A stretch of 64,000 nt of DNA from Acanthochlamys bracteata (lineage: Eukaryota > Streptophyta > Magnoliopsida > Pandanales > Velloziaceae): contig CM034134.1 of NCBI GenBank assembly GCA_019914995.1, forward strand, positions 700,145 to 764,144, written 5' to 3'. Both the position numbers and the translations under genes were made by a program. The notes beneath the pieces were generated by a model. The model was not told where the DNA came from. It saw nothing but the letters and a program-made list of their open reading frames with translations, and did not search any database. Below, piece after piece: positions 1 to 64,000 of the stretch; the stretch's first letter is position 1, and each line of letters starts with the position of its first letter.

Positions 1-561
1 GAAGTCTGAAGGAAAGTTGGGGAAAAGAGCTTTCTACAGGAGTACATGAGGAGGGGGATTATATATAATTTAGAGCATAAGAGAAAGAATTAGTTGAATT
101 TCCCTGTTGACAAACTTGGAGATTGTGAAAGTTTGTATGGTCTATCGACGTTATGGAACAAATGAACCATATAAAGTTAATTTTACATGTTTTAGATTTT
201 ATGAATACGATACTGTGTAGAATCTCTTGGCTTACCTTATCTCGACCTTCATCTCTCACTCTTTCCCACTATGGTTGCTTCATGTATTAGCTTTTCCAAG
301 TATCTGGTGTTTACAAAACTCAGTTGTCCTTTGATTTATTGTATTAATTTCAAATTTGATGAACTTCACTTGCATTTTTCCGGATACACGGAGCATGTAG
401 CTCCCATTTTTTTCTGACTACCATTGCCTAAAAGTATTCTTTTCCATAATGTGATATAGTTGATGGGCTAAATTGATGTTCTGTTGACACAGTTTTGAGG
501 AGTAAGACCACAAAGGAGTACACATCCTTGTAAATATTTCAAAAGGTGAAGGCTCTGAAAC
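1..561 (+). other. 5' flank and leader of the NF-YA gene
   Basis: No coding sequence is supported here. The stretch is AT-rich. A pyrimidine-containing tract ending in acacag at 487-492 looks like a splice acceptor, so 493-561 is probably the last part of the 5' untranslated leader and the bases before it an intron in that leader. This is inferred from context; the transcription start lies outside or near the left edge. Confidence 0.4.
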
Positions 562-2864
562 ATGCAAAACATCTGCAATAAAGTTTCAGATCAGAGTTCT
601 GTCCCTCCATCCTCCAATTGCCTAAATACCCCAGGATTGTGGTGGAATGCAAATGGGTCATATGTACCTGAATCATCTCATTCGAAGATTCATGGAATAA
701 ATATGGCTTCACATGGGCAGCAGGGTAATCATATAAAGATGTCAACATATCACTTGCCAGATCAAGATTCATCGTCAAGTCAGTCAACAGGTCAATCACA
801 AGATGCATCAGGATCTAGGGGAGACGACCATGCACAGTCTATTCCCACACAGTCTGGTATCTATTTCAATTTACATAAACAGCTGATTTTAGCATTTTGG
901 TTATTGTATGTAATGCTTTGCGCTAATAGTGGTACACTGTTCTAGTAATGTTTAGTTGCGTTCTCTAATTTAGTATCTTTTGTTTGTATAAAGCTTGTGA
1001 CACATATTTGGTTATAATAGGTACTGAGAGCAGTTATGAAAAGCAGAGCGAAACATCTAAGAAGTCCATGCTATCCATGGGAACTACAGAAGTCTTTCTG
1101 CCTGGAAGATTTGATTACAACCACACTATGGTAATAATTTCTGCCTACCATGTCCATTTCTTCTATGAAATTATAGAAAATGCTAATGATGATGTGTTCG
1201 GTACTCCGGTGTCTGCAGCAAGCTTGTGTTCCATACAACTTCACAGATCCTTACTATGGGGCTTTCATTCCTGCATATGGGTCGAATACTGTTGTAAGTA
1301 TTACTTAAAGCTTTCTGTTGCATGTTACTTCTACTGTTAAATGGTTAAATTCCATATCCTTCCAAAGGTAATTGCCTTGTTTGATGATCTCTCAAATGAA
1401 ATTTTACAAAGATGTTGCTTCATAACAAACCATGATGCATCGTAAAGCTTTTGTACACTATGATAGCCATTTGAATACATTTCATTGTTTTCCTATGGGT
1501 TATGGTGACATGCAGCATGATTATTAACTCACCATTTCATCACTAACTGGCAATAGTACATATGTTCATGTCTTCCACTGGATATTGCAATCAAAGTGAA
1601 ATGCATGATGCATCTTCCCTTTCCACACACAACTGTCTTGATGTCATGACACTATTCATTTAAGATAGCAGGAACATTTTGCAGCAGAGTGTATGAATAG
1701 TTGACTACCACGTTTGAGAATGTTATACGATTTTCTCGTGTTTGATGTATAGTCATATGGAAGATCATCATTGATCTAAAACTTCTAATTGGTTTCTAGT
1801 CCTGTTCTTTGGCAGGACGAGTCAGTTGTCAGTTATTCGAATCGTGATTTCTTATTATTACCACGCCATATGGTCTGAACATGAGACGTCAGATATACCA
1901 TATGTGAGAATAATAAAAAAACTACCCTACCATAGTGTTCTAAGTCTCATGGATGCAGTTAAGGAGCATGCCTTTTCTTAACGATTTATCCATTGGCATG
2001 TTTCTAGAGTAATTGTGGACGACTAACTGCTTGAATATCATGCTGACATCTATATGCATTGCGGTACTCTTATGGTAACGCTGTTAAGTATCCATTCACG
2101 CCTGATCCTCAACATGTATTCTATGCATTTACACTACTCTACTCAATTATGTTAACATGATTGAAACATAAACCACCAGTCTCTGTCTTTCATGCTATAT
2201 TCTGGATTCATTTTCTCCTAACTACGCACATCGTCAATTAGATTCACCCCCAGATGGCAGGAATGATGTCTGCTAATCGAGTTCCTTTGCCACTTGAACC
2301 TGCTGCCGATGAACCAATCTATGTCAATGCAAAACAATATCATGGAATTATGCGAAGAAGACAACTGCGTGCGAAGCAGGAAGCAGAAAACAAGCTCATC
2401 AAAGCTCGTAAGGTAAGCAGAAAAATGTGCAATCTTTGTCGAATTTTTTTAGTCTTCTATATCTAACGAGTAAACTAATCATGCTTTACACTTTTCTAAT
2501 GATTTTAATGCAGCCTTACCTTCACGAATCCCGACATCGGCATGCCATGAATAGGGCGAGGGGTGCGGGTGGACGTTTCCTCAACACAAAAAAAGCTGAC
2601 CAACAAAACGGATCATCAATGGAGCAGAACGACCAGGGTTCTCTTCTGCAGTTGGGTGGAGGTGGAGCGAGTGGAAAAAATCTCTTGGGATCTGAACTTC
2701 TCTGCTCTGGTATAAACTCAAACAATTATTCTTCAACAAATCCAGGAACCAGTTACCAGCATCAAGATCATCTCAGCTTCAACGATTTCCATTCACATCA
2801 TGGCAGCAGCAGCAGCAGCATGGTTCGTAATGGGTCACAGACCAGGGTATCTGTAATGAGGTAA
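562..2864 (+). CDS. NF-YA: NF-YA subunit of the CCAAT-binding transcription factor
   Basis: Sequence-specific subunit of nuclear factor Y, which joins an NF-YB/NF-YC histone-fold dimer and binds CCAAT boxes in the nucleus. Five coding exons are inferred: 562-856, 1021-1130, 1219-1293, 2242-2412 and 2514-2864, all in phase and giving about 333 residues, normal for plant members. The conserved core lies at about residues 184-245 and is split by the last intron. The first part contains [19 protein letters not shown], the NF-YB/C contact helix. The second contains [17 protein letters not shown] followed by GGRFLNTKK, the DNA-binding helix and linker. Upstream is the plant motif [11 protein letters not shown]. 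The N-terminal and C-terminal parts are rich in Ser, Gln, Asn and His, with a short Ser run near the C-terminus. The start is the first ATG of the open frame after a likely leader acceptor. A miR169-like site follows the stop. Family assignment is secure; exon edges are inferred. Confidence 0.93.
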
Positions 2865-2929
2865 GACACGAGGCTGGGTAAGTGGCTGACGATGACTTAA
2901 AGCTGCGTGTCGTTTCGTGTCATGTTTCC

Positions 2930-2950
2930 TGGGCAATTCATCCTTGGCTT
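2930..2950 (+). promoter_or_regulatory. Likely miR169 target site in the NF-YA 3' untranslated region
   Basis: The 21 bases end in TTCATCCTTGGCTT, which matches the complement of the plant miR169 family in the seed and central cleavage region, with mismatches only toward the miRNA 3' end and at one internal position. It sits 66 bases after the NF-YA stop. NF-YA transcripts are the known targets of miR169 in many plants and carry the site in the 3' untranslated region. The match is seen directly; cleavage is inferred. Confidence 0.85.
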
Positions 2951-3396
2951 TGGACATAAAATCTTCATCTTGGTTTACATCTGTCGATTAACATGATTGA
3001 CAAATAAATATTGGAGAATGTTGTAATATAATGCTCTGTCACTACTCTGCTGACAGACACATGACAACCTTCTTGTATGGATAGAATTTGTAAGCACGCG
3101 GACGTTCAACACCGTCCGCTGTGCTCGAAAACTTTGTGAAAATTTGATTCTTGGCTTCCTGTGTAGTGTATTATCTTTGGGAGAAAATTGTTACATTTGG
3201 TTTGAAAATGTTCATCTTTCATGTTTAAGTCTTACTGGTTCTTGTAATTTGAGATCATCTTTTACCTTTCTTTTCTTTCTTTTCCAAGATATATGAATTG
3301 AATGCAAACTTAATTGAAACTAATTGGATTTGACTTTGTTCAGAAAGAGATTTTATTTCTTATTAAATACTAGATTTAAATTTAGAACTCTTTCAC

Positions 3397-3413
3397 TATA
3401 TATATATATATAA
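3397..3413 (+). promoter_or_regulatory. TATA-like element of the defensin-like gene
   Basis: A run of alternating TA about 90 bases before the start at 3501. It may be a TATA box or only a short microsatellite in AT-rich DNA. Confidence 0.35.
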
Positions 3414-3500
3414 TGTATGCACGAGCGAATTGCAACACCTAGAACAAAAACGAGGAACTCTTTGCGATTTTCATCATTCAACAAGAGAAGAGAAGAAAAA

Positions 3501-3826
3501 ATGCCGAAGATTTCAAATACAACTACCTTCATTCTTTTGATCCTCGTTATATTTTCATCAGGTAAATTTCATAATTGCATTATAATCGTATCTCACGAAT
3601 ACGTACACCGTATTTTTTTTCTACATTTTAAATACGTTTGCTTTGATTTTTTGTAGTTGAGATGATCTCGACGGAGGCGGCGACATGCCAAGTAATACTT
3701 AACCGTGCCGGATGCAACCTTGCCGGTTGCCGAGCGCAGTGTTACAGAGTGAAGAATGGGAATGGATTCTGTGTAGAGAAATCTAATCTGACTGGTTATG
3801 GTTGTGTATGTGTTTACCCTTGTTGA
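3501..3826 (+). CDS. Secreted defensin-like cysteine-rich peptide
   Basis: Small secreted peptide of the plant defensin-like class, probably acting outside the cell in defence or signalling. Two exons are inferred: 3501-3561 and 3657-3826, joined in phase after a 95-base AT-rich intron, giving 76 residues. The intron falls at the end of the signal peptide, the usual place in this class. The N-terminus has a hydrophobic signal (ILLILVIFSS). The mature part has eight cysteines spaced C-x8-C-x4-C-x3-C-x9-C-x10-C-x-C-x3-C. The C-x3-C and C-x-C pairs fit the cysteine-stabilised alpha-beta fold, but the C1-C2 spacing is shorter than in classical antifungal defensins, so it fits the divergent low-molecular-weight cysteine-rich group better. 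The start is the ATG right after a purine-rich leader. The specific function cannot be told from the sequence. Confidence 0.8.
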
Positions 3827-4098
3827 TCAAAAAAAGAAAAAAATTACAAAGAAGATAAAGAATAAAACCTTGAAGTATTTATGGTTTTTGAAATTGTCAT
3901 GATTAAAATTGGAAGATATTGATTATACTGTTATTTAGCTAAGAGTGTGTTCTTCTTTAAAAAAGCGACTTTAAAATAAAAATTATTATAAAAAAAAGTA
4001 TAAAAAATTAATTCTAGCAAATTTTTGGGCCAGATAAAACTACACAGTAAATTTTTGGGCCAGATAGAACTCGAGTTCCGCAGCTTATTTTTCAATAA

Positions 4099-4380
4099 AA
4101 GCGTGTTTCAAATATTTATAATTAAGTTTCGTGAAAGTAAAATATAAAAAGTAAAATTTTTTAAAAAATAAGTTAAAAATAGAATTTAGTTTTTATATTT
4201 TAATTGATTTTTGAAATGGGTTGGAAGTAAATTAAAAAAAAATATAGTAAAACTTAAGTTTTATTTGTGTAGAATTAAAAATTTGAATTCTCAGTTCTAT
4301 TTGTAATTAAAATATAAAAAATTAATAAAACTTTAATTCTGGCGAGAAAAATTAAAATTCTACCAACTTAAAACACGCTT
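4099..4380. mobile_element. Tourist-like MITE copy
   Basis: The left end reads AAGCGTGTTTCAAATA and the right end is its imperfect inverse, AAAACACGCTT. TAA flanks both sides (4096-4098 and 4381-4383), as expected for a 3-bp target duplication. The interior is AT-rich and noncoding. It resembles the copies at 6470, 22696, 25879 and 37479. Confidence 0.6.
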
Positions 4381-4649
4381 TAAACGTTCTTTAGTAATTT
4401 AAAATTACTTAAAAAGTACGAATAAATTACACATAATTTTGTATAAATTTTTTATTGCGCGTAATAAATATTGACTAGTTAATAACGTGAGCGCTTTGGA
4501 CTTCGTGTAACTACTACACCAGTTGAATTATCTAAAGAAACTTCAAACAACTTTCCAAAATGATATATTTTTTTTTTCGTCAATCGCTTTCAAATTCCTT
4601 ATCTAATATTAAAACTCAAATGAAGATAGCTTCCGCGAAAATAATATGA

Positions 4650-4895
4650 GCCCGTTTGGCACCGCGATAAACTGATTATCAACTTTTTTTTATTTTATAT
4701 TTTTTAATATATATTTTATAAATATATAAAAAATTTATTTAAAAATTTAAAAAATGTAAAAAAATTTTACAGAATAAGATTTTTTTATTACATATTTTTA
4801 TTATTTTTTTAAAAGTTAAAAAAATTAAATTTATTTTTTAGAAAAATAAAAATATTTTTTTAAAAAATTTTATTTTATAAACACTACGCTCCCCA
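4650..4895. repeat. AT-rich dispersed repeat, 'GTTTGG' family
   Basis: Begins with CCCGTTTGG, continues through long runs of A and T with the recurring block TATTTTTTAATATATATTTTA, and ends in TAAACACTACG. Very similar stretches recur at 11047, 25133, 45050 and 52123, and inverted at 27836 and 28663. It is probably a short non-autonomous element. Confidence 0.5.
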
Positions 4896-6469
4896 TAAAC
4901 AAAGAATTGCGAAATTTCAAATGACAACGTAACGTTTTTTCAGAAGCAAATAAACAGAAGTTAACATTTTTGTTAGTTGAGTTAACATTTGCTGGCAATC
5001 TAACTCAGCTAATTAGGTATGAAAAAAAAAATTCGTTTTTAATTATTTCTTTGATTCTTTTTATTTTACTTTTATTTTGAATTTTGATTAGTTGTATTTG
5101 CTTCCAAGCCTCAAATAAGGTATTCAACACACTCTTGGCGTTTGACATTCTATTTCATTCGATTTCAAAAACATTATTTTATTTCATATTTTTTAACAAA
5201 TTTTTTATAAAATTTATTTTAAAAAAATTTTAGACAGTGAATCTTGTTAGTATTTATTTTTATTTTTTGAAATAAAAAATAAAACTTATTTGTTGAAATA
5301 AGATAAAAATAATTTTGATCTTAAATAAATTTATTTCAAAAATACTTACAAACATTCTCTAAAAACACATTTAGAGTATAGTATCAATTGCAGAAAGATA
5401 AATTTAAAAAAAAATTTTAAGAAATAATTTCTTTAAAGAGTGAGTTTAAAAATTAAATAAAATTTTGTATTTAATAATAGATAAAAATAAGTCTACAAAT
5501 AAATTTTTGGCAAAAAATTGAATTTTTGTTAAACTAATAGACTTCTTTATTTGCGCAAACATAAAATTTTAAATTAAATTTATAGAAAGTCAAGTATTTC
5601 TAGATGAAATAAATATGCACTAATATAATTCTTGTCAAAAAGATTTGGTTTTCAAAATTTCTTTCGTTTTATCTTTCAGCTGTTTATTTTAGAAATCTGG
5701 CGGCTGTTCTTTTCTTAGCTATTGACTTAGAAAATTAATAAACCTGGGAATCTAACATTCTCGAGTTAGACAATTATATTATTTTTTTAATTAGTAATAA
5801 TTTAAACATCATCAATTGCGTCAAACGATTAGCTTAATGTGTCGTATAAGAATATATATAATTCAATTTTTTAAAAAACTAATTTGATTTTTTATTTTAA
5901 TTTTTCAAATTAATTTTTAGTATAAATAAATAAAAACTTTAAAATAAATTTTATCTCAAAATTATTTTAAAAAATATTTTAAAATTTATTATAGATATAA
6001 AATTAATATAAATTCATTTTTATTAAATATTTTAGTATTCTAATTTCTAAAACTTTTAAAACTCAAATTTAACTATTAAGTAAATACGTCCTTAGTAAGA
6101 AGCGAGTTTTTGAGAGTCATCGAAAATAAATTTTTGATAAAAAATTACTTCTAAATCACTTGCGGTCAAAGAATAACAAAAAAAATAACTTATCTTTATT
6201 AGCTTACTTAAATTATTTACAAAAAGTTTAAACTCATTTTCAAAATGTTACTCATAAAATAACTTACTTTTTTAATAATTTATTATTATAATTTATTTTT
6301 TGCTTAAAAACACTCTTTTAATAATACTTATATTAATTAAGCTTAAAATATGTTTCAATTACACATATTTTATTTTTATTCTGTCAAAATATAAATTAAA
6401 CTCACCAAATATATTTAAAAATGTTTTTTATCAAATTCATTTTCTGTTTTGCGAAACACGGACCACTTA

Positions 6470-6771
6470 GGACGTGTTTCAAATACCCATAATTTTATTT
6501 TTTTCTGTTAGATTTTAAGTTTTTAATAATTCATATATTTCAATTACACGAGAAAATCAGAACTCTACTTCTACATACAGAACTCTATTTCTAATTTTTT
6601 TATTTGCATACTTTCTAATACAATTATATTTTTTAATTTTTAATGTATTTTTAAAATCTATTGAAATATAAATTCTGAACTATATTTCTATTTTATTTTT
6701 TAAAAAATCTTATTTTTTATTTTCACAAAATTCAGTTATAATCATTTAAAATAAGCACTTAAAACACATCC
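6470..6771. mobile_element. Tourist-like MITE copy
   Basis: The left end GGACGTGTTTCAAATACCC and the right end AAAACACATCC are imperfect inverse repeats. The flanks are TTA on the left and TCA on the right, so the target duplication is slightly decayed. The interior shares the phrase ATTCATATATTTCAATTAC with the copy at 37479. Confidence 0.6.
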
Positions 6772-7974
6772 TCATATTCTTTTTTTTTTTAATAATAAGA
6801 TTCACATATATTTATAACGCGCCCAAATTGGAATCACATGGGAATCTCGTGTGACGGCCGGCAGGCTCTGAATAAATCAAATTTTCAAAATTTTTTGTTC
6901 TAACGAACTCAAAAAACGGCTGCTGCGTAGCGGATTTTATCTCAGTATCGATGAAATCGTGGTCAGCACGGAATGAAGGTCTAGAAATTTACCAGAAATT
7001 ACATCAATACCCTTTTACTTATTTGTTATTTTGAAGAAAAGAGTGTCTCTATATATGTTTCAATTTACGAAACTCTATTTCATTTCTTCAAACTTTAAAA
7101 GCTTATTTCAAATACATCAAATTTTACTTTTTTTCTTTCAAAATTTTGAATTTAATTATTTCACGTAAAATTATCTACCATTGTAAATTTTATTTTTATT
7201 TTCACACCTAATTCTATTTTTACAAAAATTATATTTAAATTTTATTTCATATATTTTAATTATCATTTTGAATTTAACTTTCACCTAACTTTATTTTTCA
7301 TCAAACTTTATTTTTAAAAATTCAATTTCGTGAAACTTATTTATACATATTTAAAACAAGTACTAAATTCAATTATTTTATATATTTTAATTATTATTTT
7401 AAATTTTATTTTACTTTCATATTAAATGTTATATTAAAATTTTTATTTTAATAGTCAGTTACTGTTCTAAATATTTTCAAAATATTTTATTTTTATCTAA
7501 CTTTATTTTATAAGATTTACAAAATCGTTCTCCGACAAGCATCTAATATCCGTATTAATAATATTAGTTGGTTTGCCTTCTTATTCAAGCCAGTGGTGTT
7601 CTCAAAATTATTGCGTACAATTAATTACCATAGACAACCTTTTATATAATTTAAAAAAAAAAAAAAAAAAAACAGTTAATAAGAACCTCGACGCAAGGTT
7701 AAAACAGTCATTGGTAAAACTTTATGTACCCCGATTAAATGGGGCCCACACCATTGTCACTCATCTTCCGATCCTTCAAAAATTCTTGAGTCAACCTTTC
7801 TTTCTTCTCAATCCAAACGAAACAATTAGAAGAACCCTCTAGAGTCTTAGACCTTCTTTACTTTCTTCTACTTCTCCATTACCTTATAAGAACCCCCTAT
7901 AACTTCTTCTTCCCTTGTTCATCTTCTTCCTTGCAAGAAAACAACTCCAGCTCTGCATTCTGAAACAAGAATTA

Positions 7975-9053
7975 ATGGGTACACTGGTAGGGCACGTAGC
8001 ACCAGGGTTTGGTTTCCTGTTCATTGGCTTATGGCATCTATTCAACCACACCAAGCTTCACTTGCAGAAACCCAACTCTTACTTTGCACCGCCATGGTTT
8101 CCGTCGCCAAAACTCAGGCACTTTGAACTCATCCTTATTGCTTTAGGAAGTTGTGCTTCGATATCCATGGAGCTCTTCATAGGTCCCCAGAAGCACCAGC
8201 CGTTTGATGATGATGGAACCATTCCGTCTAACCATCTCCACAATTTCGAGCACTCTTCGATTTCTGCGGGGTTTTTAGTGTATGCGATCGCGTCTATAGT
8301 GCTTGATAAAGCACGGTACGCGCCGGCGAAGACGACTCTGGTGCCTGCACTCGCCGCAGTTGCTTTCGCGCAGCAGTTGTTGTTGTTTCATTTGCACTCA
8401 GCTGATCATATGGGTGTTGAAGGACAGTACCACTGGCTTCTGCAGCTCGTCGTCGCCGTCTCTCTAACTACAACTATCCTCGGAATCCATTACAATAGAA
8501 GCTTCACCGTCTCCTTTATTCGCTCCGGCAGCATCGCTTTCCAGGTATGTTTTTTAATTGTTTCGAAAAACGAAGACTCGCTGATCGATGATTAGTTTTA
8601 TAAGAATATATTTTATCTATTGAATCTTCATCGATCAGCTGATGATGAACTGTTTCATGACACTAACAGGGAATCTGGTTCATCGCGATGGGGTACGCAC
8701 TATGGACGCCGTCGTTGATCCCTAAAGGTTGCTTCATGAACTACGAGGAAGGCCACGACGTCGTCCGGTGCCACGGCGACCCTGCACTCGACAGAGCGAA
8801 ATCGTTAGTCAACATTCTCTTCAGTTGGTTCGTAGTAGCTTTCGCCGTATTTGCAGTATGTTTTTACTCGTGCATGGCGAGATTCTTCCCGGAGGAGCCG
8901 GATTACTTGCCGCTGGTTAGAGAGGCATCGTCGGAAGATTACCTCAGCGATGACGTCAGCGACGATTTGGAGAAACAGAAGTTTGCTGATGAGTCTCGGA
9001 GCAGTTTTGTTCACGTAGGCAAAGGAATGAAACCTATTGAGTTGGAAAGGTGA
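7975..9053 (+). CDS. TMEM45 / DUF716 family membrane protein
   Basis: Multi-pass membrane protein of the DUF716 (transmembrane protein 45) family; the biochemical role is not established and some plant members are linked to defence. Two exons, 7975-8544 and 8670-9053, join in phase (CAG then GGA) and give 317 residues, typical of the family. Family features seen are the N-terminal GHVAPGFGFLFIGLWHLFN, a histidine-rich segment NHLHNFEHSS, and FHLHSADHMGVEGQYHWLLQ, which place conserved histidines next to membrane helices. About seven hydrophobic segments are visible, followed by an acidic, serine-rich cytosolic tail. The open frame extends upstream without an ATG, so the first ATG at 7975 is chosen; it matches the family's short N-terminus. 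The first exon is richer in GC than its flanks. Confidence 0.9.
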
Positions 9054-11046
9054 AAAACAATTAAATTAATTATAAAAGTTAATTTGTGTTTAAAAAAAAT
9101 AATTTTATTTTATGGAGTTTCTTTCTTGCTTCTTAATTGTTAAATATAGGAAAATAATAGTGAAGAAAGAGGGCTTCTAAATTCTTTTGATGTAAGTTTG
9201 TGAATTTGGTTGTAAATATATTTGTTATATATTGAAAAAAAATTTCGTTTCTAACATTTTTTTAATAAAATAATTTAATTTACTTTTTTCCTTTTATATT
9301 CTTAAAACTGTTATTATTCATGTCTTAGAAAAGTCAACCGTAAGTATATAGAAACAAAAAATTCTGTAATTGGTCTCATTAAAAAGTACAGTTATATTTA
9401 TTTAAAAAATAAATAAAAATGAGTTATTAAAATATAATTATATGTAACTAAATTTATAAAAATATTTGTGAGTGATTTTTTTAGTTAAAAAAATATTTAA
9501 AACGAATCTTTGATTGATTAATCATCTAGTTATCCGTTCGTCAAAGAGAGCTTCTAGTTGATTGGTTTTTTATTTGAATTTGGGTTGAATTATTAAAAAG
9601 TTTTTTGATTCATTTTAGTAGTCCTAACATTTAGGATTTATTTCAATTATATAGAATTCATTATATTTTTAATTTGAATTTAAAATTTTTTTATATTTTA
9701 ATTGATTTGGAATTTATCAAACTTGTATATAATATATTTTTTGTCGAACTCAAATTTATCAAATTCAGTTTCATAAAATTTATTTTATAGAAAATAAAAC
9801 AAGTCTTAAAAATGTTTTATTTATCTGTAAATAAATCAATAATAAACTTTTAAGATATATTATTAAAAATAATTATATTTATAAAATTAAATATTTAAAA
9901 TTATTCGAAAATAATTTTTTGTCGGAAGAAAATTAGTTTTAATAGTTTCTGTAAGTAAGTAGCATAATAAAATTTTGAATTTAATAAAAAGTTAGTCTAC
10001 GATAACTTCCAAAAAAAAAAGAGAAAATGAAGGAAAAAGAATTTTCGTTGTTTTTAAAATTAAAAAAATAATAACACACAATTGACCAACAATCGAAATC
10101 AAAGAATTTAAATTCCTTCCTAATAATTTTTATTATATTGCAATACACAATGACAAATTTTATTGCACAATTAGCTAATTAGCTCGATCTGTATAATGTA
10201 CAATGGTATAATTATATTTACTTCAATGTTTATATATTGCAAATTTTGGTTCGAAATTTTTTTTTTAAAATATAGATACGACTAGAATGCGTTATTTTGC
10301 ACTAAAATAACTTTATGAAAAACAACTTTTTCAAAAAATAAAAATTTGAAAATAAAATAATAAGAATCTATTATTATAAAAAATATATAAAAATCACTCA
10401 AAAGTTTTGGATACAAAAGAGTACGCTTTTAGAATAAAACTAGGAATATGAATTAATATGTCAAATTCTGATTGATCTATTTAATAATTATCAAAATTAT
10501 ATAATTCTATTCAGTCTCATATATTTATGTAGGTAAAAGTTATTATCTCATAACTCAATCTATTAAATAATCAAATCAAATTCAGTTAGATCATTTAGTA
10601 ATCAAAATTATTTAAACTAGCATTACAAAAATATTATAATTGTTAGGTATCATATTCTAAAACAAAAAAAAATAATACCATTAATAAAATAAGTAAAATT
10701 TAATCAAAATATAATAGATTAAGTAAGTATATATATTATATAAATTAATATTTAATATTATCATTTTAAATATTTTATAGCTAATATGTGTATATAAATG
10801 ATTATACGAATTAGTAGATTTGAAATTTATTAGAACTGATTTATCAGTAAATATTAGATTGATTCGAAACTAATCCAAACTAATCTAAGATCAAATTCGA
10901 ATTCAATTTAAACGAGTCAATTTCGTCCTAGATATAAAATTGGGTTATATATTGTCACTCTTATTTAGAAAGAGTCAATATTCCACAAAATCGCTATTAG
11001 TTATCTCAGAAAAAGTTTAGTAAAACCGAACGGTTTATAGAGTTTG

Positions 11047-11302
11047 AGCGCGTTTAGGAGCATATTTCAAACGTTACTTTTCAACTTTTCTCTATTTTGT
11101 ATTTTTTAATATATATTTTATAAATATTTAGAAAATTTATTTAAAAAATTAGTTAGCGTAAAAAATTTTACGTAATAAGATTTTTTTATATAATAATTTT
11201 ATTATTTTTTTAAAAGTAAAAAATATAGAACTTATTCTTAAAAAAGGATAAAAATATTTTTCATTTTAGAAAAACTCTATTTTATAAGCAATTCCAAAAC
11301 GT
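11047..11302. repeat. AT-rich dispersed repeat, 'GTTTGG' family
   Basis: Starts near GCGCGTTTAGGAGC and ends near ATTCCAAAACGTGTG, a short imperfect inverted pair. The interior carries the family block around TTTTTTAATATATATTTTAT and AAAAATATTTTTCATTTTAG. Confidence 0.5.
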
Positions 11303-11361
11303 GTGAAGTTTATTTAATTATAACTTTTTAATAAAGCTTGCATCATTATGTTAAATATTCT

Positions 11362-11851
11362 TAGGGGTGGCAATATGGGTTCATGGGTCGGTTTCGGGTC
11401 GATCCATATAATAACCGGATAAAAAATGTTCAATTCTAACCCGACCCATTTATTTATATGGGTCTAAATTGTCAACCCTAATCCAACCTATTTATAACCG
11501 GGTCAAATTCGGGTCGACCCATTTAATAATTAAATTATTAAATAAGAATTATAAATATTAATTTTTAATAATAATATATCAAAATTATTAATTATGATAT
11601 ATTTAGAAAGAAAAAATATTAATTCTGACAAATTTATAAATTAAATTCAAAATTTTTGCTATTTTTTTCTAATTATTAAGTAATATATACTATATAAATA
11701 GTTAAACGGATCATTTTTGGGTCAACCCGAATTCGACCCAAACCCGTTTAAATTTTTCGGATCATTTTCGGGTCGACCCGAAATCGACCCAAACTCGCCT
11801 AAGGCTTGACCCGCCGTCGGTTTCGGATCGGGTCGAAATTTGCCACCCCTA
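11362..11851. mobile_element. hAT-type MITE, complete copy
   Basis: Perfect 12-bp terminal inverted repeats TAGGGGTGGCAA and TTGCCACCCCTA. Flanking 8-bp sequences AATATTCT (11354-11361) and CATATTCT (11852-11859) differ at one base, as expected for a hAT target duplication. The interior has GC-rich subterminal arrays of GGGTCGACCCGAA-type words around an AT-rich core with no open frame. Two more diverged copies occur in this window at 33789 and 38216. Confidence 0.85.
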
Positions 11852-12786
11852 CATATTCTATTGAAATCTTGTAGTTATTTTAGATTGCAACTTTTAGCTT
11901 AATTTATTCGTAGAAGCTATCGACAAGTTATAGACTTAAAAGGGATATTTAGAAGTGTTTATTAAAAAAAAAATTTTGAAAAAGAATTTGAAGCTATATT
12001 ATTTAATAAATATTTTAAAAATAAAGATTATATATATAATTATTTCATACTTATGTTTTATTTATTATTTCTAAAATTTTAAAAATTATTTTTAAAAAAT
12101 TGTGCACAATATTTTTAGAGTTAAGAAAGAACTTATTGAGATTGATAAGCAATTGCAAATATGTCCTAATTGACGGACTAAATTTATAATTTTTTCACAT
12201 TCTAATTTTTTTATATTTTATATTTTTATAAAATTTAAAAATATTTTATAATTTTTTTAAATTTAAAAAATATAAAAAATTCTTCGTACGAGACCTTATC
12301 ATTATTTGATTTTTTAATTTTTTAAGATAAAAAAATTTATTTTTCAAAATACATGCTTTTTTGAAAAAGTTGTTTTATAAGCTAGATAGCCAAGTGAATA
12401 ATAGTTCCATACATGTGAAATTACAACAAAAATTTTTTAAAAAATATTTGTTTTGAGACCCTTTCAGAAACAATATTTTTGACATAAAATAATCTATATA
12501 TATTATAATTATTTATTCATTTAAATTTAATTTTATAAACTATTTAGTATATTTAAATTTATAAAACAATACTAAATTTAAATGAAACGGAAATCAGTAC
12601 CGCCAAACAGTCACTCGTTCATTCCAAACACATAATGGGCCTAAATTAGTCACTTTTGGGCCTTAATTGTACTTTAAATGGACTCAAATATAGGTTTTTT
12701 ATAAAAGGACTTTTCTTCAGCTTTGCAAGATAGAAGACGAAAAAGGAAGAAACTTTTTTCTCTTTTTTCTCTCTTGATCGCCGTTA

Positions 12787-15700
12787 ATGGGAACTAGAGA
12801 GGTTTATGAGGAGAAGCTCCGGCGAGGGAATCTTCACCACGATCCAACAATCAATCCCGGTCTCGGCAATCCTCGCTGCCCTCGTTGTCTCTCTTCTTTG
12901 AACCCTGCCGTGAGAATTCCTCTCGTCTCGTTTTTTTTCTTTCTTTTTTTTTTTGCCAAAGAAAATTTTTTGGGTCGTTTTGTTGGATGCCTACACTTAT
13001 AAGGTAATTGGTTGAATAGGCTTTGTTCTCTTTTTTCTTGTTGGATCCTAGGATATTTTTTTTTCGTCGTTGTTCGATTCTTGCTGCTATTTTTGTTGAA
13101 CTATGGCAAAGTTTAGGTTTGTTATCGATTTTTCGATATTTGATGTGCTTTATCATATGGTTTTCAGGAAAAACTTCGTCTTGCTGTTTGATTCTGTAAG
13201 AATTTTCTTAATTTTATTTGGCAAAAAATCGTTCTTATTGTTGTTGAATTAATGGAAATTTTATTGTTTCTCTGGTCGTTACTTAGCTTCGTGATGCGTT
13301 TTATATCTGGGTTTTTAAGAAAATATCATATTCTTGTTCGATGCTGTAAGTTTTTATTTGTTTTGAAGATGTTCTTTTCTTAACGACTTAGTGGTTAGTT
13401 TAGTGTTTGTTTGGTCGTTAATTAGCTTGGTGATGTTTTTTTATTTCTGGGCTTTACAAAAGTTTATATTGAAAATTTTCTTCTTAATGTTGCGAGTTAT
13501 AGATCGATATCCTGACTGTGCATGAAAACTTTGCAGGGGAAAGCAGATTGGGAAATAACTCCAGTTTTGCACAACGCCACCTTAGTGGTAATATAGTACT
13601 CTTGATTTTGTTTTGTTTATACAATTTTGTTTGAAATTTATGGTTATTGTTTAGCTTTTTTTTTTTTCGAAGTCAGACTTGTGCTACTTTATAGGTTATG
13701 CTTTTGCTTTGAATAGGCTGGAACTGGTGTTGGGGCGATGCTAGGAGCTATGTATGCGATGAATACCGGTAAATAATAATCAACATTTTTTCACTTTGAT
13801 TCTTATAAGTGGGTGGGGTTTTAGTTTTGTGAATGAAATTTGATATGGTTTTTGTGGCCTCTCATGCAGGAATCCCTTATTTGCAGAAACATGTGAAGGG
13901 ACCCAAATGGTTGCCTACACTTATAGGGGTAATTGTTTGAATAGGCTTTGTACTCTTGTTTCTTAGTGTTTTCCTTAAGCATGAAAAAATTTTGGTAACA
14001 TGCTTTTAGCAGTTAGAAAACTGTGTTTTGTAGGCACTAAACAAAAGATAAGTAGAACCTTATTAATGATTTTTTTCATCTCTAATACTCGTGCACCAGT
14101 AGACCACTTGGTGCGATGATGCTTTGTTGTTATTGTTGTTGTTATTTTGTGCTCCGAGTTGGGCTAAATTCATTCTTTGCATTTTAATCCTCCTGTATCT
14201 GATAGATTAACCTATCTATTGAACATAATAAGGTTAATGTGACAGCAGTTGTGAAGCATTACCCAAATATGCATGGAGATGTCCAAAGAAGCTCACATCT
14301 AGTAGTAGGAAGTCAGTTCAGTAGGTTGTAGGATTAGGAACACATACCTTGGTGTGAGATCCATTTTCAAACTTGTAAACTGGAGTAATCTAGAGAAGAC
14401 CTTATTGGGTTAACAGAGGCAACCATTGAAGTTGTTTTCAATGTTTTCTACAACTGTTTCATAAATTTTTATGTCATTGATTCTATATCTGCTGCAGTCG
14501 ATTGTTAGTAATGGAGTTATCTATGGGAACTCTAGGTAGTCATGTTGCATCCTCAAAACACTGAAAGCATTTGACTTGGGTGGTAGACATTCTAATTTAA
14601 GATTCATTTACTTCAAGATGCCAGGGACAATTATCTTTTGTAAAAGGTGGTTGAATACATTGGTATCTGTCCATTGTGGGTTAATTAAACCAATGTTTCA
14701 GCAAGACGAAGAATGCCTAGAATCATAATTTTGCTTTAGATCCTTCACAAACAACATAGATAGGAACTCTAATTTGGTCTTTGATTGTTGACTAATACTA
14801 TGGGTGTCTTTTTGTGTAATCCTTTCTATACCTCCATCTTTATCATACGGTTGGGATGGAATGGGGTACACCTCCTTGAGATGTGTGTTTGAAGATGGAC
14901 GGTGTCTTTATTACAACAACAATAACAACAAACTATGCCTTTATCCCACTTGCGTGGGGTCGGCTAATAAATCTGTTTTCTCCATTCCGTTCGATTATAA
15001 ATCAGATCAAGCGAAATGTCCAATTCCTCTAAGTCCTTCGCCACCACCCTAGGCCAAGTTAATTTTGGCGTGTCTTTATTATAAGAAGGTTAAAAAAAAG
15101 GGTATGCAAGACTCATATATCACTATTGCCGTCTGGGCCAGCACTCTATTGAATCTATGATGTCTGGAAGTTGAACCTATCTAAGAATCGACCTTCTTTT
15201 TCTTTATTTTTCTTCTTTAATTAATTAGTTAATTTTTTTGCGATGATATCTTCTGGGAATCTACCTACAGTGTTAAATATCAATTTCATCTAAGTGGTAA
15301 TTGGCTTACTAGTGAAGTCAGTCTTTAGTATGCTTTGGCATCAGGCTAGTTGCATTAAAACTAATTCCAGATGTTGATATGTTTTTGCAACAGTATATTA
15401 AAAAAAGTAGTCACTGATGAAAAGAGATATATCTGGATTATCTTCCTATTATCAGCTTTAGTAACACTAGTTCAACATCAAATCTGGTTTACTTTCTAGA
15501 AATATAAAATTTCTAGTGGATGTGTTAGTTCCAGTTCCTCTCCATTCAATTACATTTTGCCATTAGGTTGTTGTTTCTGACACCAATTTGCTTTCCATGA
15601 CAGTCAATATTAGGTTTCATGTTGAAGGATACAAGAGTTAGTTGCTTATATTTTCTTTGTAAGCAGGTTCCATCACTACTGTTGTTTGCAGGAGCTAGTG

Positions 15701-16931
15701 CTGCATTTGGAGGTAACAACCTTTGTATTAAGCATACTCAATTTGTTATACTATTCACAGTAGTTCTGAGAAAGTGTTCCAAATTTGGAGCATGTCTTTG
15801 TTATCAGCTACGTTTTTTGATTGCCGTATCATGGTTACAAGTAGAGGGCTGATTGGAACTTAATAATCTTACGAATTGTGAACAGATAATTTGCAAATTC
15901 CATGACTAGTAGAATAAGGACTCTTGTTTAAACATGACCGGAGATGAGGTTATCTACAATGGGCGTCCTTGTAAAGGTCATTGTTCAATGTTGATTCAAT
16001 ATACTCTGTGATGTAACCCATGATTCGATACTTGCATAAAAAGAGCTTTTCCTATTATTATTACCTGCTACAGATGCTCTCCTGACGTCGTCTGCTCCGT
16101 CCTGTCTATTTGGCATGGCACCACACCCCCAGCCCGGTTCCCCTGAAGTTACTTGTTTATTCTGGAAGCACTACGGTTTCAATTAGTGGTAGTAGCAGAA
16201 ACCTTAGAGTTATTGGTACTATGATCTAGAGGTTCTAACTATAGCAAGTTATTGATAAGGGTTTTGTGATAATTCCTCGAGTTTGGGTAGAGGTGGATCT
16301 AAGTGTTGGTTAGGTAAGCCTCTTGCAGTAAGAGAAAAGCTGGTAGGTGTGAAATTCCAACTTATAATTTATTGATGTGATGAGCTGCTTTAGGGCTTCC
16401 ATAGACATATGGGAGTCTCTCTAGTTGTGTCTTCGCTGTCCCCTATGCCCACATGAAATTTACATATTTGGCACCAATTTTCTATTTCATGTTTCTTCTG
16501 ATTCTTTGGTATGTACTTTTGACGTTCCCTACTAAGCTTAAAGCTAATGAACTTTTGTGGTATAGTTGTTGGTTTGTGCATCTTCAACTTGTCACGGGTG
16601 AGAAATATACCTACAGTGACATGCCTGGTAGATGACCCTTGCTCATTATGTGCTTCCTCCTGTTGGTATAAATATATTGTTATATTTGCGTATCAGTCCG
16701 TAACACTTAAAAGTTACTTGCTTCATGTGTGATATCATTGGTTACAGTTGTTTATTAACTTAAACTGCTTATGCAATACCTGCAGGATTCACCTTACCAA
16801 AATTTATGCAGCTCTCAGTGACATCCTATTATGCTGCTTCTAGCGCATCACATTATGCTATATCTCAAGTTACAAGATATATTGAAGAAGGTCACACATC
16901 TCGTTCAAACAATGACAATTCCAGGTTATGA
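12787..16931 (+). CDS. Uncharacterised small plant membrane protein
   Basis: I do not recognise a named family. Six exons are inferred: 12787-12909, 13537-13587, 13717-13768, 13870-13928, 15667-15712 and 16786-16931, all in phase and giving 158 residues. The N-terminus is hydrophilic with a CPRC pair (NPRCPRCLSSLNP) that could bind metal. A hydrophobic glycine- and alanine-rich stretch follows (AGTGVGAMLGAMYAMNTG). Next comes a basic loop and a second hydrophobic stretch (PTLIGVPSLLLFAGASAAFG), then an amphipathic part and a polar tail. Two membrane helices with small residues suggest an organelle or ER membrane protein, which is inference. The start is the first ATG after a CT-rich leader. 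Intron 1 contains a diverged copy of the exon 4 end and its donor (12984-13040). Introns 4 and 5 are long (1.7 and 1.1 kb). Exon 5, only 46 bases, is the least certain. Confidence 0.75.
12984..13040 (+). repeat. Copy of the exon 4 end and donor inside intron 1
   Basis: This intron 1 segment matches 13908-13964 closely: both contain GCCTACACTTATA, then GGTAATTG, then TTGAATAGGCTTTGT, with a few substitutions and one single-base gap. The second position is the end of exon 4 with its splice donor. It is a short local duplication about 0.9 kb away. Confidence 0.8.
14905..15085 (+). repeat. Dispersed plant repeat with CAACAA tract and TGGGGTCGGCT motif
   Basis: Inside intron 4. A run of CAA-type triplets is followed by ATGCCTTTATCCCACTTGCG and TGGGGTCGGCTAAT, a phrase I associate with a short repeat common in many plant genomes and often seen near retroposon tails. 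No coding potential is seen. Its exact class cannot be assigned by eye. Confidence 0.45.
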
Positions 16932-18303
16932 AAAGATTTTGTAGAACAAAAAATACTGAATCAGCTCACTTATGTACATGATACACTTAAATATGTCTCT
17001 ATGACAAGTTTGTCTATTTCTTATGATGTTACGTTACATCTACCAGATTTTTTCCTTCTGTTTGACATTGGTATGTCTTATTTATTCTCGAACAACAGTT
17101 CCCCTCTAGGGTTACTGTAAGTGCAGAATGTGTATGCTTACCCAAAACTTAGTGGCATCCATATCTATGGGCCCTAAACAGTGGATTTCCACATTTACAT
17201 GTAAAATTTGCCATGTGTCGATTCACAACTGCAATGGTTTTTTCTTTGTTATTACCTGTATGTCGAACACTGAGGTCTTAGATAGTTTTGGGGAGCTTGC
17301 ATATTGTAGTACAAGCCACAGTCCCAATGAGATAAGTGGTCCTTATAAGTAGCGAGGTCTTTGAATGCAACAACTTCCATCAGTGCTATATTAAATCTCT
17401 TCTCTGCAGTTCTGCTGCCACATAACTTTGTTCCTACCTAGGGCAATGGAGCCAGTTGATGTCTTTTGCTTGCTTCACCTTTAACTCTTTGCAAAGAGCT
17501 GTACATGATCTGGATTGCTAACGTGTTGCTACCAGGATTTAAATTCTGCTTTCAGCTTTGCAGCTGCAGCCTATAGCTTATGTATACTACTGTGGTCCAA
17601 CTACTGGTCCTGTTAGTTCTTACTTCTTTTTTGTAAACTGTTATAGGTTTTACCATAAACCACGTATGTACATATAGTCTAAAGATGTCTTTAATGATTG
17701 AGCATGATCAGTTCCTTCTGCTGCAGCTTTCTAGAAAATCTAAATTCATCTTATGTATTTGCTTATCGTTAGTTATAAATGTTTCTGAACTTGTTCATGA
17801 CTTCACTGTAACTCATCTAATCTTGCATTATATTAGTTTTTTTTTTCTTCTTGATTAAAGGTCACAGCTATCTACTGGTCTCTGAAAGCTGAGAAACAAA
17901 TGCTGTCGTTGAAAAGCTGGTTCTGTTTTGAATGCAAGTTGCAAGCATCAGCTTTTCTTTTGCCTTTTGAAGTATAAACATGAGTAGTAAATACCAGTGA
18001 GGAATTTCTCAAGGAGGGGAGTAGTAATGAATGCAGTGCAACATCATACTGACACGGTCCAACTTTTATGAACAGTGGTATTTTCATGTATGTTGTTTTC
18101 ATTCTACTGTGATGTTTCTTTGTATAGTAAAAGAGAATGTTTTCCATTCTTGTATACATTAAAGTAGGTGAATAGTAAACAAACTGATTTCTATATTCAA
18201 ATTTTATCTTTTTTAAATACTGTATCAGGGTTAGTATTAATTTTGGTTTAGGGTTTTGACACTCTCACTTTGTACACTCCTGGATGCTCTAAATTTTGGC
18301 CAT

Positions 18304-18346
18304 CCGATCGTTTGATTTGGTGGCTGTGATTTAATCAAGCGATCGG
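18304..18346. repeat. Short inverted repeat
   Basis: CCGATCGTTTGATT at 18304-18317 and AATCAAGCGATCGG at 18333-18346 form a 14-bp stem with one mismatch (a G.U pair in RNA) and a 15-base loop. A related half (ATCAAGCGATCTGG) occurs at about 18426. Probably part of a small transposon remnant. Confidence 0.6.
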
Positions 18347-21046
18347 GATATGGAGGATAAATTTTTTTTTTTTTGTTTACTTACAAATACATAATGAATT
18401 GTAGCGGTTGAGTCACGGATTAGGATCAAGCGATCTGGAAGCGACTCTGAAATAAAATTTTTCTGAAATGGAAGATATATTTGTCCATTTGAAGAATAAA
18501 AGATTTTAAAATAAAATTTTTGAAAAAATTTAAATAAATTTTCTACATATTTATAAAAATATATTAAAAATTGTGAAATTAAAAAAGTATGTTTTTAGAA
18601 AGCTTAGCTAAACGCAATATTCCGGTTTTATTAATTTAAGTACATTTTTGAATTTATTTTTACGTCATATCTTAAGTAGAATGTAAAAATTTAAAATCAC
18701 AAGTGTTTAGTTGTATTTAGACATATATGCTAATAATTAATGCCATTTGGTTTATGAAAAATGTTGGAATTTTTGCACCAGCACCAACCAATGCTAAATT
18801 CCTATCAAGGGACCCAACAAGGAAAAGGTTTGAAAGTTACATTAGCTTAACAGGCAAAAGCAATTCATTGCAAACTAAAAAATTTTCGAAATCTTTTGGG
18901 GACCATAGACTTATTTAGTTCTTGATAAAAAGCCAAAGTGAGAAGTTTCAACAAGCGGAGTGATCAAATCAAAAGTGTTATATATGTGGGGACTTGTGAA
19001 CTACTCTTAACTTGGATACTGACATATTTTGGGACTAAAAAAAATTCTTCCCTTCTTTTTTTTTGTGTTATTTGTCATATTTTTTGTTTCCTTTAGAACA
19101 TATTTATTTCATCCGGAACTGACTTTTTTTGCTAAAAAAATCACTTTCGAATAAATTTTTTAAATTTAATTTTATATCTTAGACTTAGTTTTCGGATCAT
19201 TTTCGAATGTCTTAGCTTGAAAATTGAATTATTCGGTGGAGGGCAAGTTGTGATAGTGTTTCTCAATCAATGTTTACCTTGAAAATGGTTTTGAACAACC
19301 AATAAATTCTAACTTAATTCTCATCACAAATAGAACAAAAAAAATAAATAAGTTGGATGCCATGAAAAAGACATTATATGTGTAGGATGATAGTTGTCAT
19401 TTAACATTAATTCAGAAATTGTTGTTGATTCTTAGATTCAAAAAAAAAAAAAAAAATGTTCATTTAGTGTCATGGTCCTTATAAAATTTAGTTGCATGTT
19501 CATGTGGTCCAATGGATCCATTATGAACTACATAAAATAGTCACTTTCTTTGTCATACCTCCGTTGGACTAAGGGTGTGTTCTTTTCACATAAAGCGATT
19601 TTCAGAAAGTGATTTTTTCAAAAGCGAGTTATACAAGAGTAAATTATCATAAAAAAATTTGAAAATAATCTGAAAGTGACTTTTGACTGAAAATAATCAT
19701 TTGTACTTAATTGAAACAAAAAAGAATTAGTAAAATTGTAAGTAAGATTTTTTATTCGCGAAATTAAGAACGGTACACTCTTCAATGAATTCAAAGAGTC
19801 GTATACATGATTCAATCGGGAAGTTTATATAGGGTCCCTTATTTATCGCAAGATCCATCCATTGCCTTCAAATATATGCACGCGTAATGTTCGTTTTTAC
19901 TTCACCTTACCAAAAAAAAAGTCACTTACAAGGAGACATTTTATGTTTACTTTCACAAATTTACTATCACAAACTCATTTTTTAAAAACGCACTTCATAA
20001 AAATTCACTTCTGTACAAGTAAACGTGCTCAAAGAGTTCCTTTCGAACTTTGTTTTACATTACTTAATACTATACACACATGACGTGCTACTTATTAACA
20101 TAATTTACATAACGATGAAATAAAAGGTATATTGCGTATGTATGTATGTATTCTTATTTTTCTCTTTATAGAAAAGTTTGTCGCAAAGAAAAAGCTGAGT
20201 GTCTATTTTTGGTGACATTCAATGAAACCATGGAGTGTACTCCAAAGAGGTGCTCCTTATTTTTTGAGAGTGGTCCTAAAACATTGGTAGATCTCTTCTT
20301 CTCCGACAACAGCATCATGCAACATTTTGCTTTGCCCTTTTGTAGAGAGCCTCAATTAGATAGATACCATAATAGTTCTTTATTCATTATTATTTTATTT
20401 TTTGTTCTCAAGATTTTGTGATGCAATTCCTATAAAACACATTAGGAGAGGATGAAAAACTAATAGTATTTTGGTAAAAAGATTTGGAGGAATTAAATTT
20501 TTCGCTTAGAGCATGTTTGAAAGTTAGTTTCATATAAAAGTAAACTTTGGAATAGTAATTAAAACATATGAAATACCAAATTCAAAATCTGAAAGAAGAA
20601 AGTAAAATTTTGATGGCAAGTGAAATATGCTCTTAATATGGTATATAATTAATCAATTAAATAAAAATTATATTTATATAGCCGATTTTATTTAAGTGAG
20701 ATAAAGACTTATCTAAACTCTCTAGATTTTCTCGCAAAATAGATATTATCGAAACTCTCTATAAAATTTTCATTAATATTTTCATTGATGTGGGTCTTGG
20801 CATAACAACAAATATGAATGCCAATGTCATTGTATGTGATTTAATTGTCTCTGCTCATTATTTTTACCTTGTTCTCATGCTATCCTTCTGCAAATGTTTT
20901 ACCCTATAATGTTCTTATCATTTTCTTTATATTCTTAATTCTGTTGTTTGTTTTCCTCAGCAACACATGGTAATGTCGACTTCTAGGAAACCCTAGGAAC
21001 ACTCTAAAGTCTCCATTTTATGTACTATCTTTCGTAAGTACGATAA

Positions 21047-21228
21047 GGGCGTGTTTCAATTTCACAAAACTCACTTTTCTTCATCGAAGTTTGACTTAAA
21101 TTTATTATTATTATTTTGTTTCAGTTTGCTTCAAAACATATAGAGCCATGTCTCAACCTATCTCAAAATATTTATTTTTACGAAATTTATTTTCGCGAAA
21201 CTCACTTTGGTAAAACTGAAGCACGCTT
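21047..21228. mobile_element. Short Tourist-like MITE relative
   Basis: The left end GGGCGTGTTTCAATTT and the right end AAACTGAAGCACGCTT are imperfect inverse repeats. The TAA trinucleotide flanks both sides (21044-21046 and 21229-21231). It is shorter than the 300-bp family and has an inner inverted pair around CGAAACTCAC. Confidence 0.5.
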
Positions 21229-22659
21229 TAAGCTGCAACTCGCGTATTCTTTTGAGTTAGAGAGAGTAAAATACTATAAAAGAACATAAAAAAATCATCT
21301 AAAAGTAATTTTTTAGCAAAAAAAGTGACTTCCGAATGTAAGAAAACACTACCTTAGCATTCAAATTGATTATAGTTTAGAATTTCAGCAAAAATATGAT
21401 GATTTGAAAACTCTGCAACTTTCTTAGTTTTTTTTATTATGAGTTAGCCCACAACAATGTGTGGCAGCTGCTGCGACAACTACAACTAATGAGTAGTCCT
21501 GTGTGTTGCTCATGCAGAAGCAAGACATACATTGATCAATTGGTCCCCTGATAAAAACATAAGACTGGCCTTCAATGTTCTTATATGCAGAGAGTGATGA
21601 GAGATCAAGATTCAACAAGAGGGAGGTAGCTAGCTAGAGACCTCTTCATGAATGAATGAACAAAGGAAAAGAGCTGTCACTGTTGTTGTTGTTGTTAGGT
21701 TTTCAATGAGTGAAAGGCAATAGGGACCAAATGAGTTTCAATTGCAAGTACTTCGCAATTGAAAGCTTTTCTTTTCAAGCTTCTACTTTCATTTTTTTGC
21801 TAGTATTTTACTATACGTTTCGCAATGTTTAGTACTCCTCTTAAGACTTGTTTATTTGTCCGGAAGTGGGTTTCTGAAAAGTAAATCTTTGAGAGTAAAT
21901 TTGGTAAGTAAATATTAAACTTATCTGATAGCTTACTTTTTAGCGAAAGAAAGTGAGTTACGAACAAAATAAAACGCCTGAAAGAATGCCAGTGCTCCCT
22001 AATGATCTATCAATATATGCGAGTTATTATTTGAGTGGTGAGCTTCTCTCATTGAGTTACATTTCGAAATACCTTATCATCAAGTGCGCGCATATGTACA
22101 CATTGTTAAAAAGGCGACTAAACATAAGGTAAAGATCGACCTACGAAGAAAAGTACGCACACTTATCTGCATATGCGCGTTGAAGATGCGAGTAAGCATA
22201 AAACATTTATAAAGGACTTAGTTTGCGAAAACGCTTAACGTGTTATTAAAATTTCTCAAAAATCATTAAAAATTAATTTGAAGAGAAAGGAAAAGAACAA
22301 AAGAATTTATTTGTTACTACTATAAACACATAAAGAGTGGTGGTTGATTGCAGGGATGTCAGTTGCAGTCATGGTTGGAGCCAAATAGAGCCAGGTTTTA
22401 TGTTTTATGACTCAAGAAGAAGAGTGTTAGATGCAGCAGCAGCAGCAGCAGCAACAGCAATAGAAGAGCATGCAGCTAGTAGTACCAGTACTACATTACT
22501 ACTACTGTTTGTGGGAAAATAAGATAGTGACTGGTCAGTGAAGTAGAAGGATGGAATGAATAGCTAAACGTTCGAAAAGTACTTATAAAATTCTTTTTTT
22601 TTTAAATAAACTAAAATATACTTACAAGTGCTTAATAAGCACTTCACGTTTCCAAGTAT

Positions 22660-22682
22660 TATATATATATATATATATATTA
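22660..22682. repeat. TA microsatellite
   Basis: About eleven alternating TA units in AT-rich spacer, immediately left of the MITE at 22696. Confidence 0.85.
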
Positions 22683-22695
22683 TTTTTAGCATTTA

Positions 22696-22991
22696 GGACG
22701 TGTTCAAATGTCCGTAACTCTATTTTTTTTCGTCAGATTTTGAATTCCGAACAGTTCATATGTTTCAATTACATAAAGAATTTTGAACTCCACTTTCACA
22801 TACGAAACTCCAGTTTTAACTTTTTTATTTACATACTTTTCAATACAATTATAATATTTTAATTTTTAACACACTTTTAAAAACTATTGAAATACAACTA
22901 CTGAACTCCACTTTTACTTTATTTTTTAAAAAACTCTACTTTTTATTTTTCACTTTCACGAAACTTAGTTACGGACATTTAAAACACGCCC
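22696..22991. mobile_element. Tourist-like MITE copy
   Basis: The left end GGACGTGTTCAAATGTCCG and the right end CGGACATTTAAAACACGCC are nearly perfect inverse repeats. TTA lies on both sides (22693-22695 and 22992-22994). The interior matches the copies at 6470 and 37479 in order, including TTTCAATTACATAAAGAATT. This is the best preserved copy of the family here. Confidence 0.75.
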
Positions 22992-25132
22992 TTATAAACA
23001 ATAATGTAATTATTTTTATCGAACTCATTTTCAAAATTTAAACTTATTTTTTACCGACTTATTTTGAAAAAATGAATTTAATGCTAGATAAACAAGCACT
23101 AAAATGTAATAAAAAAATTAAGATTTGAAAAAATAATGCCTAAGATTGACAACATATGAAGACAAAGTTAGAGAAGTGTACAACTTTTAAAAGTTAAAGC
23201 AAGTTAATTACCTTGCAGGACACAAATAAGATATGTAGGTCAATAATTAAATATCATGCGCGAAATTATACTGTACATATAAAGTTAAAAAAACTATTTT
23301 GGATATAAATCAAACACTCATGGTTAGGTTAGAAAGCATCTCTCACAAATGACATATTTTGGGTCGATAATTTGTATCATATGTGAAAATTAAACTGTAC
23401 ATATATAAAGCTAAAACTAATTATCTATGCTTTTTAAATTTCTAACAACATTTTTGTAGTACTATAAAACGTTTTGTGGAAATAAAAAATTGAAATAGAA
23501 GATGGAGAAGTATTTTAGCAGAGCGTTTAGTTTTGAAAATGTTTATAATATGTTACGTAAATTTATTTAAAAATATATTATTATATTATTTTTTATAAAT
23601 TTTAAAATAAAAATATAAAATTTATTTTTAATAATATTTTTATATTAAAAAAACTAAATTTTTATAAGAATTTCTAAATTAGGCACTAAAATGAGTACTT
23701 ATAGGTAGGTTAGGAAGCTTCTCCCAAACCAAAAGAATCTAAAAAGCTAAAGCTTTGATATCCATGCACAGCACAAGGTTTGCTTTTTTCAAGCATGTTC
23801 TGGAGCGTTTGGAAAAGCATTTTTTAAAAACTTTTTTTTTATTTTTTATTATATTTTTATAAATATATAAAACTTAATTAAAAATTTAAAAAATATAAAA
23901 AAAATTTCCGTCATAAATTTTTTTTATTATTTTTTAAATTAAAAAAAATTCAATGCACCAAAGCACAACTATTACAATGTCAAACGATTTATTAAAAATA
24001 TAAAGTAATCCTTCCTACTACTTTTGGGCAAATCAATGTTGCAAGTGAGACACCACCACACGTCAAGATTCCTTTCTGTCCTTCCAACATGTACTACTAC
24101 AAAACAGAAACCCTAACAAATTAACATCCCCCAAAGTTTGTAGTACTACTCACAGTCACACCAGTGCTGCTGATGCCAACAGGTCCTTCCATACATAATA
24201 AGCTTGCATCAACTATTAGCATTTTCAATAAAATAATTCTTTAATTTATAAATTTTTAATAGAACTTTTTTTATAATTTATTTTAAAAATTATCTTAAAA
24301 ATTTATATTAAAATATATTTAATGCTTATTACATTTTAGATAAAATAAAACTTATTTTTTAAAAATATCTACTGTTTCATAAAAGTTTTATTTTAAAAAT
24401 ACTCATAAACATTTTAAGAGATATTTAAAAGTATTTTTTAAAATTATTAAATAAAAAATCTTTTAGAAATTTTTTAAAATCTGTATAATATTTTAAAAAA
24501 TTTATTAAAAAATTAAAATAAAAAGTTTATAAATAATCCTAAACTGCACTTGATTGCAACAGCTCCTCTAGAATTGATAAAATTGTAAAATTTTTAGAAA
24601 ATTTTTTTTCTAAAAGTGAGATTTTTGTTTTTTAATTTAAGAAAATTATATATAAAACAATTTTATGAGTTATTTATATATTTAAATTAAATATTCAAAA
24701 TACTATAGAAAATTTTTTTAAATACTGCAAATTGTAGTCATGTGTTTTGAGTGAAGGACCACTATTAAAACTATTAAAGCTTTCACTATTTTGTTCTAAT
24801 TTTTTTTTCTACATGGTAGTTATGTCTATTTACTGTACTACACATAAATGTCATGTATTATAAATACATAGGACTAATAGCAGGTTATTATTTATAGTAA
24901 CAATTAATCATGCAGGTAGTAGGGTAAGGCCTTGAATAATTAGATACTACACATTTAATTATTATTTAGGTCATTTTGAAATGAAATAACTTATTTTGTA
25001 GTGCTTATAAAATGTTTTTATTTTAGCTAAAAATATTATAAATAATTTATTAAAAAATATAAAATAAAATAAAAGAGTGAAAAATATCTCATAAGTAAAC
25101 GCCAAATGACAAACTAAAAAAAAGGGGTTATT

Positions 25133-25372
25133 TGACTCAGCATCAAAAACAGTTTTCTTATTTTTCATTTTATATTTTTAATATATTTTTTATAAGTATT
25201 TCAAAATTTTATTTAAAAATTTAGAAAGTATAAAAAAATTTTATGTAATGATATTTTTTAAATGCTTATATTTATTATTTTTTAAATAAAAAAATAAAAC
25301 TTATTTTTTAAAAAATAAAATATTTTTTATTTAAAAATTTTTATTTTATAAGCACTCTCAAACGCTCTCTAA
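25133..25372. repeat. AT-rich dispersed repeat, 'GTTTGG' family
   Basis: Carries the family interior (TTTTTAATATATTTTTTATA, then ATTTTTATTTTATAAGCACT) and ends in CTCAAACGCTCTC. Its left end is less clear. Confidence 0.45.
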
Positions 25373-25878
25373 GATTTTGATTGTAATCCAACATAAAAGA
25401 ATTTGTTTATTTAAAACTAAAAAATTAATTAAAAAAATTTTAAAAAAATTTTAAAAATTTTAAAACATGAAATATTTAGAAAATTTTATATAAAAATTTG
25501 ATATAAGAAAGTGAGCTATGAATAAAAAAAAAATAATTTCTGTAGCATTTTTCTGTGAATGGCTGTGATAATTGACGGACGTACGTAGCTATCAATGTTG
25601 AGTTTCATGCGGCACCAAACTCAAAAGAAAACATCTACCAATTAGAAACAAGTCAATTTCAGTGGAATTGTTAGGAATCTTTTTGCATATCTTTAGCTTG
25701 TGGATTTCAATTTAGACGATTTAAAATTGCTTAAACTAAGAATTTTTAAGAAATAAATTATTTTTTAATAAAAATAGTAAATTTTCTAAGTTTGATAAAA
25801 AGTACTGTAGTAAATTTTTTTGAAAATAAAATAATAAAATGGCAAAGAAATATTAATATGCCCTTACGGAATCGTTTA

Positions 25879-26148
25879 GGACGTGTTTTAATCATTTGGA
25901 ATTCTAATATTTTTGGTTAGAATTTAAGTTCAGGAGAGTTTTGATATTTTATTTGCACATTATATTTCACACATGAAATTTTAGTTTAAATTTTTTTATT
26001 TACACGTCTCTTGATAAAGTTTTATTTTTTAATTTCTAATTCATTTTAAATATAAAAATTAAACTCTATTTTTGATTTATTTTTTAGAAGACTTTATTTT
26101 TTATTTTTTATTTATACGAAATTTAATTACGGAGTTTGAAACACGCAT
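25879..26148. mobile_element. Tourist-like MITE copy, diverged
   Basis: The left end GGACGTGTTTTAATCATTTG and the right end GAGTTTGAAACACGCAT are inverse-related. TTA flanks both sides (25876-25878 and 26149-26151). The interior order matches the other copies but with many substitutions. Confidence 0.6.
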
Positions 26149-27835
26149 TTAGGAATGATTATAAATTAAAACTTTTATGAAATACTAGATATGTTAAAAA
26201 TATTTCAGAAATAAACTCTATTTATATCTAAAAAGATAATAAGAAAAACAAATAATAACATATTTTTATGACATATAATGTTTTTATATATTTTTAAAAA
26301 TAAATTCTGTAAAATATATTATAAAAAATTATTTAAAAATATAAAATGAAAAGTTGGAATAATAAGCACTTGAAAATCAATGCCCTTAGTCAATTCTCAA
26401 GCTTTTTCATCTCTTTGTTGAAATTAATAGGAAAAAAAAAGTTTAACTTCACTTTCACAGATGTTGAACTGAAACAACTTGTTGTACTATGTAGATAGTG
26501 ATCCATATTTAGTTTTTGATAAACTACAATAATATATCTAAAGATTTTTCTTCAATTAATCATGTATAGTAATCGAAATAAAATAATAATTAATTTTTTT
26601 ATATTATTATTTTCTTATGAGTGTGACATTTTTATTATTTTTGTCTTATTTAGACCAAAAAATAATACTGTGCGTAAAAGTCATATTAATCTATTTAGAC
26701 ATTTTAAAAAAATAAATAAGATTAAAATTAACTTGGCATAACTTGACTTTTAATATTTTTATTATTCGAAAATTATTATTGTCACTATCGTACAACGAGG
26801 TTCTTTAAGATTGCTTAAAATAAATTATAACGTGAAGTTTTTGAAAAAATAAAGTTACTTTTTTAGTTTAGTAAATATAAATTATTTATATATAAGTTTA
26901 CAATGTATAATTAATTTATATTTTTTAAAAGTTATAATATTATAAATTTTTTGGAAAATAAATAATTATAAAGAAGATAAATAAGCACCTTTTATAAGCG
27001 ATACTAAAAATGTGCAAAAATATTATACTGCATACAAATATTACTTTAGTTTAGAATATCAATATTAAAAGTTCTATATAAAGAAATTTTTTATTACATT
27101 TTTTTTCAAATTTTAAAAATAAAATTTATGTTAAAAAATATTTCAAAATCACTGCGAAACGTCCGGAAAAAGTAAGCATGGACTGTTAGTGAATGTTGTT
27201 TAATATGTTACAAATAAAAAGAAAGGTAATGAAAAGATGGTGTCACGTAGCTATCTATGCTCCTGACTGATGTTAACACGTGCATGAAAGCATTGAAACA
27301 GAGCGGTTTAAAAATTATTTTTCTGAAATAAAAATAATTTTATTTTCTTAAAAATAATTTTTTATTTTTTATTTTTAAAAATAAAAATAATATAAAATTT
27401 TAAATATTTTTAAAAATTAAAAAATAAAATATTTTAAGAGAGCTGTCTAGTATCTACAGAAGAAAAGTTTGGTAGCAGTACTTGTTGGTGTTGCGTTTTG
27501 TTTGATACCCCTAACTCTATGAATCAGGAAGAGCATAAGTGCTTATTTTAAATACATATAATTGAATTTTATAAAAATAAAACTATAAAATTAAAGTATT
27601 CTGATAAATAGATTAGAAGTGAGTTTTTAATTTTAATATTTTTATTTTATTTAGAAGTGAGTTCAAATGAAAAAAAATAGAATTTGAAATAATAAATAAT
27701 AAAATAAAATTATGTTCAAAGAATAACTAAAGTAGGTCTAATTTATAATATTTTTAAATTGTTAAGAGAAAGTAAAATTTTGGACATTTAATATACGCTT
27801 AAAAAAAAATTAAAAGCAAAGCCGCATGTTTCAGT

Positions 27836-28056
27836 TTTAGAAAAAGTGCTTATAAAATAGAATTTTTTTTAAATGGAAAATATTTTTATTTTTTAAAAAT
27901 ATTTTTTATTTTTTATTTTCAAAAAAATAATAAAAATATACAATAAAATATTTTTTTTATATTTTTAAATAAATTTTTAAATACTTCTAAAATATATATT
28001 AAAAATGTGAAATAAAAAATTAAAAAATTATTTATAAAAAATGCTCTCCCAAACGT
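27836..28056. repeat. AT-rich dispersed repeat, 'GTTTGG' family, inverted
   Basis: Runs in the opposite sense to the copies at 11047 and 45050: it begins AAAAAGTGCTTATAAAATAG and ends AATGCTCTCCCAAACG. Confidence 0.45.
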
Positions 28057-28662
28057 AGAGTTAAAAAGTAATTTATATATTTTAATTATCACTGTATAAA
28101 ATTATTATTTTTTGTGCTCAAAATAAATTATGAAAAGTGAGTAACAGTAAATAAAATAATTTACATATTCTTTAATAAGCTAAAAGTATCGTTTTAGGAA
28201 AACAGTTAAATTGTGAAGTGAAAAAAACAAACATTAAACTCAACTTTTACTTTGATATTAAATTTTATTTTATAAAATTTTTTATATATTTCAGTTAACA
28301 CTCTAAATTTTACTTTGTATCAAATTTTATGTTTTATAAAATTTATCTAAACGAGACTTATTTTTTAAATATTAAAACACGTCCGAGTTGAAAACAGTTA
28401 TCTGTTATATAACAGCTGCAGCTACTACTGCTTCAATAGCTCTTGTTTACCCCACTAGATGTTTTTATTTTATTTTAAAAAAAAACATCTTTGAGTGTCG
28501 GTAAACTATTATTTTTTCAAAAAAGTCATACGTGTTTTCCAAATAATTTTTATTTTGTCGAAGACGCAATCTTAGATTAAACACAGGGACGTCAGAAAAT
28601 TCAAGACATATCTAATTAAATTCTAAATAGTTATATACAAATTATTATTATTATCTGAAGCG

Positions 28663-28858
28663 TTTAGAACTATTTATAAAATAAAATTTTTTAAAAATAA
28701 AAAATATTTTTTTACTTTTAAAAAAATAATAAAAATATATAATAAAAAAATCTCATTATATAAAATGTTTTTACACTTTTTAAATTTTTAAATATTTATA
28801 AAATAAATATTAAAAAATAAAAATACCGTTGGCGAAACCTCAGCCAAACGGCCTCTCT
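28663..28858. repeat. AT-rich dispersed repeat, 'GTTTGG' family, inverted
   Basis: Begins AGCGTTTAGAACTATTTAT and ends CCTCAGCCAAACGGCC, with the AT-rich family interior between. It lies about 490 bases upstream of the zinc-finger gene. Confidence 0.45.
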
Positions 28859-29344
28859 ATCTCATCTTCTATAAAAACGTATGAACATATAATGTTTTTA
28901 TAGGGTTCGTTTTTATGCAAAGAATTAAAAATAGATTTTAAAATAAGTTTTAGAAGTTAATAGTATTTGAAAGTGAAATCCGAAAATAAGTGTTTGGCCG
29001 ACAAAAGTGAGTTCTTAAATGAGAAAGTATTTAAAAAACAATTAAAAAGAATAAAAAATTAATTAAAAATATTTGTCAAAAAAAAAAGACATTAATAAAT
29101 GGAGTGAAAATAGCATCTTATAGAGTAGACCAAACAATACTGTCATTAAACAGTACAACAACAACAAAGGAGTGGAAGACAAACGGTGAAGAAACTCATG
29201 AAACCAACGATAAAAGCAAAAAAAATAAAAAATAAAAATCAGAGCTATCAATTTTTCATTCACTTCTCTCTTCTCTTATCTAAGAATCAATCCAGAAGTT
29301 TTTTTTTTCGGTTTTAGAGAGACAACGGACGGCCGGAAGAGATC

Positions 29345-30361
29345 ATGAGCAGCAGTGAAAGAGACACCCGTGATTTCATGACGGTGGACTCATTCGCTCA
29401 GCTTCCGTTCATCCGACCAGCTCCAGCATCGCCACCTTTATCTAATAATAAACAACAACAACAACAACAACAGTCTTCTACGTCTTCGGCTACTACTGCC
29501 TTACGTCTATTCGGGTTCGAGCTACCACAGGACCTAACCGACGGTAGCAGCAGCAGCAACAACAACAACAGCAATCATGTCGGAGAATTATCCGGTGATC
29601 AACGTAGTGATAAGAACAACAACAAGAGTAGTAGTAACAATATTGATAATGTTACTGATCGAGCAGGTGGTGGTAGTGATCAGAGTGGAAGAAAATTCGA
29701 GTGCCACTACTGCTGCAGGAACTTTCCTACATCTCAGGCGCTTGGCGGGCACCAGAACGCGCACAAGCGTGAACGGCAGCATGCTAAGCGAGTTCAGTTC
29801 CAGACCGTCATGCCTCCGCCACCATCTGCTATCCACCACCACCACTACTCCGGTGATGATTTTAACTATAGTACCGGTGGTAGTAGTCTGTTTAACTACC
29901 GCCGTTATAGTTCGATCCCTAACTCCTCAGCCGCAATTGGAAGAAGGTTCTCTTCTCACACGACAGCATTTGATAGTGGTGCTCCGGCAGGTCAGTATCC
30001 TTCATGGAATCACAACAGTGGACAGAGATTGATTGGTGGGTTAGGAACGGCTACGCAACCGATACAAGGTAGTCCGTTGCCTGCCGGAATTTGGAGAGTT
30101 CCGTTGAGTGTGCATGGAAATAGTGCTGGTGCTATTGCTCCAACTATGGCAGGCACTGGATTAATGTACCATGATTATACTTCTACCGCATCAGCTACTA
30201 CAGGACTTCTGCCGTTGCTCGCCGGAAACGGAGTTAATGATAACTTTGCAGGAGGATCTTCTTCGTCGTCCTCTCCATTGCCGAGAAGTTTCTACGAGTC
30301 GCCTCGATCGGCGACTGCTGCCGGAGTGAAGGATGGAGTGAGTTTGGATCTACATCTTTGA
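29345..30361 (+). CDS. Single C2H2 zinc-finger protein of the GIS/ZFP8 type
   Basis: Plant-specific nuclear transcription regulator of the group that includes GIS, ZFP5, ZFP6 and ZFP8, known in Arabidopsis for trichome and root-hair control through hormone signals. The 338-residue protein is intronless, as usual. LRLFGFEL at residues 53-60 is the group's N-terminal motif. One zinc finger at about residues 117-140 has C-x2-C and H-x3-H with the plant QALGGH helix ([14 protein letters not shown]). The C-terminus ends SLDLHL, an LxLxL EAR motif that recruits TOPLESS-type corepressors. Low-complexity runs of Gln (about residues 37-43), Asn and Ser are present; the Gln run is encoded by CAA/CAG triplets and may vary in length. 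The ATG at 29345 follows a purine-rich leader. The exact orthologue within the group is not decided. Confidence 0.92.
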
Positions 30362-33300
30362 TACCTAAAATATTGTTTGTTATTGCTGTTGTTATTCTAA
30401 CAAGTAAGAATTGAAACTAGGGGAACTTGATAAAAATTTAGTTAACTTCCTTCAATTTCTCATCTCTAAATTTCTTGAATAATAGTTTAATTCCTAGTTT
30501 TTTTTCCCTTAAAACTAAAAATTTTGGTTGAAATCATGCATGAAAAATCCCAAAAAAATTACCAATAGTTCAATCTACATAGAATTGCTGTATCTCTTTT
30601 CGCGTCAAATAAAAAAAAAACTTGAGTGACAAATTTGTACTTAGTGATTGTTTGATCTGCTATGCATTACAAGAAAATAATTCATAAAATTAAAATCATA
30701 ATTCTTTGCATTAACTTTGCATCACATATAAGTTCACTATCTTATTGCACTCTTTTGTTCTCTTCAAAAACATATGAGATACTTGTTTAAATTTCTTGAA
30801 ATTAAATTGAAGAAAATAATTATGTATAGTGAATTAATGTTTATAAGTTTTATCCAATATAATGATTAACCGACATGATTGTCGGAATCTTGTTTCATCT
30901 CAGAAGATAATTTATAAAATTTTTTAAAAACTTATATACAATGTAGTTCTCAATTAACATGATATGTAGTATAAAAAAACTGATTAATGTATATGAGAAA
31001 AAAATGGTTTAAATAAGTTGCAGCTTTTAGATTATAGATAATTAAGTTGCAACAGAAAAAAAACATTGCTTGATTAATTATTATTACTTAGTTTAATTTC
31101 TGAGATTTATATTATTTATCTTTGTCTTGAACATGTAACCTCTGCAACTATATGCATTCTCATAACTCATTCATGCATATGTATATATTGTTTCATATAT
31201 AATATAAGTTTTAAAAGCTAATAATTAATGAATTTAAAGTTTGAAAAATCATTGACAAAATGGTGAATGTATATTTTTCTTATATTTCTATATACATGAG
31301 TTCTTTTAACAAATTTAGCATGCAATTTCATGCATGTCAAATAAGTATAAAAATCTTATACATTCTCTATATACATATTACTGTATTTTGTTGTTGTTAT
31401 TATAGATTAAGGAAATTAGTTGGATATTGTTTTTCTTCCTAAGTAGATTATTTGTTTATAAGTTGGTGTTTTTTTCTTGAAATGGTGGTCCAATAGAGGG
31501 GAGAGACAAGTCTGAAATTTGCTTTTGTTGGCAAGCAGCTTGCAGCTTATAGCTTTTAAAAATCACAAGCACACTTATAAATGCATCCACTCTACTTCTC
31601 TGCCATTGTGGGTCTCATTATATTCTTCATTATGATCATGATCATGATCATCATCATCATGAAAAGCGAAAACTGGTATGTTTTTTAAAATTTCTATTAA
31701 AAAAAAATCTTCTTGATTATTATTGCTAGCTATAATCCCTTATTTTATTTACAATCAAATGAGTTTGCAAAGTTTTTGCTTGAATTAATAAACTTCTTGT
31801 GCATGAATTTAATGCGATATTGATCCTGAAAATCTTGCTTGCATAAGCTTCTTTATGCATGAAGAGAATTCTTGACTCTAGTTGTATATAATTTGTATTT
31901 GTATAAAGGCACATCTGCACAAGAACACATTTAGTCATTTACAGTACATCAAATTCTGACCGTCGCGTTAAAATTCAATTAGAAATGGCTCGGTTTGAGG
32001 GCAACGCTTCATTTCGCTTCTTCTTTTCTCTGATTGAATTCTGCTAGTCGAATTATTAGATCAAACGGTCATAATTTGATCTGACGTAGATGTGTCCTAT
32101 ATACCCAAACGTATTCATTTTATACATGTATTCCTCTGAAAATTTTATACATGGATGCATTGTGTTGCATATGTTTAACTTGATTGTGTTGTTACACAAG
32201 CATGAATTGCATGAGATGCTATTACAATATAGACCATGAAGCAAAGGGATACCAAAGTATGGTTATGCTTTTTTATTTTGTTTTTTTTTTTTTTTTGGAA
32301 TCATTATTTATGGATAGTTATATTGTATCAATAATTAAGAAGGGATCTTTATTTTTTCATGACTAATTCAATTGTAGAAAATCTCAACTCATAAATTATT
32401 GCCATTAGTTTATCTTTTTTTTTCCTTTTTGGAGTAAATAAATTAGAGTTTTGTTTCAAAATTTAGTGTCACAAATAAATTATGAAATTATAAAGGTTTT
32501 GCTTTACTAGTTGCACACTATTGAGAAATCCTAAATTAAGTTATAAGACTATAGTTATTTTGACACTCTAAAATCATTATATTTATATGAATTATTTATA
32601 TTTTCACTTAACACAAAGTTAAGTTTCACTTATAAATGTTAAGAAAAAAGTACAAAAAACATTTTGAAAGAAGATCAAATAGGATACTTTTGTTACGAAA
32701 CATCTTAAATATAATAACTTTTTTGAATATTGAAATTTTATTTATAGGAAGGTTGGACTGGACGTTTAGTAGTGCTTATGAAATAGAACTTTTCTGAAAT
32801 GAGAATATTTTTATTTTTTTTAAGAAACAAGCTTGAACTCAAAATCTGATGAGAAAAATTAAGTTAGATGAAATTTAAACACCTTAATTCACTAACATTT
32901 GCTTGTTCTGCAAGGCTCCAAATTGGGTCACGTAATCAACCAAGGTCCACGTTATATGGGTTATGGGCTTTATTAAACACCTCCGAGTTAATGGTAATGG
33001 GCCCTACATAGTAAAATCTTTTTATTATATATTATTATTATTATTATAAAAGTAAAAAAATAGAATTTATTTTTAAAAAATAAATATATTTTTAATTTCA
33101 GAAAAATTCTATTTTATTAAAATTATCTAAATAAATTATAAACATATTTGACTTCATGCTGAAAGTGATTTTTTCTTTAAAAAATTACATTCAAATAAAT
33201 TGGCGTGCTTGTTTTTGTTCTGCATTAAATTTTCTGAACGAGGTTCAAAAACTACTTAGAGGTTCGATAATAAGTTAATTAATTAATAAGTTCAAAATTT

Positions 33301-33413
33301 TTCTTCTATAGTGGCGATTAATTTTAAAAATTAAATGTATTTAAAAACATAAATTAGTTTTTTTTATAAGACCCATACTAACGACACATATTCACGAGTA
33401 CAAGTTATTGTAC

Positions 33414-33446
33414 GAATTTGAATTTGAATTTGAATTTGAATTTGAA
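33414..33446 (+). repeat. GAATTT microsatellite
   Basis: About five and a half tandem copies of the hexamer GAATTT, the last one altered. Confidence 0.9.
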
Positions 33447-33788
33447 GTTGAATGAAATGTAGGGACGTATTCCAACGCATTCACATAAGAGCTAGATTTT
33501 TGTTGGGACATTGTAAAATGTTGTCCTGACCTTCAATCATCACTTGTGAAGCGATGATGTCGCTTTTGATTTTGTTTCAGGCACCTTTTAGGAATGGTGT
33601 CACTATAAAATGGTACATTATGCTCATAGGCTTGTTTGAAAATATTTATAAAATATTTTTAAAAAAATATTAGTTTGTTTAAAATTAAGTTTTATTTTTT
33701 TATCTTAATAAAAATAAATAATAATAAGATTATAAAATTTTCTTATATATTTTTTATAAATTTAAATAAATTAAGTTTTGGAAGATAT

Positions 33789-34340
33789 TAGCGATGGCAA
33801 TCGAATTCCTGAGTCCGTTCCAGATCATTCTATATAATAATCGAATAAAAATTTTCAATCCTAACACAACTCATTTATTTATATGAGTCAAAATTAGCAA
33901 CCCTAATCCAACCTATTTATAACCGAATCAAACTCGAATTGACCCATTTAATAATTAAATTATTAAAATAAAAATATTAAAAATATTAATTTTTAATATA
34001 ATATATAAAAATTATTAATTATGATATATTTACAAAAAAATATTAATTTTGACAAAATTTATAAATTAAATAAAAATTAGTTAAATTAAGATAAATTAAT
34101 ATATATATATATACAAATTAAATTCAAATTTATTGATATTATTTTTTAATTATTAAATAAATATATACTATATAAATAGTTATACGGATTAAACGGATCA
34201 ATTTTAGGTCAATTCGAATCCGATCTAAACTATTTAAAATTTTCGAGTCGACTTGAAATCGACCCGATTCCGACTAAGGCATGATCCGAAGTCAATCTTT
34301 TCGGATCGGTTTTAGATCGGGTCGAAATTTGCGACTCCTG
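33789..34340. mobile_element. hAT-type MITE, diverged copy
   Basis: Same order of internal words as the copy at 11362 (for example CAATCCTAACACAACTCATT against the equivalent there). Decayed ends TAGCGATGGCAA and TTGCGACTCCTG. Flanking GAAGATAT (33781-33788) and AAAGATAT (34341-34348) match at 7 of 8 bases. Many CG sites have become TG or CA, as expected from old cytosine methylation. Confidence 0.75.
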
Positions 34341-36322
34341 AAAGATATAAATGAAATATAGATTATAAAATGATTATATTTCTAAGTTTTATTTTTTAAA
34401 ATATTTATAATAAAAAAATTTAAATTTTTTTTCAATAAATACTTCCAAATATTCAATAATAAAATATGCTCTTAGTTATGAAATAGCTAGTATGTATATA
34501 TTGATATAACAATCCCTATTATACACCAGTAACACAAGCAGAGATATAAGGATATGAAATTGTTTTAAAAAAATATAAATAAAAGTAGTTTTGAGTCTTT
34601 TTTAAAAAAATATTTTAGCTAAATATTAATTTATAAAATATAAAAATATTATGAAATATAAATTATCATTAAAATTTTTTGAAGAAATCTCTAGACATGA
34701 AAGTAGAATTAAAATTTTTAAACAAAAAAATTTAAGGAGAACAAAATAGAAATTAAAATAGAGAGCTAAATGACCCCATAATGTAATAGCACATATAATT
34801 GATTAGACCTAAAACTAGAATAGCTAGCGGACGTTTATATAATGCTTATCATTCTAGTTTGAATAAATCTCTTGAATTTTTATTTTATAATTTTAATAAA
34901 TTATTTATCATATTTTATAAAATTATTAAAAGTATTAAAAAATATAGAAAAATAAGATAATAAGAATTTGTTATTATTATTATTTTGTGGAATAAAAAAA
35001 TAAAACTTTTTATCAAAATAAAAATATTTTTGTGTCTAAAAATTATTTTTAGTTAACATTATAATAAAATTTTTAGATATTTATAAAATATATATTAAAA
35101 AATATAAAATTAAAATTAAAAATTAAATTTTTTTGTAAGCAAAGCTAAATCGCCTCTGACGTTTGTCTAAACTTTTTTTAATTTTAAAATTTACATAGTT
35201 CTATAAATTATTATAAATATTTTATAAAAATACTAAAATTTTTAAATAATATTTTTAATAAACACTTAGCCAAACACACTCTCTATTTTTAAAATAATAT
35301 AAATATATATATACATAGTCAAAATTTAAATTAATTTTTAAAAATTATTTAAATATTAGTCATTTAAAAAATGTTCTACAATATATTCTTATAATATTTA
35401 TAGAATTGTTTTATCAATTGAAAACTATAAATTATTATATAGTATAATGTATTTTTTAGTTGACAAGTTAGATTATTTTTAAAACTATTTAAATAATTTT
35501 CATTCTATAATGTTTTACATTATAAGTATTTGTAAATATCTCCTTAATAATTTCTGGAGTTTTTAAGCCGTTACATTCAAATTATTTGGTTTTTAAAAGA
35601 TTAGTGCGATTTTGAAGAAAATAAAGTTGGTTTAGTATCTTTTATTATTATTATTTTTACTTGGATGGCGATTTTATCACTATTACTGGGGTTTATGAAA
35701 CAAATGAAAGATTGAAACTTCAATTTTTCACAAAAAAATACATATAATATTTATTATATATATTTAAATTTTTTAATAAAAAATAAATTTATTTTTAAAA
35801 AAGCATGTTTGGGGAGCTTTTTTTTTTCTGAATTTTTCATTTCAGGACGTCTAGAATGTTCTACATAATTATTTAAAAAAATTTTAAAATGCAAAAAAAT
35901 TTTAGGTCGTGAAATCTTTTTATTAATTATTTTTATTTTTTTTTAAAGTAAAAAAAAAGTAGAACTAATTTTTCAAAAATTTTCAAAATATTCTTCTATA
36001 GTAAATAGCTTTTCAGATGAAAGATGATAACCCAAATAAGAAGAAAATTCAAGTAATTTCTGCAAACCCACACCATATCTTTTCACTGCTTTATAATTGG
36101 AGCTTACTAATTCTGTGGTTCTGAAGATGGAAATGCAAAGAGTGAATGAAGAAATTATATATGATAAAGAATCAACAGATAGCTTTGTTGGAGAAGGCAA
36201 ATCATTACAAGGTTGACAAGTTTGGACATTCACTGGTATTTCTTGGCCCTCTTCTTCTTATCAAGTTTCTCAAAACCCTTTTCTTGGCATCAGACATAAG
36301 CTAACTGCTTCTTTTCCGGCAG

Positions 36323-37002
36323 TCATACGCTGAACTACTTGAGCAACTCAATGAAAAGGCTTTTGAACTGGAGGTATTTGACTCAAACCTCTAGTAGTTA
36401 CCTTATATCATTTTCAACTAGCAACGTAGCTATGTCAGCATTGGTCTGTGTTTCAATCTACTTCACTTGTTTGGAATTAAAGATTACTTCTACCTAGGTT
36501 TAGTCCTTCACTAATGTATCTATGTGTCAGGTGAAAGCTGCAGACAACCGAGTGATTCAGGATCAGCTGAACGAAAAGGTGGTTATCACTTTATTGTCCT
36601 AGAAATTACATTACTTATGTTACTATTAATTAGCTCTGATACTGGTTTTTACCTCTGTCTGTTACATCTGCTTGCATACTGATACCTTTGTGTAAGCACC
36701 TTTTGCAACAAAGGGATACCTTTGTGTAAGATTTACTTCTCTCTTCGTAGGCTTCAGAGATTGAAGACCTGAAACAGAAAGTCTCAGACCTAACAGAAGT
36801 GAAGAATCAGCTTGAAGTTCGAAATCAGAAGCTCATGGAAGAGAGTTCCTATGCCAAAGGGCTGGCTTCAGCTGCGGGAGTTGAGCTGAAGGCGCTACCA
36901 GAAGAAGTCACTAAGCTCATGAACCATAACGAGAGACTGGCTTCTCAGCTGGCATCTCATAGAACAACACCAGCTTTATGTTTTGCGATTTATCGATTCT
37001 GA
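36323..37002 (+). pseudogene. C-terminal fragment of a kinesin-7 (KIN-7) gene
   Basis: Three pieces read as exons of the coiled-coil tail of a plant kinesin-7 of the organelle-type group: 36323-36373 (YAELLEQLNEKAFELE), 36531-36578 (VKAADNRVIQDQLNEK) and 36751-37002 (containing ASEIEDLKQKVSDLTE, ESSYAKGLASAAGVELKAL and EEVTKLMNHNERLASQLA). The order and phases agree with the family and all three have plausible splice edges, so intron sequence is kept and this is not a processed copy. No motor domain exists anywhere upstream, and the stretch that normally lies between the second and third pieces is missing. The frame ends in a foreign tail, HRTTPALCFAIYRF, before the stop. It is best read as a decayed or captured gene fragment. 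The family match rests on my memory of the tail motifs. Confidence 0.75.
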
Positions 37003-37478
37003 TTGGTTTTTAGTTCTTTCATCTAGCTTTTGTTCATATCTTTTTAGTCGTCAAGCTAAAATGTATCAAACAAAACACAGGACAAAGTGTTGTAAGACAT
37101 TCTTATTGTTCTGATGTATGTGAAGGTGGGAATGCATCGAGTGCAGTTGTGCAGAATGAGAATTTTCTTTTGCTTCTGAAAGCAACCAACATTCTTACAT
37201 CATGCACTCTCAAGTCCTCATTCATTTCGTTTTTCTTTCAGTAGGGATCATATGGAAACTATATAGTTTCGTTTCGTTGATCACAGATTTATTATTTTTA
37301 GTTAATTGGTTTTTGTATTCATATTATGATGAAGTGGCATTTTATTTTTTGAAGACATTATATTTCGGTCAGAGGTCGTGCTATCTTGTGTTATGCTGCG
37401 TTTCATTTGCAGGATTGTTGGGTTGAGACTTGAGAGAAGAGCCGAGTTACTTGAGCTAACTCCAAGGTTAATCTCTTA

Positions 37479-37770
37479 GGCGTGTTTCAAATACCCGTAA
37501 CTTTATTTTCTCCCGCCAAATTTTAAATTTTGAATAATTCATATATTTCAATTATATAAAAAATTCAGAACTTTACTTTATGCGAAATTTTAGTTTCAAA
37601 TTTTTTATTTACTCACTTCTCAATACAATTATATTTTTTAATTTTTAACACACTTTCGAAGAAAATTAAAACACAAACACTGAATTCTATTTTCATTTTA
37701 TTTTTAAAAAAATTATAATTCGTACTTTTTATTTTTACGAAATTCAGTTACGAATATTTGAAACACACAC
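37479..37770. mobile_element. Tourist-like MITE copy
   Basis: The left end GGCGTGTTTCAAATACCCG and the right end CGAATATTTGAAACACACAC are inverse-related over about 25 bases. TTA flanks both sides (37476-37478 and 37771-37773). Confidence 0.75.
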
Positions 37771-38215
37771 TTACCGTAAAAGAATGAGACTTGTAGTGGC
37801 AGCGAGATAGAAGACGAGCTACTTTTAGTTCTGCTAATTTAAAAGCCATATTTGGAATAGCCGAAAATGTAGATTTTGTTTTTTAAAAAGAGAATTTTTA
37901 AGAAATATTTTTTGACTTTTACAAAAATTTGTATATATAATTATTTCATAAGGTATTTTTTAGTACACAGTGCACCACTTATATTAGTTTTTAGTTGTTT
38001 TAGAGGTTGATTGTACTAACTTAATATTTTAAGAGGTAAAAGAATAGAGTTTATTGAAATATGTTTCTGTTTGAAAGTGTTTTTAAATATATTTTATTTT
38101 TATTTAAAAAAATAATAAATAATAATAAATTTTATGACGTAACTTTATTAAAATTTTAAAAATTTTACAAAATATTATAAAAAATAAAAAGTACAAAATT
38201 AAAATAAAAGTTTAT

Positions 38216-38752
38216 TAGGGTGGCAAATTTCGACCCGAATAGATCGGATTCAGATCAAGCTTTAGTCGGATTCGGATCAATTTCGGATCGATCCGAAATT
38301 ATCCAAAAAAATTTAAACGAGTTTGGATCGGGTTCGGATTGACCCAAAATTGATCCGTTTAATCCGTATAACTATTTATATTGTATAGATTACTTAATAA
38401 TTAAAAAATAATAGCAAAAAATTTGAAATATATATATATATATATAATTTATCTTAATTTTAACTAATTTTTATTTAATTTATAAATTTTGTCAAAATTA
38501 CTATTTTTTTAATATATCATAATTAATAATTTATATATATTATTATTAAAAATTAATATTTATAATTTTTATTTAATAATTTAATTATTAAATGGATTGA
38601 TCCGAATTTGATCCGATTATAAATAAATTGAGTTAAGGTTGACAATTTTGACCCATATAAATAAATAGGTCGGATTAAGGTTGAATAATTTTGATTCGAT
38701 TATTATATGAGTCGATCCGAAGCTGATTCAGGAATCCGAATTATCACTCCTA
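38216..38752. mobile_element. hAT-type MITE, diverged copy in reverse orientation
   Basis: Ends TAGGGTGGCAAAT and ATTATCACTCCTA. The interior is the reverse complement of the order seen at 11362 and 33789 (CGACCCGAA-type words at the left, the AT core, then GGATTAAGGTTG). The flanks AAAGTTTAT and AAAGTTAT suggest a target duplication with one indel. Confidence 0.7.
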
Positions 38753-39449
38753 AAAGTTATTGTAAAGTATTGCCGATTCAATTGTTCAATCATAGAGAAC
38801 AAAAGCTGGTAATCATTTATCTGAAAGGCAATTGGACATCTTAGTAGAGCATGACATAAAAACCAAAGAACCAAAAAAGTCTTCTTTTTGCAAAATTGGC
38901 AAAATATTTGGACGGTGACACGTGTCTCGATACGGTTGGGCCGCCAGCTCGATTTCATTAGAGATGGAAGAAAGAAATCCCAAGCATCTCAAGTGGAAAT
39001 TGGAATCTCCAATTGCACAAGTAAAGCTAAACTTTTTTGTCCTAAATTAGACAAAACTTTCTTATTCTTTACATAATTAATAAAATTATATGTAATTGTT
39101 TTGTATAATTTTTTTAGTTTATTGTAAACATTATTTTACATTATTAAGCAGCTTTATTAACGCTAATCGTCGACAAATGTCGACATAGTATTCATAAATT
39201 GTTCAATATTTTTTGAGAATTTATTATTAGATAAGTTTGAATATATTCGACTTAAGTTTCAAATATTAAATTTATAAGAGATAATATTTTATTAAATTAA
39301 TTAAAATTAGATGAATTATTAATTATCACTAATTAGTTGAAATGTTGTTTCCTTTAGACAAAGAAAAGATAAAAAACATAAAGTGGCAAATTTGTTCTTT
39401 TCCCAAACACTAGACAACTACACTAAGCAACTAAAAGCCAGCCAACCTC

Positions 39450-39457
39450 TATATAAA
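39450..39457 (+). promoter_or_regulatory. TATA box
   Basis: TATATAAA lies 84-91 bases before the ATG at 39541, in the normal plant position given a leader of about 60 bases. Confidence 0.65.
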
Positions 39458-39540
39458 CCCTTCAATCCTCTTCTCTAAAACCGAAAGAAAAGAAGAAAGC
39501 ATTGAAATCACTTCCAAAAACTTTCAAACTCACTTCAAGC

Positions 39541-39948
39541 ATGCCTACTAGATACTACTACCAAAACAACTACAACACTACCACACCACCAATACCATTA
39601 CACTTATGTTGCTTTCTTTTAGTTCTTTTCTCATTCGTAGCAATGTCATGGTACATGAACTATGAATCCATACTCGAAGCCTTCTTCGATAAATTGAAGT
39701 TATTTATAATCTTATCCCCGCTTGTGTTGCTTGCAGTTTTCCATTTCTTACTCAGTGATGATCGTTGGAGGGTTTCGTTGTTTGTAACTTCGCCTGAAGA
39801 TCATCAGAAGGAATGCTCCGATAATGCCGGTGGGAGTTCGCCGTGGGGAGTTGCAATGGTTCTTGTGCTCTTGCTTACTATGATTTCTTACCAAGATTAT
39901 TTTCATGAGAGATGGTTTCCACTTTTTAGTCACCATAGAGGAAAGTGA
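39541..39948 (+). CDS. Small plant membrane protein, 135 residues
   Basis: I do not recognise a named family, but the layout is that of short intronless plant transmembrane proteins. Three hydrophobic segments are seen: CCFLLVLFSFVAMSWYM at about residues 22-38, LFIILSPLVLLAVFHFLL at about 56-73, and WGVAMVLVLLLTMISY near residues 103-118. Between the first two is an amphipathic stretch (YESILEAFFDKLK). Between the last two is a polar loop containing SDDRWRVS. The tail is basic and aromatic (YFHERWFPLFSHHRGK). The open frame extends upstream without an ATG, so 39541 is the start, supported by the TATA box at 39450. Subcellular site and function are unknown. Confidence 0.8.
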   Translation: MPTRYYYQNNYNTTTPPIPLHLCCFLLVLFSFVAMSWYMNYESILEAFFDKLKLFIILSPLVLLAVFHFLLSDDRWRVSLFVTSPEDHQKECSDNAGGSSPWGVAMVLVLLLTMISYQDYFHERWFPLFSHHRGK

Positions 39949-39956
39949 ATATGAAG

Positions 39957-40160
39957 CTTGTTTTTCAATATCGAGCGTGTTTACTTGTTTAGAAATGAGT
40001 TTTTAAATTTATTTTTTTAGAAAGCGAGTAAAAAGCGTGCTGTTAAAAAAGTGAGTTTGTAAAAATAAATATAAAAAATTACTCGGAAGTAATTTTTTTG
40101 GCAAAAAGAAAAGTTACTTCTGAAATCACTTACGCTGAAGAAAAAGACTCCTATTTGTAT
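39957..40160. repeat. Degraded MITE-like repeat
   Basis: Contains words such as GCGTGTTTACTTG, AAAGCGAGTAAAAAGCG and GTTACTTCTGAAATCACTT that recur in changed form near 6098-6180, 19570-19700 and 21838-21985. Its ends are not clear. A 60-codon open frame overlapping it and running to 40280 has no recognisable similarity. Confidence 0.4.
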
Positions 40161-40353
40161 TACAGAGCTAAAATAGGACCGCCGCCGGCGCCACCGGTAG
40201 AGTGGTCGACTCTTCTCAACAGAATAAAAAGCAATATAGAGAAGTTAGAAATAGAGTTCAGAATTTATGTAAGCTTATAAGTTAAAGACTATTCTAATAT
40301 ATAACTAAATATTTTTACATCACCTAACATTCTCACTTAAACTTTCAAACCAC

Positions 40354-40620
40354 TTAGCACGACAGCAACAAACAAAACAATCCAGCAACACCAGCAGCAA
40401 ACACCGCAGCAACAAACGACAACAATAAACTCTTCACATCTGCAACAACATTGCTATAATACTCTCCAACCAAATCAGCATTGAATCGTGTAACATAGAA
40501 AGATCTTGCTTGCCGTAGTGCTTCCTGTGTGTTTCCGGCAACAACTGAATCGGCAAACCTGATTTCAAAATTTTCACTTTGCTCGAAAATTGCCGATGAT
40601 GTCCAGTGGTGATCGCAAGG
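40354..40620 (-). other. Unassigned open frame, possible terminal exon
   Basis: An 88-codon frame without an ATG that ends at a TAA. Its composition looks protein-like: a charged part with EQSENFEIRFADSVVAG and EALRQARSFYVTRFNADL, then a hydrophobic end (LLLSFVAAVFAAGVAGLFCL) that could be a C-terminal membrane anchor. No acceptor with an acceptable upstream exon was found, and short introns one could draw at 40620-40770 would be too small for plants. It lies downstream of the RFC gene on the same strand. It may be the remnant of a gene or a frame-broken gene; no function is proposed. Confidence 0.35.
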
Positions 40621-41055
40621 TTATACAGAAGAAGATCTGAACAAAGACAGAAGAGGATGTCAGCGATCAACTGAACTCACATAATCAACGCCCATAAAAA
40701 GGCAGTCTGATTGACAGCGACGATGAAGACTGCATGGAAGAGGGAGAAACTCACGGCTCAGATAGCCAACAGCTGTGCCGCAGGACGGCCGGCCCTTCCA
40801 ACAAGATGCAAAAGCAAAAGAACTATATATTAGGTTCTAACAACTTAATAGCATTACAAGAAAATGACTGATCTAACATTAGAGCTAATAACTTAATCCG
40901 CTTAACACAGAAAACCTGATTTGCAAAATGTCATGAGTTCTGCATGAGTTACTGTAAACACTGTTATAATACAGGTTAAACAGTTAACTGAGTTCAAAAA
41001 TTGAAGGTCGTTTACATGGTCAACAAAATCAAACAATATTACTAAGCGCGTGATA

Positions 41056-44000
41056 TTAGCTTGCAGCTTTAACAAGGGCACTTCGGACATTAGTGAAGCA
41101 TGAGACAAGTGATCCAAGTTGCAGCTTATCGTTGCATGCAGAACTCAACCTATACCTGCAAATACGAATTCAAATGAAAAGTAAGACATAAGTTGTAGAC
41201 ATACATTTGATGATAAGCTCGTATAATAGTCCATGTTGACTAGAAAGGTCATCTACTCATCTTCTATGTTTATTGTTGTATAAGAGTAACAGGCAAATCT
41301 ATACATAATGCATCATTGAAAGAGAGCATACTCGATATCAGCCAAGTCATTGACTAGTTTTTCTCTTACGTCAGATGGCATATTAATCTTGAAAACAAAC
41401 CTGCAAGGCCAACCACAACATATTAGAATCGAGACACAAACATAGACTAATCAAGTATTGGATAAAGAAGGCAGTGATTCTACTTACATGAAAACCTCTC
41501 TTACGATATCAACTAATGCTAGTCCTTTCCTTGTTTTAACATCAGATATATCTAAACAACAGTAAAGGGTAAAACATCGAAATCTTAGTCGTACAAAATT
41601 TATCTTTAGTCTGAATCAGAGCATGTAAAAGGATACATTTGTAGGTATCCTTGAATGACTCGTTCAGAAGCCAGAATGTTATCTTTTCGACATCCTTGGG
41701 CATAGGATTACCAGTGCACAAGTAGATAGCTTCTTCTGTGATGTCATGTGAAGCCATATGGGTCGACTGTGAACAAGGTTAGCACACCATAAAAAAATGA
41801 GAATCGACGCACGAAGTGATTCAAGTAACCACTACAAATAAAAGATATAGGGGTATTATAGACGTAGGTTCCCTAAAGCCTAGCAACAAATGAACTGTAG
41901 GAAAGGCTGTAAATGCCTGCTAGTATGGGATATACCTGCAATATATTGAGAGCTTTTCTCATATCACCACCACTCAGGCGCACAAGAGCATCCATGCCAC
42001 CTTTATCCACAGAAAGCCTAAAAGAGAGATGCGCTGATGTGATCACTATTTCAAATGGGATGAATATTGCATAAATTTGTTTCTAAAGATATTTTTAGAC
42101 TATAACTCAAGGAAATAAAGATGTGAAGAATATGATGCACATTAAAGATTGTACGATGTGATTGGTCAGCTAGCCTTTTAACTATATCAAAACTACCCTA
42201 ATCTTCGATTAGAATGATTAAACTACCATAAAATACTATCCAAAACAGCCATCAGCACAAGATGCACCACAACATAACAACAAGAACAATGACAATTAAG
42301 CCTCGCCCCACTAGTAGAGAGCACAACCTAACTACTGTGACAAATTAAAGGAGAGACGACAAGTGAACCTTACCCTTCAGCACTTATTACGAATTGCAGG
42401 CGTTCTCTGATGTTAGAGGAATCAAGTGGAGCGAAACGAAAACGTGTGCATCTGGACTGCAAAGCTGGAATAATTTTGTTGACATTATTACAGATAAGGG
42501 CAAACCTCGTGCTTTTTGTGTACTTCTCGATCACTGGATCAAATTAAAGGTGCGAGTTAGAGAGGTCTCAAGAAAACCTAGTAATGCAGAGTAAATAAGT
42601 TATATTGAACCTCTACGCAAAGCAAACTGTGCATCCTTGGTCATAGCATCTGCTTCATCCAGTAAGACCAACTTGACAGAGGCCTTGGTGCTGCATGCAA
42701 GTAAAGAGTCATGCTGAATGGCACAAAAATAAACCACTACTCGCTTCCACATTGAAGACCAAAATATCAAGAGGAATGGTCTAAATTCATTAGTCCGCAG
42801 ATTGCAACGAGAAAATTATCTTCAGCTCATAAATCATCTTCTGCTGCATTGTTTTATTTTGAGGAAACTGGCATTGCCATCTTGGACTACATTGATCCTC
42901 CGGTAATCATAAAGGCTTCCAACACTTGCAACTACCCAGAGTCCATTTATCATGAATAAAAACTCTCTTTTGTATCACTTCACTAGATTCTACATGTTTC
43001 CTCCTTCAAGCTATGGTATTCAAATAGAATGCTCTAAAATTCTAATAAAATGATATTCCTAGTTTAGAACATCTACCACATTCAGTACAACCTTATGGGA
43101 AGTGATAGGATTAAAATAATGAATGAAACTAACTGCTCCATAGTACCCAAAGGCAAGACTGGAAGAGCTGGCGAAGTCCAGAATCTGTTGTCGTACGACA
43201 TCAATTCCACGCTCATCAGATGCATTTAGTTCAAGGATCATCTGCCCATACTTATCCCCAAAGAGTTTCCGCGCCACTGCCAATATCGTGGATGTCTTTC
43301 CTGTCCCTGGCGGCCCATAAAGCAGCAGGTGTGGCAGGCGCCCCTCACTTGTCAGTCGATCAACTTCACAAACAAATTTACAAAGATCTTTAAGAAAGTC
43401 AATTATCTAGAAAATCAAAAGACAAAATAGTATCTAATTTTACACAAAAAGTTGAACAATAACTTCCTAAAGATATCTAATTTCCCAGAAAGTAACCAGA
43501 GGACAAGACAGACTCTGATTTCTATAAAGGAACAAAGAATAGAAATCGAAAATTTCGAAAGCAACTTAAAAAAGTTCAACTTACTAAAACAACCGAGAAT
43601 AACTATGATTCATATAAGGAGACTGAGATAGAAAAAGTTATTACTTGTGTACTACCATCTCGAAAAACTTTCTCCTCAACAAACAACCAAAATTGCATCA
43701 CAACTCAAAAAAGATTCAATTTTTTTCACGAAGAGCTCAATATAACTTAATCTATCAAAGAACACCACCAACCATCTCTTACAAAAATTCCCCTCAAAAA
43801 ACAAACCAAACTATCACAATCAACTCGACAGAACTAACGAATCCAAAAAAGAGGTCAAAGTTCTCCAAAATCCCAATATAACTCAACACATTAACAAAAA
43901 TTGTCAACCCATTTCTTCAATATCATCACAATGAATTAGAAGACCTAACAAATCCAAACATCAAGATTCGAAAATTTTTCCAAGAAATTATTACTTGTCT

Positions 44001-44202
44001 CGATTATATCACGGTGAGCGGCGACATCAGCGAGCGATTTGGGTCTGTACTTCTCCACCCAAGGAACTCCTCTGTTTCCTTCCTTCCTGCCGGCGGCAGG
44101 GCTCACTGAAATTATCGATTTACCCTTCTTGTTAGCTGTGCTATTTACCCCACCATCGCTGCCACTGCCACCGTCGATCTCCATCGGAGATTTCTCTGCC
44201 AT
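41056..44202 (-). CDS. RFC3: Replication factor C small subunit (plant RFC3, human RFC5 type)
   Basis: Subunit of the nuclear clamp loader that opens PCNA and loads it at primer ends during DNA replication and repair. Nine exons on the minus strand are inferred: 44202-43995, 43363-43147, 42690-42611, 42533-42374, 42017-41936, 41766-41637, 41551-41488, 41400-41332 and 41155-41056. All are in phase and give 369 residues. Clamp-loader features in order are [18 protein letters not shown], the Walker [27 protein letters not shown], the Walker [16 protein letters not shown], the SRC box [11 protein letters not shown], sensor 2 region [12 protein letters not shown], and a C-terminal collar domain ending LVKAAS. 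The N-terminal 35 residues are low-complexity (Gly, Ser). The acceptor at 43363 was chosen because it restores IIETIDRLT; an upstream AG would put a stop in frame. An E2F-type site lies about 105 bases upstream of the ATG. Confidence 0.93.
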
Positions 44203-44304
44203 CACTAAATCAAACAACAAAATAAAAAATTAAACAAAAAGACGCCCAAAATTCGCAACAATTTCTTGTTCAATCTTTTTGTTCTTCTTGTTGTTCTGCA
44301 CTGG

Positions 44305-44316
44305 TTTGGCGCGAAA
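44305..44316 (-). promoter_or_regulatory. E2F-type site upstream of the RFC gene
   Basis: TTTGGCGCGAAA matches the E2F consensus (TTTSSCGC with the AAA half on the other side) on both strands. It lies 103-114 bases before the RFC start codon. E2F/DP factors drive S-phase genes, including clamp-loader subunits, in plants. Binding is inferred. Confidence 0.8.
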
Positions 44317-45049
44317 TGAAAAGAAAAACCCTCGGAGATGGTAGTTGAATAGAAATAATAACAAAGTTAAGGGGTACTCTAAATTTGTCGTAGTTTCCAC
44401 TTTTACCCATTGAATTTCTTACATTTACGTTTGCTAGATTTCGAGACATGCTTATCGAAATTCTTATTGAATAATTTTTTTTAAATAAAAATATTTTTAT
44501 TATATTTGAATACAAATTTTATTTTTTAATTTTAAAAAAATAATTTTTAAAATATTTTATTATGTAAAATTTTTATAATTTTAAAATTTTAAATAATACT
44601 AAAAATTAATTTAAAAAATTGTTGAATAAAATATCAAATAATTTCGTAACCAGCAAAAAGTCACTATTTTTCAGTCTGCCGAATAATACAGCGCACGAAA
44701 GCTATTAATCGGACAACTTCGGAGCAGTGGCCGAGTTGGAGCTGCTGAGAAGGTGAATAAGCCGGTGATTACTTCGAATTTTTTGAAATAAATTTAATAA
44801 TTTAATTTAAAAATAATAAAACATAATAACAAAATTATATTATGTACTTTTCTTTATATTTTTAAAATTTTTAAATAAATAATATAATAAAAAGTATTTT
44901 AAAAAATCTAAAATACAAAATTATAAAATTAATTTTGAAGAATAAATACCAAACGGCCCAGCGTGTGCTTCGTGACCCTGTTTGTTCTCTCTCTCTCTTA
45001 TCTGTTTAAAATTCAATTTCTATGAAGCTAAATTTCGTTAAACACATTT

Positions 45050-45296
45050 TAGAGTGCGTATGAGATTGCATTCTAAAAATTAATTTTTAATTTTTAACTA
45101 TTTTATATTTTTTAATATATATTTTATAAATATTTAAAAATTTATAATATATAAAAAAGTTTTACATAGTGAGATCTTTTTATTATATATTTTTATTATT
45201 TTTTAAACTAAAAAAATAAAACTTATTTTTTATAAAAGATAAAAATATTTTTATTTTTAGAAAAATTTCATACATAAATAATTCCAAACGCACAAT
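45050..45296. repeat. AT-rich dispersed repeat, 'GTTTGG' family
   Basis: Begins near GAGTGCGTATGAGATTGC and ends ATAATTCCAAACGCAC. The interior matches the copies at 11047 and 52123 in block order. Confidence 0.5.
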
Positions 45297-45515
45297 TGCT
45301 TTGACTTTTAATAAATATTTTATACTTTATATGGAAATTAAAAATTTAAAACATATAGATTTTTATGTAATAAAATTTTATTATTATTTATTTGGTATTA
45401 TTTTTGGATAAAAGAATGTAGCTATTTAAAAAAATTAATATATTAAAAAAGTTATTTTTCAAAAGCATAAAGTAGATAAGTCGGACGCTAGGGCGGGCAG
45501 TTGAGCGTGACACAG

Positions 45516-45538
45516 TTTTTTTTTTTTTTTTTTTTTTT
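45516..45538 (+). repeat. Poly-T run
   Basis: Twenty-three consecutive T residues just upstream of the PPR coding start. Length is likely to vary and may be imprecise in the assembly. Confidence 0.9.
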
Positions 45539-45594
45539 CAGAAGTATAAAAGTAAAGCAGAGAAGATTTGAGGAGAGTTTAAAATTCTGTAACA

Positions 45595-47034
45595 ATGAAA
45601 CCTTTCCCGCCGCTAGTTTCCCTCCAACTCCTTCAACTTCACTCTCTCCTTCCCAAGACTTCCCTCCTTCGCCAACATCACCACCACCCTTTGATCTTCT
45701 CTCTCTTCTCTCCGTCCGTTACGACAACCTTCATTTGCAACTCTCTGATTAGATTCTATGCAGAAGCTTCACGCCATGTAGATGCCATCAAGTTCTTCAT
45801 TGACACGAAGCGTGAGGGAGTTGAAACAGATAATTATACTTACCCTTTTGTTCTCAAGACTTGCGGGAGCAGCACGATGGTGGAAGAAGGGAGGATGGTG
45901 CATGGAGAGATTGTGAAAGTGGGTATGTTTTCGGATGCGTACGTGGGGAATGGATTGCTGCATATGTATGGTTCTTGCAGGTGGATTGAGTCTGCGAGGA
46001 AGGTATTCGATGAAATGTTACAGAGAGATGTTGTTACTTGGAGCTCGATGATTGAAGCTTATGTTTCATGGTAGGTCTATTTGATCTTGTAGGTTTAACA
46101 TACTCTGGTTAGTTGAATGCTTATTGCATTATGTTTTGCAATGAAATGTTTATCTTTGAATATGAACAAAGTTTTTCAAATTCTTAATCTTTGAGAATCT
46201 TGATATGTTTGCAGTAAGCAGCCCCATGACGCATTGTTGGCATTTAGGAAAATGGCACTTACAAGTGTCAAACCAAATTCTGTGACTTTGGTGAGCTTGC
46301 TTTCTGCCTGCAATGATCTCACTAGCTTGTGTTTCGGCAAGTCTGTGCATACCTACATAGTCATCAACAAGATGGAACTAGATGTTGCTATTGGAACTGC
46401 TCTTGTTCGAATGTACTCTAGATGTGGCTGCATTGATTATGCATTCCGAGTATTCAGTTCCATGCAAGTGAATAACCTCCAAACATGGACTACAATGATT
46501 GCAGGTCTCGCTGATCATGGCCTTGGACGAGATGCTATTTCTCTCTTCGTCCAGATGGAAAGTTGCAGTGTGAGACCTGATAGTGTAATTTTCTCCTGCA
46601 TCTTAAGTGCGTGCAGTCACATGGGCATCATAGATGAGGGCAAGTCTTATTTCAAGAAGATGGTTGAGGTATATAACATCAAACCAAGGATGGAGCACTA
46701 TGGGTGCATGGTTGATATGTTTGCTCGTGCCGGGTTAGTAGAAGCTGCTTTTGACTTTATTGTGAAGATGCCAGTCACTCCAAACAGTGTTATAATCAGG
46801 TCCTTTTTAGGAGCATGTAAAAAATATGGGACTGTTCTAAATTATGACGAGAAGCTGATAAAGCTGTTAATGGAAATCGAGCCACAACTTGGAGCAAATT
46901 ATGTGGTTGCTGCTAATGTTTCGCAGTTATCTGGTAACTTGGATGACGCTGCTAACTTCTTAAGTGAAATATCAAGAAGTGGCTTAAGAAAGCTCACAGG
47001 TTGTAGTTGGCTAGAAAAGAGTAATAGTACGTAG
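45595..47034 (+). CDS. Pentatricopeptide repeat protein, PLS class
   Basis: RNA-binding PPR protein, presumably for processing, editing or stability of mitochondrial or plastid transcripts. Two exons, 45595-46070 and 46215-47034, join in phase to restore YVSCKQPHDA and give 431 residues. The N-terminus lacks acidic residues and has Leu, Ser and His, which could serve as an organelle transit peptide. Repeats typical of the PLS class follow, such as FVLKTCGSSTMVEEGRMVHG, YVGNGLLHMYGSC, VTWSSMIEAYVS, LLSACNDLTSLCFGKSVH, TALVRMYSRCGCIDYAFRVF and TWTTMIAGLADHGLGRDAI. The last part (MEHYGCMVDMFARAGLVEA, GCSWLE) corresponds to the E region; there is no DYW deaminase domain. An intron in the repeat array is less common, since most PPR genes are intronless. 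It is on the short side for the class, so several repeats may have been lost. Confidence 0.88.
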
Positions 47035-47466
47035 TTAATCACACCTCTGAAGGAACTAAAGGAAGGACGCCAGCAGCATGCTAAACTTTGTATCTTGAGG
47101 ATGTTACAGCGAAGCTTTTGGTTGAAGATTAGAGCTTTACAGCCTGTACATAAGATAAAGCCGTGCAGGTCAGTTCATGACTTAAGTCATTTACTTCATC
47201 TTTCTATACCGAAAGCTATATCTGTTTCAATCAGTAGAATAAAGAACATAGTGGACTAATAACTCCATTGACATGGCACCTAGACAGAGGAAAACCTGGA
47301 AGAAATTCAAACCATACATAGCTACATGTTTTGCAACTTGCATCTAATATAGTGAGCAAAACAATAAACAACCATCTAGTAGCACACCCCCTTAATACCT
47401 GCTGACAATTTTTTCCTAGCAGCTGCAGTTAAATCAACTCTTATTCAAATTCCCCGCCTTCCAGAG
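47035..47466. other. Convergent 3' ends of PPR and AAA-ATPase genes
   Basis: The two genes point toward each other here. The stretch should hold both 3' untranslated regions. No further gene is seen. Confidence 0.5.
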
Positions 47467-48983
47467 TCAGACTTGGTCAAACTCCTCGACCTTCCCAGAA
47501 ATCGCACCCTCCTCCCAACCTGCTCCACCACTTTTGGCCTTCTCTGCAGCTACCGGCAATCCTTCCCAGCTTCTCTCGGGTTGTCCATCTTCCCTTTCTT
47601 CTTCCGACCATTCCCCTTTACTACCATTTTCTGCCCTCACCTTCATCTCTGCTACCAGTTCTCTCAATGCTACCTCTGGGTCATCCCTATGTCTCAACAA
47701 CAGCTCCCCTACCTCTGCTGGCATGATCTCCACTCCCTCATTCTTAGGCAACTCAACTGCCTCCTCTGCGAGGGCACTATTCACTGCTTCCTCTCCTACA
47801 TACCGCTGGATCATCGCTTTTAGTGCATGACTGCCACAATGGCCTAAGCGGATATGGACATCCATCCGACCAGCCCTCAGTAGTGCTGGGTCGATCACCT
47901 TTCTATGGTTCGTTGTGAACACCACTATTCTCTCTTCGCAGCATGACAAGAGTCCGTCTATGAAGTTCAGCAATCCTGAGAGTGTCACTCTCTCTTCATT
48001 GTTCTTCTCTTCCTCTCCGCTGCTCTTGGATTCTCTTCTTGTTCTTCGGTTTGTTGTTGTTCTCTCGCATTTAGGTTTTGAGGACCGGTCGCTGGTGAGA
48101 TCCAAGGAGCAGTCAATGTCTTCAATGACTATGATGGAACGGTTGGTTGTCTGAATGAGTAGAGAACGGAGTTCGGAGTTGCCAGTGACCTTGGTGAGCT
48201 CCAAGTCATACACATCATAGTGCACGTGATTGGCCATGGCAGCAATCAGGCTTGACTTACCAGTCCCTGGGGGGCCGTATAGTAAGTATCCCTGCTTCCA
48301 TGCACGACCAGTGCGCTCGTAGAACTCCCGCCCTGCTGCAAAAGCGTCAATGTCGGATATGATTTGATTCTTCAGTTCCGGATCTAGTGCAAGTGTCTCA
48401 AATGTCGCTGGTTGGTGGAAGGGGACTGATGCTGACGCCATTGGATCACCAGGCGGATTAGCGTAAAGCCGCCATTCCCTTGAAGCTACTGCAAGGGCCT
48501 CGGCTGTTGAAGAGACATGGGCAAGGTATGGTTGAAGGAGGACTGCTGCACGCCTCTTGGGAAGTCGGAGGGAGAACGACCGGCGCTCTTCAAGTGAATC
48601 CTGAAGAGTGTCAGCATTGTGAAACCAAAAAAGCTTGTGACCTGCAAAGGAGTCATCTGCAGTGTGGCCAGGGGAGAGGGAGAAAGCAAGGTGGCCAGAT
48701 GGAGAGCCGCTGTGGTGGGACAGTGTTAGGCGAGGGAGTGAACTAGAGGAAGCATTTGAAGTGGATTTATGGTGGAGGTAGAGTTGTGCATGGCGGTAGA
48801 GATCGTTAGGCTCAACCGCTGAAGAACTTAGGAATTCTGGAACATCGAAGTAGGATGCGGGTTGAGAGATTCCTGCAGGGTTTGCCATGCAGAGTGCAGT
48901 AGGGAGAGGAGTTGAGAAGGTAACAAGTTTTGCAACACTGTCAGAAGACCAAGCAAAGACCACAACTGAGACAATAACTCCAT
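47467..48983 (-). CDS. BCS1-like AAA-ATPase with N-terminal frameshift
   Basis: Plant AAA-ATPase of the mitochondrial BCS1-like (AATP1/ASD) family; members sit in mitochondrial or ER membranes and some affect seed development and stress responses. The long frame 48858-47467 carries YFDVPEF, DLYRHAQLYLHH, SLEERRSFSLRLPKR, VPFHQPATFETLALDPELK, Walker [20 protein letters not shown], Walker B SIIVIEDIDCSLDLT, LSGLLNFIDGLLSCC, the second region of homology TTNHRKVIDPALLRAGRMD, and a Glu-rich tail. No intron is seen, which is usual. The frame has no upstream ATG and meets a stop just before 48996. In another frame, ATG at 48983-48981 opens MELLSQLWSLLGLLTVLQN and LPSQLLSLLHSAWQTLQ, which is the expected membrane-anchor N-terminus. 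One base appears missing near 48858-48861 (a CCC run). Either the gene is broken, or the assembly has an indel; with it corrected the protein would be about 505 residues. Confidence 0.85.
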
Positions 48984-51900
48984 ACAATACCCTCACTCAC
49001 TACTTAACAGGATAGGTACAGGATGCTCTTATCTTTTCAATTCTATGAACTCCTGCTGCTAATGCCAGTGATCTTTTATTAGCTAATTACTCTGGCTTGC
49101 GACAGAATTTCTACTTCTACACTACTACCAATCCAGCTCTTTCATCTATAGGCGCACTAGTTACATGCATGAACTCTTCGACATCTATTACTAATGCTCG
49201 TTCTACTGGGGCGTTTCGAATAGAATTTTGGTTTGGATAGTTTATGGGGGTTTTGTTGGTGAGGGGGTTCAGAAGAATTTCTGCGAGGATTTATAAAATG
49301 GGGAGAGTGGAGAACAAAGGTAAAGGCGAAAGTTGATTAAGAGAAGTGTTTCATTTTTTCCTACTGCTGCTGGTACTGCAATGCTAGCTCCTAGGGAGTT
49401 GTGTTTATGGTAAGGGGTTTTGCTTTATCTTTTCCTCTCATCGTCACTGCTTTTTATCTGAGAAATCCAGAGGAGCAGATTTAGAAGCTAGCACGTAATG
49501 TCTAATGGTTACTGCATAAAGTTCTTTCAATTTTGTAATTTGAGATATAGTGCAATATTTGGCTTGTTTTGGTTTAAAAGAATATGCAAGTAGGTATTAT
49601 AGGACCTATCACTTCTTTCGATTTGGAAAACCATAAGCCACTAAGCAATTGTTGAGACTTTGATTTTGTGACACATTATGTATGTTATGTTATGGCATCA
49701 AGACGTGTTCTTTATTAGTCTTACAGAAAGATCTGGCGAGCTTTTGCATTACAAAAGGATACCATACATGCTGGCAAAAGTTGTGTTTATATCTTTAGTT
49801 GAATAAATGTTAATGCAATTCTACAAATTAAACTAAAAGATCTACATTTTTGGACCTTTTTTAAACCTTTGAAATTCCTTTTATTCCATCACCCATTTGT
49901 TTTTGGCAGAAGAATGCATAGGTAGCCAAGAGAAGAACACCTACGAGAGGATAGTCAGCCCATGTGCAAGACAAATTGTTGTGGGAGTCAAAGAATAAAG
50001 CAATGAAAGAAAAGGGAAAGAAGGGGATAAAAAAAAACTCGTGCAATTTTGGAATGTCAATATTGATGCCTTCAATCCATGTCTTCTTTTTTGAAAGACA
50101 CAAAAAGGTTGGTAATAGTAGCCCTTTTATCTCGTTTTAAAGATGTTAGCCAAGCTTTGGATTCCAGTTTCGTTAAGTCATTGTTCTAAGGAAGTTTTCA
50201 TGATTGAAAAAAAAAATGCTAGACTTCTAGGTGAAGTCTCTTTTTAGAGTTGCTACTTTTTCGATGAAAATGGGTTGGAAATTAGTAGCAGAGTTTAATT
50301 GCAGCCAGCTTATGAGGTGTTTTTCTTTTTATTAGTTCTTGAAGTAATCTCTTATCCGAGAAAAGAGTCAGAGCATCCATGGTTATGAAGGCCCTCATAG
50401 GCCATAGGAATTAGTAGAGAGTAGATATTTTAGGACATTCTGCTAGATAACTGACTTTAAATAACGTACCTAGATATTATACAAACATCATAACCAAAAT
50501 ACTCTTCTGCTTCAGGAATCATGGTCTATTCCAGCTTGAGCTACTTGTTAAAGCCTTGACACTTAAGTTTTGCATTGAGCAGCAGAAGAACTTGGTGATA
50601 CCGTAGGTTTGTGTTCCTCTGAAAAATAAGTGATGGAAAGACCATTAGCTGAGAAGGCTAGCTATTATGTTCACAATTATATGCTTGTTTTGGACAATAA
50701 TCTTGACCTCAAGCTAAAAATGTCGACAGATCTGCTTTCCAAGGTTTTGCCTTTGCACAAAGTGAGAAGTTCATTTGTTACTATTTCAGCCTTGAGTAAA
50801 ATACTTCGAGTTATCTTCACTTACTATAAGCTAGTTCAAAATCTCTTTGCCTAAAGAATCAATTCACTTTATTGTACTGTCATGTATATGTAGCTAACAC
50901 AAAATTCTGAAAATTTGAGAGCAGGTGATACTGATATTGTGATGCTCAAAAGCAAAAATGGCCTTTTCCTTTCAAAACAAAACTAGCAATATGAAGCTGA
51001 CCTTGCCAAGATGAAAGCATGAGGGTACCCATCTTTTCTTTCCTGAATCAATCTTCTTTTACTTTTCTTTTTCTTCTTTCTTTTCAAAATTTAGTTTTCT
51101 TGTTGATTGCATCTGTAGCACATGTTTTAGGAATCAGATTCATGCTTTACTTCTAACTCTCTTTCTTTCTGCTCATGCGTGCTCAACCAGTGAAGTGTTT
51201 TTGTTGTTCTCGACTTCTATTCCTCTCGTGGTGTTACAATAAAGCAATTTTTAGATTTATATTTTACTGCTTTTCGCCAAGCATCTTATATAGGCATTTA
51301 TGTGTAAATTCCATTGTTTTGAAATGTGAAAAAGACAAATAGAATTAGCTAGAACTGAAGGACTTATACTTTCGAACTTTTTTCTCACCATGTAAAAACC
51401 TTTTTATGTATATATAAGATTAAAAAACATACATTTGTCACTACTTAAAGTTTCTAAAAGTTTCTTTACTTAGTTCTCTCAAGATTATAGATTATTATTA
51501 AGCTCTTTTCCTGCATGCACACTTGTGCTTATGAAAATAAGCTACTCGAACCTGCTGCTAATTTTCTTTTTCACTGACTCCCAAGTCATTACTTTTCACT
51601 TTTGCACGCTATAATATATAAGCTGCAGCTTTTTCCCACTTAGTTATTGATTATATTCATAGTACTAGCTTTAATTATTCTACTGTAGATCTAATGGGAT
51701 TTGATCCAGGTTCCTATCCTGCTATGTGATTTATCAGCAAAGTTCATCTTGAAATATTCTGGCCAGGTCAAGCCATGAATTTTTTCTTTTTTGGTTTCAA
51801 TCTAGTGATATAACTGGTAAATTCTATACGTATTAGTGATTGGCGAATTATCTATTTGACCATGGTAGCTTATTAATTACAAACAATTTTTTATATATGT

Positions 51901-53030
51901 CCAAGTTAAATTTGTCATACTCAAACTATGGATTACAGTATGGAACCATCTGAAGCTCTATTTTTGTTGATCTATGACAAATGTAAGGAGATCTCTATAT
52001 AGTTCATATTTTTCATTTTAAACATGATTGCAAACAGTATTCCATATTAGAATGCTATGCTATGGATTTGCCTTAACAATCACCATTTGATTTACAACTA
52101 TCGCGTAGATGTGAGCTTTTGGCTTAGATTACCATGAAAGTGGGTTTTTAATTTTTAATTTTATATTTTTTAATACGTATTTTATAAATATTTAAAAATA
52201 TATTTAAAAATTTTAAAAATATAAAAAAATTTAGTAAAATTTTTTTATTATATATTTTTATTATTTTTTAAAATAAAAAAATAAAACTTATTTTTCAAAA
52301 AAAGAAAGTTTTTTATTTTAGAAAATTTTATTTCAAATGTATTTTTAAACGCCCCCTTAGATGAGCATATTGTAAAAGTAAATTTTGAATTTTTATTTCA
52401 TATTTTTTAATAAATATTTATAATATTTTATAGAATTTATTTAAAAATATAAAATTTATATAAAAATATTATGTTATAAGATTTTATTTTTATTTTTTAA
52501 AATAAAAAATAAAATAATTTTTTGAAGAAAATAAAATATTTTCTATTTTTAAAAAAATAATTTTTATGAACACTCGTACATACCTCTCACTTTTTCACAG
52601 ACGATGATTGAAGGCAGGTAAGAAGACAAAACTCTGAGGCATATAGGTGCAATGCAGCGATCATGTCCTGCTCGTTTCCCTTCTAAATTGCTGGTATTGT
52701 TCTAATCAACCCTTTTCTTCTTTGGCTATCTACGTTGGCGCAAGTGACTTTTTCTTTTCCAAGAAATCAGTTTCAAATAAATTTTTTATATTTATTTTGA
52801 AATCTATTCTCACAAATTTATTCATTTTTGAAAAACTTACTTTCGTGCAAGTGCAAGTTGTGCGTTTAATTTACTGAGTATTTCATTTATGGTTGAAAAC
52901 ATATTTTAAAATTTTAGAAGAAGTAACTGTTCAAAGTCTTCAGGCCAGCCAAATATTTAAAATCCGGCCTGACCACATAATAGGACGGGGCCGATTCAAC
53001 TCAACTCTGTTTTACACGCAGGACCGGGCC
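48984..53030. other. Spacer upstream of the AAA-ATPase gene
   Basis: The first few hundred bases are probably promoter and leader of the AAA-ATPase gene (minus strand). No other gene is supported. Short open frames at about 49861-50103 (-) and 50630-50854 (+) have no recognisable similarity. AT-rich repeat sequence occurs at 52123-52355 and 52370-52580. Confidence 0.45.
52123..52355. repeat. AT-rich dispersed repeat, 'GTTTGG' family
   Basis: The interior matches 45050-45296 (TTTTTTAATACGTATTTTAT, then AAAATAAAACTTATTTTTCA) and it ends near TTTTTAAACGCCCCC. A second related stretch follows at about 52370-52580. Confidence 0.5.
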
Positions 53031-53067
53031 GAACTGTTTAATCCGGCCCAAATTTACATCTCTGTTT
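52955..53067. mobile_element. Possible remnant of a GGGCC-rich MITE
   Basis: Contains repeated GGCC words (AATCCGGCCTGACC, GGACGGGGCCGATTC, CAGGACCGGGCCGAAC, AATCCGGCCCAAATTTACAT). This recalls plant MITEs whose ends read like TAGGGGTGTAAA with GGGCC arrays inside. No intact ends were found, so this is tentative. It carries the site II type box used below. Confidence 0.35.
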
Positions 53068-53143
53068 GGAGCCCTTATGAAGATGGTATCCGCCACCGTC
53101 GCCAAGGAGAGCGCTAGCTATTAGGGTTTGCAGGCTATAAATA
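53045..53143 (+). promoter_or_regulatory. Promoter with site II box, telo box and TATA box
   Basis: GGCCCA at 53045-53050 (TGGGCC on the other strand, the site II box), TTAGGGTTT at 53121-53129 (inverted telo box) and TATAAATA at 53136-53143. The pairing of telo and site II boxes is typical of plant ribosomal-protein and snoRNA gene promoters. A start of transcription near 53170 would follow. Confidence 0.65.
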
Positions 53144-53845
53144 AGTAACCTGTGGAGGTGGCGACTACTCAGTACTCACTTCCTAATCTGATCTGAGAAG
53201 GCGGCCGGCCACCCGCCGCCGCTCCTCGACGATGACTGGTTCTCTTTCTTCTTCTTCTACTTGTTTCTCTTTGGTTGTTCCTTTTATCATAGATGGATCG
53301 GAGCGGTTGTTTGTTCGTTTTTATTGTTTGTTTGATTAATTGATTCACCGTCGGTGGTTTCCGATTATTTCGATCCCGATGAGGATTAATAGACCTAAAC
53401 AAAAGATAGGAAGTGCCGTATGACACTTTTGCTCTCGTAGCAGCAGAGCCCGCAGCGACGCTGCTTCTTCTCCCTGTTCGATTTTGTTGTCAAGCCACCG
53501 GAAAACATCATCATCTTCCGAATCATCGTCATAGTCTCTCTTCTTCTCTCCCTCCCTCTGCTTCGATTGTAGTGTCTGATGACTGCTTGATCCATCAGAC
53601 AGTGAACAGAGTGAGATGGAGAGAGATTGATCGGGATAGGCAGATGTTTTGTTTTGTTTTCCAGTGCAATGTCAGGCATCGTGGGATGAACGGCAGCCCT
53701 CTGCTCTCTGCTTGTATGATTTTACATGGGTCTCTGAGGGCTTCTTCTCCATTCAATCAATTGTTTCTTCCTCTTTGTTTTTTGTGAAATTTGGTTTGTA
53801 TGCAATGCGATTCCTATTTTTTAGATACTGATCGATGGAAAATGT

Positions 53846-53930
53846 GAGCCTGTGATGATCTGAGATCTTTTAAACTGGAATTACCGGCTGATCATCTCTC
53901 TGATGCACATCTCACTGCTCCCTGAGGCTC
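53846..53930 (+). ncRNA. C/D box snoRNA predicted to guide 18S rRNA methylation
   Basis: Guides 2'-O-methylation of rRNA in the nucleolus as a fibrillarin-containing particle. All parts are visible: terminal stem GAGCC (53846-53850) with GGCTC (53926-53930), C box GTGATGA (53852-53858), D' box CTGA (53888-53891), C' box TGATGC (53901-53906) and D box CTGA (53922-53925). The 12 bases CTGGAATTACCG (53875-53886) before D' are complementary to the universally conserved 18S sequence CGGTAATTCCAG. By the rule of the fifth base upstream of the box, position 53883 pairs with the U of CGGU, so the predicted target is that uridine, which is methylated in other eukaryotes. The second guide region before the D box (about 53908-53921) has no target that I recognise. 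It lies in a region with a snoRNA-type promoter. Confidence 0.85.
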
Positions 53931-54046
53931 TCCATCCCATTTCACTTAGTTTTTTCTTATTTCTGTTTTTTGTCAGTTGTGTATGCTATACTTCACTTGA
54001 TAATTTCTTTTGGTTCTCTGCTCACTGTTTCATTGCTTTAATTGAT

Positions 54047-54124
54047 CCTGGTGATGATTGATTGTGTGATCTCAAAACAATGAACATCTCCGAGGTTCAG
54101 TTTGGTTAGACCACTTCTGAAAGG
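54047..54124 (+). ncRNA. Second candidate C/D box snoRNA
   Basis: C box GTGATGA at 54051-54057 and D box CTGA at 54117-54120, 66 bases apart start to start, with only a 3-bp terminal stem (CCT with AGG). The possible guide before D (about 54103-54116) has no rRNA match that I can name, and no clear D'/C' pair is seen. Weak support apart from its place in the same locus. Confidence 0.35.
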
Positions 54125-54290
54125 CCTGATTGCCACGTCTCCAGTAGTAGATACACAATGACTGGTTGATGCTAAGATCAGTTGCCAATATCAAGTTTCG
54201 TCCTACTGATAGGAACCTGGGGATGCTATTGCTCTTAATCCACGGGGCCGTTTCCGGCGATCACATTACTTTTTTCTTTGAATATATTAA

Positions 54291-56147
54291 AATCTAGCGT
54301 TTTGTTATTTCAAATGACTTTTGTGGTTTTGATTAAATTTTATAAAAATTTATAGAAAATTTATTAAAAATTGTGAATTTGAAATGCTGAAAAGCGTTTT
54401 TGTAGAAGGCAATCTCAGATAGCTCCAAAAACTGACGGGAAACGATGAAATTGAGTGTATTGATGAATGGAGCATTTTGTAGGAACCAAGTTTATTAAAT
54501 GAACAAGTAGCTGTTCCTCTAAAAGATGTAGCTTCCCTTCTTTGAATGTACGCACATTATCTTTAAAGATCAGAATGTATGTACATTATTTTTAAGTATA
54601 TATCAGTGCATCTTCGCATTTTTGACGGTATAAAACTTCAAATTTGATTTTTATTTTTAGATATAAAAAAATATAAGTTGAGAATATGATAATAAAATTT
54701 AAGTTCAATTGAATCATAAATAAATTTTTATCTGATATTTGATAAAGATGAAATAATATTTTTTAAATATATATATTGTTTTTTTGTTATTTTTATTAAG
54801 TAATCGAATAAAAATTGATTCTTAATTCAATAGATTGAAATTTTATTAGTATTTATAGTAATTTTTATTTAATTTTGAAATTGAATTTAGAATTTTGCAT
54901 TGACAGGTTACATTGATATATATTTAAGATGTAATTTACATATATCTATACTTATTTTAAAAATGTTCTTTCTAAGTTAGTTGGTTTGCAATTTAGCATC
55001 ACCCATTTCGTTCTTGAAAATATTTTTAAATATTTTTTTTATATTTTCTAAAATTTTAAATAAATTTTATAAAAATTATTAAAAAATATAAATTACAAAA
55101 TTAAAAATTAATATTCTGAAATAGAATGTCAAATAGACCAAAAAAAATAATAAAAGAAAAGGAACATAGGGATTGTTTGAAGAACTAAAAAATATTTTTT
55201 ATTTGAGAAATACACACTATATTTTTAAATAAAGTGTTTATAATATTTTATAATTTACAAAATTAAAATATAAAAAATATATATTATACATTTTTTATAC
55301 TTTAAAATTTTTAAATTAAAAAATCATACTTATTTAAAAAAATTAAATAGAAAATGTAAGGAATTTACAATTTTTAAAATTAATTGACAATAAAAAAAAT
55401 AAATTCAAATTTTGATGAATATTTTTTTCAAAATTATTGATAAATAATAGAATTAAACTTTTCTTGAAAATATTTTTATAAATTTCTATTGTAAGTACTC
55501 CCAAATATCATTCGGAGCTCAAGCACTGCCTACATAAAGCTATTTTCACTGAAGTGTTCCAAGACAATGGCTTGCTGAATTCATCTGAGAGGTGGAGGGG
55601 ATCATGCAACGAGCCATTCTTCTGGAGCGTGGCTTACTGTATATATATAATTAATATACATATTATATGCTAGTATGTTGCTTCAAATTTTTACCTTTAT
55701 TTTTAAAGGTAATGACTCTTTCACATATATTAATGACTCTTTCACATTTATTAATGACTCTTTCACTCCAAAAAGCATATTTAACTTTGTAGTTTTGATA
55801 AAATCCAATGCAATTAGTAGTCAGCTTCATTAAGTGATATTTGGAAATATTTTGAAAATGAGTTTATATAAAATATTTTAAAATTTTCAAAAAATTAGTT
55901 CAATTTTTTATTGAAATAATAATAATAAATAATATAATTCATAATATAAAAATGTTTTATATTTTCTAAATTATAAAATATTATAAATAATTATTAAAAA
56001 TAAGAAATAAAAATGAGTTGAAAAGTAATTACAAACATGATCTAAACACATATTAATAACTGGGTGGATGGGGTGTTTGTTTCTTTGAAATCTTTGGAAA
56101 GGTTTTCTCTGGGAAAAAAATTTGGAGAAAATTTGATCGGTACATCG
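54291..56147. other. AT-rich spacer before the pantothenate kinase gene
   Basis: No gene is supported. AT-rich repeat-like sequence covers about 54330-55500 and 55850-56040. A tract with three near-copies of TTAATGACTCTTTCACAT lies at about 55705-55766. The last 100 bases (56041-56147) are probably the leader of the next gene. Confidence 0.45.
55705..55766 (+). repeat. Short tandem repeat, three units
   Basis: The phrase AATGACTCTTTCACAT with a few linking bases (ATATT or TTATT) occurs three times in a row, a unit of about 22 bases. Confidence 0.75.
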
Positions 56148-59100
56148 ATGAAAGGATCGAACGGTGTTGATGGAGAGATTGATATTGATATTACCGGAGC
56201 GGAGATCTGCGGGGAAATCGAAGAAAGAAATCCTCCGATCTGTCTCCCCAACGTGAAGTTTTCTCCCGATCAATCTCCACTCGTTGCTCTTGATATTGGA
56301 GGTTTTTTCTTATTTTAAGTTAATTTCATTGCAATTGATTGATACATTTGTCTTGTTGTTGTTGTGAGTGTTACTATTATCTCCTGGTTGTGGTTGTGCT
56401 TGTTGTAGTTGTTATTGTTGTTTGCATCACATTGTTGTTGCTGCTTGTTTTTTTTTATAAAATTAATTTAAGGTTTTACTGATTTGCAAAAAGTTTCTGT
56501 CACTTATCGTTTGTTACTGTTGTTGTTGTTGATGGTCACGTTATTTAGGTTGTTGTTGTTGTCATTGCCGTTGCTGATCATGTTATTTAGTTGTTGTTGT
56601 TGTTATTACAATGTGAAACTTGAAACTTTACTGATTTGTGAAATGTTTTGATCCAAATTATGTGGAATTCGGGGAAGTTAACCTTTGAGGAAATACTTGT
56701 TATGGCAAAGGGACAGTTTTTGCGTACTTGTGAGTGGATCCTTTCTGGCAAAGTGGAAAATGAAATGTAAAAGAACAAACAAGACTTGATGCTGAATTGT
56801 ATGTCCTGCAGCTGCATAACATGTTTTGTATGAATTCAGAAGACCTGACTCTCAGATATTCAAATTGTTCTTGTTACACTTGATATTTCATAATCGACAT
56901 TGTTGGATTTTCTTATCGCATTATTTTATTCTTTGAAAAGGATTGTTTTCTTTCAATTAGATTTCTGAAACATACAGAAAGTTGTTGGTTTTGAAATTCT
57001 GAAGTATAATGGCTGCTGCTGTTCCATCTTGTAGGATTGCAAATTCTGAAATTGTTACGTATAATGGCTGCTTCCTTTCATCTTGTAGTATGGAAACTTA
57101 TGTGATTTAGTTTGTAAACAAAATCATCTCTCCTTCAAAAACCTGAGGCATGTAGTATAGTCTTGACTTTGAATTTTCTACTGTGGCTGCCATTGCATCT
57201 GTAGCATGAATTTCATACAGCAATTTGACCATGTCATTTCATGTTTTTCTTAAAATATAGTAATTATGTTTCTATAGGTTGATTTTAGCATTGTATATAC
57301 AACAGGGACACTGGTCAAGTTGGTCTATTTTGAGACCGATGCAGAAGATGCAATGAAGGGTGGGAAGCTCTGTTTTAAAAGGTTCCAGACAAGGCAGCTT
57401 GATGAGTGCATTGAGTTCATCCAATCCAAGCTACTTCCCTATGGAAATGGTACTAGAATGTCCTTTGTTACCCGCTTGGCTTAAAAGAATAATCCTCGAT
57501 TTTCCAATTCAATTTGTTAGTGGTTGCAGTCACGGAACAAATTATGATGAGAAATATAATATCTTCAGATTATTCAAAGCTTATATCAGTGATCTACTAA
57601 CCAATGGTACTTTACTGTAACAAATAGGTGAATCACACATCTATAACAATGTATATCTCTCAATGACTTATCTACTGTAGTACTGTTCGCCTTACATAAG
57701 TACATTCTCTAGGCAGCAATTTTTTATTCCCACCAGCAAACCTCCACTTTCAATTTCTGGTATAAACTCATATGAGGTAGTACCTATACAAATACTTTAT
57801 TATGTTACTTTTCACTTCTAACTCTCAATGTTCACTTAGGATTAGTGGGGTTTGCATAATTTTAAAACTTCGCTATCCTAGTTCTGTTTCTCTGTTCTCA
57901 TCATTTTGGTCTTTATATAATCACAGTCTCCCTTCTCTGTTAATATTCATATTTATAACACTACTCTTTTATCATAATTTTATCCCAGCGGTGTTTGTTT
58001 CTACCTTTTTATTTATATAAATTAAAAAATAACATGCTATATAAATGCCTGCTAAAATGCAACCATTTTCTGTCAGGCCCTAGTCTCTATCTATTGATAG
58101 GACCTACACAGCAGTGATTTGGAGTAGGTACATAATTGTGGATAATTTGGAAAATCACATTCTGGTTATTCTTTACATGTTTATCTACGACATGCTTTAT
58201 CTGCTTCTACTGTTTCATGCGAGTTATTTTTTCTTTTATAGATAGTTCAAATTTCTTGATCTTGCAGGAAATAGAACGTCTACATCAAATGCCACTTTGA
58301 AAATAAAGGTAGCACAATAAGCTGCATTTCCAAAAGTCAAATATATCCATAATATTTGTAAAGTAAGTAGTGCTGACCTTGTTTGAAGCGTCTGTACAAT
58401 TACACCAGTCTTTTCTGTGAGGTGAAATCTAAGGCTTGAAAGGCAAAATGTCATGCAGTTGGCCATTGAGAAATAAGACATCACAAGAGCTTGGATAAAA
58501 ATGATATGGTGAGATTGTACAAAAGTCGTAACAATTAAATAGGAGGGTTCATTTAAAGGACTTTTTTAAATATTGAAATACCCAAAGTCATGCAACTAAT
58601 TGTAGTTCGCTACACTAAAAGATTGATTGCCGCCATAGTCAAGAACACATAAACCTCTTTTTCGATGTTTCATTAATAAATTCTTTATATTGTTGTTGTG
58701 CAGAGGTTTGGAGCAATTTGACCAAAGAAATAAATGGGGATTTGACAAAAGGAATCTTATGCATGAAACTAAATCAATTTTGTGGAAGCTACATAGTCAA
58801 TCTTGCATAAAGTTACTTTTCCTTGTCTACTGTTTATAAATATTGACAGGGTAGAAGACTCTATGCTTTCAATTTCTCTGTGCGGACATCAGCACAAGAC
58901 AAGTCTTATATTAAATTGAATATAAAGTTGTCTTAAAATACCAATTATGTACGTGTTGTAGTTTAATATTCCAGTCAGTTGTGCTTTGTGACTGTAGGCA
59001 TCACTTAGCCTTAAGTTTATGTTAGCGGACTTCATTTGTTGGACTTCTAAAGTTTCTTTTTATTTTATATATTATGTTAAGAGTATTTCAGGGATTCATG

Positions 59101-62100
59101 TAATGCTGTATTATAGAGCACTTTTACCTAGATAGCTTAACTACTCTAAATAGTAGTAGGTTGTGACTTGCTTAAGTTTGACTACTGTTTGCTTGATAGG
59201 CTACAGGTGGTGGAGCTTATAAGTATGCCGATATTTTTAAAGAGAAGCTAGGCATCACTCTTGATAAGTTGGACGAAATAGAGGCTGTTGTAACTGGAGC
59301 AAATTTTCTGTTGAAGGTTTGGCTAGAACATCCCCTCAGTTCCAAGTTTCATAGTTAATTGACAACGCTTTGCAGTCTGGTTTTGGTGAATTCTTGTTTG
59401 TTTAAAGTCAATCATCCATACCATTATCTTAGTTATATTTTTATAACAAGAAGTACTTATGCTAACTTTTATAGATGAACATTCTCTTTTGGTACCTAGC
59501 CATTAGTTGCACCTCGTGAATTCCATAACCTAGCATTGGTGATCTCATCGACCTAGCTCTTCGAGAGGTATGATGACACTAGGTGGTTGCTCAGATGAAT
59601 TAACCTTCTAAAGATGTAATATTGTTTTCTGTATTAATAAATAGGTTGTCAGATGTTACTTACATAAGGCTTAAGAGGATAACATAGCAAGTTGTATTTC
59701 TAACTATTGGCGCAACAAACTTCTGCCAATGCATGGAACTTAACTAGTTGTTAAGATTCTTGTTTTAACAACTATAAAATTTCAAGCGCCTATCTATCAA
59801 TCCTAAAAGTGGGCTCTCTTCCCTGGTACTGGCAAAGTCTATTTTGCTAAAAAGCTGAAACTACTCTGTTGATGTGACTTTCTCCAAATCAAGACTGCTC
59901 TTGGAATGGTTGATTGCTGTTTATGTATTGCATCAGTCAAGAAGAAATGTCTTTGAGCATGTATGATAATTTCTAGCCTTCAGACTTTTTCTGAAGTTAT
60001 CTTCAGTATATTTTGCAATTATCTGATTAATGTTTTACATATAAAGCAGCTATCGTTTTAATCTCAATTGACATGAGTATGTTTGGCTGGACAATACTCT
60101 CTAGTTAGGGTATCAATCAAATTGTTTCGTTTTTGTTATGATAAATTAAGATCTAATTATTGCTGTTGTCATTGGACAGAATATCTCCAATGCAGCATTT
60201 ATTCACATTCATGGGAAAAGGGATCCTGTATATATTAGTGAAAAGAACTTATTTCCATTTCTCCTTGTCAACATTGGCACAGGTGTTGGCATGATAAAGG
60301 TACTTAACATTTTGCCACAGGACTCAGGCAGTCATTTGGTGCTCCTCATTTCATTTTTAAAGTTTCTTATTAGGGGACATTATAAAAATCAATATAGGTA
60401 ACAGGAGCTCGAAAATATAAGCGAGTAACAGGAACACATATTGGTGGTGGTACTATGTTTGGCATCGCAAAACTTTTAACCGGCTGCAGGAGGTAATATT
60501 TAGATCTTTGTAGTGCTTGTTTTCTGTATTATAATTTTTCATTTTGAACCTTTTTTTCTTACCCCCTTTATAGGTATGATGAATTCTTAGATTTGAGCCA
60601 GAACGGGGATAATATTGTCTTGGACTTAATTGTTAAAGATATTTGTGGAGAATTAGTTTGTAAGCAGGTATACTCCTGGTAATTGTATAATTCACAACTA
60701 TCCTTTCTGTTTTAACCTTAAGTCAATACTAATACTGTCATAACATTGAAACACTAATTATTATTGATGAGTGATTAATACTTCAATTTTGATGAATAAG
60801 GTAGATCTAAAGAACAGCTTCATTAATCATTGTTGAAGGCTAGTCAAACAATTTCCAATAACATTATTAACTAAATGGGAATTTTGCATTAACAATTGTG
60901 TAGGCGTACTAAATCTAGTTAGCATGAGAATAAAACAATGTCAGACAGGAACTTTAACAATGAAGTTATGGTTATAAGGACATGACTACTTGTTGGTCTT
61001 AGGGGCCTAACTTCTTCTAAGTAACAGATGGACTTGCATGCATCACATGTTTCTTAATATTGTTTGGAACCTTCCCCCCCCCGTTTTTAAATATGTGAAG
61101 TATCTTAATCAATCTTGAGCCACAGTATCTAGTTGCCAAAACATTGTAGTTAATTATGAAATTTCTTTTAAACATTTTTTTATTCACCTTAATATTGTAC
61201 TAGAGAAACTTACAAACTCCTATGTTTTGTAGAGAAACTTACGAACTCCTATGGTTTGTTGGCTCAAGTTTCAAGGCTTTGTATTTTATAGATCATATAT
61301 TTCAAAACTACAGTTTTATTTACCTTAAAATGTGTAGTGAGATGAGCTTTTTATTTTACTTTCAGCAAGGCCTTTCAGCTTCAACCATTGCTTCAAGCTT
61401 TGGGAAGGTTGCAAATTCCAAGAAGGAGCTCTCAGATTACAAGGCTGAGGACCTTGCTGCAACACTATTGAGTGCATTCACATATAATATTGCTCAAGTA
61501 AGCTTCTTGTTGATCTCCCTGTCTTTAGTTAGGAAAATGTAAAATTGTTAACATATTTTGATATCTTCGCTACTTTCTGCAAGAGTTTTTGTACCACTTC
61601 AAGGTCTTGATATGCAAATTTCTAACTTTGATAGTTCTTTCACAGCAATCTACTAATGTGTGCTTCTCCACATCTTGTATACTTTGTTGTGCATAAAAAA
61701 TTTTCTACATGATATTTGTGGTAGCATTTGTAATATAATCATTATGTTAATTAGTTCCTTGATGGTTATGATATTTAGTTGTACACTGTAACTGTATTCT
61801 CTCTTTTGCCTGAATTATGGTACTGTATAAAATGTTATGATAGTTGGCCTTTCTTTGGTCTGTACTCTTTGTTTATCTCATTAAGTTATCCTGAGAAACT
61901 TTGGCTACTATTACTCGGAAAAATAAACTTTAGCTGGCTAGGTCTCAGTTCTTTCCTTGTAAAATATTGTTGATGGAGAATGATGGGCTGCAATGTGGAA
62001 GAAGCCATAGTAACTTGAACTAGGTAGCAAGTACCTAGAGACATGCTATTTGTGTTTTCTGTGCCACATAAATTGTCTGTTATATCCTACAGCTTCTGCT

Positions 62101-63760
62101 TCTCCTTTGTTCCAACTAAATATTCCCAGGGCGTTTTACCTTACTGTCTTTGAAATCCTACTTTTGATTATGAATGAAATGAACAAATTGGAACTATATC
62201 TTCTTTGAGCTCGGTTTGTGTTACATCTATCAATTTTGCATGTCGTGTTACATAATCCTTGACTAGAGAGTTTTTTATGCATATAATTTTCATATGCAAT
62301 GTGGAAAATATGAAATTTATCTTTCCTCTGGGAGCAAATGAATATTCAATGAGATACTAACCAATCTAAATGAGACTAAAATTCACTTTTGGGGGAGTTT
62401 AGGGTTTCCCATTATTATCTATAAAAAATAAACTGTTTCTGGAACACCTCTTGGTATCATTTCCCTCCCCTTGAAATGGATATATATCATAACTAGTCTG
62501 AATATTTCTAATGTTGCTTTTACTTTACAGATTTCCTACCTAGTGGCCACTCTGTTAGGGCTGAAGAGAGTGTTCTTTGGGGGTTCTTACATACGCGGTC
62601 ATGCGAGTACCATGGATAACATCTCTTATGCTATTGATTATTGGTAGCCATCATCTTTCTGTTTTGAACTGATTTGACATTCAAGCACTTCAAATTGTTG
62701 GAATGTCAGTGCCAGCTTTATATTTGATCCTTGTTAGTGATGGAACTCCTTTCTAAACTCTCCTTCCTTCAGATATTATTTTGCACTTTCCAGGTCGAAA
62801 GGTGAAATGCAAGCTGTGTTCCTACGTCATGAGGGGTATTTAGGGGCTTTAGGTGCATTCATGAGTAATGTGAACCTGGAACATGGTGAGTCAACCATTG
62901 AAGATGTACAAGAGAATGTAAGTAGCTATTACATCTCATAAGCTTGACATAGTGAACCTAGTGTATACACTTTATAAGATTTCAATTTTCTTTGTAGTTT
63001 GTTTTGACAAACAATTACGGATTCTTCCGGACAGCTCTGTGTGCTTTTCTTATCTCGATATCTACTGGTTTTACAAGTTTTATAACTTTCCTAGTTGTTA
63101 TTTTACTATCTTATTTGTTGTACATTACTGGTAAACTGAAAGAGTGAAAGAGTTCTGTTATGTTGCTCTTCTCCTTGCCCATAGTTTCTATGTACGTGTT
63201 TTTGTGGCCCAATGGTCGCTTTCCTGAAGGTGTTAGCAATATTAGTAATGATTAGTTTTTTCACTTGAGCAGGAATTATTCCCTGAATCATCTTCTACTT
63301 CTGATGGAAGCTTGACCAATGGATATGATCAATGTAACATATTTCCCTATCTTCTTGTAAATATTGGATCAGGAGTTAGTATGATAGAGGTAATTTTTTT
63401 ACAATTTCTTGGTTAGAAAGCACCTTGGTTTCTTATTCTTGTCATCAGTCATATGAACTTTTCAATTTCATACAGTTTATCACAAAGCTTAAATGTAATG
63501 CAGGTAGTTGGTAAAGGAAGGTTTGAGCGTATCATTGGAACTCATTTAGGTGGTGGTACTATACTTGGTCTTGCAAGGCTTTTAACAGGATGTAACAGGT
63601 AGTTTTGAATACTAAAGAACTTTTGAACTACGCTTTTATGTTATGTTGCTTTCTCTTTTCTTCTAGTTATGATGAGTTCTTAGAGATGAGTAAGAAGGGA
63701 GATAATCTTTCTGTTGACTTGACTGTTGGAGATATATACGGGCCAGAGGGATATCCGAAG
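56148..63760 (+). CDS. PANK1: Pantothenate kinase with partial second copy, 3' end outside window
   Basis: Phosphorylates pantothenate, the first and controlling step of coenzyme A synthesis, in the cytosol. Exons inferred: 56148-56301, 57306-57449, 58268-58308, 59200-59316, 60180-60299, 60398-60492, 60574-60667, 61366-61497, 62531-62643, 62794-62917, then 63273-63389, 63505-63599 and 63667-63760, all in phase. The first ten give a complete kinase of about 378 residues. It has [14 protein letters not shown] (ATP site of the actin/Hsp70/sugar kinase fold), [79 protein letters not shown] and [15 protein letters not shown]. The last three repeat exons 5-7: [35 protein letters not shown] and [13 protein letters not shown]. 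The frame opens earlier at 56064 but without an ATG; 56148 is the first ATG. Reading through the donor of exon 10 gives a stop at 62939-62941. Confidence 0.85.
56350..56610 (+). repeat. GTT/TTG triplet-rich tract in intron 1
   Basis: Several runs of TTGTTGTTG-type triplets separated by short unique sequence, within intron 1 of the pantothenate kinase gene. Likely polymorphic in length. Confidence 0.7.
63273..63760 (+). repeat. Duplicated exons 5-7 of the pantothenate kinase gene
   Basis: Exons of 117, 95 and 94 bases mirror exons of 120, 95 and 94 bases at 60180, 60398 and 60574, with the same phases and the same break after LLTGC. The introns between them differ in length and are much shorter (115 and 67 bases). 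Confidence 0.85.
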
Positions 63761-64000
63761 GTATTTTTCTCTTTTGATTACCTTTAACAAATAAATTGAA
63801 CATACTTACACTTTCCGATTCTTCAAAGCTCTCTCTATTGCTGTCCTGCTTATGAACTTACTATTCCTCCTCTTCTGTTCTTTTTTGTATTGGGTATTCT
63901 CTTTCCTGTCACTGATGCTGTCAAGGTGTAATGGGTAGAATACCTAAATGGACTAAGATTTTGTTATTTAATTAGTTGGAGAGAATATAGTTTCCAAATT

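Follow-up and report, generated by a model that had tools for sequence, protein, structure and literature searches.

The window, the whole stretch of 64,000 nt analysed here (positions 700,145-764,144 of contig CM034134.1, forward strand, assembly GCA_019914995.1), carries a pantothenate kinase (PanK) gene of Acanthochlamys bracteata, which we call the C9 gene. PanK stands at the start of coenzyme A synthesis and sets its rate. We re-derived all 13 exons that fall in the window, with GT donors and AG acceptors throughout; the whole gene has 17 exons, a 669-aa frame without a stop, and GT-AG borders at 16 of 16 introns (Table 1). The other Fumble locus found, on contig C12, is an ordinary PANK2-like kinase + DUF89 gene (DUF89 119 bits, exon pieces joined by eye).

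Table 1. Exons of the C9 gene in window numbering
Exon	Position	Strand	Features
1	56148-56301	+	ATG; 3' end ALDIGG of first phosphate loop; GT donor, phase 0 to 1
2	57306-57449	+	completes 11-residue motif; C12 counterpart 213 nt
3	58268-58308	+	41 nt; C12 exon 3, 59 nt
4	59200-59316	+	ATGGGAYKY...LDEIEA; Asp137/Glu138 equivalents; 30/39 identical with C12 exon 4
5 (copy A)	60180-60299	+	NIGTGVG; Ser192 to Thr, Ser195 to Gly
6 (copy A)	60398-60492	+	13-residue motif; Arg207 kept
7 (copy A)	60574-60667	+	flap; Cys at Tyr254 and Tyr258 equivalents
8 (copy A)	61366-61497	+	132 nt, likewise in C12
9 (copy A)	62531-62643	+	10-residue motif; Gly321 and Arg325 kept
10 (copy A)	62794-62917	+	donor AAT/GTAAGT
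11 (copy B exon 5)	63273-63389	+	first part Ser/Thr-rich, linker-like; second part holds 18-residue motif
12 (copy B exon 6)	63504-63598	+	13-residue motif, counterpart of copy A exon 6
13 (copy B exon 7)	63667-63760	+	DIYGPEGY; both flap Tyr kept
14 (copy B)	64557-64682		outside window
15 (copy B)	65460-65572		outside window
16 (copy B)	65770-65962		outside window
17	66277-66414		outside window; stop TGA; leucine-zipper-like

The repeated catalytic half

Exons 1-10 (copy A) encode a complete type II PanK domain, with 380 bits on the Pfam Fumble profile (cut-off 28.5), in agreement with an earlier note on this DNA that had read these ten exons as a full-length kinase. The 102 aa of copy B reach 126.5 bits on the same profile, and both scores are far beyond chance. 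The 669-aa chain yields 632 bits on Fumble in two stretches and 538 bits on TIGR00555 (cut-off 247.6), and with scores above the curated cut-offs the predicted product is a fit to the eukaryotic type II PanK profiles.

Copy B (exons 11-16) consists of counterparts of exons 5-10, and is devoid of exons 1-4 and hence of the N-lobe. This confirms that the rear half of the catalytic domain is present a second time, intact, in the gene. The earlier note had described exons 11-13 as a repeat of exons 5-7, and sizes (120/117, 95/95 and 94/94 nt) and phases (0, 0, 2) do match, yet the repeat is wider: past position 64000, copy B goes on through the equivalents of exons 8-10 for which the note had proposed to look there, followed by one further, last exon. 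Both copies had been credited with the same motifs; the repetition holds, but two of the motifs quoted are exact in the second copy only, the first reading LLVNIGTGV and GTHIGGGT. The predicted junction of exon 10 with exon 11 is in frame as claimed, at phase 0 in the genomic sequence. At identical phase, exon 10 of copy A falls 69 nt short of its 193-nt equivalent in C12 and copy B, and if intron 10 is left unspliced a stop follows VSSYYIS.

One predicted open frame spans copies A and B, and no clear second start was found for B. The earlier proposals of a tandem duplicate, either fused by splicing or without its first exons, stand in part: an internal duplication of exons 5-10, readable in frame, is supported by the predicted exon structure, and the 355-nt gap upstream of copy B gave no match to a remnant of a second set of exons 1-4 (tblastn to E 20). 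None of the four ATGs in this gap leads in frame to exon 11, and two nested ones contain GT dinucleotides in phase 0 that are in principle splice-capable. It is quite improbable that A and B are independent genes, with B transcribed from a promoter of its own and beginning with a first exon in intron 10. A 31-codon ORF in this intron (ATG at 63160, phase-0 GT at 63184 and 63196) could provide such an exon, but the room available is these 355 nt, where the N-lobe is not found, and the resulting protein would have neither the first ATP loop nor the catalytic Glu. Since B lacks the N-lobe, no more than one site can be complete, and the 'double-headed' kinase suggested previously is unlikely.

That the arrangement is an artefact of the assembly or of the gene model is scarcely credible to us. 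In favour of it, exon 1 of the C12 paralogue seems to contain a one-base frameshift in the same assembly; against it, A and B are only 52% identical, which excludes haplotype collapse or duplication, the junction sits within an 8.6-Mb contig, and an 801-bp junction query returned one full-length match and two more of 53 and 61 bp.

Age and constraint of the two copies

In a tree of the two exon sets, of the kind proposed in the earlier note, A groups with B as its sister, at an ultrafast bootstrap of 90 with 5 sequences. Comparison of A with B over exons 5-10 gave a dN of 0.37 and a dS of 1.69, the latter so close to saturation that the duplication is datable merely as old; for the core, dN/dS was 0.29/1.09. 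At 0.2 substitutions per site, 6 of 2000 neutral simulations of the 226-codon exon 5-10 frame of copy A left it open; at 0.5, 0 of 2000 did. Copy B being old, open and constrained, it is, on the evidence of its sequence, not a recent pseudogene.

A related possibility is that the gene encodes a full-length kinase A, with B a partial tandem copy that is not translated or is decaying. This is improbable. Copy B does miss exons 1-4 and a clear start codon, its branch of 0.74 exceeds those of the other two plant sequences (0.46 and 0.38), and its Arg325 is changed. Nevertheless, all of B is open with intact splice dinucleotides despite its high divergence, as a neutral copy would hardly be; its pairwise dN/dS with C12 is 0.43/1.88; and of 42 residues invariant in CAB1, human PANK1 and PANK2, its core keeps 33, more than the 28 kept in A.

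Proposed division of the active site between the copies

In human PANK3 each active site draws on both protomers of the dimer, the partner giving the flap residues Tyr254' and Tyr258' as well as Val268'/Ala269' (excerpts of PMC8366970 and PMC6199309), and Arg325 touches the 3'-phosphate of the inhibitor acetyl-CoA (excerpt of PMC5882169). Copy A keeps the equivalents of the catalytic pair Asp137 and Glu138 and of Arg207, Gly321 and Arg325 (LDEIEA, YKRVTG), with Gly in place of the pantothenate residue Ser195 and Cys in place of both flap tyrosines, Tyr254 and Tyr258. Copy B retains Ser195, Tyr254 and Tyr258, with Cys for Arg325 and Thr for Val268'. No single protomer unites Ser195 and Tyr254/Tyr258 with Glu138.

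We also compared the copies at positions common to C12 and yeast CAB1 that are kept in one copy only. In the core of exons 5-7 these numbered 3 for A and 10 for B, and in exons 8-10 they numbered 10 for A and 2 for B (Fisher p 0.005). The reciprocal pattern is weaker when the region boundary may vary and the beginning of exon 5 is counted in, with 539 of 10000 permutations reaching the observed asymmetry (p ~0.05), and we do not regard it as firm. Fumble segment scores cross between A and B (exons 5-7: A 114, B 125, C12 142 bits; exons 8-10: A 143, B 118, C12 152 bits), so their direction matches that of the retention counts. In exons 6 and 8, plain identity to C12 is near-equal for both copies (exon 6: A 16/31, B 17/31; exon 8: A 27/44, B 25/42), a further point against the pattern. 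At the start of exon 5, A keeps 6 and B 1 of 23 columns with respect to C12; this stretch of B is off the family pattern, as is expected of a linker.

The partly different active-site losses suggest that A and B may work together in one chain. The reading that we favour, with reserve, is that the 17 exons encode a 669-aa single-chain type II PanK pseudo-heterodimer with one composite active site. We infer that exons 10 and 11 would be joined in the mRNA, that A and B would pair, and that the pair would be catalytic. The gene may have arisen when, long ago, exons 5-10 were duplicated in tandem within a PANK2-like ancestor that lacked DUF89 or had lost it. The chain would consist, in this order, of a full protomer A, a short Ser/Thr-rich linker, the C-terminal lobe of protomer B and a leucine-zipper-like tail. 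Copy A would bind ATP and carry out catalysis by means of the first phosphate loop, Asp137/Glu138, Arg207, Gly321 and Arg325, and B, as a stand-in partner lobe, would bring the flap tyrosines that A has lost. Each chain would then have one near-complete site, the mirror site (B with the flap of A) being dead. In favour of such a fusion, exon 10 ends in a GTAAGT donor, at the phase of the 193-nt exon 10 of C12. Against it, Ser195, which in PANK3 is on the Glu138 side, has been replaced by Gly in A but not in B, that is, the wrong way round; the phosphate and pantothenate loops are better kept in B than in A, although they would be expected to be idle in a lone C-lobe; and Val268' is Thr in B.

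The main rival, which we consider unlikely, is that exons 5-10 and exons 11-17 are alternative 3' cassettes, to either of which the shared exons 1-4 are spliced. The products would be N-A, of 385 aa (ending at the retained-intron stop), and N-B, of 443 aa; of these, N-B would be able to act as a kinase, under weaker feedback by CoA, and N-A would be a regulatory or inactive partner. This would account for the retention of Ser195 in B, and the residue lost in B, Arg325, is in contact with the inhibitor in PANK3. Furthermore, the end of exon 4 and the start of exon 11 are both in phase 0, and N-B would unite the equivalents of Asp137, Glu138, Ser195, Arg207, Tyr254, Tyr258 and Gly321; without its last exon (398 aa) it scores 359 bits over positions 2-333 of the 334 of Fumble. 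However, six exons with GT-AG sites must be skipped, the GTAAGT donor of exon 10 is superfluous for N-A, the lead-in from N-lobe to C-lobe at the start of exon 5 is lost in B, and a scan for four poly(A)-like hexamers found none in intron 10.

Comparison with known pantothenate kinases

The PanK1-PanK2 pair of Plasmodium falciparum and Toxoplasma gondii resembles the pseudo-heterodimer that we favour: one subunit has Asp137 without Tyr254/Tyr258, the other the reverse, and a single complete site has been proposed (excerpt of PMC8366970). The C9 gene shares with it two unequal type II units between which Asp137 and Tyr254/Tyr258 are divided. In contrast to the two chains of the parasites, C9 has one predicted reading frame whose second unit is a C-terminal lobe only, and Asp137 is absent from copy B through the missing exon 4, not through substitution. 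We would propose, more hesitantly, that the C9 product is a fused counterpart of the apicomplexan enzymes, evolved independently in a plant: a one-site single chain of A and a stripped C-lobe partner, with a leucine zipper assembling chains.

The two sites of PANK3 switch together and are shut by acetyl-CoA (excerpt of PMC6199309). If our favoured reading is true, C9 would be a natural asymmetric PanK with one dead and one live site built into the chain, useful to test how far cooperativity and feedback require two sites. It would mean too that unequal PanK copies have twice come to divide a single active site between them, in a plant and in Apicomplexa, and it would be a clear case of duplicate halves retained through complementary loss.

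Human PANK4, a pseudokinase joined to DUF89, carries Glu138Val and Arg207Trp (excerpt of PMC8861153). Like it, C9 encodes a multi-domain PanK protein in which a kinase lobe has degenerated; unlike it, C9 keeps Glu138 and Arg207 in A and has no DUF89, and a PANK4-type pseudokinase is ruled out by these two residues. A plant PANK2-type PanK-DUF89 protein was rejected as well: the DUF89 domain that the earlier note had envisaged to the right of 64000 was not found in the window plus 8.9 kb, where tblastn with the C12 DUF89 part gave nothing better than E 0.12. The exons 4-9 of plant PANK2, as represented by C12, have the same sizes as those of the A set, and the 193-nt exon 10 and a GAPYVG tail are common to C12 and B; C9 differs in having exons 5-10 twice and exon 17 where the phosphatase part would follow.

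No relatives were found in viral contigs (searched with copy A and a four-row alignment) or in prokaryotic genome contigs (four-row alignment), which is uninformative for other plants. Among the literature matches listed, from a search that covered few subscription papers, no title or start of an abstract mentioned a PanK gene whose C-lobe is repeated. To our knowledge, plant PANK1 is without a second copy. Arabidopsis PANK1 has a single kinase domain and ~380 aa, and copy A alone is of that size (378 aa; 385 aa with read-through).

Extent of the second kinase copy

The assembly (195.5 Mb, 557 contigs), in which the window is C9:700145-764144, was searched, the exons of the pantothenate kinase gene were re-derived and the right flank beyond 64000 was read. 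Exons 1-10 (56148-62917) form copy A, a complete type II pantothenate kinase of 378 aa (Fumble, 380 bits). The earlier note had claimed that exons 11-13 (63273-63760) repeat exons 5-7, and re-derivation bore this out. The repeat extends past the window, where exons 14-16 repeat exons 8-10, so that copy B comprises the entire C-terminal lobe. Exons 1-4 are missing from it, and no trace of this N-lobe was found in the 355-nt intron preceding copy B. With its tail, copy B measures 291 aa and scores 258 bits over Fumble profile positions 142-333 of 334. The reading frame of the gene covers 669 codons with no stop, all 16 introns are GT-AG, and profile scores class the gene as a type II PanK. Retention of intron 10 brings a stop after seven codons (VSSYYIS). 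In the exon 17 tail six successive heptad positions are Leu, with a hydrophobic heptad score matched by 65 of 5000 shuffles; used as a query against the assembly, this exon matched only itself.

Exons of the kinase gene to the right of the window, in window numbering
Exon	Coordinates	Location	Content
14	64557-64682	outside window	repeats exon 8
15	65460-65572	outside window	repeats exon 9
16	65770-65962	outside window	repeats exon 10
17	66277-66414	outside window	adds tail after copy B

The intron between both copies seems to hold a small insert of organelle DNA, since 63 bp of it (63200-63262) are 86% identical to C174:3053-3113 (within L014), a contig on which there is a tRNA-Ser(GGA) gene and which, by eye, resembles organelle DNA.

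Ancestry and constraint

The Fumble search scored 17 candidates and gave at least 19 exon matches, at least 11 at this gene and at least 8 at C12:5512699-5517947, the only other Fumble locus found. At C12 the sizes of exons 4-9 are those of set A, and exon 10 has 193 nt, as does exon 16 of copy B, against only 124 nt in copy A. A DUF89 domain scores 119 bits there on downstream exon pieces joined by eye; the one that the earlier note had proposed looking for right of 64000 was not found for our gene, either in the window or in the 8.9 kb downstream. The 193-nt exon and GAPYVG tail in common suggest that the ancestor of the gene had a PANK2-like architecture, that a duplication of exons 5-10 took place within it, and that exon 10 of copy A was later shortened by 69 nt with its phase unchanged. 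In exon 1 of C12 (L011 826-1058) the frame appears to slip by one base somewhere between the putative start codon and a conserved EERNPTILLPN stretch. This may be an assembly error or a real mutation; if real, the gene studied here could be the sole intact PanK found in the assembly.

In a tree of five C-lobe sequences A and B formed one group (ultrafast bootstrap 90), separate from C12, yeast CAB1 and human PANK1, and the four pairs of A and B introns compared aligned no better than shuffles. With dS near saturation, dN/dS was 0.37/1.69 for A-B, 0.36/1.84 for A-C12 and 0.43/1.88 for B-C12 (bootstrap upper limits of the ratio 0.35, 0.32 and 0.37). When the 226-codon exon 5-10 frame of copy A was evolved neutrally (2000 runs per divergence level), it stayed open in 380 runs at 0.05 substitutions per site, 74 at 0.1, 6 at 0.2 and none at 0.5. 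Copy B is longer than the simulated frame, from which we conclude that it was maintained as a protein-coding sequence through most of its history. Evolution was faster in B than in A (branch 0.74 vs 0.46). Among exons other than the first, exon 4, where the catalytic Asp-Glu lies, has the highest conservation against C12 (30/39).

Active-site residues and possible products

In human PANK3, pantothenate is bound by Glu138, Ser195 and Arg207 of one protomer and by Val268′ and Ala269′ of its partner; the pairs Asp137-Tyr258′ and Glu138-Tyr254′ bridge the dimer (PMC8366970). Residues Val250′, Ile253′, Tyr254′, Tyr258′ and Ala269′ of the partner's flexible flap line a cavity, and Trp341′ stacks on the ligand PZ-2891 (PMC6199309). 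Activity requires Gly19 and Gly321, via ATP binding (PMC6114107). Arg325 touches the 3′-phosphate of acetyl-CoA, the inhibitor (PMC5882169).

These numbers were transferred to the plant chain by our own alignment. It gives copy A the DE pair at 138-139, Arg201 for Arg207, Gly317 for Gly321 and Arg321 for Arg325, while Thr186 replaces Ser192, Gly189 replaces Ser195, and Cys248 and Cys253 stand at Tyr254 and Tyr258; the Gly19 position we take to lie in DIGGTLVK. Copy B, devoid of the N-lobe, keeps Ser192, Ser195, Arg207, Tyr254 and Tyr258 as Ser, Ser, Arg, Tyr and Tyr, with Gly540 for Gly321 and Cys544 for Arg325. A composite site of A plus the B flap would have every mapped residue but Ser195 (and Val268′, which is Thr); in the mirror site Gly19, Asp137, Glu138, Arg325 and both flap tyrosines are absent.

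Positions kept by only one copy were counted in the exon 5-7 core and in exons 8-10, in three tests that share data and do not cover the beginning of exon 5 or the final residues of A. At positions where C12 equals CAB1, A kept 3 and B 10 in the core, and 10 and 2 in exons 8-10 (Fisher p 0.005); where C12, CAB1 and human PANK1 all agree, the core gave A 1 and B 6, and exons 8-10 gave A 6 and B 1 (p 0.03); with C12 as sole reference the core gave A 7 and B 13, and exons 8-10 A 19 and B 5 (p 0.005). Over the first part of exon 5 (23 columns against C12), A kept 6 and B 1. With the boundary free and this part included, 539 of 10000 permutations were at least as asymmetric as the data. In exons 6 and 8 plain identity to C12 hardly differs between A and B, and segment Pfam scores of the copies cross in the expected direction. 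A division of labour between A and B, as read from these sequences, has moderate support.

Exon phases would permit three products: the 669-aa fusion, an exon 1-10 product ending in intron 10 (N-A), and one in which exon 4 is spliced to exon 11 (N-B). To a fusion with one composite site we give close to an even chance; ordinary splicing of the intron before copy B, which has a GTAAGT donor, would suffice, and the start of exon 5 in copy B, shifted from the family pattern to a Ser/Thr-rich stretch, would suit a linker. Rather unlikely, in our estimate, are alternative cassettes in which exons 1-4 would join either 3′ set, giving N-A or N-B, although N-B would account for the retention of Ser195 and the phosphate loop in copy B. 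If made, N-B is predicted to be a kinase with weakened feedback. In a MAFFT alignment the B linker (63273-63335) lies opposite exon 3 and the last part of exon 2 in copy A (57430-58308), probably by chance; a remnant of exons 2-3 is possible.

Among known systems the Plasmodium/Toxoplasma PanK1-PanK2 complex comes nearest; the Asp/Tyr split is the same there but is spread over two chains. The authors of that work present a heteromeric PanK as something not described before (PMC8366970). No such PanK arrangement appeared among the titles and abstract openings of the matches listed, in a search that took in few subscription papers. The gene does not class as a PANK2, no DUF89 having been found in the window or the 8.9 kb beyond its right end, nor as a PANK4-type pseudokinase.

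Neighbourhood of the gene

Genes in the window are intron-rich. snoR77Y (53846-53933) and snoR2 (54123-54268), members of plant snoRNA families, lie near each other on the plus strand. These snoRNAs, the intron-rich genes and the PANK2-DUF89 paralogue at C12 point to a plant as the source. Very AT-rich blocks (4001-6000, 24001-28000 and 34001-36000) have a GC content of 17-21%, against 33-44% at 46001-54000. By eye, judged on their motifs, long frames resemble NF-YA (2412-2861), a TMEM45/DUF716 protein (7903-8592), a C2H2 zinc finger (29318-30358), a replication factor C subunit (43062-43406, minus strand), a PPR protein (45583-47031) and a BCS1-type AAA ATPase (47470-48996, minus strand). Downstream of the kinase gene, about 5700-9110 of the right-flank DNA (L009, minus strand) has by eye the look of a cation-diffusion-facilitator (metal tolerance) gene.
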